In this document: positions 1 to 64,000 of the stretch, one piece after another | Layout of the letters: each line of letters begins with the position of its first letter | How positions within the stretch are numbered: position 1 is the stretch's first letter | Assembly: GCA_949358305.1 (NCBI GenBank) | Contig: OX442320.1 | Span: 560,501-624,500, forward strand | DNA: 64,000 nucleotides | Origin: Strigamia acuminata | Taxonomy: Eukaryota > Arthropoda > Chilopoda > Geophilomorpha > Linotaeniidae | Reading direction: 5' to 3' | The notes under the pieces: generated by a model | What the model was told of the DNA's origin: nothing | What the model saw: only the letters and a program-made list of their open reading frames with translations | Databases searched by the model: none | Position numbers and translations under genes: made by a program

Positions 1-744
1 GCTCAAAATTTTTTTTTCAAAATTTATTGCTTGGATGTTGCTAAAACTTACATTGAAGGCTTCTACTAAGGTTTAAACACTATTTCTGAACATTCAGAGA
101 CATTGGACTTGTGGTGTTTGTGCTAAGTCAACCGTGATGAGATCAAAAGTCTATTCTCCCAAATCATTGCTTGGATGTTTCTAAAACTTACATTGGAGCC
201 TTCTACTAAGGTTTAAACACTATTTCTGAACATTCAGAGACATTGGTCTTGTGGTGTTTGTGCTAAGTCAACTGTGATGAGATCAAAAGTCTATTCTCCC
301 AAATCATTGCTTGGATGTTTCTAAAACTTACATTGGAGCCTTCTACTAAGGTTTAAACACTATTTCTGAACATTCAGAGACATTGGTCTTGTGGTGTTTG
401 TGCTAAGTCAACTATGATGAGATCAAAAGTCTATTCTCCCAAATGATTGCTTGGATGTTTCTAAAACTTACATTGGAGCCTTCTACTAAGGTTTAAACAC
501 TATTTCTGAACATTCAGAGACATTGGTCTTGTGGTGTTTGTGCTAAGTCAACTATGATGAGATCAAAAGTCTATTCTCCCAAATCATTGCTTGGATGTTT
601 CTAAAACTTACATTGGAGCCTTCTACTAAGGTTTAAACACTATTTCTGAACATTCAGAGACATTGATCTTGTGGTCTTTGTGCTAAGTCAACTGCAATGT
701 GAAATAAGCTCAAAATTTTTTTTTCAAAATTTATTGCTTGGATG
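1..744. repeat. Satellite array, segment 1 (140/147-bp monomers)
   Basis: Tandem satellite. The 140-bp (type A) monomer carries the block ATGAGATCAAAAGTCTATTC. The 147-bp (type B) monomer carries AGCTCAAAATTTTTTTTTC instead. Both share a nearly invariant core of about 90 bp that includes GGTTTAAACACTATTTCTGA. The same B-type landmark starts at positions 1 and 708. The 707-bp spacing equals one B plus four A monomers, so this is one five-monomer higher-order unit followed by the start of the next. There is no coding potential. The segment is cut by a solo LTR at 744/745 and resumes in phase at 2017. Confidence 0.97.
741..744. repeat. Target-site duplication (left), solo LTR
   Basis: GATG immediately precedes the LTR and is repeated at 2017-2020. 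Removing the insert and one copy restores an uninterrupted satellite monomer. Confidence 0.85.
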
Positions 745-1044
745 TGTTGCAAACAGACATGTCGAACTCGGAAGTCGCGTGGTACATTCATAGGCAACTG
801 TCCTGTTGCGCATCCATGATCGTATAGTAGAAATTCCAGCAGCAGAAAGCGTTAGGCCTAGCATTAGGCCTAGTTCTCAAACAGTAGATCAAATGGGAAA
901 AACATCTCAGCTAATGGGCAAGAAAATGTGTCTTCAAGGAGGAGGAGAGTCAGCTTGGCTCTCTACTCACTCATTCTCTGGGAACTCATTTCAGAAATAA
1001 TCCAAAGGAAGAACATCAAAGAAAGATAAAAGAATAACAACTTA

Positions 1045-1050
1045 TTTATT
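1045..1050 (-). promoter_or_regulatory. Candidate LTR polyadenylation signal
   Basis: AATAAA on the minus strand, about 300 bp before the LTR's minus-strand 3' end. The surrounding bases resemble the AATAAA region of the thymidine-kinase element LTR (3642-3647), which supports a shared R/U5 boundary. Motif-based only. Confidence 0.4.
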
Positions 1051-1994
1051 CTAAATCAACCATAACAAGCTTCTTCTAGCAACAGCTAGTAACAACAGCA
1101 ACAACAACTAAGCCTAGCAACAACAAGCGCCTAGCAACCGTGAACAATGGCGCTAAAATAGGCTTATTTACAAGCGACAATTACTCATTATAAATAACTT
1201 ATTGCCTCCAAAGAGGGCGCTACGTGTCTCAAACTTAACCCTTTTACATCAAATTGATAACAAGTAATAAAAGCTTAATCTTAACATCTATTAGAGGCAT
1301 AAAATACATAAATAAACAAGTATTAACAATTCCCATTCTTACTTTCAGAGGAAAGCCAACTTTCCTTTTCAAAGACAAAAGCCAACCGCTCATCATGCAA
1401 GATGGCGGCACAGCAACTTGCTAACAGCTGTGCAGGCGAACAGGAGCGAGCCAGACAGACTTCCATAGCCGCCCTTGACCAGACATCGACGCAAGGACCT
1501 TCCAAACAGCGTGGGGACTCGAACGAGAGTCCAAACCAAGGCGTATCGACGCCGCTCTAGACACACACGCGGATCCGATGCGTCCAAATGCCGTCAACTG
1601 TCACGGGAGCTTTACGCCGCTCGCCACCTGCTGCCTCACGTCTTGGAAAGTCGCTGACCCCCTAAAACATCAAGCAAAAGGTAAACAACAATCAAATAAA
1701 ATATGCCTATCTCAAAACAACTCTAATAATTCTTAAACTAATACACAGAATTACTAAACCACTAAAACGATCACATCAAAACGACCACAAGTGACCGACA
1801 ACACATCTCCCGACCAATCCAGGTGCGACTGGCAGCATGACGACCGTCAAGGACATCACCAAACAAGACCGCTGGTCAGCCAAACAACCGGACATCTCAG
1901 ATATGTCTCCAACTTGTGTCAAAAACTAAAAAGCAAATTAAAAAGTCAAATCTTCTTTTCAGAAGCCAAAACGTGGAAAACTTCTAAATCTTTT

Positions 1995-2016
1995 TGTTGC
2001 GTTCCTGCTCGCAAAA
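1995..2016 (-). repeat. Terminal hairpin of the solo LTR
   Basis: On the minus strand the LTR opens TTTTGCG-AGCAGGAA-CGCAACA, an imperfect inverted repeat. It matches the terminal hairpin of the LARD-like LTRs except for three substitutions. One of these (C to A on the plus strand) changes the terminal GCAACA to GCAAAA and weakens the stem. Confidence 0.6.
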
Positions 2017-2020
2017 GATG
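2017..2020. repeat. Target-site duplication (right), solo LTR
   Basis: GATG, partner of 741-744. It continues directly into the satellite monomer. Confidence 0.85.
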
Positions 2021-3377
2021 TTGCTAAAACTTACATTGAAGGCTTCTACTAAGGTTTAAACACTATTTCTGAACATTCAGAGACATTGGACTTGTGGTGT
2101 TTGTGCTAAGTCAACCGTGATGAGATCAAAAGTCTATTCTCCCAAATCATTGCTTGGATGTTTCTAAAACTTACATTGGAGCCTTCTACTAAGGTTTAAA
2201 CACTATTTCTGAACATTCAGAGACATTGGTCTTGTGGTGTTTGTGCTAAGTCAACTGTGATGAGATCAAAAGTCTATTCTCCCAAATCATTGCTTGGATG
2301 TTTCTAAAACTTACATTGGAGCCTTCTACTAAGGTTTAAACACTATTTCTGAACATTCAGAGACATTGGTCTTGTGGTGTTTGTGCTAAGTCAACTATGA
2401 TGAGATCAAAAGTCTATTCTCCCAAATGATTGCTTGGATGTTTCTAAAACTTTCATTGGAGCCTTCTACTAAGGTTTAAACACTATTTCTGAACATTCAG
2501 AGACATTGGTCTTGTGGTGTTTGTGCTAAGTCAACTGTGATGAGATCAAAAGTCTATTCTCCCAAATCATTGCTTGGATGTTTCTAAAACTTACATTGGA
2601 GCCTTCTACTAAGGTTTAAACACTATTTCTGAACATTCAGAGACATTGGTCTTGTGGTGTTTGTGCTAAGTCAACTATGATGAGATCAAAAGTCTATTCT
2701 CCCAAATCATTGCTTGGATGTTTCTAAAACTTACATTGGAGCCTTCTACTAAGGTTTAAACACTATTTCTGAACATTCAGAGACATTGGTCTTGTGGTGT
2801 TTGTGCTAAGTCAACTGTGATGAGATCAAAAGTCTATTCTCTCAAATCATTGCTTGGATGTTTCTAAAACTTACATTGGAGCCTTCTACTAAGGTTTAAA
2901 CACTATTTCTGAACATTCAGAGACATTGATCTTGTGGTCTTTGTGCTAAGTCAACTGCAATGTGAAATAAGCTCAAAATTTTTTTTTCAAAATTTATTGC
3001 TTGGATGTTGCTAAAACTTACATTGAAGGCTTCTACTAAGGTTTAAACACTATTTCTGAACATTCAGAGACATTGGACTTGTGGTGTTTGTGCTAAGTCA
3101 ACCGTGATGAGATCAAAAGTCTATTCTCCCAAATCATTGCTTGGATGTTTCTAAAACTTACATTGGAGCCTTCTACTAAGGTTTAAACACTATTTCTGAA
3201 CATTCAGAGACATTGGTCTTGTGGTGTTTGTGCTAAGTCAACTGTGATGAGATCAAAAGTCTATTCTCCCAAATCATTGCTTGGATGTTTCTAAAACTTA
3301 CATTGGAGCCTTCTACTAAGGTTTAAACACTATTTCTGAACATTCAGAGACATTGTTCTTGTGGTGTTTGTGCTAAG

Positions 3378-3382
3378 TCAAC
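3378..3382. repeat. Target-site duplication (left), thymidine-kinase element
   Basis: TCAAC, repeated at 9973-9977. A 5-bp duplication is within the usual range for BEL/Pao integrases. Confidence 0.9.
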
Positions 3383-3641
3383 TGTTTCTGGCAAGGTCGC
3401 AGGCGACAACCAGGCCAGAAGGAGGGGCGGCAATACTTGACTGCTGCTTGGCTAAAATTGATACACAGAAGTTGGCCAAAGACTTGAAGAAATGCAAACA
3501 CTGGACTTGAACTTGCTGCTTCACATGATGATCTGCCACTGGTGAGTTCAAGGAGGAGGAAGGAGGATTTTTCTACTCACTGCACATTGCTTTCTGGTTG
3601 TATAGAGAAATGAGACTTGGAGAGAAATAAAAAGCAACCAT

Positions 3642-3647
3642 TTTATT
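3642..3647 (-). promoter_or_regulatory. Candidate polyadenylation signal in the 3' LTR
   Basis: AATAAA on the minus strand, about 260 bp before the LTR end, so the element transcript could terminate here. The same hexamer lies at 8874-8879 in the 5' LTR. Confidence 0.45.
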
Positions 3648-4726
3648 CTCTAAATTCTTAACAAGACTACTACAATTGAATCACGAGGATTTTACAAAGA
3701 AGTCACACTTTAACAATAATAAGAAACAACAAGTGTAACTATCTCCACATTGTATAAGGACACTTGCACTTAAAGTTACAGAGGTCTCTAAGTGCTTGTA
3801 AAGAGAAATAAGTACTGCTGGCACAACAAAACTACCGTAGAAGTTAATAGTTGAAAACACATAAGCCTAACAGCAAGTATTTGACATTAAATGCAAAAGT
3901 ATACATTAACAACAGTCTCTAAACACAATGCTCATTGAGAACTAAATTATTCACTCTAAAACACACTGAACAACTCATAAAATAGAGAAAAGAATAAGTA
4001 AAGACATTTTAGACCAATGAGCTGGCAACTTTACAGTAAGTGCAGAAGTTAAGTTATAAATCAACACAGATAAATCTTAAACTTAACACTTTTACATTGC
4101 ATAATAATTAAGTGATTAATTATTAATCAGAACCCACAAAAACTCTTTGGGATTAAACATTTTCTCCTCTCTTTACAGATACAAGTAGACCACTCCCACA
4201 GTAATGGCCGACAATGTAAACAGAGATCACTTGCAGGAAGATAGAAAGGCTTGAAATTAGCTCACTAGACAGGCTACACACAATCTAAGTTAACAAAACG
4301 CTTAATTGGTTAGTAATATACAGAAAACAAACAGAAATTGATTGAAACAGCTTAAAACTGATAATAACATACATTTCTCATTCTAGTACCCTTTTGCTGT
4401 CTGAGAGCATCATTACACCTTGTCACTACATTGACAGTAGTGGACTGGAAACAGGAAAACACTTGGAAACATCAAAACATGCATAACACAGGTAAACAAG
4501 ATAGAAAATAAATTCTAAGTGGATAAATAACTAATGTAAAAACTCTTTTCTTCCCAGATTTATCCGGTCAGATCAACCAGTACTGAGAAATTCACTCAAA
4601 CTAACTCAAAGAAGACTTATATTCAAATAAGTGTCTAATTAAATTCCCAATCTAAGATAAATATTAAAAACCCTTTTTAATAATTCCAGATGACTAATTT
4701 TTAAGACGTTTAGCAGCTTTCCTTTA

Positions 4727-4740
4727 TGTTGCTAGCAACA
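4727..4740. repeat. Terminal 14-bp perfect palindrome of the LTR
   Basis: TGTTGCTAGCAACA reads the same on both strands and forms the extreme end of the LTR. The second copy is at 9959-9972. Its TGTTGC...GCAACA arms match the terminal hairpin of the LARD-like LTRs, which suggests a common integrase end-recognition signal. Confidence 0.7.
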
Positions 4741-4775
4741 TAGATTGCCGGCGAAAAGAAAGTGCGAACAACCCA
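4741..4775. other. 35-bp spacer between ORF stop and 3' LTR
   Basis: All that remains between the stop codon and the 3' LTR. Read on the minus strand the last bases are GCCGGCAATCTA, which is not a convincing polypurine tract. The plus-strand priming site of this element therefore remains unidentified. Its shortness shows that no pol genes lie downstream of the ORF. Confidence 0.7.
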
Positions 4776-7700
4776 TCATTTAGTTCGATTACTTCTGGTC
4801 TTTGATGATAATATTTGGGAGACCTCTTTCACCTTTTCGTATTCCACTCTGGGTGGCATGATTCTTTGACGGATCAAATTTGGTATCCACGGAGGTATTC
4901 TTCGGTTGACAATCATACAACTAAGTCGAATAATTCCGTTGATGATTTCCCTTTTCGTCTCTAGGGACTTCATGGGCTTTGAGAAACATACTCGACAGGT
5001 TGGTTTGTATTTGTCGATCCCTCCTATCATCTTGACTCTGGTTTCGTGCGAAATTCGTCTTGAAAATTCAGCTTTATCTCCGCAAAAATAACATTTTGCT
5101 TGTAGTTTCACAACAGACTCGGCTAGTGGAACTAACTTGGATATCTGATCAAATGGCTTCCTCTTGAAGTCGACGTCTAATGCGGCGACTATTACCTTTT
5201 TCTTTTGCTCAGCCATTTCATTTGAAAAAGTAAAAATGTCGGGAAAAAACTGTCCTTCGTCAATTCCGATTGTCTTCACTAATTTCGTTTTTTCCACAGC
5301 ATTGGTTAGGCTACTGGTAGCAATTGCTTCTCGTCGATGACCGTCGTGGGTCACGACTTCGGTTTTACTGTAACGATCGTCATTGGAGTGTTTAATTAGC
5401 AGGGACGACGTCTTCTCTTCCTTTTCTAAAAGCTTCAATAACTTGGTCGTTTTTCCCGCATACATTGGACCAATGATGAGATGAATTCCCTTTTGATTGG
5501 TTGACAAATCAATTTTCTTTTTCCAGAAATTCAGAATCACGTTTCCACTCCATCTCACGATTGCACACAATTTGGGTAAACTGGGCACTTGGTTTGTAAG
5601 TAATTCGACGTTCTTTCTCCCTGACTCTAACTGATTTCGCCCTCGTAATTCCGGCTTCATGTCCGAGCTTGGAGTTCTGTTGACCAATCCTCCATCCTTG
5701 AACGACTTTTTCGTTTTTTGGAGGGTGGTGTCCAGTTCCTCTTTCTCCAGACCACTGGAGAGGCTCGCGGCAAAACAAGAAGGTGTGACGTCTGTCTGTT
5801 TATTCACACCGGGTTCGCCATTCATGTTGGGCAGTGATTTCGGAATTAATTGGACTATTTTGTTTTCGTCATTTTCAGGTTGATTTGAGATCACTTCTTC
5901 TTTGGACTCGACCGCCATGCAAGAAATGTTGCACGCTGCCATGTTTTCTTCAAGCGGGTTGTTTGGTTTCAGTCGACCGTTTAGAATCCACCCAAAAATT
6001 GTCTCCATTAATCCCAACTCGTCGTTGATTTTTCGGCTTCCACCTTGACAAATCTTCCACCATGCGTTGCTTCCTAATAAGACGTCAATGTCTTCCGATT
6101 CTGACGGATGTATCTCAGCCATCTCAAGTCCGAGTGATTGGACTTGCTTTATGGCTTCTGCTCCAATTATCCCTTTGACTTTCGGGAGTGTGTCGGTTTC
6201 TAATGCAAGGATTGATGTCTTTTTTGTTCCGTGTCTTGATTGTAGTTCGAATCTAAAGACATCATGTGTCGTCGGAACTGGCTTTTTGTTGAGCAGACAC
6301 TGTGTCATCGTGTGTAGTGTCTCGATCTTTTGCATCCGGAATTTATTTACTAGTCTCTTCGTGACGTAGGAGCGATGGCTTCCTGGATCTAGTAATCCGC
6401 GGACGGGGTACATGTCTCCATTTTTCTTCACAAAAAGAGCAGTGAAGACCATCAGTTGAATCTCCACCGACTCGGTAAGCGATACATTAGTAGACACGTT
6501 TTCTTCTTTTGGTGTAATCGCTTTTTCTTTGTTGTTTTTGTTGCAGATCGATGTGTGATGTCTTCCACCACACAAGCGACAACAAAACTTCACGGTACAT
6601 TCTTTGGCTGTGTGGTTATATCTCAAGCAGTTGAAACAAAGTCGTTTCTTCTTCACTATTTCGATCCTCGCTGGTACATCGAGATCCGCATCACAATTTG
6701 CGTGTGCGTGATCACCATCACAATAAGCGCAGGCGGGTTTGCGGTTTGGATTTGACTTGGAATTCATACTCAATTTTCCATTCTCGGAAGTCACGAATGA
6801 GGACATGGTTCCAGTTGGTCTTTCTCTTGTTTCCTTTGAAGTTTTCTCAAATTTTTCTGACTTCTTCAGATGAGCGCGCTTAAGGAGAACGCTTTCTTCC
6901 GACAATTCAGCCAGTTGTATCTCGGTTGCTACGAAGTCCAGAAAAACGTTAACATCATCAACTTTTCCTTGATGCTTTCGGTAAAAACGTTGGGAGATCT
7001 CCGGTGGAAATTTTCTAAGTAGTTCTGGAATAAGGTACGTTCCAGTAGTGTCAACTGACACAGACAGTTGCGCCATGGTCCGGACAGCAGATGCCAATGA
7101 CGTGAATAGAGCTTTGAGTGGCTCGATTGGGTAGAGATCGAAAACGGGTTTCGACTCCCTAATCATCTTTGAAATAGCATTTCTCTGCGTGTTTTCAGAA
7201 CCGAATAGACTCTCCAATGTATTTTTCGCTAATGGGTAGGCGTCATCAGTTATTGGGTACGACTTGATTGCGGATTCTGCAGCCCCAGTGCAGCATGACC
7301 TCAGATATATAAGCTTTTCCACGTTCGAAAGCTCCGTGTTCTGATCAACTGCTGATTCGAATAAATTCGCAAAACCTCTATATTCAGTTGCATCGCCACT
7401 AAATTTGGCAATGTCGGTTTTCGGCAATCTCGTGTTTCTCCTAGATGAAGCGGACGTCTGGTTTAAACTGGAATTCTGTCCCGGATGGGAACCAAATTGC
7501 CCTGCCATTTTTCCAGACACTTTTGCTCTTTGTTTCAATAAATTTACTCTGGTTCTAATGTCTTCAATTCGTTGAAGCCCCGCTAAATAGTCCTCTCTTT
7601 TTGACTCGTCTTTAAGAGCTTTCAATTCGTCGGCGAGATCACTCAATTGCTGGTCAACCGTTATTTGCATGGCTTCCAGCTCTCCTCCGTCTAGAATGTT

Positions 7701-7793
7701 GACTGAAGATCCCAGCAGATCCTCGGCTCCTTGAGCCTTTGCTTTCCAAATGACCTCCTTTTCCTCGAGATCAGCAGCGGATAATGTAGCCAT
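4776..7793 (-). CDS. Gag-protease-thymidine kinase fusion polyprotein (1005 aa)
   Basis: The start is the ATG at 7793, in a strong context (A at -3, G at +4). The frame stays open three codons upstream, but only from a GTG. Residues 1-90 are charged and probably coiled-coil. From about 123 (motif LPKTDIAKFSGD) to about 300 is a BEL/Pao Gag domain of the DUF1759 type. Three zinc knuckles follow: C355/C358/H362/C367, C386/C389/H394/C399 and C405/C408/H412/C417. A DUF1758-type aspartic-protease region runs from about 447 to 606, with DPG at 469-471 where D-S/T-G is expected, and ends near FGWILNG. After a linker of about 160 residues, residues 768-937 form a TK1-type thymidine kinase. The last 68 residues are basic and unassigned. 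Polymerase, RNase H and integrase are absent. Gag would assemble particles with the RNA, and the kinase would phosphorylate thymidine. The domain calls are firm; whether the fusion is cleaved or active is inference. Confidence 0.93.
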   Translation of the reverse strand: MATLSAADLEEKEVIWKAKAQGAEDLLGSSVNILDGGELEAMQITVDQQLSDLADELKALKDESKREDYLAGLQRIEDIRTRVNLLKQRAKVSGKMAGQFGSHPGQNSSLNQTSASSRRNTRLPKTDIAKFSGDATEYRGFANLFESAVDQNTELSNVEKLIYLRSCCTGAAESAIKSYPITDDAYPLAKNTLESLFGSENTQRNAISKMIRESKPVFDLYPIEPLKALFTSLASAVRTMAQLSVSVDTTGTYLIPELLRKFPPEISQRFYRKHQGKVDDVNVFLDFVATEIQLAELSEESVLLKRAHLKKSEKFEKTSKETRERPTGTMSSFVTSENGKLSMNSKSNPNRKPACAYCDGDHAHANCDADLDVPARIEIVKKKRLCFNCLRYNHTAKECTVKFCCRLCGGRHHTSICNKNNKEKAITPKEENVSTNVSLTESVEIQLMVFTALFVKKNGDMYPVRGLLDPGSHRSYVTKRLVNKFRMQKIETLHTMTQCLLNKKPVPTTHDVFRFELQSRHGTKKTSILALETDTLPKVKGIIGAEAIKQVQSLGLEMAEIHPSESEDIDVLLGSNAWWKICQGGSRKINDELGLMETIFGWILNGRLKPNNPLEENMAACNISCMAVESKEEVISNQPENDENKIVQLIPKSLPNMNGEPGVNKQTDVTPSCFAASLSSGLEKEELDTTLQKTKKSFKDGGLVNRTPSSDMKPELRGRNQLESGRKNVELLTNQVPSLPKLCAIVRWSGNVILNFWKKKIDLSTNQKGIHLIIGPMYAGKTTKLLKLLEKEEKTSSLLIKHSNDDRYSKTEVVTHDGHRREAIATSSLTNAVEKTKLVKTIGIDEGQFFPDIFTFSNEMAEQKKKVIVAALDVDFKRKPFDQISKLVPLAESVVKLQAKCYFCGDKAEFSRRISHETRVKMIGGIDKYKPTCRVCFSKPMKSLETKREIINGIIRLSCMIVNRRIPPWIPNLIRQRIMPPRVEYEKVKEVSQILSSKTRSNRTK
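4983..5492 (-). other. TK1-family thymidine kinase domain (residues 768-937 of the fusion)
   Basis: ATP:thymidine phosphotransferase fold of the TK1 class. Visible landmarks are the P-loop GPMYAGKT at residues 775-782, a THDG segment at about 815-818, and IGIDEGQFFPD at 842-852 with E846 at the catalytic-base position. VIVAALD and LVPLAESVVKL follow. Zinc cysteines are C901, C904, C933 and C936, with IGGIDKY (923-929) in the lasso loop that binds the thymine ring. The 29-residue spacing between the two CxxC pairs equals that of human TK1. There is no stop, frameshift or lost signature residue, and the coding is intronless. The eukaryotic C-terminal KEN-box regulatory tail is not seen. The source could be a host TK1 mRNA or a large DNA virus; the sequence alone does not decide. 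Confidence 0.93.
6361..6450 (-). other. Protease active-site region with DPG instead of D-S/T-G
   Basis: The segment GLLDPGSHRSYV (catalytic Asp at residue 469) aligns with the active-site loop of BEL/Pao retropepsins, which normally reads DSG or DTG. The codon is CCA (Pro) where a serine TCA would differ by one base. The flanks, and the downstream GSNAWW and FGWILNG motifs of the same domain, are intact. Activity may be lost or altered. Confidence 0.75.
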
Positions 7794-8075
7794 AATCCTC
7801 ACCGAGAAATGAAGAATTCAAAGATCAGTTCAGGATTCAAACTCAACTTAACTGACTAAATTGGTTAACAAGAAATTGTCTAATTCTTTTACACTCTAGG
7901 ATTTACTGAACACACAAAAACAGGATGGATATCCACAAACTGTTAACAGGATTGAAACACACGGGATGTTAACAGGATTGGCAAATTAACCCCCAAAATT
8001 CAATAATTAAAGGTAATTGACAATTCTCTTATTTTCACAATTGAGTTTCTGACTAGATACTCGTTTTAAATTGGG

Positions 8076-8098
8076 ATACCAACACTAAAGCTTGGTAT
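8076..8098 (-). promoter_or_regulatory. Candidate leader RNA hairpin
   Basis: Perfect 7-bp inverted repeat (ATACCAA and TTGGTAT) with a 9-nt loop in the leader, between primer-binding site and Gag start. Possible packaging structure; seen by eye only. Confidence 0.35.
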
Positions 8099-8591
8099 TA
8101 TTCACTAATTCACTGGATATTCTCTAAATTCCACAAACTGGAATCGAGAATTTATTCAAACTGTTAAGACTTAAACTTCTTCTCCCCCCAACTACACCAG
8201 TTTCTAATCAAAAACTCTTTTTGAAATAATTACAGCAGCAAATTCGGATATTATTCTATTTAAATAATAATTCTTAATAATTATTTCTTCAAATCTTCTT
8301 GTAGGATGTACATTGCGTTGTGTTTGGAATTGATTGTCGTGCAGGATCGCTCGTACTCTCGAAGCCTTGCTTGATCCAAGTTGAAAAACATCTTGACCAT
8401 CTTGACAATTTGAGAATCCAACTTGAAAAACCCACTTTTTTGCCTGTGAAAGGCTGACGAGAGCATACACTTCACTGTAGTGGCACAGCTTCAATGGCAC
8501 TTTACACATAAAAGCTTTGCACAGCTTGAGAACAAAACCCACTGATGAATTTTGCAGCACACATGAAGGTCCACTGAGATAACTGGAAGAA

Positions 8592-8611
8592 ATCCTTGGT
8601 TCACGGTACCA
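8592..8611 (-). promoter_or_regulatory. Candidate primer-binding site, tRNA-His-like
   Basis: Three nucleotides inside the 5' LTR the minus strand reads TGGTACCGTGAACCAAGGAT, starting with the obligatory TGG. Its complement resembles the 3' end of tRNA-His (AATCCTGGTCACGGCACCA) with two single-base insertions and one substitution. The primer assignment is tentative; the position is right. Confidence 0.55.
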
Positions 8612-8614
8612 AAT

Positions 8615-9972
8615 TGTTTCTGGCAAGGTCGCAGGCGACAACCAGGCCAGAAGGAGGGGCGGCAATACTTGACTGCTGCTTGGCTAAAATTGATACACAG
8701 AAGTTGGCCAAAGACTTGAAGAAATGCAAACACTGGACTTGAACTTGCTGCTTCACATGATGATCTGCCACTGGTGAGTTCAAGGAGGAGGAAGGAGGAT
8801 TTTTCTACTCACTGCACATTGCTTTCTGGTTGTATAGAGAAATGAGACTTGGAGAGAAATAAAAAGCAACCATTTTATTCTCTAAATTCTTAACAAGACT
8901 ACTACAATTGAATCACGAGGATTTTACAAAGAAGTCACACTTTAACAATAATAAGAAACAACAAGTGTAACTATCTCCACATTGTATAAGGACACTTGCA
9001 CTTAAAGTTACAGAGGTCTCTAAGTGCTTGTAAAGAGAAATAAGTACTGCTGGCACAACAAAACTACCGTAGAAGTTAATAGTTGAAAACACATAAGCCT
9101 AACAGCAAGTATTTGACATTAAATGCAAAAGTATACATTAACAACAGTCTCTAAACACAATGCTCATTGAGAACTAAATTATTCACTCTAAAACACACTG
9201 AACAACTCATAAAATAGAGAAAAGAATAAGTAAAGACATTTTAGACCAATGAGCTGGCAACTTTACAGTAAGTGCAGAAGTTAAGTTATAAATCAACACA
9301 GATAAATCTTAAACTTAACACTTTTACATTGCATAATAATTAAGTGATTAATTATTAATCAGAACCCACAAAAACTCTTTGGGATTAAACATTTTCTCCT
9401 CTCTTTACAGATACAAGTAGACCACTCCCACAGTAATGGCCGACAATGTAAACAGAGATCACTTGCAGGAAGATAGAAAGGCTTGAAATTAGCTCACTAG
9501 ACAGGCTACACACAATCTAAGTTAACAAAACGCTTAATTGGTTAGTAATATACAGAAAACAAACAGAAATTGATTGAAACAGCTTAAAACTGATAATAAC
9601 ATACATTTCTCATTCTAGTACCCTTTTGCTGTCTGAGAGCATCATTACACCTTGTCACTACATTGACAGTAGTGGACTGGAAACAGGAAAACACTTGGAA
9701 ACATCAAAACATGCATAACACAGGTAAACAAGATAGAAAATAAATTCTAAGTGGATAAATAACTAATGTAAAAACTCTTTTCTTCCCAGATTTATCCGGT
9801 CAGATCAACCAGTACTGAGAAATTCACTCAAACTAACTCAAAGAAGACTTATATTCAAATAAGTGTCTAATTAAATTCCCAATCTAAGATAAATATTAAA
9901 AACCCTTTTTAATAATTCCAGATGACTAATTTTTAAGACGTTTAGCAGCTTTCCTTTATGTTGCTAGCAACA
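8615..9972 (-). repeat. 5' LTR of the thymidine-kinase element
   Basis: 1358 bp, apparently identical to 3383-4740. It is the upstream LTR on the minus strand, so it should hold the promoter and transcription start. A candidate AATAAA lies at 8874-8879 (minus). No convincing TATA box was assigned. Confidence 0.95.
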
Positions 9973-9977
9973 TCAAC
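9973..9977. repeat. Target-site duplication (right), thymidine-kinase element
   Basis: TCAAC, partner of 3378-3382. Confidence 0.9.
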
Positions 9978-12900
9978 TATGATGAGATCAAAAGTCTATT
10001 CTCCCAAATGATTGCTTGGATGTTTCTAAAACTTACATTGGAGCCTTCTACTAAGGTTTAAACACTATTTCTGAACATTCAGAGACATTGGTCTTGTGGT
10101 GTTTGTGCTAAGTAAACTGTGATGAGATCAAAAGTCTATTCTCGCAAATCATTGCTTGGATGTTGCTAAAACTTCCCTTGAAGTCTTCTACTAAGGTTTA
10201 AACACTATTTCTGAACATTCAGAGACATTGGTCTTGTGGTGTTTGTGCTAATTCAACTGCGATGTGAAATGAGCTCAAAATTTTTTTTTCAAAATTTATT
10301 GCTTGGATGTTGCTAAAACTTTCATTGGAGCCTTCTACTAAGGTTTAAACACTATTTCTGAACATTCAGAGACATTGGTCTTGTGGTGTTTGTGCTAAGT
10401 CAACTGTGATGAGATCAAAAGTCTATTCTCCCAAATCATTGCTTGGATGTTTCTAAAACTTACATTGGAGCCTTCTACTAAGGTTTAAACACTATTTCTG
10501 AACATTCAGAGACATTGGTCTTGTGGTGTTTGTGCTAAGTCAACTATGATAAGATCAAAAGTCTATTCTCCCAAATCATTGCTTGGATGTTTCTAAAACT
10601 TACATTGGAGCCTTCTACTAAGGTTTAAACACTATTTCTGAACATTCAGAGACATTGGTCTTGTGGTGTTTGTGCTAAGTCAACTATGATGAGATCAAAA
10701 GTCTATTCTCCCAAATCATTGCTTGGATGTTTCTAAAACTTACATTGGAGCCTTCTACTAAGGTTTAAACACTATTTCTGAACATTCAGAGACATTGGTC
10801 TTGTGGTGTTTGTGCTAAGTCAACTGCGATGTGAAATGAGCTCAAAATTTTTTTTTCAAAATTTATTGCTTGGATGTTGCTAAAACTTACATTGGAGCCT
10901 TCTACTAAGGTTTAAACACTATTTCTGAATATTCAGAGACATTGGTCTTGTGGTGTTTGTGCTAAGTCAACTGTGATGAGATCAAAAGTCTATTCTCCAA
11001 AATCATTGCTTGGATGTTTCTAAAACTTACATTGGAGCCTTCTACTAAGGTTTAAACACTGTTTCTGAACATTCAGAGACATTGGTCTTGTGGTGTTTGT
11101 GCTAAGTCAACTATGATGAGATCAAAAGTCTATTCTCCCAAATGATTGCTTGGATGTTTCTAAAACTTACATTGGAGCCTTCTACTAAGGTTTAAACATT
11201 ATTTCTGAACATTCAGAGACATTGGTCTTGTGGTGTTTGTGCTAAGTCAACTATGATGAGATCAAAAGTCTATTCTCGCAAATCATTGCTTGGATGTTGC
11301 TAAAACTTCCCTTGAAGTCTTCTACTAAGGTTTAAACACTATTTCTGAACATTCAGAGACATTGGTCTTGTGGTGTTTGTGCTAATTCAACTGCGATGTG
11401 AAATGAGCTCAAAATTTTTTTTTCAAAATTTATTGCTTGGATGTTGCTAAAACTTTCATTGGAGCCTTCTACTAAGGTTTAAACACTATTTCTGAACATT
11501 CAGAGACATTGGTCTTGTGGTGTTTGTGCTAAGTCAACTGTGATGAGATCAAAAGTCTATTCTCCCAAATCATTGCTTGGATGTTTCTAAAACTTACATT
11601 GGAGCCTTCTACTAAGGTTTAAACACTATTTCTGAACATTCAGAGACATTGGTCTTGTGGTGTTTGTGCTAAGTCAACTATGATGAGATCAAAAGTCTAT
11701 TCTCCCAAATCATTGCTTGGATGTTTCTAAAACTTACATTGGAGCCTTCTACTAAGGTTTAAACACTATTTCTGAACATTCAGAGACATTGGTCTTGTGG
11801 TGTTTGTGCTAAGTCAACTATGATGAGATCAAAAGTCTATTCTCCCAAATCATTGCTTGGATGTTTCTAAAACTTACATTGGAGCCTTCTACTAAGGTTT
11901 AAACACTATTTCTGAACATTCAGAGACATTGGTCTTGTGGTGTTTGTGCTAAGTCAACTGCGATGTGAAATGAGCTCAAAATTTTTTTTTCAAAATTTAT
12001 TGCTTGGATGTTGCTAAAACTTACATTGGAGCCTTCTACTAAGGTTTAAACACTATTTCTGAATATTCAGAGACATTGGTCTTGTGGTGTTTGTGCTAAG
12101 TCAACTGTGATGAGATCAAAAGTCTATTCTCCAAAATCATTGCTTGGATGTTTCTAAAACTTACATTGGAGCCTTCTACTAAGGTTTAAACACTATTTCT
12201 GAACATTCAGAGACATTGGTCTTGTGGTGTTTGTGCTAAGTCAACTGCGATGTGAAATGAGCTCAAAATTTTTTTTTCAAAATTTATTGCTTGGATGTTG
12301 CTAAAACTTACATTGGAGCCTTCTACTAAGGTTTAAACACTATTTCTGAATATTCAGAGACATTGGTCTTGTGGTGTTTGTGCTAAGTCAACTGTGATGA
12401 GATCAAAAGTCTATTCTCCCAAATTATTGCTTGGATGTTTCTAAAACTTACATTGGAGCCTTCTACTAAGGTTTAAACACTATTTCTGAACATTCAGAGA
12501 CATTGGTCTTGTGGTGTTTGTGCTAAGTCAACTATGATGAGATCAAAAGTCTATTCTCCCAAATGATTGCTTGGATGTTTCTAAAACTTACATTGGAGCC
12601 TTCTACTAAGGTTTAAACACTATTTCTGAACATTCAGAGACATTGGTCTTGTGGTGTTTGTGCTAAGTCAACTATGATGAGATCAAAAGTCTATTCTCCC
12701 AAATGATTGCTTGGATGTTTCTAAAACTTACATTGGAGCCTTCTACTAAGGTTTAAACACTATTTCTGAACATTCAGAGACATTGGTCTTGTGGTGTTTG
12801 TGCTAAGTTAACTGTGATGAGATCAAAAGTCTATTCTCGCAAATCATTGCTTGGATGTTGCTAAAACTTCCCTTGAAGTCTTCTACTAAGGTTTAAACAC

Positions 12901-15900
12901 TATTTCTGAACATTCAGAGACATTGGTCTTGTGGTGTTTGTGCTAAGTCAACTGCGATGTAAAATGAGCTCAAAATTTTTTTTTCAAAATTTATTGCTTG
13001 GATGTTGCTAAAACTTTCATTGGAGCCTTCTACTAAGGTTTAAACACTATTTCTGAAGATTCAGAGACATTGGTCTTGTGGTGTTTGTGCTAAGTCAACT
13101 GTGATGAGATCAAAAGTCTATTCTCCCAAATCATTGCTTGGATGTTTCTAAAACTTACATTGGAGCCTTCTACTAAGGTTTAAACACTATTTCTGAACAT
13201 TCAGAGACATTGGTCTTGTGGTGTTTGTGCTAAGTCAACTATGATGAGATCAAAAGTCTATTCTCCCAAATCATTGCTTGGATGTTTCTAAAACTTACAT
13301 TGGAGCCTTCTACTAAGGTTTAAACACTATTTCTGAACATTCAGAGACATTGGTCTTGTGGTGTTTGTGCTAAGTCAACTGCGATGTAAAATAAGCTCAA
13401 AATTTTTTTTTCAAAATTTATTGCTTGGATGTTGCTAAAACTTACATTGGAGCCTTCTACTAAGGTTTAAACACTATTTCTGAATATTCAGAGACATTGG
13501 TCTTGTGGTGTTTGTGCTAAGTCAACTGTGATGAGATCAAAAGTCTATTCTCCCAAATCATTGCTTGGATGTTTCTAAAACTTACATTGGAGCCTTCTAC
13601 TAAGGTTTAAACACTATTTCTGAACATTCAGAGACATTGGTCTTGTGGTGTTTGTGCTAAGTCAACTATGATGAGATCAAAAGTCTATTCTCCCAAATGA
13701 TTGCTTGGATGTTTCTAAAACTTACATTGGAGCCTTCTACTAAGGTTTAAACACTATTTCTGAAGATTCAGAGACATTGGTCTTGTGGTGTTTGTGCTAA
13801 GTCAACTATGATGAGATCAAAAGTCTATTCTCCCAAATGATTGCTTGGATGTTTCTAAAACTTACATTGGAGCCTTCTACTAAGGTTTAAACACTATTTC
13901 TGAACATTCAGAGACATTGGTCTTGTGGTGTTTGTGCTAAGTCAACTATGATGAGATCAAAAGTCTATTCTCCCAAATCATTGCTTGGATGTTTCTAAAA
14001 CTTACATTGGAGCCTTCTACTAAGGTTTAAACACTATTTCTGAACATTCAGAGACATTGGTCTTGTGGTGTTTGTGCTAAGTCAACTGCGATGTAAAATA
14101 AGCTCAAAATTTTTTTTTCAAAATTTATTGCTTGGATGTTGCTAAAACTTACATTGGAGCCTTCTACTAAGGTTTAAACACTATTTCTGAAGATTCAGAG
14201 ACATTGGTCTTGTGGTGTTTGTGCTAAGTCAACTGTGATGAGATCAAAAGTCTATTCTCCCAAATCATTGCTTGGATGTTTCTAAAACTTACATTGGAGC
14301 CTTCTACTAAGGTTTAAACACTATTTCTGAACATTCAGAGACATTGGTCTTGTGGTGTTTGTGCTAAGTCAACTATGATGAGATCAAAAGTCTATTCTCC
14401 CAAATCATTGCTTGGATGTTTCTAAAACTTACATTGGAGCCTTCTACTAAGGTTTAAACACTATTTCTGAACATTCAGAGACATTGGTCTTGTGGTGTTT
14501 GTGCTAAGTCAACTGCGATGTGAAATAAGCTCAAAATTTTTTTTTCAAAATTTATTGCTTGGATGTTGCTAAAACCTACATTGGAGCCTTCTACTAAGGT
14601 TTAAACACTATTTCTGAACATTCAGAGACATTGGTCTTGTGGTGTTTGTGCTAAGTTAACTGTGATGAGATCAAAAGTCTATTCTCGCAAATCATTGCTT
14701 GGATGTTGCTAAAACTTCCCTTGAAGTCTTCTACTAAGGTTTAAACACTATTTCTGAACATTCAGAGACATTGGTCTTGTGGTGTTTGTGCTAAGTCAAC
14801 TGCGATGTGAAATGAGCTCAAAATTTTTTTTTCAAAATTTATTGCTTGGATGTTGCTAAAACTTTCATTGGAGCCTTCTACTAAGGTTTAAACACTATTT
14901 CTGAACATTCAGAGACATTGGTCTTGTGGTGTTTGTGCTAAGTCAACTGTGATGAGATCAAAAGTCTATTCTCCCAAATCATTGCTTGGATGTTTCTAAA
15001 ACTTACATTGGAGCCTTCTACTAAGGTTTAAACACTATTTCTGAACATTCAGAGACATTGGTCTTGTGGTGTTTGTGCTAAGTCAACTATGATGAGATCA
15101 AAAGTCTATTCTCCCAAATCATTGCTTGGATGTTTCTAAAACTTACATTGGAGCCTTCTACTAAGGTTTAAACACTATTTCTGAACATTCAGAGACATTG
15201 GTCTTGTGGTGTTTGTGCTAAGTCAACTGCAATGTGAAATAAGCTCAAAATTTTTTTTTCAAAATTTATTGCTTGGATGTTGCTAAAACTTACATTGGAG
15301 CCTTCTACTAAGGTTTAAACACTATTTCTGAATATTCAGAGACATTGGTCTTGTGGTGTTTGTGCTAAGTCAACTGTGATGAGATCAAAAGTCTATTCTC
15401 CCAAATCATTGCTTTGATGTTTCTAAAACTTACATTGGAGCCTTCTACTAAGGTTTAAACACTATTTCTGAACATTCAGAGACATTGGTCTTGTGGTGTT
15501 TGTGCGAAGTCAACTGCGATGTGAAATGAGCTCAAAATTTTTTTTTCAAAATTTATTGCTTGGATGTTGCTAAAACTTACATTGGAGCCTTCTACTAAGG
15601 TTTAAACACTATTTCTGAATATTCAGACATTGGTCTTGTGGTGTTTGTGCTAAGTCAACTATGATGAGATCAAAAGTCTATTCTCCCAAATCATTGCTTG
15701 GATGTTTCTAAAACTTACATTGGAGCCTTCTACTAAGGTTTAAACACTATTTCTGAACATTCAGAGACATTGATCTTGTGGTCTTTGTGCTAAGTCAACT
15801 GCAATGTGAAATAAGCTCAAAATTTTTTTTTCAAAATTTATTGCTTGGATGTTGCTAAAACTTACATTGAAGGCTTCTACTAAGGTTTAAACACTATTTC

Positions 15901-18900
15901 TGAACATTCAGAGACATTGGACTTGTGGTGTTTGTGCTAAGTCAACCGTGATGAGATCAAAAGTCTATTCTCCCAAATCATTGCTTGGATGTTTCTAAAA
16001 CTTACATTGGAGCCTTCTACTAAGGTTTAAACACTATTTCTGAACATTCAGAGACATTGGTCTTGTGGTGTTTGTGCTAAGTCAACTGTGATGAGATCAA
16101 AAGTCTATTCTCCCAAATCATTGCTTGGATGTTTCTAAAACTTACATTGGAGCCTTCTACTAAGGTTTAAACACTATTTCTGAACATTCAGAGACATTGG
16201 TCTTGTGGTGTTTGTGCTAAGTCAACTGCAATGTGAAATAAGCTCAAAATTTTTTTTTCAAAATTTATTGCTTGGATGTTGCTAAAACTTACATTGGAGC
16301 CTTCTACTAAGGTTTAAACACTATTTCTGAATATTCAGAGACATTGGTCTTGTGGTGTTTGTGCTAAGTCAACTGTGATGAGATCAAAAGTCTATTCTCC
16401 CAAATCATTGCTTTGATGTTTCTAAAACTTACATTGGAGCCTTCTACTAAGGTTTAAACACTATTTCTGAACATTCAGAGACATTGGTCTTGTGGTGTTT
16501 GTGCGAAGTCAACTGCGATGTGAAATGAGCTCAAAATTTTTTTTTCAAAATTTATTGCTTGGATGTTGCTAAAACTTACATTGGAGCCTTCTACTAAGGT
16601 TTAAACACTATTTCTGAATATTCAGACATTGGTCTTGTGGTGTTTGTGCTAAGTCAACTGTGATGAGATCAAAAGTCTATTCTCCCAAATCATTGCTTGG
16701 ATGTTTCTAAAACTTACATTGGAGCCTTCTACTAAGGTTTAAACACTATTTCTGAACATTCAGAGACATTGGTCTTGTGGTGTTTGTGCTAAGTCAACTG
16801 CAATGTGAAATAAGCTCAAAATTTTTTTTTCAAAATTTATTGCTTGGATGTTGCTAAAACTTACATTGGAGCCTTCTACTAAGGTTTAAACACTATTTCT
16901 GAATATTCAGAGACATTGGTCTTGTGGTGTTTGTGCTAAGTCAACTGTGATGAGATCAAAAGTCTATTCTCCCAAATCATTGCTTTGATGTTTCTAAAAC
17001 TTACATTGGAGCCTTCTACTAAGGTTTAAACACTATTTCTGAATATTCAGAGACATTGGTCTTGTGGTGTTTGTGCTAAGTCAACTGTGATGAGATCAAA
17101 AGTCTATTCTCCTAAATCATTGCTTGGATGTTTCTAAAACTTACATTGGAGCCTTCTACTAAGGTTTAAACACTATTTCTGAACATTCAGAGACATTGGT
17201 CTTGTGGTGTTTGTGCTAAGTCAACTATGATGAGATCAAAAGTCTATTCTCCCAAATCATTGCTTGGATGTTTCTAAAACTTACATTGGAGCCTTCTACT
17301 AAGGTTTAAACACTATTTCTGAACATTCAGAGACATTGGTCTTGTGGTGTTTGTGCTAAGTCAACTATGATGAGATCAAAAGTCTATTCTCCCAAATCAT
17401 TGCTTGGATGTTTCTAAAACTTACATTGGAGCCTTCTACTAAGGTTTAAACACTATTTCTGAACATTCAGAGACATTGGTCTTGTGGTGTTTGTGCTAAG
17501 TCAACTATGATGAGATCAAAAGTCTATTCTCCCAAATCATTGCTTGGATGTTTCTAAAACTTACATTGGAGCCTTCTACTAAGGTTTAAACACTATTTCT
17601 GAACATTCAGAGACATTGATCTTGTGGTCTTTGTGCTAAGTCAACTGCAATGTGAAATAAGCTCAAAATTTTTTTTTCAAAATTTATTGCTTGGATGTTG
17701 CTAAAACTTACATTGAAGGCTTCTACTAAGGTTTAAACACTATTTCTGAACATTCAGAGACATTGGACTTGTGGTGTTTGTGCTAAGTCAACCGTGATGA
17801 GATCAAAAGTCTATTCTCCCAAATCATTGCTTGGATGTTTCTAAAACTTACATTGGAGCCTTCTACTAAGGTTTAAACACTATTTCTGAACATTCAGAGA
17901 CATTGGTCTTGTGGTGTTTGTGCTAAGTCAACTGTGATGAGATCAAAAGTCTATTCTCCCAAATCATTGCTTGGATGTTTCTAAAACTTACATTGGAGCC
18001 TTCTACTAAGGTTTAAACACTATTTCTGAACATTCAGAGACATTGGTCTTGTGGTGTTTGTGTTAAGTTAACTGTGATGAGATCAAAAGTCTATTCTCGC
18101 AAATCATTGCTTGGATGTTGCTAAAACTTCCCTTGAAGTCTTCTACTAAGGTTTAAACACTATTTCTGAACATTCAGAGACATTGGTCTTGTGGTGTTTG
18201 TGCTAAGTCAACTGCGATGTGAAATGAGCTCAAAATTTTTTTTTCAAAATTTATTGCTTGGATGTTGCTAAAACTTTCATTGGAGCCTTCTACTAAGGTT
18301 TAAACACTATTTCTGAACATTCAGAGACATTGGTCTTGTGGTGTTTGTGCTAAGTCAACTGTGATGAGATCAAAAGTCTATTCTCCTAAATCATTGCTTG
18401 GATGTTTCTAAAACTTACATTGGAGCCTTCTACTAAGGTTTAAACACTATTTCTGAACATTCAGAGACATTGGTCTTGTGGTGTTTGTGCTAAGTCAACT
18501 ATGATGAGATCAAAAGTCTATTCTCCCAAATCATTGCTTGGATGTTTCTAAAACTTACATTGGAGCCTTCTACTAAGGTTTAAACACTATTTCTGAACAT
18601 TCAGAGACATTGGTCTTGTGGTGTTTGTGCTAAGTCAACTGCGATGTAAAATGAGCTCAAAATTTTTTTTTCAAAATTTATTGCTTGGATGTTGCTAAAA
18701 CTTACATTGGAGCCTTCTACTAAGGTTTAAACACTATTTCTGAACATTCAGAGACATTGGTCTTGTGGTGTTTGTGCTAAGTCAACTGTGATGAGATCAA
18801 AAGTCTATTCTCCTAAATCATTGCTTGGATGTTTCTAAAACTTACATTGGAGCCTTCTACTAAGGTTTAAACACTATTTCTGAACATTCAGAGACATTGG

Positions 18901-21900
18901 TCTTGTGGTGTTTGTGCTAAGTCAACTATGATGAGATCAAAAGTCTATTCTCCCAAATCATTGCTTGGATGTTTCTAAAACTTACATTGGAGCCTTCTAC
19001 TAAGGTTTAAACACTATTTCTGAACATTCAGAGACATTGGTCTTGTGGTGTTTGTGCTAAGTCAACTATGATGAGATCAAAAGTCTATTCTCCCAAATCA
19101 TTGCTTGGATGTTTCTAAAACTTACATTGGAGCCTTCTACTAAGGTTTAAACACTATTTCTGAACATTCAGAGACATTGGTCTTGTGGTGTTTGTGCTAA
19201 GTCAACTGCGATGTAAAATAAGCTCAAAATTTTTTTTTCAAAATTTATTGCTTGGATGTTGCTAAAACTTACACTGGAGCCTTCTACTAAGGTTTAAACA
19301 CTATTTCTGAATATTCAGAGACATTGGTCTTGTGGTGTTTGTGCTAAGTCAACTGTGATGAGATCAAAAGTCTATTCTCCCAAATCATTGCTTGGATGTT
19401 TCTAAAACTTACATTGGAGCCTTCTACTAAGGTTTAAACACTATTTCTGAACATTCAGGGACATTGGTCTTGTGGTGTTTGTGCTAAGTCAACTATGATG
19501 AGATCAAAAGTCTATTCTCCCAAATGATTGCTTGGATGTTTCTAAAACTTACATTGGAGCCTTCTACTAAGGTTTAAACACTATTTCTGAACATTCAGAG
19601 ACATTGGTCTTGTGGTGTTTGTGCTAAGTTAACTGTGATGAGATCAAAAGTCTATTCTCGCAAATCATTGCTTGGATGTTGCTAAAACTTCTCTTGAAGT
19701 CTTCTACTAAGGTTTAAACACTATTTCTGAACATTCAGAGACATTGGTCTTGTGGTGTTTGTGCTAAGTCAACTGCGATGTGAAATAAGCTCAAAATTTT
19801 TTTTTCAAAATTTATTGCTTGGATGGTGCTAAAACTTACATTGGAGCCTTCTACTAAGGTTTAAACACTATTTCTGAATATTCAGAGACATTGGTCTTGT
19901 GGTGTTTGTGCTAAGTTAACTGTGATGAGATCAAAAGTCTATTCTCGCAAATCATTGCTTGGATGTTGCTAAAACTTCTCTTGAAGTCTTCTACTAAGGT
20001 TTAAACACTATTTCTGAACATTCAGAGACATTGGTCTTGTGGTGTTTGTGCTAAGTCAACTGCGATGTGAAATGAGCTCAAAATTTTTTTTTCAAAATTT
20101 ATTGCTTGGATGTTGCTAAAACCTACATTGGAGCCTTCTACTAAGGTTTAAACACTATTTCTGAACATTCAAAGACATTGGTCTTGTGGTGTTTGTGCTA
20201 AGTTAACTGTGATGAGATCAAAAGTCTATTCTCGCAAATCATTGCTTGGATGTTGCTAAAACTTCTCTTGAAGTCTTCTACTAAGGTTTAAACACTATTT
20301 CTAAACATTCAGAGACATTGGTCTTGTGGTGTTTGTGCTAAGTCAACTGCGATGTGAAATGAGCTCAAAATTTTTTTCTTCAAAATTTATTGCTTGGATG
20401 GTGCTAAAACTTACATTGGAGCCTTCTACTAAGGTTTAAACACTATTTCTGAATATTCAGAGACATTGGTCTTGTGGTGTTTGTGCTAAGTCAACTGTGA
20501 TGAGATCAAAAGTCTATTCTCCCAAATCATTGCTTAGATGTTTCTAAAACTTACATTGGAGCCTTCTACTAAGGTTTAAACCCTATTTCTGAACATTCAG
20601 AGACATTGGTCTTGTGGTGTTTGTGCTAAGTCAACTGTGATGAGATCAAAAGTCTATTCTCCCAAATCATTGCTTGGATGTTTCTAAAACTTACATTGGA
20701 GCCTTCTACTAAGGTTTAAACACTATTTCTGAACATTCAGAGACATTGGTCTTGTGGTGTTTGTGCTAAGTCAACTATGATGAGATCAAAAGTCTATTCT
20801 CCCAAATGATTGCTTGGATGTTTCTAAAACTTACATTGGAGCCTTCTACTAAGGTTTAAACACTATTTCTGAACATTCAGAGACATTGGTCTTGTGGTGT
20901 TTGTGCTAAGTCAACTGTGATGAGATCAAAAGTCTATTCTCCCAAATCATTGCTTGGATGTTTCTAAAACTTACATTGGAGCCTTCTACTAAGGTTTAAA
21001 CACAATTTCTGAACATTCAGAGACATTGATCTTGTGGTCTTTGTGCTAAGTCAACTGCAATGTGAAATAAGCTCAAAATTTTTTTTTCAAAATTTATTGC
21101 TTGAATGTTGCTAAAACTTACATTGAAGGCTTCTACTAAGGTTTAAACACTATTTCTGAACATTCAGAGACATTGGTCTTGTGGTGTTTGTGCTAAGTCA
21201 ACTGTGATGAGATCAAAAGTCTATTCTCCCAAATCATTGCTTGGATGTTTCTAAAACTTACATTGGAGCCTTCTACTAAGGTTTAAACACTATTTCTGAA
21301 CATTCAGAGACATTGGTCTTGTGGTGTTTGTGCTAAGTCAACTGTGATGAGATCAAAAGTCTATTCTCCCAAATCATTGCTTGGATGTTTCTAAAACTTA
21401 CATTGGAGCCTTCTACTAAGGTTTAAACACTATTTCTGAACATTCAGAGACATTGGTCTTGTGGTGTTTGTGCTAAGTCAACTGTGATGAGATCAAAAGT
21501 CTATTCTCCTAAATCATTGCTTGGATGTTTCTAAAACTTACATTGGAGCCTTCTACTAAGGTTTAAACACTATTTCTGAACATTCAGAGACATTGGTCTT
21601 GTGGTGTTTGTGCTAAGTCAACTGTGATGAGATCAAAAGTCTATTCTCCCAAATCATTGCTTGGATGTTTCTAAAACTTACATTGGAGCCTTCTACTAAG
21701 GTTTAAACACTATTTCTGAACATTCAGAGACATTGGTCTTGTGGTGTTTGTGCTAAGTCAACTGTGATGAGATCAAAAGTCTATTCTCCCAAATCATTGC
21801 TTGGATGTTTCTAAAACTTACATTGGAGCCTTCTACTAAGGTTTAAACACTATTTCTGAACATTCAGAGACATTGGTCTTGTGGTGTTTGTGCTAAGTCA

Positions 21901-24900
21901 ACTATGATGAGATCAAAAGTCTATTCTCCCAAATCATTGCTTGGATGTTTCTAAAACTTACATTGGAGCCTTCTACTAAGGTTTAAACACTATTTCTGAA
22001 CATTCAGAGACATTGGTCTTGTGGTGTTTGTGCTAAGTCAACTATGATGAGATCAAAAGTCTATTCTCCCAAATCATTGCTTGGATGTTTCTAAAACTTA
22101 CATTGGAGCCTTCTACTAAGGTTTAAACACTATTTCTGAACATTCAGAGACATTGGTCTTGTGGTGTTTGTGCTAAGTCAACTGCGATGTGAAATGAGCT
22201 CAAAATTTTTTTTTCAAAATTTATTGCTTGGATGTTGCTAAAACTTACATTGGAGCCTTCTACTAAGGTTTAAACACTATTTCTGAACATTCAGAGACAT
22301 TGGTCTTGTGGTGTTTGTGCTAAGTCAACTATGATGAGATCAAAAGTCTATTCTCCCAAATGATTGCTTGGATGTTTCTAAAACTTACATTGGAGCCTTC
22401 TACTAAGGTTTAAACACTATTTCTGAACATTCAGAGACATTGGTCTTGTGGTGTTTGTGCTAAGTCAACTGTGATGAGATCAAAAGTCTATTCTCCCAAA
22501 TCATTGCTTGGATGTTTCTAAAACTTACATTGGAGCCTTCTACTAAGGTTTAAACACAATTTCTGAACATTCAGAGACATTGATCTTGTGGTCTTTGTGC
22601 TAAGTCAACTGCAATGTGAAATAAGCTCAAAATTTTTTTTTCAAAATTTATTGCTTGAATGTTGCTAAAACTTACATTGAAGGCTTCTACTAAGGTTTAA
22701 ACACTATTTCTGAACATTCAGAGACATTGGTCTTGTGGTGTTTGTGCTAAGTCAACTGTGATGAGATCAAAAGTCTATTCTCCCAAATCATTGCTTGGAT
22801 GTTTCTAAAACTTACATTGGAGCCTTCTACTAAGGTTTAAACACTATTTCTGAACATTCAGAGACATTGGTCTTGTGGTGTTTGTGCTAAGTCAACTGTG
22901 ATGAGATCAAAAGTCTATTCTCCCAAATCATTGCTTGGATGTTTCTAAAACTTACATTGGAGCCTTCTACTAAGGTTTAAACACTATTTCTGAACATTCA
23001 GAGACATTGGTCTTGTGGTGTTTGTGCTAAGTCAACTGTGATGAGATCAAAAGTCTATTCTCCTAAATCATTGCTTGGATGTTTCTAAAACTTACATCGG
23101 AGCCTTCTACTAAGGTTTAAACACTATTTCTGAACATTCAGAGACATTGGTCTTGTGGTGTTTGTGCTAAGTCAACTGTGATGAGATCAAAAGTCTATTC
23201 TCCCAAATCATTGCTTGGATGTTTCTAAAACTTACATTGGAGCCTTCTACTAAGGTTTAAACACTATTTCTGAACATTCAGAGACATTGGTCTTGTGGTG
23301 TTTGTGCTAAGTCAACTGTGATGAGATCAAAAGTCTATTCTCCCAAATCATTGCTTGGATGTTTCTAAAACTTACATTGGAGCCTTCTACTAAGGTTTAA
23401 ACACTATTTCTGAACATTCAGAGACATTGGTCTTGTGGTGTTTGTGCTAAGTCAACTATGATGAGATCAAAAGTCTATTCTCCCAAATCATTGCTTGGAT
23501 GTTTCTAAAACTTACATTGGAGCCTTCTACTAAGGTTTAAACACTATTTCTGAACATTCAGAGACATTGGTCTTGTGGTGTTTGTGCTAAGTCAACTGCG
23601 ATGTGAAATGAGCTCAAAATTTTTTTTTCAAAATTTATTGCTTGGATGTTGCTAAAACTTACATTGGAGCCTTCTACTAAGGTTTAAACACTATTTCTGA
23701 ATATTCAGAGACATTGGTCTTGTGGTGTTTGTGCTAAGTCAACTGTGATGAGATCAAAAGTCTATTCTCCAAAATCATTGCTTGGATGTTTCTAAAACTT
23801 ACATTGGAGCCTTCTACTAAGGTTTAAACACTATTTCTGAACATTCAGAGACATTGGTCTTGTGGTGTTTGTGCTAAGTCAACTGCGATGTGAAATGAGC
23901 TCAAAATTTTTTTTTCAAAATTTATTGCTTGGATGTTGCTAAAACTTACATTGGAGCCTTCTACTAAGGTTTAAACACTATTTCTGAATATTCAGAGACA
24001 TTGGTCTTGTGGTGTTTGTGCTAAGTCAACTGTGATGAGATCAAAAGTCTATTCTCCCAAATTATTGCTTGGATGTTTCTAAAACTTACATTGGAGCCTT
24101 CTACTAAGGTTTAAACACTATTTCTGAACATTCAGAGACATTGGTCTTGTGGTGTTTGTGCTAAGTCAACTATGATGAGATCAAAAGTCTATTCTCCCAA
24201 ATGATTGCTTGGATGTTTCTAAAACTTACATTGGAGCCTTCTACTAAGGTTTAAACACTATTTCTGAACATTCAGAGACATTAATCTTGTGGTGTTTGTG
24301 CTAAGTCAACTATGATGAGATCAAAAGTCTATTCTCCCAAATGATTGCTTGGATGTTTCTAAAACTTACATTGGAGCCTTCTACTAAGGTTTAAACACTA
24401 TTTCTGAACATTCAGAGACATTGGTCTTGTGGTGTTTGTGCTAAGTTAACTGTGATGAGATCAAAAGTCTATTCTCGCAAATCATTGCTTGGGTGTTGCT
24501 AAAACTTCCCTTGAAGTCTTCTACTAAGGTTTAAACACTATTTCTGAACATTCAGAGACATTGGTCTTGTGGTGTTTGTGCTAAGTCAACTGCGATGTGA
24601 AATGAGCTCAAAATTTTTTTTTCAAAATTTATTGCTTGGATGTTGCTAAAACTTTTATTGGAGCCTTCTACTAAGGTTTAAACACTATTTCTGAAGATTC
24701 AGAGACATTGGTCTTGTGGTGTTTGTGCTAAGTCAACTGTGATGAGATCAAAAGTCTATTCTCCCAAATCATTGCTTGGATGTTTCTAAAACTTACATTG
24801 GAGCCTTCTACTAAGGTTTAAACACTATTTCTGAACATTCAGAGACATTGGTCTTGTGGTGTTTGTGCTAAGTCAACTATGATGAGATCAAAAGTCTATT

Positions 24901-27900
24901 CTCCCAAATCATTGCTTGGATGTTTCTAAAACTTACATTGGAGCCTTCTACTAAGGTTTAAACACTATTTCTGAACATTCAGAGACATTGGTCTTGTGGT
25001 GTTTGTGCTAAGTCAACTGCGATGTGAAATGAGCTCAAAATTTTTTTTTCAAAATTTATTGCTTGGATGTTGCTAAAACTTTTATTGGAGCCTTCTACTA
25101 AGGTTTAAACACTATTTCTGAAGATTCAGAGACATTGGTCTTGTGGTGTTTGTGCTAAGTCAACTGTGATGAGATCAAAAGTCTATTCTCCCAAATCATT
25201 GCTTGGATGTTTCTAAAACTTACATTGGAGCCTTCTACTAAGGTTTAAACACTATTTCTGAACATTCAGAGACATTGGTCTTGTGGTGTTTGTGCTAAGT
25301 CAACTATGATGAGATCAAAAGTCTATTCTCCCAAATCATTGCTTGGATGTTTCTAAAACTTACATTGGAGCCTTCTACTAAGGTTTAAACACTATTTCTG
25401 AACATTCAGAGACATTGGTCTTGTGGTGTTTGTGCTAAGTCAACTGCGATGTAAAATGAGCTCAAAATTTTTTTTTCAAAATTTATTGCTTGGATGTTGC
25501 TAAAACTTACATTGGAGCCTTCTACTAAGGTTTAAACACTATTTCTGAATATTCAGAGACATTGGTCTTGTGGTGTTTGTGCTAAGTCAACTGTGATGAG
25601 ATCAAAAGTCTATTCTCCCAAATCATTGCTTGGATGTTTCTAAAACTTACATTGGAGCCTTCTACTAAGGTTTAAACACTATTTCTGAACATTCAGAGAC
25701 ATTGGTCTTGTGGTGTTTGTGCTAAGTCAACTATGATGAGATCAAAAGTCTATTCTCCCAAATGATTGCTTGGATGTTTCTAAAACTTACATTGGAGCCT
25801 TCTACTAAGGTTTAAACACTATTTCTGAACATTCAGAGACATTGGTCTTGTGGTGTTTGTGCTAAGTCAACTGCGATGTGAAATAAGCTCAAAATTTTTT
25901 TTTCAAAATTTATTGCTTGGATGTTGCTAAAACCTACATTGGAGCCTTCTACTAAGGTTTAAACACTATTTCTGAACATTCAGAGACATTGGTCTTGTGG
26001 TGTTTGTGCTAAGTTAACTGTGATGAGATCAAAAGTCTATTCTCGCAAATCATTGCTTGGATGTTGCTAAAACTTCCCTTGAAGTCTTCTACTAAGGTTT
26101 AAACACTATTTCTGAACATTCAGAGACATTGGTCTTGTGGTGTTTGTGCTAAGTCAACTGCGATGTGAAATGAGCTCAAAATTTTTTTTTCAAAATTTAT
26201 TGCTTGGATATTGCTAAAACTTTCATTGGAGCCTTCTACTAAGGTTTAAACACTATTTCTGAACATTCAGAGACATTGGTCTTGTGGTGTTTGTGCTAAG
26301 TCAACTGTGATGAGATCAAAAGTCTATTCTCTCAAATCATTGCTTAGATGTTTCTAAAACTTACATTGGAGCCTTCTACTAAGGTTTAAACCCTATTTCT
26401 GAACATTCAGAGACATTGGTCTTGTGGTGTTTGTGCTAAGTCAACTGTGATGAGATCAAAAGTCTATTCTTCCAAATCATTGCTTGGATGTTTCTAAAAC
26501 TTACATTGGAGCCTTCTACTAAGGTTTAAACACTATTTCTGAACATTCAGAGACATTGGTCTTGTGGTGTTTGTGCTAAGTCAACTGTGATGAGATCAAA
26601 AGTCTATTCTCCCAAATCATTGCTTGGATGTTTCTAAAACTTACATTGGAGCCTTCTACTAAGGTTTAAACACAATTTCTGAACATTCAGAGACATTGAT
26701 CTTGTGGTCTTTGTGCTAAGTCAACTGCAATGTGAAATAAGCTCAAAATTTTTTTTTCAAAATTTATTGCTTGAATGTTGCTAAAACTTACATTGAAGGC
26801 TTCTACTAAGGTTTAAACACTATTTCTGAACATTCAGAGACATTGGTCTTGTGGTGTTTGTGCTAAGTCAACTGTGATGAGATCAAAAGTCTATTCTCCC
26901 AAATCATTGCTTGGATGTTTCTAAAACTTACATTGGAGCCTTCTACTAAGGTTTAAACACTATTTCTGAACATTCAGAGACATTGGTCTTGTGGTGTTTG
27001 TGCTAAGTCAACTGTGATGAGATCAAAAGTCTATTCTCCCAAATCATTGCTTGGATGTTTCTAAAACTTACATTGGAGCCTTCTACTAAGGTTTAAACAC
27101 TATTTCTGAACATTCAGAGACATTGGTCTTGTGGTGTTTGTGCTAAGTCAACTGTGATGAGATCAAAAGTCTATTCTCCTAAATCATTGCTTGGATGTTT
27201 CTAAAACTTACATTGGAGCCTTCTACTAAGGTTTAAACACTATTTCTGAACATTCAGAGACATTGGTCTTGTGGTGTTTGTGCTAAGTCAACTATGATGA
27301 GATCAAAAGTCTATTCTCCCAAATCATTGCTTGGATGTTTCTAAAACTTACATTGGAGCCTTCTACTAAGGTTTAAACACTATTTCTGAACATTCAGAGA
27401 CATTGGTCTTGTGGTGTTTGTGCTAAGTCAACTATGATGAGATCAAAAGTCTATTCTCCCAAATCATTGCTTGGATGTTTCTAAAACTTACATTGGAGCC
27501 TTCTACTAAGGTTTAAACACTATTTCTGAACATTCAGAGACATTGGTCTTGTGGTGTTTGTGCTAAGTCAACTATGATGAGATCAAAAGTCTATTCTCCC
27601 AAATCATTGCTTGGATGTTTCTAAAACTTACATTGGAGCCTTCTACTAAGGTTTAAACACTATTTCTGAACATTCAGAGACATTGGTCTTGTGGTGTTTG
27701 TGCTAAGTCAACTATGATGAGATCAAAAGTCTATTCTCCCAAATCATTGCTTGGATGTTTCTAAAACTTACATTGGAGCCTTCTACTAAGGTTTAAACAC
27801 TATTTCTGAACATTCAGAGACATTGGTCTTGTGGTGTTTGTGCTAAGTCAACTATGATGAGATCAAAAGTCTATTCTCCCAAATCATTGCTTGGATGTTT

Positions 27901-30900
27901 CTAAAACTTACATTGGAGCCTTCTACTAAGGTTTAAACACTATTTCTGAACATTCAGAGACATTGGTCTTGTGGTGTTTGTGCTAAGTCAACTGCGATGT
28001 GAAATGAGCTCAAAATTTTTTTTTCAAAATTTATTGCTTGGATGTTGCTAAAACTTACATTGGAGCCTTCTACTAAGGTTTAAACACTATTTCTGAACAT
28101 TCAGAGACATTGGTCTTGTGGTGTTTGTGCTAAGTCAACTATGATGAGATCAAAAGTCTATTCTCCCAAATGATTGCTTGGATGTTTCTAAAACTTACAT
28201 TGGAGCCTTCTACTAAGGTTTAAACACTATTTCTGAACATTCAGAGACATTGGTCTTGTGGTGTTTGTGCTAAGTCAACTATGATGAGATCAAAAGTCTA
28301 TTCTCCCAAATGATTGCTTGGATGTTTCTAAAACTTACATTGGAGCCTTCTACTAAGGTTTAAACACTATTTCTGAACATTCAGAGACATTGGTCTTGTG
28401 GTGTTTGTGCTAAGTCAACTGTGATGAGATCAAAAGTCTATTCTCCCAAATCATTGCTTGGATGTTTCTAAAACTTACATTGGAGCCTTCTACTAAGGTT
28501 TAAACACTATTTCTGAACATTCAGAGACATTGGTCTTGTGGTGTTTGTGCTAAGTCAACTATGATGAGATCAAAAGTCTATTCTCCCAAATGATTGCTTG
28601 GATGTTTCTAAAACTTACATTGGAGCCTTCTACTAAGGTTTAAACACTATTTCTGAACATTCAGAGACATTGGTCTTGTGGTGTTTGTGCTAAGTCAACT
28701 GTGATGAGATCAAAAGTCTATTCTCCCAAATCATTGCTTGGATGTTTCTAAAACTTACATTGGAGCCTTCTACTAAGGTTTAAACACAATTTCTGAACAT
28801 TCAGAGACATTGATCTTGTGGTCTTTGTGCTAAGTCAACTGCAATGTGAAATAAGCTCAAAATTTTTTTTTCAAAATTTATTGCTTGAATGTTGCTAAAA
28901 CTTACATTGAAGGCTTCTACTAAGGTTTAAACACTATTTCTGAACATTCAGAGACATTGGTCTTGTGGTGTTTGTGCTAAGTCAACTGTGATGAGATCAA
29001 AAGTCTATTCTCCCAAATCATTGCTTGGATGTTTCTAAAACTTACATTGGAGCCTTCTACTAAGGTTTAAACACTATTTCTGAACATTCAGAGACATTGG
29101 TCTTGTGGTGTTTGTGCTAAGTCAACTGTGATGAGATCAAAAGTCTATTCTCCCAAATCATTGCTTGGATGTTTCTAAAACTTACATTGGAGCCTTCTAC
29201 TAAGGTTTAAACACTATTTCTGAACATTCAGAGACATTGGTCTTGTGGTGTTTGTGCTAAGTCAACTGTGATGAGATCAAAAGTCTATTCTCCTAAATCA
29301 TTGCTTGGATGTTTCTAAAACTTACATTGGAGCCTTCTACTAAGGTTTAAACACTATTTCTGAACATTCAGAGACATTGGTCTTGTGGTGTTTGTGCTAA
29401 GTCAACTATGATGAGATCAAAAGTCTATTCTCCCAAATCATTGCTTGGATGTTTCTAAAACTTACATTGGAGCCTTCTACTAAGGTTTAAACACTATTTC
29501 TGAACATTCAGAGACATTGGTCTTGTGGTGTTTGTGCTAAGTCAACTATGATGAGATCAAAAGTCTATTCTCCCAAATCATTGCTTGGATGTTTCTAAAA
29601 CTTACATTGGAGCCTTCTACTAAGGTTTAAACACTATTTCTGAACATTCAGAGACATTGGTCTTGTGGTGTTTGTGCTAAGTCAACTATGATGAGATCAA
29701 AAGTCTATTCTCCCAAATCATTGCTTGGATGTTTCTAAAACTTACATTGGAGCCTTCTACTAAGGTTTAAACACTATTTCTGAACATTCAGAGACATTGG
29801 TCTTGTGGTGTTTGTGCTAAGTCAACTGTGATGAGATCAAAAGTCTATTCTCCCAAATCATTGCTTGGATGTTTCTAAAACTTACATTGGAGCCTTCTAC
29901 TAAGGTTTAAACACTATTTCTGAACATTCAGAGACATTGGTCTTGTGGTGTTTGTGCTAAGTCAACTATGATGAGATCAAAAGTCTATTCTCCCAAATCA
30001 TTGCTTGGATGTTTCTAAAACTTACATTGGAGCCTTCTACTAAGGTTTAAACACTATTTCTGAACATTCAGAGACATTGGTCTTGTGGTGTTTGTGCTAA
30101 GTCAACTATGATGAGATCAAAAGTCTATTCTCCCAAATCATTGCTTGGATGTTTCTAAAACTTACATTGGAGCCTTCTACTAAGGTTTAAACACTATTTC
30201 TGAACATTCAGAGACATTGGTCTTGTGGTGTTTGTGCTAAGTCAACTGCGATGTGAAATGAGCTCAAAATTTTTTTTTCAAAATTTATTGCTTGGATGTT
30301 GCTAAAACTTACATTGGAGCCTTCTACTAAGGTTTAAACACTATTTCTGAATATTCAGAGACATTGGTCTTGTGGTGTTTGTGCTAAGTCAACTGTGATG
30401 AGATCAAAAGTCTATTCTCCAAAATCATTGCTTGGATGTTTCTAAAACTTACATTGGAGCCTTCTACTAAGGTTTAAACACTATTTCTGAACATTCAGAG
30501 ACATTGGTCTTGTGGTGTTTGTGCTAAGTCAACTGCGATGTGAAATGAGCTCAAAATTTTTTTTTCAAAATTTATTGCTTGGATGTTGCTAAAACTTACA
30601 TTGGAGCCTTCTACTAAGGTTTAAACACTATTTCTGAATATTCAGAGACATTGGTCTTGTGGTGTTTGTGCTAAGTCAACTGTGATGAGATCAAAAGTCT
30701 ATTCTCCCAAATTATTGCTTGGATGTTTCTAAAACTTACATTGGAGCCTTCTACTAAGGTTTAAACACTATTTCTGAACATTCAGAGACATTGGTCTTGT
30801 GGTGTTTGTGCTAAGTCAACTATGATGAGATCAAAAGTCTATTCTCCCAAATGATTGCTTGGATGTTTCTAAAACTTACATTGGAGCCTTCTACTAAGGT

Positions 30901-31403
30901 TTAAACACTATTTCTGAACATTCAGAGACATTGGTCTTGTGGTGTTTGTGCTAAGTTAACTGTGATGAGATCAAAAGTCTATTCTCGCAAATCATTGCTT
31001 GGATGTTGCTAAAACTTCCCTTGAAGTCTTCTACTAAGGTTTAAACACTATTTCTGAACATTCAGAGACATTGGTCTTGTGGTGTTTGTGCTAAGTCAAC
31101 TGCGATGTGAAATGAGCTCAAAATTTTGTTTTCAAAATTTATTGCTTGGATGTTGCTAAAACTTTTATTGGAGCCTTCTACTAAGGTTTAAACACTATTT
31201 CTGAAGATTCAGAGACATTGGTCTTGTGGTGTTTGTGCTAAGTCAACTGTGATGAGATCAAAAGTCTATTCTCCCAAATCATTGCTTGGATGTTTCTAAA
31301 ACTTACATTGGAGCCTTCTACTAAGGTTTAAACACTATTTCTGAACATTCAGAGACATTGGTCTTGTGGTGTTTGTGCTAAGTCAACTATGATGAGATCA
31401 AAA

Positions 31404-31407
31404 GTCT
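31404..31407. repeat. Target-site duplication (left), LARD-like copy 1
   Basis: GTCT, repeated at 40171-40174. It belongs to the satellite motif AAAGTCTATTC. Confidence 0.88.
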
Positions 31408-33156
31408 TGTTGCCAGCAAGCAGTGATTGCTGCAAGAACCGGCAACTCACGCACCTCGTAATAAACATTCGAGCGATCAAATCTTCGCACAGCACTTTTA
31501 ACTACTCGACTCGATTGAAACCATTCTGACATCTGATAACGCATCTCATGTTTTCTGACTTGGCCCTCATTGTCCTCTCCATGTCGACCGAAACTCGAGA
31601 ACCTGGCTTTTGCTCTAAACATGACGGTTGGCGGATATTCGGGCTCGAATATCAATATCGTCTTTCGCAAATCAAAGATGGCGTAGATTCGAATCTCGCG
31701 CTCGTGTGAAAACGAAAAGAAACACTCGTTCTTATTTGCGAACAAAAATAAAACGATGTTTAATCGTTCAAATCAAAACTATAACTACTTGTACAATCGC
31801 TTAGCTCGTGTCACAGCCTTTTATTACAATAGAAAAAGACACGAGCGCATTATTGACACAATAAAGGGATAATATCTCAACCAACACTGTCTCCTACAGG
31901 CTTCCGTACTTCAAGATCACAACAGCCGTTGAGACCTAAGACTTAAACTTAAAACCTAATCTAACATTGAAGATACACTGCCAATAAACACATCTGAACT
32001 CAAAGAATATTTAAAGACAGTAACATAAATTAGAGTGAGGTGTAAACCTCAAAAAAAACCCGCAATTAACATTCTCAACGAACACAGAGGAGAATCTATA
32101 AAACCCGAAAATGCGCAACTTTGCCGCGAGGCGGCATTGTATGCAATCGCCGTAAAATTAAGCCTCAAGAAAACCTCGGCCACACACACACGATTACGCT
32201 TTTAATTACGAATAAAAACTCAATAACAATTCTAATTGTTCGATGTGTTCCTGCAATTATTCATTTGGGTGCCACGGAACTATATTCTCATCACCCGAAC
32301 TAAATTTGAAGATATCCGAGTGTTTCCCAAAACCCGAACCTGAACGAAATGACAAAAACTCTGTGAAATCACGTGACCTCTATTTTATCCCGTGAATCTA
32401 AATCGGAACCAAAATCAACGAATAAATAAGCAACCAAATAATTCTAAATCTCAATAAACTCTCATAACAAGAACCGAACACGAAAGAATCTTTTTACTAA
32501 ATCAACATGAATCTCGGTCGATAACGAGGCTCGTTGCACCAACTGTCTCCTAATGGCGGATCCAACCGACCAACGCTCCTTGGTGACCAACGGAACTTCT
32601 CCTCTGCCCCACGCCGACTCATCGGATCTAATTCTGCGGTAAACCACATCCAAAGCTATTTATTTAATCGACTAAAAAGTTTCTGACCTAATATATTTAA
32701 ATCTACAGCTTCAAAACAACATCTTTCCGAGTGCGCTCCGACCAGACCAAACCGCTCGATAATCAACAACGACTTCGCTTTTCGCTTTGAAACCCATCCT
32801 CGCCGTTATCGCCTTCAATCAGCGACCCAATGCCTGCCTGTACCGTGTCAGATAAGTTCTCGAAAACTATTCAAACTAACCGGAACCGAAATTAAAAACC
32901 TTGACTTTTCCTTTGTAGATAAACCCGATGCCCGAACTTAACACAAGATGGCGCGACACGCTCACCTCTCAATTCTAACGTTGCGAACTCTTCGAGAAAT
33001 TGAGACTTTTAAAGAAACGAAATGACCGAAACGATTCAGCTAACCCCGACAACTCACAAGGTAAACATTCCACGAATGGTAACTCGAATCATGCAAATGA
33101 ACCAAAGTTTCTCTCCCTTTTCTGAATATTATTTTGTTGCGTATCTGCTCGCAACA
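31408..33156 (-). repeat. 3' LTR of LARD-like copy 1
   Basis: 1749 bp. The minus-strand start is a 22-nt hairpin (33135-33156: TGTTGCG, 8-nt loop, CGCAACA). A candidate AATAAA lies at 31820-31825 on the minus strand. Short ORFs in it recur in all four LTR copies only because the LTRs are nearly identical. Confidence 0.95.
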
Positions 33157-33167
33157 TCGCTCCCACC
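33157..33167 (-). promoter_or_regulatory. Candidate polypurine tract
   Basis: On the minus strand GGTGGGAGCGA lies directly before the 3' LTR, with 9 of 11 purines. This is where plus-strand priming should start. The same sequence is at 45369-45379 in copy 2. Confidence 0.45.
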
Positions 33168-35305
33168 AAAAAAGAAAGACGATAGCGGGGGGAAATTTAT
33201 ACCTAATAAATTCACATCTTCTCTTTACTCGGACAGCCCATCTAACCTCGCTAATTACCACAAGTGACGTTGTGGAGACGCTTAGTATGAACAACCGTCT
33301 CTCTTATCTGTACCCCGCAACCCATCCCCTCTCTCAGGCTCCCATCTCGGACTTATCTCTTCCTTCCAAGAGACCGAGTGTAAGGACCTAAGAGGGAGGG
33401 GAATAGGAAATACAGACACTCTCTATTATTTATGCAAACAAAACTATTTTCGATTCACAGCTTTTAATCGAAGGACGCCAATGAGATTCGGGAATTCTCT
33501 ATCTTCTTCCAGAGAAGGAACCTTTTCAAAAAATGATGCTCTCGTGGAGAAGGAGAAACCACCTAACTTCCATAATCTCGATTGTCTACGCCTTTTGCTA
33601 ATCTCAACCGGTAGCTTCATAATGTCCCGTATCGAGCGAAGTAACATTGCATCAATTTAAATAGATCTCGCTCCTCTTGAGAAAATCTGTTCACCCTTTT
33701 AAATTCCAGACTCTAACTCAATTCAACGGACGTCGTAACCTTACGACTCATGACTCTCGACACGGCTCAAAATTCACTTTACGTGCCGATGTTCTTTGAC
33801 TATTTTATTTTCTTTTTCGGAGACAACGACTTCCGGACCACTTAAAATTCCTTTTACAAACCGGAATCGTCTTCTGTTAACTCTCGAATGTCTTACTAAA
33901 TTCTCTTAAATTCTTAAAAGAGGAAGTCAAGATTGCCGAACCCGTAGACTCAGAAACGGCGGACTTCTCTTTTTTGCTAATCCACTTCACTTGTCTTAGG
34001 CAACAACCTTTACTATCAGCTCTGTAAATCTCTAATATTTTCCTATCTTAATTCTGCCTTTGAAAACTCCATCAACTTTGTTTAAAAGAAAACCCTGTTA
34101 AGACCAATTACACCACATGCTGCTATTTTCTAATGGAGGGGTTAGTTTCCTGTTGTTATCCAGTCAAGGACATTCGATATTTAACTGAATCCACCATAAC
34201 TTGGGCTTATTCTAAGCACCCTGTATTTTATTTCCCGTGTTAAATGTTTGAGTTAAGGGTGAGGGAAGCCATGAAGACTCTTCTATCTGTTATTTTTTCC
34301 ACAATATAAAATCTTAGGATTAGGAAAACAGGAAATTAATCAAAAAAGTTTAGTGACCGTTCCTCTTCGGCGACCGACGGCGTGCACTCCGCCGGTGGCC
34401 GGCAGGACTTTCCCGGACACATCTTGTCGTTTCCAATCCCAATTTTATTTTATATTCATATAATTCCCTCCCGACTCAAAAAAAAACAAGAAAGGAAGCT
34501 CTATTGCTAATCGGGTCCCAGTGACCAGGACACTTCGTGTAATCGCGAATTCGACTAAGGGACTAAGGGATTCGAGCAACCCATTGGTGTTTGCCATCTT
34601 GCATGTCGAAAAATCGATCATTCAAACGAAGAACCATTAGAATCACAAAGAGAGAAGGGGTGTAGAGGGACTTTATATCTGATTGTGTGCATGAAAGCAC
34701 TGTCCTTGTCACATTAGATAAGCTGGTGTGAACAGATCCTGTTATGTCCCCGCATTCGTTTTAGCTCTAAACAACTGCACCTATTTGGAAAGTTTTCCAT
34801 TTTCGTCTAATCCCGAGTGGAAAAGCGATTCATTCATCTAAATGGATTGAAACTCCTATTATATAGTTTGACTGTTATGAAGGTTTAAGAGGTCAAGGTT
34901 TTCTATTCTATTTGCTTCTGTATGTATTTTCTAACCCTAAAAGAACAACGTAACCCATATGTGAGCACCGCAATGCGAAGGACTTGTTTGCTAACTTCCA
35001 AACAGAAAGTCTTACAAAGCCATTACTTCACAAATTGAATCGTTTTTTCTGAAAATGTCCAGAACTCTCAAGATTCCCAGTGTTCAAAGGCGATTTCCGT
35101 TGGCTGCCTCTGAAGTAGAGCTTTCCGGAGGAAAAAGGAAAAAGGAAGTACTTATAACAGGAAAACTAATCTATCTCTTCTAGAGGAGAACTTATTGAAA
35201 AACTTTCTCGTTCTGTTATTCTTATGTTAGATGTAAAGGATTTTTCTATTCAGTCAGGATTTAAGTATGGTATGGATTGATATTTAGGAAGCGACAGCAT
35301 GTATT

Positions 35306-35366
35306 TTGGCACGCTCGGCGCCAAGGAGTAGATCCACTTTTCGGGAGACTTCCCGAAACAAAGTGG
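35306..35366 (-). promoter_or_regulatory. Pair of adjacent hairpins in the LARD-like interior
   Basis: First stem TTGGC/GCCAA (35306-35324). Second stem CCACTTT/AAAGTGG enclosing CGGGA/TCCCG (35334-35366). They are only 9 nt apart, in otherwise AT-rich non-coding DNA. They could be RNA structures used for packaging in trans. Copy 2 has them at 47518-47578. Confidence 0.4.
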
Positions 35367-36115
35367 CGAACTTTTCTAATACTGAAACTGTCAGAAAAAA
35401 AAACAACTAAAGGTTAGATAAGGAGGAAGACTTTATTTTCTAAGATGCACCCAGCAGCAATGAATATCTCAACCGATCGGCTCATGTGGTTTTGACTAAT
35501 GCCATAAATACTAACACCGACTGCGATATTTGACCAACACCTGAATTCGAATGTAATAGAAATTATAAATTCTTACGTCCAAACCTAATCTGCCCCCGAT
35601 TTATTAAACTTGTTCTAACTGTAATATCCTGGAGAATAAGTATTTCTACTGTGAAGATCTTCTATGCTTTCAAAGAAATCGATCAGGAAACTTCCGAAAC
35701 TTGAAATCACTAAATTCTCGAGAGGAATTGTCTGTATTTTCTTTAATAAAGAGCTGTATATAAGGACTGGAAGAATAAACTAAACCATTTTCTATTTTCC
35801 TAAGTGACGAGAAAATCGGGTTCTTTTCTGTTGGTTCTGGGGTCTTTAATTCTCAATAAACTGGGATTCGCTCCTTTTCTCTACTGAACCTTTTTACTGT
35901 CACCTTGTTTCTTCGGCTGACTTTACACGGCTCTTCCCAAATTAACAACCTCTTCGGACCAACTTGCACCGGACTAATTCTCTAATTGATTGCTCTAAAA
36001 AATCCTTTCAGTTTAATTTTTATGATCCCTTTTTATTCTATTAGCTGAGAGCTAATGATTGTTGCCTTTTCCTACTCTACAAGGAGGAAGATGGATCTCT
36101 ATCTTTAGGTTTGTT

Positions 36116-36494
36116 GGACCACTGTTAACCAAATAAAACCTTTTCTCTAACCTAATACTTGGGCTTGATGGACCACTGTTAACCAACTAAAGCCTTTTTC
36201 TATTTCTGTCTTCTGTATAGGGGGGAATTTTCTTCTTTAAAACTTTATTATGCAACCTCGAGACTTTCCCGAGTTTCTCCCCTATCATTTTTCAATTCTT
36301 GAGGAGTGAATTTAGCGCGAAAGTCTCACGCGTCAATTACCCTCTCCTCATTATGCTAGTGAAACTCGACGGACCAACTGTTAACCGACTGAACTTCTTC
36401 TCACTTCTTCTAGTGAAGCTCGACGGACCAACTGTTAACCGACTGGACTTCTAAATTGCAAGCTTTCTAAATTAGACTGACCGTGCTGTTAACA
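36116..36494. repeat. Cluster of GGACCA(A)CTGTTAACC motifs
   Basis: Four clear copies at 36116-36130, 36170-36184, 36371-36386 and 36425-36440, plus a weaker one near 36479 (CTGTTAACAG). The copies form two local duplications. The core GTTAAC is palindromic and also recurs in the leader of the thymidine-kinase element. Function unknown. Confidence 0.55.
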
Positions 36495-38060
36495 GCTCAA
36501 AAGAGAAAGTTTCTTGCTACTAAAGGAATCTCCAACAACCAATGTAATATTTTCTTTTTGTAGCTCGTTGCTTCGAAAATAAAGACAAAGAATCACTGAA
36601 AATTCCTGACGAACAACTTCTATTTCTAAACGGCCCTTTGCCAAAAAGGAAAATTAGTGTAAAGGTTTTACGTTCGTCTTTCTTATTCTGTACAATAAGA
36701 TTTATCTCTCTTTGGTTCGATTTATTGCGAATCAACACCAACGGAACTTATTGCGCTCTTTTTCTGCCTGAGGAAGTATCAATTTCGATCCAAGTGACCA
36801 ATTGGGACCTCCCGCTAAGGCGATGCTGCATTTACAGACAATGACAAACTCTCTCGTTCCTTCATTAATCTGAAATTATTCTTGCGCGTGGCGAATCATT
36901 TTCTTCAACTAGCTTTCGACCCCCTTCAAAGCGCTTGGATACTTTAATAAAAGTAAAACCTCTTGAAGTCGACCATAGTTTTCTATTGCCACGGATGATG
37001 AAACCCAAAACTCCTTCTTTTATTCGGCGTCCCGAAAACTGAATAGAGAATCGAAATTCCACGCGTCATCTCTTATTTCTTGCTAGCTAAATTTCCTCAA
37101 AATCCAGTGATTTATTCAACGTATAAACTTAGCTTGCACTACAACTTCTTATGCTATTCACGAGTTGGACCCTTAACCTGGGGTGTGCTAATTCTCTTTT
37201 CTGGTCCTTTAAAAGGCTGTCCAGCTTCTTATTTCTGCATAATCCCAAATGGATACCAACCGCGTTCAAACTTAAGAGACTCGAAATTTTCTTTTCTATT
37301 AAAACTCACATCAATCTCAAAATTGTCGATTGGGGGAACCCACGTCTTTATCTATAAAGGGAATTTATCTTTCTGCCCCTGTTCTATTTATCGTGGACAT
37401 GTTCATACTTAAATGCAACTTTCATAAACGTCGGAAATTAATTTCTAAACTCGTAATTGGAACTCAAATTTATCTCAAAGCTTTTTACCTTTAATTCATC
37501 AACGTGACAAAAAAAAGGACTGACTAGAAACTTCAATCTCCTAAGAAAATCTAGTTCACAATAAAAAAAACCGACTAATTATGCATAAGCAATTGAAAAT
37601 CAATCCCCCCAAAAGGACACACTTCGAACTTTGAATGTGATTCGCAAAACTCAACACTTAAAAGTTAAGATCGTAACGGAAATACTCCATATCGAACGGC
37701 GCTCACGAAATTGTCAGGTCGGAAACAACTCGAAAATATGCTAGTCTGAAAATCATACACACTAAAGTAAACTTTACAAGGCGTTTTTTCAATGACTCGT
37801 TTCATTAGGCAAGAGTGTCTTACGACCCTCGTTGAGCCCTGAAACAGAGCACGCCCCACAAATTAAGACTACCAATATACCGCACACCAAATCGAATCCG
37901 ACATAACAACCTCGCAATACACATACACTAGCCGAACGAGACAAAACCCCCAAAAACAATCCTAAAACAACTCTAAGCTAACTTAAAACAAATAAACAAT
38001 TCGAAAAAAAAGAAAACACAAGACTCTTCTCTTCTAGTGTCATTGCGTTGTGTATAACTT

Positions 38061-38636
38061 CTAGGCTCGCCCGAGATTCAGGGTTCCGATCGTTCCTCCT
38101 TCTTTGTACGCCGACTGCTTAATTTCCGCAACCTTCTTCATTCCGGCCCCGCGACGCCATTGTCCCTTCCGACGGCTCGACCGACGCTTTCGGATCAACC
38201 GACCTCCCGCGACGTATTTTTCCCAAATCTCTTTCGACTTGATTACCGCCCGACGAGAGACCGCTTGCCGCTTCGCCCTCAACCCATCAGTGCGGGCACT
38301 TCTCTGTTGACGTCGGCTGCCTGCTTTTGCGACCCTGGGACTTCTATTCTCCTCTGGTTGCTGGCTCTCTCCTCGTCTACCCGACGAATCCCGGTCATCC
38401 ACGGCACCACAAAAAGGGCTATGTTGCCAGCAAGCAGTGATTGCTGCAAGAACCGGCAACTCACGCACCTCGTAATAAACATTCGAGCGATCAAATCTTC
38501 GCACAGCACTTTTAACTACTCGACTCGATTGAAACCATTCTGACATCTGATAACGCATCTCATGTTTTCTGACTTGGCCCTCATTGTCCTCTCCATGTCG
38601 ACCGAAACTCGAGAACCTGGCTTTTGCTCTAAACAT
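38061..38636 (-). CDS. Hypothetical basic ORF spanning LTR, primer site and interior (191 aa)
   Basis: Starts at the ATG at 38636 inside the 5' LTR (U5 side, downstream of the candidate AATAAA). It runs through the LTR end and the primer-binding site and stops 361 bp into the interior. The C-terminal half is very rich in Arg and Lys. I recognise no domain. It could be a relic of the Gag start, or chance. The frame stays open only because of a 4-bp insertion in the primer-binding site; copy 2, without it, is frameshifted at this point. Upstream of 38636 the frame is open to 38759 but without an ATG. Confidence 0.3.
   Translation of the reverse strand: MFRAKARFSSFGRHGEDNEGQVRKHEMRYQMSEWFQSSRVVKSAVRRFDRSNVYYEVRELPVLAAITACWQHSPFCGAVDDRDSSGRRGESQQPEENRSPRVAKAGSRRQQRSARTDGLRAKRQAVSRRAVIKSKEIWEKYVAGGRLIRKRRSSRRKGQWRRGAGMKKVAEIKQSAYKEGGTIGTLNLGRA
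38385..38409 (-). promoter_or_regulatory. Primer-binding site of copy 1, tRNA-His type with a 4-bp insertion
   Basis: Begins TGGTGCCGTG on the minus strand, 12 nt inside the LTR. It differs from the corresponding site in copy 2 by an extra TCCA (plus strand) and one T-to-C change, so complementarity to tRNA-His is broken in the middle. The insertion makes the acceptor-strand equivalent four bases too long for any normal tRNA, so this is damage or a copying error rather than a switch of primer. Confidence 0.75.
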
Positions 38637-40170
38637 GACGGTTGGCGGATATTCGGGCTCGAATATCAATATCGTCTTTCGCAAATCAAAGATGGCGTAG
38701 ATTCGAATCTCGCGCTCGTGTGAAAACGAAAAGAAACACTCGTTCTTATTTGCGAACAAAAATAAAACGATGTTTAATCGTTCAAATCAAAACTATAACT
38801 ACTTGTACAATCGCTTAGCTCGTGTCACAGCCTTTTATTACAATAGAAAAAGACACGAGCGCATTATTGACACAATAAAGGGATAATATCTCAACCAACA
38901 CTGTCTCCTACAGGCTTCCGTACTTCAAGATCACAACAGCCGTTGAGACCTAAGACTTAAACTTAAAACCTAATCTAACATTGAAGATACACTGCCAATA
39001 AACACATCTGAACTCAAAGAATATTTAAAGACAGTAACATAAATTAGAGTGAGGTGTAAACCTCAAAAAAAACCCGCAATTAACATTCTCAACGAACACA
39101 GAGGAGAATCTATAAAACCCGAAAATGCGCAACTTTGCCGCGAGGCGGCATTGTATGCAATCGCCGTAAAATTAAGCCTCAAGAAAACCTCGGCCACACA
39201 CACACGATTACGCTTTTAATTACGAATAAAAACTCAATAACAATTCTAATTGTTCGATGTGTTCCTGCAATTATTCATTTGGGTGCCACGGAACTATATT
39301 CTCATCACCCGAACTAAATTTGAAGATATCCGAGTGTTTCCCAAAACCCGAACCTGAACGAAATGACAAAAACTCTGTGAAATCACGTGACCTCTATTTT
39401 ATCCCGTGAATCTAAATCGGAACCAAAATCAACGAATAAATAAGCAACCAAATAATTCTAAATCTCAATAAACTCTCATAACAAGAACCGAACACGAAAG
39501 AATCTTTTTACTAAATCAACATGAATCTCGGTCGATAACGAGGCTCGTTGCACCAACTGTCTCCTAATGGCGGATCCAACCGACCAACGCTCCTTGGTGA
39601 CCAACGGAACTTCTCCTCTGCCCCACGCCGACTCATCGGATCTAATTCTGCGGTAAACCACATCCAAAGCTATTTATTTAATCGACTAAAAAGTTTCTGA
39701 CCTAATATATTTAAATCTACAGCTTCAAAACAACATCTTTCCGAGTGCGCTCCGACCAGACCAAACCGCTCGATAATCAACAACGACTTCGCTTTTCGCT
39801 TTGAAACCCATCCTCGCCGTTATCGCCTTCAATCAGCGACCCAATGCCTGCCTGTACCGTGTCAGATAAGTTCTCGAAAACTATTCAAACTAACCGGAAC
39901 CGAAATTAAAAACCTTGACTTTTCCTTTGTAGATAAACCCGATGCCCGAACTTAACACAAGATGGCGCGACACGCTCACCTCTCAATTCTAACGTTGCGA
40001 ACTCTTCGAGAAATTGAGACTTTTAAAGAAACGAAATGACCGAAACGATTCAGCTAACCCCGACAACTCACAAGGTAAACATTCCACGAATGGTAACTCG
40101 AATCATGCAAATGAACCAAAGTTTCTCTCCCTTTTTTGAATATTATTTTGTTGCGTATCTGCTCGCAACA
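38422..40170 (-). repeat. 5' LTR of LARD-like copy 1
   Basis: 1749 bp; identical to 31408-33156 except the T at 40136. Candidate AATAAA at 38834-38839 (minus). Terminal hairpin at 40149-40170. Confidence 0.95.
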
Positions 40171-40174
40171 GTCT
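40171..40174. repeat. Target-site duplication (right), LARD-like copy 1
   Basis: GTCT, partner of 31404-31407; continues in phase into the satellite. Confidence 0.88.
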
Positions 40175-41860
40175 ATTCTCCCAAATCATTGCTTGGATGT
40201 TTCTAAAACTTACATTGGAGCCTTCTACTAAGGTTTAAACACTATTTCTGAACATTCAAAGACATTGGTCTTGTGGTGTTTGTGCTAAGTCAACTGCGAT
40301 GTAAAATGAGCTCAAAATTTTTTTTTCAAAATTTATTGCTTGGATGTTGCTAAAACTTACATTGGAGCCTTCTACTAAGGTTTAAACACTATTTCTGAAT
40401 ATTCAGAGACATTGGTCTTGTGGTGTTTGTGCTAAGTCAACTGTGATGAGATCAAAAGTCTATTCTCCCAAATCATTGCTTGGATGTTTCTAAAACTTAC
40501 ATTGGAGCCTTCTACTAAGGTTTAAACACTATTTCTGAACATTCAGAGACATTGGTCTTGTGGTGTTTGTGCTAAGTCAACTATGATGAGATCAAAAGTC
40601 TATTCTCCTAAATGATTGCTTGGATGTTTCTAAAACTTACATTGGAGCCTTCTACTAAGGTTTAAACACTATTTCTGAACATTCAGAGACATTGGTCTTG
40701 TGGTGTTTGTGCTAAGTCAACTGCGATGTGAAATAAGCTCAAAATTTTTTTTTCAAAATTTATTGCTTGGATGTTGCTAAAACCTACATTGGAGCCTTCT
40801 ACTAAGGTTTAAACACTATTTCTGAACATTCAGAGACATTGGTCTTGTGGTGTTTGTGCTAAGTCAACTGCGATGTGAAATGAGCTCAAAATTTTTTTTT
40901 CAAAATTTATTGCTTGGATGTTGCTAAAACTTTTATTGGAGCCTTCTACTAAGGTTTAAACACTATTTCTGAACATTCAGAGACATTGGTCTTGTGGTGT
41001 TTGTGCTAAGTCAACTGTGATGAGATCAAAAGTCTATTCTCCCAAATCATTGCTTGGATGTTTCTAAAACTTACATTGGAGCCTTCTACTAAGGTTTAAA
41101 CACTATTTCTGAACATTCAGAGACATTGGTCTTGTGGTGTTTGTGCTAAGTCAACTATGATGAGATCAAAAGTCTATTCTCCCAAATCATTGCTTGGATG
41201 TTTCTAAAACTTACATTGGAGCCTTCTACTAAGGTTTAAACACTATTTCTGAACATTCAGAGACATTGGTCTTGTGGTGTTTGTGCTAAGTCAACTGCGA
41301 TGTGAAATAAGCTCAAAATTTTTTTTTCAAAATTTATTGCTTGGATGTTGCTAAAACTTACATTGGAGCCTTCTACTAAGGTTTAAACACTATTTCTGAA
41401 TATTCAGAGACATTGGTCTTGTGGTGTTTGTGCTAAGTCAACTGTGATGAGATCAAAAGTCTATTCTCCCAAATCATTGCTTGGATGTTTCTAAAACTTA
41501 CATTGGAGCCTTCTACTAAGGTTTAAACACTATTTCTGAACATTCAGAGACATTGGTCTTGTGGTGTTTGTGCTAAGTCAACTATGATGAGATCAAAAGT
41601 CTATTCTCCCAAATCATTGCTTGGATGTTTCTAAAACTTACATTGGAGCCTTCTACTAAGGTTTAAACACTATTTCTGAACATTCAGAGACATTGGTCTT
41701 GTGGTGTTTGTGCTAAGTCAACTATGATGAGATCAAAAGTCTATTCTCCCAAATCATTGCTTGGATGTTTCTAAAACTTACATTGGAGCCTTCTACTAAG
41801 GTTTAAACACTATTTCTGAACATTCAGAGACATTGGTCTTGTGGTGTTTGTGCTAAGTCA

Positions 41861-43290
41861 ACTGCGATGTAAAATGAGCTCAAAATTTTTTTTTCAAAAT
41901 TTATTGCTTGGATGTTGCTAAAACTTACATTGGAGCCTTCTACTAAGGTTTAAACACTATTTCTGAACATTCAGAGACATTGGTCTTGTGGTGTTTGTGC
42001 TAAGTCAACTGCGATGTGAAATGAGCTCAAAATTGTTTTTTCAAAATTTATTGCTTGGATGTTGCTAAAACTTTCATTGGAGCCTTCTACTAAGGTTTAA
42101 ACACTATTTCTGAACATTCAGAGACATTGGTCTTGTGGTGTTTGTGCTAAGTCAACTGTGATGAGATCAAAAGTCTATTCTCCTAAATCATTGCTTGGAT
42201 GTTTCTAAAACTTACATTGGAGCCTTCTACTAAGGTTTAAACACTATTTCTGAACATTCAGAGACATTGGTCTTGTGGTGTTTGTGCTAAGTCAACTATG
42301 ATGAGATCAAAAGTCTATTCTCCCAAATCATTGCTTGGATGTTTCTAAAACTTACATTGGAGCCTTCTACTAAGGTTTAAACACTATTTCTGAACATTCA
42401 GAGACATTGGTCTTGTGGTGTTTGTGCTAAGTCAACCTATGATGAGATCAAAAGTCTATTCTCCCAAATCATTGCTTGGATGTTTCTAAAACTTACATTG
42501 GAGCCTTCTACTAAGGTTTAAACACTATTTCTGAACATTCAGAGACATTGGTCTTGTGGTGTTTGTGCTAAGTCAACTGCGATGTAAAATGAGCTCAAAA
42601 TTTTTTTTTCAAAATTTATTGCTTGGATGTTGCTAAAACTTACATTGGAGCCTTCTACTAAGGTTTAAACACTATTTCTGAACATTCAGAGACATTGGTC
42701 TTGTGGTGTTTGTGCTAAGTCAACTGCGATGTGAAATGAGCTCAAAATTGTTTTTTCAAAATTTATTGCTTGGATGTTGCTAAAACTTTCATTGGAGCCT
42801 TCTACTAAGGTTTAAACACTATTTCTGAACATTCAGAGACATTGGTCTTGTGGTGTTTGTGCTAAGTCAACTGTGATGAGATCAAAAGTCTATTCTCCTA
42901 AATCATTGCTTGGATGTTTCTAAAACTTACATTGGAGCCTTCTACTAAGGTTTAAACACTATTTCTGAACATTCAGAGACATTGGTCTTGTGGTGTTTGT
43001 GCTAAGTCAACTATGATGAGATCAAAAGTCTATTCTCCCAAATCATTGCTTGGATGTTTCTAAAACTTACATTGGAGCCTTCTACTAAGGTTTAAACACT
43101 ATTTCTGAACATTCAGAGACATTGGTCTTGTGGTGTTTGTGCTAAGTCAACCTATGATGAGATCAAAAGTCTATTCTCCCAAATCATTGCTTGGATGTTT
43201 CTAAAACTTACATTGGAGCCTTCTACTAAGGTTTAAACACTATTTCTGAACATTCAGAGACATTGGTCTTGTGGTGTTTGTGCTAAGTCA
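41861..43290. repeat. 715-bp tandem duplication of a five-monomer block
   Basis: Two adjacent units of 715 bp (two B and three A monomers plus one extra base). Both carry the same two private changes: an extra C in AGTCAACCTATGATG (42433 and 43148), and AATTGTTTTTT in place of a pure T run (42031 and 42746). Shared private variants prove duplication of the block rather than independent mutation. Confidence 0.9.
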
Positions 43291-43615
43291 ACTGCGATGT
43301 AAAATGAGCTCAAAATTTTTTTTTCAAAATTTATTGCTTGGATGTTGCTAAAACTTACATTGGAGCCTTCTACTAAGGTTTAAACACTATTTCTGAATAT
43401 TCAGAGACATTGGTCTTGTGGTGTTTGTGCTAAGTCAACTGTGATGAGATCAAAAGTCTATTCTCCCAAATCATTGCTTGGATGTTTCTAAAACTTACAT
43501 TGGAGCCTTCTACTAAGGTTTAAACACTATTTCTGAACATTCAGAGACATTGGTCTTGTGGTGTTTGTGCTAAGTCAACTATGATGAGATCAAAAGTCTA
43601 TTCTCTCAAATGATT

Positions 43616-43619
43616 GCTT
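43616..43619. repeat. Target-site duplication (left), LARD-like copy 2
   Basis: GCTT, repeated at 52379-52382. Confidence 0.88.
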
Positions 43620-45368
43620 TGTTGCCAGCAAGCAGTGATTGCTGCAAGAACCGGCAACTCACGCACCTCGTAATAAACATTCGAGCGATCAAATCTTCGC
43701 ACAGCACTTTTAACTACTCGACTCGATTGAAACCATTCTGACATCTGATAACGCATCTCATGTTTTCTGACTTGGCCCTCATTGTCCTCTCCATGTCGAC
43801 CGAAACTCGAGAACCTGGCTTTTGCTCTAAACATGACGGTTGGCGGATATTCGGGCTCGAATATCAATATCGTCTTTCGCAAATCAAAGATGGCGTAGAT
43901 TCGAATCTCGCGCTCGTGTGAAAACGAAAAGAAACACTCGTTCTTATTTGCGAACAAAAATAAAACGATGTTTAATCGTTCAAATCAAAACTATAACTAC
44001 TTGTACAATCGCTTAGCTCGTGTCACAGCCTTTTATTACAATAGAAAAAGACACGAGCGCATTATTGACACAATAAAGGGATAATATCTCAACCAACACT
44101 GTCTCCTACAGGCTTCCGTACTTCAAGATCACAACAGCCGTTGAGACCTAAGACTTAAACTTAAAACCTAATCTAACATTGAAGATACACTGCCAATAAA
44201 CACATCTGAACTCAAAGAATATTTAAAGACAGTAACATAAATTAGAGTGAGGTGTAAACCTCAAAAAAAACCCGCAATTAACATTCTCAACGAACACAGA
44301 GGAGAATCTATAAAACCCGAAAATGCGCAACTTTGCCGCGAGGCGGCATTGTATGCAATCGCCGTAAAATTAAGCCTCAAGAAAACCTCGGCCACACACA
44401 CACGATTACGCTTTTAATTACGAATAAAAACTCAATAACAATTCTAATTGTTCGATGTGTTCCTGCAATTATTCATTTGGGTGCCACGGAACTATATTCT
44501 CATCACCCGAACTAAATTTGAAGATATCCGAGTGTTTCCCAAAACCCGAACCTGAACGAAATGACAAAAACTCTGTGAAATCACGTGACCTCTATTTTAT
44601 CCCGTGAATCTAAATCGGAACCAAAATCAACGAATAAATAAGCAACCAAATAATTCTAAATCTCAATAAACTCTCATAACAAGAACCGAACACGAAAGAA
44701 TCTTTTTACTAAATCAACATGAATCTCGGTCGATAACGAGGCTCGTTGCACCAACTGTCTCCTAATGGCGGATCCAACCGACCAACGCTCCTTGGTGACC
44801 AACGGAACTTCTCCTCTGCCCCACGCCGACTCATCGGATCTAATTCTGCGGTAAACCACATCCAAAGCTATTTATTTAATCGACTAAAAAGTTTCTGACC
44901 TAATATATTTAAATCTACAGCTTCAAAACAACATCTTTCCGAGTGCGCTCCGACCAGACCAAACCGCTCGATAATCAACAACGACTTCGCTTTTCGCTTT
45001 GAAACCCATCCTCGCCGTTATCGCCTTCAATCAGCGACCCAATGCCTGCCTGTACCGTGTCAGATAAGTTCTCGAAAACTATTCAAACTAACCGGAACCG
45101 AAATTAAAAACCTTGACTTTTCCTTTGTAGATAAACCCGATGCCCGAACTTAACACAAGATGGCGCGACACGCTCACCTCTCAATTCTAACGTTGCGAAC
45201 TCTTCGAGAAATTGAGACTTTTAAAGAAACGAAATGACCGAAACGATTCAGCTAACCCCGACAACTCACAAGGTAAACATTCCACGAATGGTAACTCGAA
45301 TCATGCAAATGAACCAAAGTTTCTCTCCCTTTTCTGAATATTATTTTGTTGCGTATCTGCTCGCAACA
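43620..45368 (-). repeat. 3' LTR of LARD-like copy 2
   Basis: 1749 bp, matching 50630-52378. Terminal hairpin at 45347-45368. Confidence 0.95.
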
Positions 45369-48300
45369 TCGCTCCCACCAAAAAAGAAAGACGATAGCGG
45401 GGGGAAATTTATACCTAATAAATTCACATCTTCTCTTTACTCGGACAGCCCATCTAACCTCGCTAATTACCACAAGTGACGTTGTGGAGACGCTTAGTAT
45501 GAACAACCGTCTCTCTTATCTGTACCCCGCAACCCATCCCCTCTCTCAGGCTCCCATCTCGGACTTATCTCTTCCTTCCAAGAGACCGAGTGTAAGGACC
45601 TAAGAGGGAGGGGAATAGGAAATACAGACACTCTCTATTATTTATGCAAACAAAACTATTTTCGATTCACAGCTTTTAATCGAAGGACGCCAATGAGATT
45701 CGGGAATTCTCTATCTTCTTCCAGAGAAGGAACCTTTTCAAAAAATGATGCTCTCGTGGAGAAGGAGAAACCACCTAACTTCCATAATCTCGATTGTCTA
45801 CGCCTTTTGCTAATCTCAACCGGTAGCTTCATAATGTCCCGTATCGAGCGAAGTAACATTGCATCAATTTAAATAGATCTCGCTCCTCTTGAGAAAATCT
45901 GTTCACCCTTTTAAATTCCAGACTCTAACTCAATTCAACGGACGTCGTAACCTTACGACTCATGACTCTCGACACGGCTCAAAATTCACTTTACGTGCCG
46001 ATGTTCTTTGACTATTTTATTTTCTTTTTCGGAGACAACGACTTCCGGACCACTTAAAATTCCTTTTACAAACCGGAATCGTCTTCTGTTAACTCTCGAA
46101 TGTCTTACTAAATTCTCTTAAATTCTTAAAAGAGGAAGTCAAGATTGCCGAACCCGTAGACTCAGAAACGGCGGACTTCTCTTTTTTGCTAATCCACTTC
46201 ACTTGTCTTAGGCAACAACCTTTACTATCAGCTCTGTAAATCTCTAATATTTTCCTATCTTAATTCTGCCTTTGAAAACTCCATCAACTTTGTTTAAAAG
46301 AAAACCCTGTTAAGACCAATTACACCACATGCTGCTATTTTCTAATGGAGGGGTTAGTTTCCTGTTGTTATCCAGTCAAGGACATTCGATATTTAACTGA
46401 ATCCACCATAACTTGGGCTTATTCTAAGCACCCTGTATTTTATTTCCCGTGTTAAATGTTTGAGTTAAGGGTGAGGGAAGCCATGAAGACTCTTCTATCT
46501 GTTATTTTTTCCACAATATAAAATCTTAGGATTAGGAAAACAGGAAATTAATCAAAAAAGTTTAGTGACCGTTCCTCTTCGGCGACCGACGGCGTGCACT
46601 CCGCCGGTGGCCGGCAGGACTTTCCCGGACACATCTTGTCGTTTCCAATCCCAATTTTATTTTATATTCATATAATTCCCTCCCGACTCAAAAAAAAACA
46701 AGAAAGGAAGCTCTATTGCTAATCGGGTCCCAGTGACCAGGACACTTCGTGTAATCGCGAATTCGACTAAGGGACTAAGGGATTCGAGCAACCCATTGGT
46801 GTTTGCCATCTTGCATGTCGAAAAATCGATCATTCAAACGAAGAACCATTAGAATCACAAAGAGAGAAGGGGTGTAGAGGGACTTTATATCTGATTGTGT
46901 GCATGAAAGCACTGTCCTTGTCACATTAGATAAGCTGGTGTGAACAGATCCTGTTATGTCCCCGCATTCGTTTTAGCTCTAAACAACTGCACCTATTTGG
47001 AAAGTTTTCCATTTTCGTCTAATCCCGAGTGGAAAAGCGATTCATTCATCTAAATGGATTGAAACTCCTATTATATAGTTTGACTGTTATGAAGGTTTAA
47101 GAGGTCAAGGTTTTCTATTCTATTTGCTTCTGTATGTATTTTCTAACCCTAAAAGAACAACGTAACCCATATGTGAGCACCGCAATGCGAAGGACTTGTT
47201 TGCTAACTTCCAAACAGAAAGTCTTACAAAGCCATTACTTCACAAATTGAATCGTTTTTTCTGAAAATGTCCAGAACTCTCAAGATTCCCAGTGTTCAAA
47301 GGCGATTTCCGTTGGCTGCCTCTGAAGTAGAGCTTTCCGGAGGAAAAAGGAAAAAGGAAGTACTTATAACAGGAAAACTAATCTATCTCTTCTAGAGGAG
47401 AACTTATTGAAAAACTTTCTCGTTCTGTTATTCTTATGTTAGATGTAAAGGATTTTTCTATTCAGTCAGGATTTAAGTATGGTATGGATTGATATTTAGG
47501 AAGCGACAGCATGTATTTTGGCACGCTCGGCGCCAAGGAGTAGATCCACTTTTCGGGAGACTTCCCGAAACAAAGTGGCGAACTTTTCTAATACTGAAAC
47601 TGTCAGAAAAAAAAACAACTAAAGGTTAGATAAGGAGGAAGACTTTATTTTCTAAGATGCACCCAGCAGCAATGAATATCTCAACCGATCGGCTCATGTG
47701 GTTTTGACTAATGCCATAAATACTAACACCGACTGCGATATTTGACCAACACCTGAATTCGAATGTAATAGAAATTATAAATTCTTACGTCCAAACCTAA
47801 TCTGCCCCCGATTTATTAAACTTGTTCTAACTGTAATATCCTGGAGAATAAGTATTTCTACTGTGAAGATCTTCTATGCTTTCAAAGAAATCGATCAGGA
47901 AACTTCCGAAACTTGAAATCACTAAATTCTCGAGAGGAATTGTCTGTATTTTCTTTAATAAAGAGCTGTATATAAGGACTGGAAGAATAAACTAAACCAT
48001 TTTCTATTTTCCTAAGTGACGAGAAAATCGGGTTCTTTTCTGTTGGTTCTGGGGTCTTTAATTCTCAATAAACTGGGATTCGCTCCTTTTCTCTACTGAA
48101 CCTTTTTACTGTCACCTTGTTTCTTCGGCTGACTTTACACGGCTCTTCCCAAATTAACAACCTCTTCGGACCAACTTGCACCGGACTAATTCTCTAATTG
48201 ATTGCTCTAAAAAATCCTTTCAGTTTAATTTTTATGATCCCTTTTTATTCTATTAGCTGAGAGCTAATGATTGTTGCCTTTTCCTACTCTACAAGGAGGA

Positions 48301-50490
48301 AGATGGATCTCTATCTTTAGGTTTGTTGGACCACTGTTAACCAAATAAAACCTTTTCTCTAACCTAATACTTGGGCTTGATGGACCACTGTTAACCAACT
48401 AAAGCCTTTTTCTATTTCTGTCTTCTGTATAGGGGGGAATTTTCTTCTTTAAAACTTTATTATGCAACCTCGAGACTTTCCCGAGTTTCTCCCCTATCAT
48501 TTTTCAATTCTTGAGGAGTGAATTTAGCGCGAAAGTCTCACGCGTCAATTACCCTCTCCTCATTATGCTAGTGAAACTCGACGGACCAACTGTTAACCGA
48601 CTGAACTTCTTCTCACTTCTTCTAGTGAAGCTCGACGGACCAACTGTTAACCGACTGGACTTCTAAATTGCAAGCTTTCTAAATTAGACTGACCGTGCTG
48701 TTAACAGCTCAAAAGAGAAAGTTTCTTGCTACTAAAGGAATCTCCAACAACCAATGTAATATTTTCTTTTTGTAGCTCGTTGCTTCGAAAATAAAGACAA
48801 AGAATCACTGAAAATTCCTGACGAACAACTTCTATTTCTAAACGGCCCTTTGCCAAAAAGGAAAATTAGTGTAAAGGTTTTACGTTCGTCTTTCTTATTC
48901 TGTACAATAAGATTTATCTCTCTTTGGTTCGATTTATTGCGAATCAACACCAACGGAACTTATTGCGCTCTTTTTCTGCCTGAGGAAGTATCAATTTCGA
49001 TCCAAGTGACCAATTGGGACCTCCCGCTAAGGCGATGCTGCATTTACAGACAATGACAAACTCTCTCGTTCCTTCATTAATCTGAAATTATTCTTGCGCG
49101 TGGCGAATCATTTTCTTCAACTAGCTTTCGACCCCCTTCAAAGCGCTTGGATACTTTAATAAAAGTAAAACCTCTTGAAGTCGACCATAGTTTTCTATTG
49201 CCACGGATGATGAAACCCAAAACTCCTTCTTTTATTCGGCGTCCCGAAAACTGAATAGAGAATCGAAATTCCACGCGTCATCTCTTATTTCTTGCTAGCT
49301 AAATTTCCTCAAAATCCAGTGATTTATTCAACGTATAAACTTAGCTTGCACTACAACTTCTTATGCTATTCACGAGTTGGACCCTTAACCTGGGGTGTGC
49401 TAATTCTCTTTTCTGGTCCTTTAAAAGGCTGTCCAGCTTCTTATTTCTGCATAATCCCAAATGGATACCAACCGCGTTCAAACTTAAGAGACTCGAAATT
49501 TTCTTTTCTATTAAAACTCACATCAATCTCAAAATTGTCGATTGGGGGAACCCACGTCTTTATCTATAAAGGGAATTTATCTTTCTGCCCCTGTTCTATT
49601 TATCGTGGACATGTTCATACTTAAATGCAACTTTCATAAACGTCGGAAATTAATTTCTAAACTCGTAATTGGAACTCAAATTTATCTCAAAGCTTTTTAC
49701 CTTTAATTCATCAACGTGACAAAAAAAAGGACTGACTAGAAACTTCAATCTCCTAAGAAAATCTAGTTCACAATAAAAAAAACCGACTAATTATGCATAA
49801 GCAATTGAAAATCAATCCCCCCAAAAGGACACACTTCGAACTTTGAATGTGATTCGCAAAACTCAACACTTAAAAGTTAAGATCGTAACGGAAATACTCC
49901 ATATCGAACGGCGCTCACGAAATTGTCAGGTCGGAAACAACTCGAAAATATGCTAGTCTGAAAATCATACACACTAAAGTAAACTTTACAAGGCGTTTTT
50001 TCAATGACTCGTTTCATTAGGCAAGAGTGTCTTACGACCCTCGTTGAGCCCTGAAACAGAGCACGCCCCACAAATTAAGACTACCAATATACCGCACACC
50101 AAATCGAATCCGACATAACAACCTCGCAATACACATACACTAGCCGAACGAGACAAAACCCCCAAAAACAATCCTAAAACAACTCTAAGCTAACTTAAAA
50201 CAAATAAACAATTCGAAAAAAAAGAAAACACAAGACTCTTCTCTTCTAGTGTCATTGCGTTGTGTATAACTTCTAGGCTCGCCCGAGATTCAGGGTTCCG
50301 ATCGTTCCTCCTTCTTTGTACGCCGACTGCTTAATTTCCGCAACCTTCTTCATTCCGGCCCCGCGACGCCATTGTCCCTTCCGACGGCTCGACCGACGCT
50401 TTCGGATCAACCGACCTCCCGCGACGTATTTTTCCCAAATCTCTTTCGACTTGATTACCGCCCGACGAGAGACCGCTTGCCGCTTCGCCC
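45369..50490 (-). other. Non-coding internal domain of LARD-like copy 2
   Basis: Matches the interior of copy 1, including the candidate polypurine tract (45369-45379), the hairpin pair (47518-47578) and the GTTAAC motif cluster (48328-48706). The basic open frame next to the primer site (stop at 50273-50275, opening near 50620) has no ATG near its 5' end. No protein is recognised. Confidence 0.8.
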
Positions 50491-50844
50491 TCAACCCATC
50501 AGTGCGGGCACTTCTCTGTTGACGTCGGCTGCCTGCTTTTGCGACCCTGGGACTTCTATTCTCCTCTGGTTGCTGGCTCTCTCCTCGTCTACCCGACGAA
50601 TCCTGGTCACGGCACCACAAAAAGGGCTATGTTGCCAGCAAGCAGTGATTGCTGCAAGAACCGGCAACTCACGCACCTCGTAATAAACATTCGAGCGATC
50701 AAATCTTCGCACAGCACTTTTAACTACTCGACTCGATTGAAACCATTCTGACATCTGATAACGCATCTCATGTTTTCTGACTTGGCCCTCATTGTCCTCT
50801 CCATGTCGACCGAAACTCGAGAACCTGGCTTTTGCTCTAAACAT
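50491..50844 (-). CDS. Hypothetical LTR-derived ORF, frameshifted relative to copy 1 (117 aa)
   Basis: Equivalent to the ORF at 38061-38636, starting at the same LTR ATG. Without the 4-bp insertion it leaves the frame used in copy 1 at the primer-binding site and stops at 50491. The downstream Arg-rich frame remains open separately. The conflict between copies argues that this is not a conserved gene. Confidence 0.2.
   Translation of the reverse strand: MFRAKARFSSFGRHGEDNEGQVRKHEMRYQMSEWFQSSRVVKSAVRRFDRSNVYYEVRELPVLAAITACWQHSPFCGAVTRIRRVDEERASNQRRIEVPGSQKQAADVNREVPALMG
50597..50617 (-). promoter_or_regulatory. Primer-binding site of copy 2, tRNA-His
   Basis: The minus strand reads TGGTGCCGTGACCAGGAT, 12 nt inside the 5' LTR. 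The complement fits a tRNA 3' end: T-loop/T-stem GAATCCTGG, acceptor strand TCACGGC, discriminator A, then CCA. This agrees with animal cytosolic tRNA-His (acceptor 5' strand GCCGTGA) as I know it. It fixes the element orientation. Confidence 0.85.
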
Positions 50845-52378
50845 GACGGTTGGCGGATATTCGGGCTCGAATATCAATATCGTCTTTCGCAAATCAAAGA
50901 TGGCGTAGATTCGAATCTCGCGCTCGTGTGAAAACGAAAAGAAACACTCGTTCTTATTTGCGAACAAAAATAAAACGATGTTTAATCGTTCAAATCAAAA
51001 CTATAACTACTTGTACAATCGCTTAGCTCGTGTCACAGCCTTTTATTACAATAGAAAAAGACACGAGCGCATTATTGACACAATAAAGGGATAATATCTC
51101 AACCAACACTGTCTCCTACAGGCTTCCGTACTTCAAGATCACAACAGCCGTTGAGACCTAAGACTTAAACTTAAAACCTAATCTAACATTGAAGATACAC
51201 TGCCAATAAACACATCTGAACTCAAAGAATATTTAAAGACAGTAACATAAATTAGAGTGAGGTGTAAACCTCAAAAAAAACCCGCAATTAACATTCTCAA
51301 CGAACACAGAGGAGAATCTATAAAACCCGAAAATGCGCAACTTTGCCGCGAGGCGGCATTGTATGCAATCGCCGTAAAATTAAGCCTCAAGAAAACCTCG
51401 GCCACACACACACGATTACGCTTTTAATTACGAATAAAAACTCAATAACAATTCTAATTGTTCGATGTGTTCCTGCAATTATTCATTTGGGTGCCACGGA
51501 ACTATATTCTCATCACCCGAACTAAATTTGAAGATATCCGAGTGTTTCCCAAAACCCGAACCTGAACGAAATGACAAAAACTCTGTGAAATCACGTGACC
51601 TCTATTTTATCCCGTGAATCTAAATCGGAACCAAAATCAACGAATAAATAAGCAACCAAATAATTCTAAATCTCAATAAACTCTCATAACAAGAACCGAA
51701 CACGAAAGAATCTTTTTACTAAATCAACATGAATCTCGGTCGATAACGAGGCTCGTTGCACCAACTGTCTCCTAATGGCGGATCCAACCGACCAACGCTC
51801 CTTGGTGACCAACGGAACTTCTCCTCTGCCCCACGCCGACTCATCGGATCTAATTCTGCGGTAAACCACATCCAAAGCTATTTATTTAATCGACTAAAAA
51901 GTTTCTGACCTAATATATTTAAATCTACAGCTTCAAAACAACATCTTTCCGAGTGCGCTCCGACCAGACCAAACCGCTCGATAATCAACAACGACTTCGC
52001 TTTTCGCTTTGAAACCCATCCTCGCCGTTATCGCCTTCAATCAGCGACCCAATGCCTGCCTGTACCGTGTCAGATAAGTTCTCGAAAACTATTCAAACTA
52101 ACCGGAACCGAAATTAAAAACCTTGACTTTTCCTTTGTAGATAAACCCGATGCCCGAACTTAACACAAGATGGCGCGACACGCTCACCTCTCAATTCTAA
52201 CGTTGCGAACTCTTCGAGAAATTGAGACTTTTAAAGAAACGAAATGACCGAAACGATTCAGCTAACCCCGACAACTCACAAGGTAAACATTCCACGAATG
52301 GTAACTCGAATCATGCAAATGAACCAAAGTTTCTCTCCCTTTTCTGAATATTATTTTGTTGCGTATCTGCTCGCAACA
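50630..52378 (-). repeat. 5' LTR of LARD-like copy 2
   Basis: 1749 bp. Terminal hairpin at 52357-52378. It joins the satellite at 52379 through the GCTT duplication. Confidence 0.95.
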
Positions 52379-52382
52379 GCTT
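52379..52382. repeat. Target-site duplication (right), LARD-like copy 2
   Basis: GCTT, partner of 43616-43619. Confidence 0.88.
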
Positions 52383-52451
52383 GGATGTTTCTAAAACTTA
52401 CATTGGAGCCTTCTACTAAGGTTTAAACACTATTTCTGAACATTCAGAGAC

Positions 52452-55400
52452 ATTGGACTTGTGGTGTTTGTGCTAAGTTAACTGTGATGAGATCAAAAGT
52501 CTATTCTCGCAAATCATTGCTTGGATGTTGCTAAAACTTCTCTTGAAGTCTTCTACTAAGGTTTAAACACTATTTCTGAACATTCAGAGACATTGGTCTT
52601 GTGGTGTTTGTGCTAAGTCAACTGCGATGTGAAATAAGCTCAAAATTTTTTTTTCAAAATTTATTGCTTGGATGGTGCTAAAACTTACATTGGAGCCTTC
52701 TACTAAGGTTTAAACACTATTTCTGAATATTCAGAGACATTGGTCTTGTGGTGTTTGTGCTAAGTTAACTGTGATGAGATCAAAAGTCTATTCTCGCAAA
52801 TCATTGCTTGGATGTTGCTAAAACTTCTCTTGAAGTCTTCTACTAAGGTTTAAACACTATTTCTGAACATTCAGAGACATTGGTCTTGTGGTGTTTGTGC
52901 TAAGTCAACTGCGATGTGAAATGAGCTCAAAATTTTTTTTTCAAAATTTATTGCTTGGATGTTGCTAAAACCTACATTGGAGCCTTCTACTAAGGTTTAA
53001 ACACTATTTCTGAACATTCAAAGACATTGGTCTTGTGGTGTTTGTGCTAAGTTAACTGTGATGAGATCAAAAGTCTATTCTCGCAAATCATTGCTTGGAT
53101 GTTGCTAAAACTTCTCTTGAAGTCTTCTACTAAGGTTTAAACACTATTTCTAAACATTCAGAGACATTGGTCTTGTGGTGTTTGTGCTAAGTCAACTGCG
53201 ATGTGAAATGAGCTCAAAATTTTTTTTTCAAAATTTATTGCTTGGATGGTGCTAAAACTTACATTGGAGCCTTCTACTAAGGTTTAAACACTATTTCTGA
53301 ATATTCAGAGACATTGGTCTTGTGGTGTTTGTGCTAAGTCAACTGTGATGAGATCAAAAGTCTATTCTCCCAAATCATTGCTTAGATGTTTCTAAAACTT
53401 ACATTGGAGCCTTCTACTAAGGTTTAAACCCTATTTCTGAACATTCAGAGACATTGGTCTTGTGGTGTTTGTGCTAAGTCAACTGTGATGAGATCAAAAG
53501 TCTATTCTCCCAAATCATTGCTTGGATGTTTCTAAAACTTACATTGGAGCCTTCTACTAAGGTTTAAACACTATTTCTGAACATTCAGAGACATTGGTCT
53601 TGTGGTGTTTGTGCTAAGTCAACTATGATGAGATCAAAAGTCTATTCTCCCAAATGATTGCTTGGATGTTTCTAAAACTTACATTGGAGCCTTCTACTAA
53701 GGTTTAAACACTATTTCTGAACATTCAGAGACATTGGTCCTGTGGTGTTTGTGCTAAGTCAACTGTGATGAGATCAAAAGTCTATTCTCCCAAATCATTG
53801 CTTGGATGTTTCTAAAACTTACATTGGAGCCTTCTACTAAGGTTTAAACACAATTTCTGAACATTCAGAGACATTGATCTTGTGGTCTTTGTGCTAAGTC
53901 AACTGCAATGTGAAATAAACTCAAAATTTTTTTTTCAAAATTTATTGCTTGAATGTTGCTAAAACTTACATTGAAGGCTTCTACTAAGGTTTAAACACTA
54001 TTTCTGAACATTCAGAGACATTGGTCTTGTGGTGTTTGTGCTAAGTCAACTGTGATGAGATCAAAAGTCTATTCTCCCAAATCATTGCTTGGATGTTTCT
54101 AAAACTTACATTGGAGCCTTCTACTAAGGTTTAAACACTATTTCTGAACATTCAGAGACATTGGTCTTGTGGTGTTTGTGCTAAGTCAACTGTGATGAGA
54201 TCAAAAGTCTATTCTCCCAAATCATTGCTTGGATGTTTCTAAAACTTACATTGGAGCCTTCTACTAAGGTTTAAACACTATTTCTGAACATTCAGAGACA
54301 TTGGTCTTGTGGTGTTTGTGCTAAGTCAACTGTGATGAGATCAAAAGTCTATTCTCCTAAATCATTGCTTGGATGTTTCTAAAACTTACATTGGAGCCTT
54401 CTACTAAGGTTTAAACACTATTTCTGAACATTCAGAGACATTGGTCTTGTGGTGTTTGTGCTAAGTCAACTGCGATGTAAAATGAGCTCAAAATTTTTTT
54501 TTCAAAATTTATTGCTTGGATGTTGCTAAAACTTACATTGGAGCCTTCTACTAAGGTTTAAACACTATTTCTGAACATTCAGAGACATTGGTCTTGTGGT
54601 GTTTGTGCTAAGTCAACTGCGATGTGAAATGAGCTCAAAATTTTTTTTTCAAAATTTATTGCTTGGATGTTGCTAAAACTTTCATTGGAGCCTTCTACTA
54701 AGGTTTAAACACTATTTCTGAACATTCAGAGACATTGATCTTGTGGTGTTTGTGCTAAGTCAACTGTGATGAGATCAAAAGTCTATTCTCCTAAATCATT
54801 GCTTGGATGTTTCTAAAACTTACATTGGAGCCTTCTACTAAGGTTTAAACACTATTTCTGAACATTCAGAGACATTGGTCTTGTGGTGTTTGTGCTAAGT
54901 CAACTATGATGAGATCAAAAGTCTATTCTCCCAAATCATTGCTTGGATGTTTCTAAAACTTACATTGGAGCCTTCTACTAAGGTTTAAACACTATTTCTG
55001 AACATTCAGAGACATTGGTCTTGTGGTGTTTGTGCTAAGTCAACTATGATGAGATCAAAAGTCTATTCTCCCAAATCATTGCTTGGATGTTTCTAAAACT
55101 TACATTGGAGCCTTCTACTAAGGTTTAAACACTATTTCTGAACATTCAGAGACATTGGTCTTGTGGTGTTTGTGCTAAGTCAACTGCGATGTAAAATGAG
55201 CTCAAAATTTTTTTTTCAAAATTCATTGCTTGGATGTTGCTAAAACTTACATTGGAGCCTTCTACTAAGGTTTAAACACTATTTCTGAATATTCAGAGAC
55301 ATTGGTCTTGTGGTGTTTGTGCTAAGTCAACTGTGATGAGATCAAAAGTCTATTCTCCCAAATCATTGCTTGGATGTTTCTAAAACTTACATTGGAGCCT

Positions 55401-58400
55401 TCTACTAAGGTTTAAACACTATTTCTGAACATTCAGAGACATTGGTCTTGTGGTGTTTGTGCTAAGTCAACTATGATGAGATCAAAAGTCTATTCTCCCA
55501 AATGATTGCTTGGATGTTTCTAAAACTTACATTGGAGCCTTCTACTAAGGTTTAAACACTATTTCTGAACATTCAGAGACATTGGACTTGTGGTGTTTGT
55601 GCTAAGTTAACTGTGATGAGATCAAAAGTCTATTCTCGCAAATCATTGCTTGGATGTTGCTAAAACTTCTCTTGAAGTCTTCTACTAAGGTTTAAACACT
55701 ATTTCTGAACATTCAGAGACATTGGTCTTGTGGTGTTTGTGCTAAGTCAACTGCGATGTGAAATAAGCTCAAAATTTTTTTTTCAAAATTTATTGCTTGG
55801 ATGGTGCTAAAACTTACATTGGAGCCTTCTACTAAGGTTTAAACACTATTTCTGAATATTCAGAGACATTGGTCTTGTGGTGTTTGTGCTAAGTTAACTG
55901 TGATGAGATCAAAAGTCTATTCTCGCAAATCATTGCTTGGATGTTGCTAAAACTTCTCTTGAAGTCTTCTACTAAGGTTTAAACACTATTTCTGAACATT
56001 CAGAGACATTGGTCTTGTGGTGTTTGTGCTAAGTCAACTGCGATGTGAAATGAGCTCAAAATTTTTTTTTCAAAATTTATTGCTTGGATGTTGCTAAAAC
56101 CTACATTGGAGCCTTCTACTAAGGTTTAAACACTATTTCTGAACATTCAAAGACATTGGTCTTGTGGTGTTTGTGCTAAGTTAACTGTGATGAGATCAAA
56201 AGTCTATTCTCGCAAATCATTGCTTGGATGTTGCTAAAACTTCTCTTGAAGTCTTCTACTAAGGTTTAAACACTATTTCTAAACATTCAGAGACATTGGT
56301 CTTGTGGTGTTTGTGCTAAGTCAACTGCGATGTGAAATAAGCTCAAAATTTTTTTTTCAAAATTTATTGCTTGGATGGTGCTAAAACTTACATTGGAGCC
56401 TTCTACTAAGGTTTAAACACTATTTCTGAATATTCAGAGACATTGGTCTTGTGGTGTTTGTGCTAAGTCAACTGTGATGAGATCAAAAGTCTATTCTCCC
56501 AAATCATTGCTTAGATGTTTCTAAAACTTACATTGGAGCCTTCTACTAAGGTTTAAACCCTATTTCTGAACATTCAGAGACATTGGTCTTGTGGTGTTTG
56601 TGCTAAGTCAACTGTGATGAGATCAAAAGTCTATTCTCCCAAATCATTGCTTGGATGTTTCTAAAACTTACATTGGAGCCTTCTACTAAGGTTTAAACAC
56701 TATTTCTGAACATTCAGAGACATTGGTCTTGTGGTGTTTGTGCTAAGTCAACTATGATGAGATCAAAAGTCTATTCTCCCAAATGATTGCTTGGATGTTT
56801 CTAAAACTTACATTGGAGCCTTCTACTAAGGTTTAAACACTATTTCTGAACATTCAGAGACATTGGTCTTGTGGTGTTTGTGCTAAGTCAACTGTGATGA
56901 GATCAAAAGTCTATTCTCCCAAATCATTGCTTGGATGTTTCTAAAACTTACATTGGAGCCTTCTACTAAGGTTTAAACACAATTTCTGAACATTCAGAGA
57001 CATTGATCTTGTGGTCTTTGTGCTAAGTCAACTGCAATGTGAAATAAACTCAAAATTTTTTTTTCAAAATTTATTGCTTGAATGTTGCTAAAACTTACAT
57101 TGAAGGCTTCTACTAAGGTTTAAACACTATTTCTGAACATTCAGAGACATTGGTCTTGTGGTGTTTGTGCTAAGTCAACTGTGATGAGATCAAAAGTCTA
57201 TTCTTCCAAATCATTGCTTGGATGTTTCTAAAACTTACATTGGAGCCTTCTACTAAGGTTTAAACACTATTTCTGAACATTCAGAGACATTGGTCTTGTG
57301 GTGTTTGTGCTAAGTCAACTGTGATGAGATCAAAAGTCTATTCTCCCAAATCATTGCTTGGATGTTTCTAAAACTTACATTGGAGCCTTCTACTAAGGTT
57401 TAAACACTATTTCTGAACATTCAGAGACATTGGTCTTGTGGTGTTTGTGCTAAGTCAACTGTGATGAGATCAAAAGTCTATTCTCCTAAATCATTGCTTG
57501 GATGTTTCTAAAACTTACATTGGAGCCTTCTACTAAGGTTTAAACACTATTTCTGAACATTCAGAGACATTGGTCTTGTGGTGTTTGTGCTAAGTCAACT
57601 ATGATGAGATCAAAAGTCTATTCTCCCAAATCATTGCTTGGATGTTTCTAAAACTTACATTGGAGCCTTCTACTAAGGTTTAAACACTATTTCTGAACAT
57701 TCAGAGACATTGGTCTTGTGGTGTTTGTGCTAAGTCAACTATGATGAGATCAAAAGTCTATTCTCCCAAATCATTGCTTGGATGTTTCTAAAACTTACAT
57801 TGGAGCCTTCTACTAAGGTTTAAACACTATTTCTGAACATTCAGAGACATTGGTCTTGTGGTGTTTGTGCTAAGTCAACTATGATGAGATCAAAAGTCTA
57901 TTCTCCCAAATCATTGCTTGGATGTTTCTAAAACTTACATTGGAGCCTTCTACTAAGGTTTAAACACTATTTCTGAACATTCAGAGACATTGGTCTTGTG
58001 GTGTTTGTGCTAAGTCAACTGTGATGAGATCAAAAGTCTATTCTCCCAAATCATTGCTTGGATGTTTCTAAAACTTACATTGGAGCCTTCTACTAAGGTT
58101 TAAACACTATTTCTGAACATTCAGAGACATTGGTCTTGTGGTGTTTGTGCTAAGTCAACTATGATGAGATCAAAAGTCTATTCTCCCAAATCATTGCTTG
58201 GATGTTTCTAAAACTTACATTGGAGCCTTCTACTAAGGTTTAAACACTATTTCTGAACATTCAGAGACATTGGTCTTGTGGTGTTTGTGCTAAGTCAACT
58301 ATGATGAGATCAAAAGTCTATTCTCCCAAATCATTGCTTGGATGTTTCTAAAACTTACATTGGAGCCTTCTACTAAGGTTTAAACACTATTTCTGAACAT

Positions 58401-60116
58401 TCAGAGACATTGGTCTTGTGGTGTTTGTGCTAAGTCAACTGCGATGTGAAATGAGCTCAAAATTTTTTTTTCAAAATTTATTGCTTGGATGTTGCTAAAA
58501 CTTACATTGGAGCCTTCTACTAAGGTTTAAACACTATTTCTGAATATTCAGAGACATTGGTCTTGTGGTGTTTGTGCTAAGTCAACTGTGATGAGATCAA
58601 AAGTCTATTCTCCAAAATCATTGCTTGGATGTTTCTAAAACTTACATTGGAGCCTTCTACTAAGGTTTAAACACTATTTCTGAACATTCAGAGACATTGG
58701 TCTTGTGGTGTTTGTGCTAAGTCAACTGCGATGTGAAATGAGCTCAAAATTTTTTTTTCAAAATTTATTGCTTGGATGTTGCTAAAACTTACATTGGAGC
58801 CTTCTACTAAGGTTTAAACACTATTTCTGAATATTCAGAGACATTGGTCTTGTGGTGTTTGTGCTAAGTCAACTGTGATGAGATCAAAAGTCTATTCTCC
58901 CAAATTATTGCTTGGATGTTTCTAAAACTTACATTGGAGCCTTCTACTAAGGTTTAAACACTATTTCTGAACATTCAGAGACATTGGTCTTGTGGTGTTT
59001 GTGCTAAGTCAACTATGATGAGATCAAAAGTCTATTCTCCCAAATGATTGCTTGGATGTTTCTAAAACTTACATTGGAGCCTTCTACTAAGGTTTAAACA
59101 CTATTTCTGAACATTCAGAGACATTGGTCTTGTGGTGTTTGTGCTAAGTCAACTGCGATGTGAAATGAGCTCAAAATTTTTTTTTCAAAATTTATTGCTT
59201 GGATGTTGCTAAAACTTTCATTGGAGCCTTCTACTAAGGTTTAAACACTATTTCTGAACATTCAGAGACATTGATCTTGTGGTGTTTGTGCTAAGTCAAC
59301 TGTGATGAGATCAAAAGTCTATTCTCCTAAATCATTGCTTGGATGTTTCTAAAACTTACATTGGAGCCTTCTACTAAGGTTTAAACACTATTTCTGAACA
59401 TTCAGAGACATTGGTCTTGTGGTGTTTGTGCTAAGTCAACTATGATGAGATCAAAAGTCTATTCTCCCAAATCATTGCTTGGATGTTTCTAAAACTTACA
59501 TTGGAGCCTTCTACTAAGGTTTAAACACTATTTCTGAACATTCAGAGACATTGGTCTTGTGGTGTTTGTGCTAAGTCAACTATGATGAGATCAAAAGTCT
59601 ATTCTCCCAAATCATTGCTTGGATGTTTCTAAAACTTACATTGGAGCCTTCTACTAAGGTTTAAACACTATTTCTGAACATTCAGAGACATTGGTCTTGT
59701 GGTGTTTGTGCTAAGTCAACTGCGATGTAAAATGAGCTCAAAATTTTTTTTTCAAAATTTATTGCTTGGATGTTGCTAAAACTTACATTGGAGCCTTCTA
59801 CTAAGGTTTAAACACTATTTCTGAATATTCAGAGACATTGGTCTTGTGGTGTTTGTGCTAAGTCAACTGTGATGAGATCAAAAGTCTATTCTCCCAAATC
59901 ATTGCTTGGATGTTTCTAAAACTTACATTGGAGCCTTCTACTAAGGTTTAAACACTATTTCTGAACATTCAGAGACATTGGTCTTGTGGTGTTTGTGCTA
60001 AGTCAACTATGATGAGATCAAAAGTCTATTCTCCCAAATGATTGCTTGGATGTTTCTAAAACTTACATTGGAGCCTTCTACTAAGGTTTAAACACTATTT
60101 CTGAACATTCAGAGAC
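52452..60116. repeat. Two large higher-order repeat units (3129 and 4536 bp)
   Basis: Unit 1 is 52452-55580 and unit 2 is 55581-60116; a third starts at 60117. The beginnings of all three share the same ordered series of variant monomers, including GGATGGTGCTAAAAC, CTAAACATTC, TTTAAACCC and CACAATTTC. Unit 2 contains about ten extra monomers, so higher-order units have expanded by internal block insertion. Confidence 0.85.
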
Positions 60117-63100
60117 ATTGGACTTGTGGTGTTTGTGCTAAGTTAACTGTGATGAGATCAAAAGTCTATTCTCGCAAATCATTGCTTGGATGTTGCTAAA
60201 ACTTCTCTTGAAGTCTTCTACTAAGGTTTAAACACTATTTCTGAACATTCAGAGACATTGGTCTTGTGGTGTTTGTGCTAAGTCAACTGCGATGTGAAAT
60301 AAGCTCAAAATTTTTTTTTCAAAATTTATTGCTTGGATGGTGCTAAAACTTACATTGGAGCCTTCTACTAAGGTTTAAACACTATTTCTGAATATTCAGA
60401 GACATTGGTCTTGTGGTGTTTGTGCTAAGTTAACTGTGATGAGATCAAAAGTCTATTCTCGCAAATCATTGCTTGGATGTTGCTAAAACTTCTCTTGAAG
60501 TCTTCTACTAAGGTTTAAACACTATTTCTGAACATTCAGAGACATTGGTCTTGTGGTGTTTGTGCTAAGTCAACTGCGATGTGAAATGAGCTCAAAATTT
60601 TTTTTTTAAAATTTATTGCTTGGATGTTGCTAAAACCTACATTGGAGCCTTCTACTAAGGTTTAAACACTATTTCTGAACATTCAAAGACATTGGTCTTG
60701 TGGTGTTTGTGCTAAGTTAACTGTGATGAGATCAAAAGTCTATTCTCGCAAATCATTGCTTGGATGTTGCTAAAACTTCTCTTGAAGTCTTCTACTAAGG
60801 TTTAAACACTATTTCTAAACATTCAGAGACATTGGTCTTGTGGTGTTTGTGCTAAGTCAACTGCGATGTGAAATGAGCTCAAAATTTTTTTTTCAAAATT
60901 TATTGCTTGGATGGTGCTAAAACTTACATTGGAGCCTTCTACTAAGGTTTAAACACTATTTCTGAATATTCAGAGACATTGGTCTTGTGGTGTTTGTGCT
61001 AAGTCAACTGTGATGAGATCAAAAGTCTATTCTCCCAAATCATTGCTTAGATGTTTCTAAAACTTACATTGGAGCCTTCTACTAAGGTTTAAACCCTATT
61101 TCTGAACATTCAGAGACATTGGTCTTGTGGTGTTTGTGCTAAGTCAACTGTGATGAGATCAAAAGTCTATTCTCCCAAATCATTGCTTGGATGTTTCTAA
61201 AACTTACATTGGAGCCTTCTACTAAGGTTTAAACACTATTTCTGAACATTCAGAGACATTGGTCTTGTGGTGTTTGTGCTAAGTCAACTATGATGAGATC
61301 AAAAGTCTATTCTCCCAAATGATTGCTTGGATGTTTCTAAAACTTACATTGGAGCCTTCTACTAAGGTTTAAACACTATTTCTGAACATTCAGAGACATT
61401 GGTCTTGTGGTGTTTGTGCTAAGTCAACTGTGATGAGATCAAAAGTCTATTCTCCCAAATCATTGCTTGGATGTTTCTAAAACTTACATTGGAGCCTTCT
61501 ACTAAGGTTTAAACACAATTTCTGAACATTCAGAGACATTGATCTTGTGGTCTTTGTGCTAAGTCAACTGCAATGTGAAATAAACTCAAAATTTTTTTTT
61601 CAAAATTTATTGCTTGAATGTTGCTAAAACTTACATTGAAGGCTTCTACTAAGGTTTAAACACTATTTCTGAACATTCAGAGACATTGGTCTTGTGGTGT
61701 TTGTGCTAAGTCAACTGTGATGAGATCAAAAGTCTATTCTCCCAAATCATTGCTTGGATGTTTCTAAAACTTACATTGGAGCCTTCTACTAAGGTTTAAA
61801 CACTATTTCTGAACATTCAGAGACATTGGTCTTGTGGTGTTTGTGCTAAGTCAACTGTGATGAGATCAAAAGTCTATTCTCCCAAATCATTGCTTGGATG
61901 TTTCTAAAACTTACATTGGAGCCTTCTACTAAGGTTTAAACACTATTTCTGAACATTCAGAGACATTGGTCTTGTGGTGTTTGTGCTAAGTCAACTGTGA
62001 TGAGATCAAAAGTCTATTCTCCTAAATCATTGCTTGGATGTTTCTAAAACTTACATTGGAGCCTTCTACTAAGGTTTAAACACTATTTCTGAACATTCAG
62101 AGACATTGGTCTTGTGGTGTTTGTGCTAAGTCAACTATGATGAGATCAAAAGTCTATTCTCCCAAATCATTGCTTGGATGTTTCTAAAACTTACATTGGA
62201 GCCTTCTACTAAGGTTTAAACACTATTTCTGAACATTCAGAGACATTGGTCTTGTGGTGTTTGTGCTAAGTCAACTATGATGAGATCAAAAGTCTATTCT
62301 CCCAAATCATTGCTTGGATGTTTCTAAAACTTACATTGGAGCCTTCTACTAAGGTTTAAACACTATTTCTGAACATTCAGAGACATTGGTCTTGTGGTGT
62401 TTGTGCTAAGTCAACTATGATGAGATCAAAAGTCTATTCTCCCAAATCATTGCTTGGATGTTTCTAAAACTTACATTGGAGCCTTCTACTAAGGTTTAAA
62501 CACTATTTCTGAACATTCAGAGACATTGGTCTTGTGGTGTTTGTGCTAAGTCAACTGTGATGAGATCAAAAGTCTATTCTCCCAAATCATTGCTTGGATG
62601 TTTCTAAAACTTACATTGGAGCCTTCTACTAAGGTTTAAACACTATTTCTGAACATTCAGAGACATTGGTCTTGTGGTGTTTGTGCTAAGTCAACTATGA
62701 TGAGATCAAAAGTCTATTCTCCCAAATCATTGCTTGGATGTTTCTAAAACTTACATTGGAGCCTTCTACTAAGGTTTAAACACTATTTCTGAACATTCAG
62801 AGACATTGGTCTTGTGGTGTTTGTGCTAAGTCAACTATGATGAGATCAAAAGTCTATTCTCCCAAATCATTGCTTGGATGTTTCTAAAACTTACATTGGA
62901 GCCTTCTACTAAGGTTTAAACACTATTTCTGAACATTCAGAGACATTGGTCTTGTGGTGTTTGTGCTAAGTCAACTGCGATGTGAAATGAGCTCAAAATT
63001 TTTTTTTCAAAATTTATTGCTTGGATGTTGCTAAAACTTACATTGGAGCCTTCTACTAAGGTTTAAACACTATTTCTGAATATTCAGAGACATTGGTCTT

Positions 63101-64000
63101 GTGGTGTTTGTGCTAAGTCAACTGTGATGAGATCAAAAGTCTATTCTCCAAAATCATTGCTTGGATGTTTCTAAAACTTACATTGGAGCCTTCTACTAAG
63201 GTTTAAACACTATTTCTGAACATTCAGAGACATTGGTCTTGTGGTGTTTGTGCTAAGTCAACTGCGATGTGAAATGAGCTCAAAATTTTTTTTTCAAAAT
63301 TTATTGCTTGGATGTTGCTAAAACTTACATTGGAGCCTTCTACTAAGGTTTAAACACTATTTCTGAATATTCAGAGACATTGGTCTTGTGGTGTTTGTGC
63401 TAAGTCAACTGTGATGAGATCAAAAGTCTATTCTCCCAAATTATTGCTTGGATGTTTCTAAAACTTACATTGGAGCCTTCTACTAAGGTTTAAACACTAT
63501 TTCTGAACATTCAGAGACATTGGTCTTGTGGTGTTTGTGCTAAGTCAACTATGATGAGATCAAAAGTCTATTCTCCCAAATGATTGCTTGGATGTTTCTA
63601 AAACTTACATTGGAGCCTTCTACTAAGGTTTAAACACTATTTCTGAACATTCAGAGACATTGGTCTTGTGGTGTTTGTGCTAAGTCAACTATGATGAGAT
63701 CAAAAGTCTATTCTCCCAAATGATTGCTTGGATGTTTCTAAAACTTACATTGGAGCCTTCTACTAAGGTTTAAACACTATTTCTGAACATTCAGAGACAT
63801 TGGTCTTGTGGTGTTTGTGCTAAGTTAACTGTGATGAGATCAAAAGTCTATTCTCGCAAATCATTGCTTGGATGTTGCTAAAACTTCCCTTGAAGTCTTC
63901 TACTAAGGTTTAAACACTATTTCTGAACATTCAGAGACATTGGTCTTGTGGTGTTTGTGCTAAGTCAACTGCGATGTGAAATGAGCTCAAAATTTTTTTT

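What the first reader, a model, noticed from the sequence alone, without database searches (positions are those of the whole stretch)
3383..9972. LTR retrotransposon that has captured a thymidine kinase (Gag-protease-TK architecture)
The sequence shows one uninterrupted 1005-codon frame between two identical-looking LTRs with a TSD. It encodes BEL/Pao Gag, zinc knuckles and a protease region, then a TK1-type thymidine kinase, and ends 35 bp before the 3' LTR. Reverse transcriptase, RNase H and integrase are missing, so the kinase occupies the place of pol. I know of dUTPases in some retroviruses but not of a TK inside a BEL/Pao element. A nucleotide-salvage enzyme packaged with Gag could raise dTTP for cDNA synthesis in non-dividing cells. 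The capture is seen; the benefit is inference.
Basis: partly seen in the sequence, partly recalled or inferred. Interest (0 to 1): 0.95.

Follow-up and report, generated by a model that had tools for sequence, protein, structure and literature searches.

The report
Retrotransposon carrying a thymidine kinase

Summary
Confirmed and extended. The element at 3383-9972 (minus strand) has identical 1358-bp LTRs, a 5-bp target duplication and one 1005-codon ORF: BEL/Pao Gag (DUF1759, zinc knuckles), protease-like region, linker, TK1-type thymidine kinase, tail. RT, RNase H and integrase are absent. It is no assembly accident: in the host assembly (237.5 Mb) 46 of 46 scored matches span the whole ORF without stops. 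A second family, B, has the same order at 54% protein identity. In A, 8 of 9 LTR pairs examined are identical and one differs at one base, so A moved recently. TK codons of A versus subfamily A2 show purifying selection (14 synonymous, 7 nonsynonymous, p 1.3e-5). A and B kinases form one clade, beside free-standing TKs of the same genome: one capture, long kept. Full-length BEL/Pao polyprotein frames in the genome could supply RT and integrase. Most likely the Gag-tethered kinase raises dTTP for reverse transcription; that is inferred, no activity was measured. Against: family B has lost a conserved aspartate, one B copy has a G-to-E change beside the catalytic glutamate, and selection within B alone is not shown.

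The parts
3383..9972 (-). whole Gag-PR-TK element
   Evidence: LTR pair, target duplication, single ORF
8615..9972 (-). 5' LTR, 1358 bp
   Evidence: identical to the 3' LTR
3383..4740 (-). 3' LTR, 1358 bp; AATAAA at LTR position 1094
3378..3382 (.). target duplication TCAAC, left
   Evidence: joined flanks match the satellite
9973..9977 (.). target duplication TCAAC, right
8598..8611 (-). primer-binding-site-like TGGTACCGTGAACC, 3 bases after the 5' LTR; the same box is kept in family B
   Evidence: the tRNA was not identified
4776..7793 (-). ORF of 1005 codons plus stop
6978..7403 (-). Gag core, DUF1759 (residues 131-272)
   Evidence: E 2e-17
6543..6731 (-). zinc-knuckle region (residues 355-417)
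   Evidence: Cys/His columns invariant in the 6-row alignment A4; Pfam zf-CCHC only weak, E 0.14
5904..6506 (-). protease-like region (residues 430-630), motif LLDPGS
   Evidence: homology to BEL/Pao protease region; weak model whose top fold matches are retropepsins
5502..5903 (-). linker (residues 631-764), least conserved part
   Evidence: 28% identical between A and B
4974..5501 (-). TK1-type thymidine kinase domain (residues 765-940)
4779..4973 (-). C-terminal tail (residues 941-1005), partly shared with family B
   Evidence: 49% identical over 41 aligned codons; no Pfam match
4741..4764 (-). sequence before the 3' LTR, TTTCTTTTCGCCGGCAATCTA: no purine tract, but near-identical in family B

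Best explanation
A lineage of non-autonomous LTR elements derived from BEL/Pao. Shown: it keeps Gag and a protease region, has no RT, RNase H or integrase, and encodes a TK1-type kinase in frame at the end of the Gag-PR polyprotein; two families with this architecture exist, A inserted recently, and A-type TK codons are under purifying selection. Inferred: the polyprotein assembles particles around the element's RNA; RT and integrase come in trans from BEL/Pao elements of the same genome; and because TK is fused 1:1 to Gag, each particle brings kinase that makes dTMP from thymidine (and dUMP from deoxyuridine), raising dTTP and lowering the dUTP share where cDNA is made. Lacking the KEN triplet found in some animal TK1s, it may stay stable outside S phase.
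For: 46 of 46 scored whole-ORF copies open. Same architecture in family B at 53.5% protein identity, TK as conserved (56%) as Gag (56%), linker only 28%. TK codons of A against A2: 14 synonymous, 7 nonsynonymous, p 1.3e-5. Catalytic and zinc positions kept in A; TK fold matches human TK1. A and B TKs form one clade, 99/94. LTR pairs identical or one base apart in 9 of 9 A copies examined, with 4-5-bp duplications. 28 full-length BEL/Pao polyprotein matches in the genome, 25 of 28 without stops. dUTPase in other retroelements is the known parallel (passages of PMC5408684, and PMC4531489).
Against: No enzyme activity, transcript or particle was measured. A keeps 47 and B 44 of 55 columns conserved in at least 95% of 106 TKs, fewer than any of those 106; B has D873N and D817T; B copy L050 reads IGIDEEQFF and has identical LTRs. 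Pairs within B give 2/3, 6/4, 6/5, 1/3, 1/4 and 5/3 synonymous/nonsynonymous, and L051 vs L052 4/7, which show little or no constraint. A-A2 differences cluster in one tract, so the test rests on few independent events. The protease motif is DPG, not DSG or DTG. No helper was matched by LTR or primer site; no purine tract precedes the 3' LTR.
Confidence: 0.65

Rival explanations
1. Passenger capture: a host TK cDNA was transduced by template switching, as in gene-capturing retroviruses, and is carried along without use to the element.
For: Captures of host genes by retroelements are known (nectin3 and KIT-ligand in crocodilian ERVs, passages of PMC4299795). B-type TK has changes at conserved sites and L050 a change beside the catalytic glutamate; pairs within B show little constraint.
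Against: TK is kept in frame in two families that share no detectable LTR or leader similarity and is as conserved between them as Gag; A-A2 dN/dS about 0.14.
Confidence: 0.15
2. Structural use: the TK fold, an oligomer in cells, serves assembly or nucleotide sensing of the Gag shell and not catalysis.
For: Fusion to every Gag molecule; conserved fold and zinc cysteines in spite of changed conserved positions. That type II TKs are oligomers is recalled.
Against: In A, Walker A lysine, the DEGQFF loop and the thymidine-site positions checked are kept, which pure structure would not need.
Confidence: 0.12
3. Domesticated host gene: a Gag-TK chimera serves the host.
For: Conserved ORF and purifying selection.
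Against: At least 46 near-identical copies with LTRs and target duplications at different sites: it behaves as a mobile element.
Confidence: 0.03
4. Misassembly or chance junction.
For: The region is satellite-rich.
Against: 46 of 46 scored copies on many contigs have the same junction, and a diverged second family has it too.
Confidence: 0.01

Closest known systems
BEL/Pao LTR retrotransposons
   Same: DUF1759 Gag, zinc knuckles, protease region, TG...CA LTRs, 4-5-bp duplications
   Different: RT, RNase H and integrase absent; a TK stands in their place; no purine tract before the 3' LTR
Type II thymidine kinases (TK1; human 1xbt, vaccinia 2j87)
   Same: fold, Walker A, DEGQFF loop, four zinc cysteines
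   Different: fused to Gag-PR, at most 52% identical to any of the 106 database TKs aligned, no KEN triplet
LTR retrotransposons and retroviruses with dUTPase (bdelloid Juno, Vesta, TelKA; betaretroviruses, non-primate lentiviruses)
   Same: a nucleotide-metabolism enzyme in a retroelement polyprotein; in the bdelloid elements it sits between PR and RT (passages of PMC5408684; PMC4531489)
   Different: those keep RT and integrase; the enzyme is dUTPase, not TK
Gene-capturing endogenous retroviruses (crocodilian ERVs with nectin3 or KIT-ligand)
   Same: host coding sequence carried between LTRs, in several copies (passages of PMC4299795)
   Different: other genes, other retroelement class; here the TK is shared by two diverged families and fused to Gag-PR
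Non-autonomous LTR elements that keep only gag (TR-GAG, BARE-2) or carry host genes (maize Bs1); recalled, not looked up
   Same: Gag kept, pol lost, helper needed
   Different: an added enzyme with signs of selection on it

Membership tests
BEL/Pao LTR retrotransposon | DUF1759-type Gag with zinc knuckles | tested here: met
BEL/Pao LTR retrotransposon | retropepsin-like protease after Gag | tested here: inconclusive
   homologous region and fold hints, none below E 0.001; motif DPG
BEL/Pao LTR retrotransposon | RT, RNase H and integrase in pol | tested here: not met
   absent from the ORF and element; hence 'BEL/Pao-derived, non-autonomous', not a full member
BEL/Pao LTR retrotransposon | LTRs with TG...CA ends and short target duplication | tested here: met
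BEL/Pao LTR retrotransposon | tRNA primer site and polypurine tract | tested here: inconclusive
   TGG box kept in A and B; no purine tract, but a conserved other motif
Type II thymidine kinase (TK1) | PF00265 domain and fold | tested here: met
   E 2.1e-54; 1xbt TM 0.95 of the target
Type II thymidine kinase (TK1) | Walker A lysine, catalytic glutamate, four zinc cysteines | tested here: met
   K781, E846, C901, C904, C933, C936 in the window copy; D873N in B
Type II thymidine kinase (TK1) | thymidine kinase activity | not testable with these tools
   needs an assay
Non-autonomous element mobilised by a helper | recent copies without own pol | tested here: met
Non-autonomous element mobilised by a helper | candidate helper coding capacity in the same genome | tested here: met
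   28 matches spanning Gag to integrase scored of 4163 candidates, 25 of 28 without stops
Non-autonomous element mobilised by a helper | LTR, primer site or packaging signals shared with the helper | not tested

The most novel reading that the evidence does not exclude
An old retroelement lineage traded its polymerase genes for a nucleotide-salvage enzyme: every Gag molecule brings a thymidine kinase, so its particles feed the borrowed reverse transcriptase with dTTP. It may be a partner of autonomous BEL/Pao elements and not a pure parasite: a two-part system in which one RNA brings RT and integrase and the other the nucleotide supply.
Probability: 0.35. Interest if true: 0.93.

Novelty: new variant of a known kind. 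Interest (0 to 1): 0.88.

Why it matters
Reverse transcription is limited by nucleotide supply in resting cells, and some retroelements answer with dUTPase. A selected, Gag-fused thymidine kinase would be a second, independent answer, in an element that has no polymerase of its own. It would also show that a non-autonomous element can evolve for a long time around an acquired enzyme and need not only decay. Many intact copies, two families and possible helpers in one genome make the idea directly testable.

Tried and rejected
Misassembly: rejected. Viral donor: an IMG/VR scan with a TK alignment gave 17 loci out of 45 candidate stretches, best 39% identical, lower than the 52% to database TKs; those loci were not put into a tree. 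Relatives of the whole protein in IMG/VR: none; of Gag-PR: none; LTR-start pattern: none; whole protein in GTDB genomes: none. Remnants of pol in linker or tail: one 12-residue match of the tail at E 1.2 and no profile match, not accepted. Rfam and tRNA scans of the window: nothing. Hairpin at the LTR start: no more stable than shuffles. Codon-usage break between Gag-PR and TK: none, p 0.37. The first TK tree (107 rows) left the element unplaced on a branch of 3.31; the tree with the genome's own TKs (55 rows: 46 chosen from the first tree's other rows plus 9 of this genome) placed it. One search was the same script stopped by an error in its display step. The third protein search returned nothing although P0002, found, carries a TK domain and should have matched, so I do not count it as evidence of absence.

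The neutral-decay estimate (p 1.7e-8) assumes a donor of ordinary divergence and is not used as main evidence. In the codon test the haplotype pairs are not independent, and the A-A2 differences lie mostly in one tract (36 of 78 mismatches in one 330-bp bin), as if recombined.

Literature: three paper searches were answered: 'thymidine kinase domain' + 'ltr retrotransposon', 0 papers; 'thymidine kinase' + 'ltr retrotransposon' + 'gene capture', 0 papers; dUTPase domain + retrotransposon + Gypsy, 5 papers. So absence from print is claimed only for in that library.

Full report
OBSERVATION. The element runs on the minus strand of 3383-9972 inside a 140-bp satellite array. Its LTRs (3383-4740, 8615-9972) are identical over 1358 bp and TCAAC flanks both sides. 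Joining the flanks gives ordinary satellite. One ORF of 1005 codons (7793 to 4779) holds all coding. Sense-strand order: 5' LTR; TGGTACCGTGAACC three bases on (primer-site-like); leader to the ATG (821 bases in all between LTR and ATG); ORF; stop; 35 bases; 3' LTR.

DOMAINS. Pfam finds DUF1759 (131-272, E 2e-17) and TK (770-937, E 2.1e-54). A profile of six BEL/Pao polyproteins aligns to residues 37-624 (254 bits) and nowhere else: homology stops at the end of the protease region, before the RT part of relatives. The protease region has LLDPGS; in the seven relatives aligned the motif reads DSG, DDG, DSG, DSG, DTG, DSG, DGG. Its model is weak (mean pLDDT 60); of 723 fold matches at E 10 or better none reaches E 0.001, though the top ones are retropepsins and Ddi1. 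The TK model is good (mean 81.5, 143 of 258 residues at 90 or more) and matches human TK1 (1xbt chain D) with TM 0.95 of the target at E 4.2e-20. Following the alignment, human TK1 positions G26, K32, S33, D58, R60, D97, E98, F101, L124, F128, F133, C153, C156, T163, Y181, C185, C188 read G, K, T, D, R, D, E, F, L, F, F, C, C, S, Y, C, C here (which positions matter is recalled). No KEN triplet occurs in the ORF; it does in 3 of the 4 animal TKs checked.

COPIES IN THE GENOME. The window lies in an unnamed assembly of 237,517,015 bases in 157 contigs (C9:560501-624500). A search with the whole ORF scored 46 of 1370 candidates: all 46 cover residues 1-1005 with no stop; 34 are 99-100% identical and 12 are 96-97% (subfamily A2, ORF of 1001 codons in L051). 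Counts are lower bounds. A search with the TK domain scored 150 of 203 candidates. Sorted by me, by eye, on identity and open frame: A 54 (91-100%; 3 of them partial, one with an internal TGA); B 42 (56-57%; 37 have open frames of 995-1002); 2 partial hits at 55% in frames of 280, not assigned; C 13 (54-55%); D 5 (51-52%); E 34 (51%, frames of 190). Two long frames in C (1118, 1999) run over N stretches and are not real frames.

SECOND FAMILY. Four B loci (L047-L050) were fetched. All four have ORFs of 995 or 1002 codons with the same start; L047 and L049 were aligned in full and share the Gag-PR-linker-TK-tail order with A, the TK of L050 was read, that of L048 was seen by its motif. A versus B (L018 vs L047): Gag 56%, PR 62%, linker 28%, TK 56%, tail 49% over 41 codons, all 53.5%; synonymous sites are saturated. 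The A LTR and leader show no DNA similarity to the B locus L050, but both families keep TGGTACCGTGA[AC]CCAAGGATTT after the 5' LTR and TTTCTTTTCG[CG]CGGCAATCT[AC] before the 3' LTR. So the architecture is old, and the unusual 3' motif is probably functional (inference).

RECENT MOBILITY. LTR pairs compared in A: window, L019-L025 and the A2 copy L051, 9 in all; 8 are identical, one (L025) differs at 1 base. Short repeats of 4 or 5 bp flank each; L019 (C1) and L024 (C21) have the same flanks, so there are eight distinct sites (read by eye). In B: L048 1 mismatch in 959 aligned, L050 0 in 968, L049 0 in 718; L047 sits in a tandem pair and its LTRs were not cleanly delimited (4 mismatches in 1060 aligned). 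Copies crowd in a few stretches (for example C8 6.8-7.5 Mb and C13 7.9-10.3 Mb), so some may have spread with satellite duplication and not by transposition.

SELECTION. Window copy A against A2 (L051): 14 synonymous and 7 nonsynonymous differences in 171 TK codons, dN/dS about 0.14, p 1.3e-5 against neutrality; four A haplotypes against L051 give 0.14-0.20, against L052 0.20-0.28. Of 21 loci given to that script 20 gave a TK (L053 did not); L018/L026, L023/L031, L024/L033 and L025/L034 are the same places. Results that do not show constraint: L051 vs L052 4/7, and the B pairs 2/3, 6/4, 6/5, 1/3, 1/4, 5/3. A-A2 differences cluster over the end of the linker and the start of TK, suggesting recombination. 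A keeps 47 and B 44 of 55 columns conserved in 95% or more of 106 TKs; A is lower than each of the 106. B has D873N and D817T; L050 reads IGIDEEQFF, and four other B hits share its score but were not read.

ORIGIN. In the tree of 55 rows, A and B TKs form one clade (99/94), C+D+E another (99/88), and the nine rows of this genome together one clade (96/90). The simplest reading is one capture from the TK lineage of this host; sampling of outside TKs was partial, and the host's near relatives are unknown. C, D and E are free-standing TK frames in repeated stretches that extend over most of the 10 kb fetched; ten neighbouring frames gave no convincing Pfam match to an element or gene family (one low-complexity match to a repetitive protein family). 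Whether the donor was an ordinary host gene or a TK already in another repeat is open. The best Gag match in the protein search is from the octocoral Xenia at 27%, too far to name a phylum.

HELPERS. A search with a BEL/Pao polyprotein (P0003) scored 28 of 4163 candidates: all span nearly the whole query, Gag to integrase, at 31-32% identity, with frames of 1740-1802; 25 of 28 have no stop inside.

MECHANISM. Shown: Gag-PR-TK, many copies, recent insertion, TK selected in A, no pol, full-length BEL/Pao frames present. Inferred: particle assembly, mobilisation in trans, kinase carried with Gag, more dTTP during cDNA synthesis, stability outside S phase. The nearest known logic is dUTPase in retroelements (passages of PMC5408684, and PMC4531489). 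The main rivals are a passenger TK and a non-catalytic use of the TK fold.

NOVELTY. Two answered literature searches that combine thymidine kinase with LTR retrotransposon found no paper; most others failed. The protein search found 8 relatives among the 7993 candidates scored, none with both Gag and TK domains. I rate it a new variant of a known kind: retroelements with nucleotide-metabolism enzymes and with captured host genes are known; a pol-less Gag-PR-TK lineage with selection on the kinase is, as far as these searches reach, not described.

Noticed in passing
window 31408-40170 and 43619-52379: Two near-identical (99.93%) elements of 8.76 kb with 1749-bp LTRs, in the same satellite, with different 4-bp flanks (GTCT, GCTT) and no recognisable coding. 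Their LTR ends and a TGGTGCCGTG box after the 5' LTR resemble those of the TK element.
   Followed up: partly
window about 745-2016: A 1.3-kb insert in the satellite flanked by GATG, with LTR-like ends similar to those of the 8.76-kb elements: probably a solo LTR.
   Followed up: partly
L043-L046 (class E), e.g. C1:25869663-25870163, C8:13192149-13192649: At least 34 TK frames of 190 codons, 51% identical to the A-type TK, at many places of the genome and inside repeats longer than 5 kb; what kind of repeat carries them is unexplained.
   Followed up: partly
L036-L040 (class C), e.g. C130, C17, C12, C22, C34: 13 further TK frames, closest to class E (79%), many on small contigs and beside low-complexity sequence or N runs; they look like repeated contig-end regions.
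   Followed up: partly
L041, L042, L055 (class D), e.g. C5:11273327-11273836: Five TK frames of 221 or 239 codons in duplicated stretches, a further TK lineage of this genome.
   Followed up: partly
L047 (C13:9876670 and 9881877) and L053 (C5:15444946 and 15450247): Gag-TK copies in tandem about 5.2-5.3 kb apart, as if two elements share a middle LTR.
   Followed up: no
L050 (C5:14004501-14014500): Family B copy with IGIDEEQFF in place of IGIDEGQFF and identical LTRs; four other B hits with the same score were not read.
   Followed up: partly
element positions about 4290-4620 (sense) in A versus A2: 36 of 78 mismatches between window copy and L051 lie in one 330-bp bin, a sign of recombination with another lineage.
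   Followed up: partly
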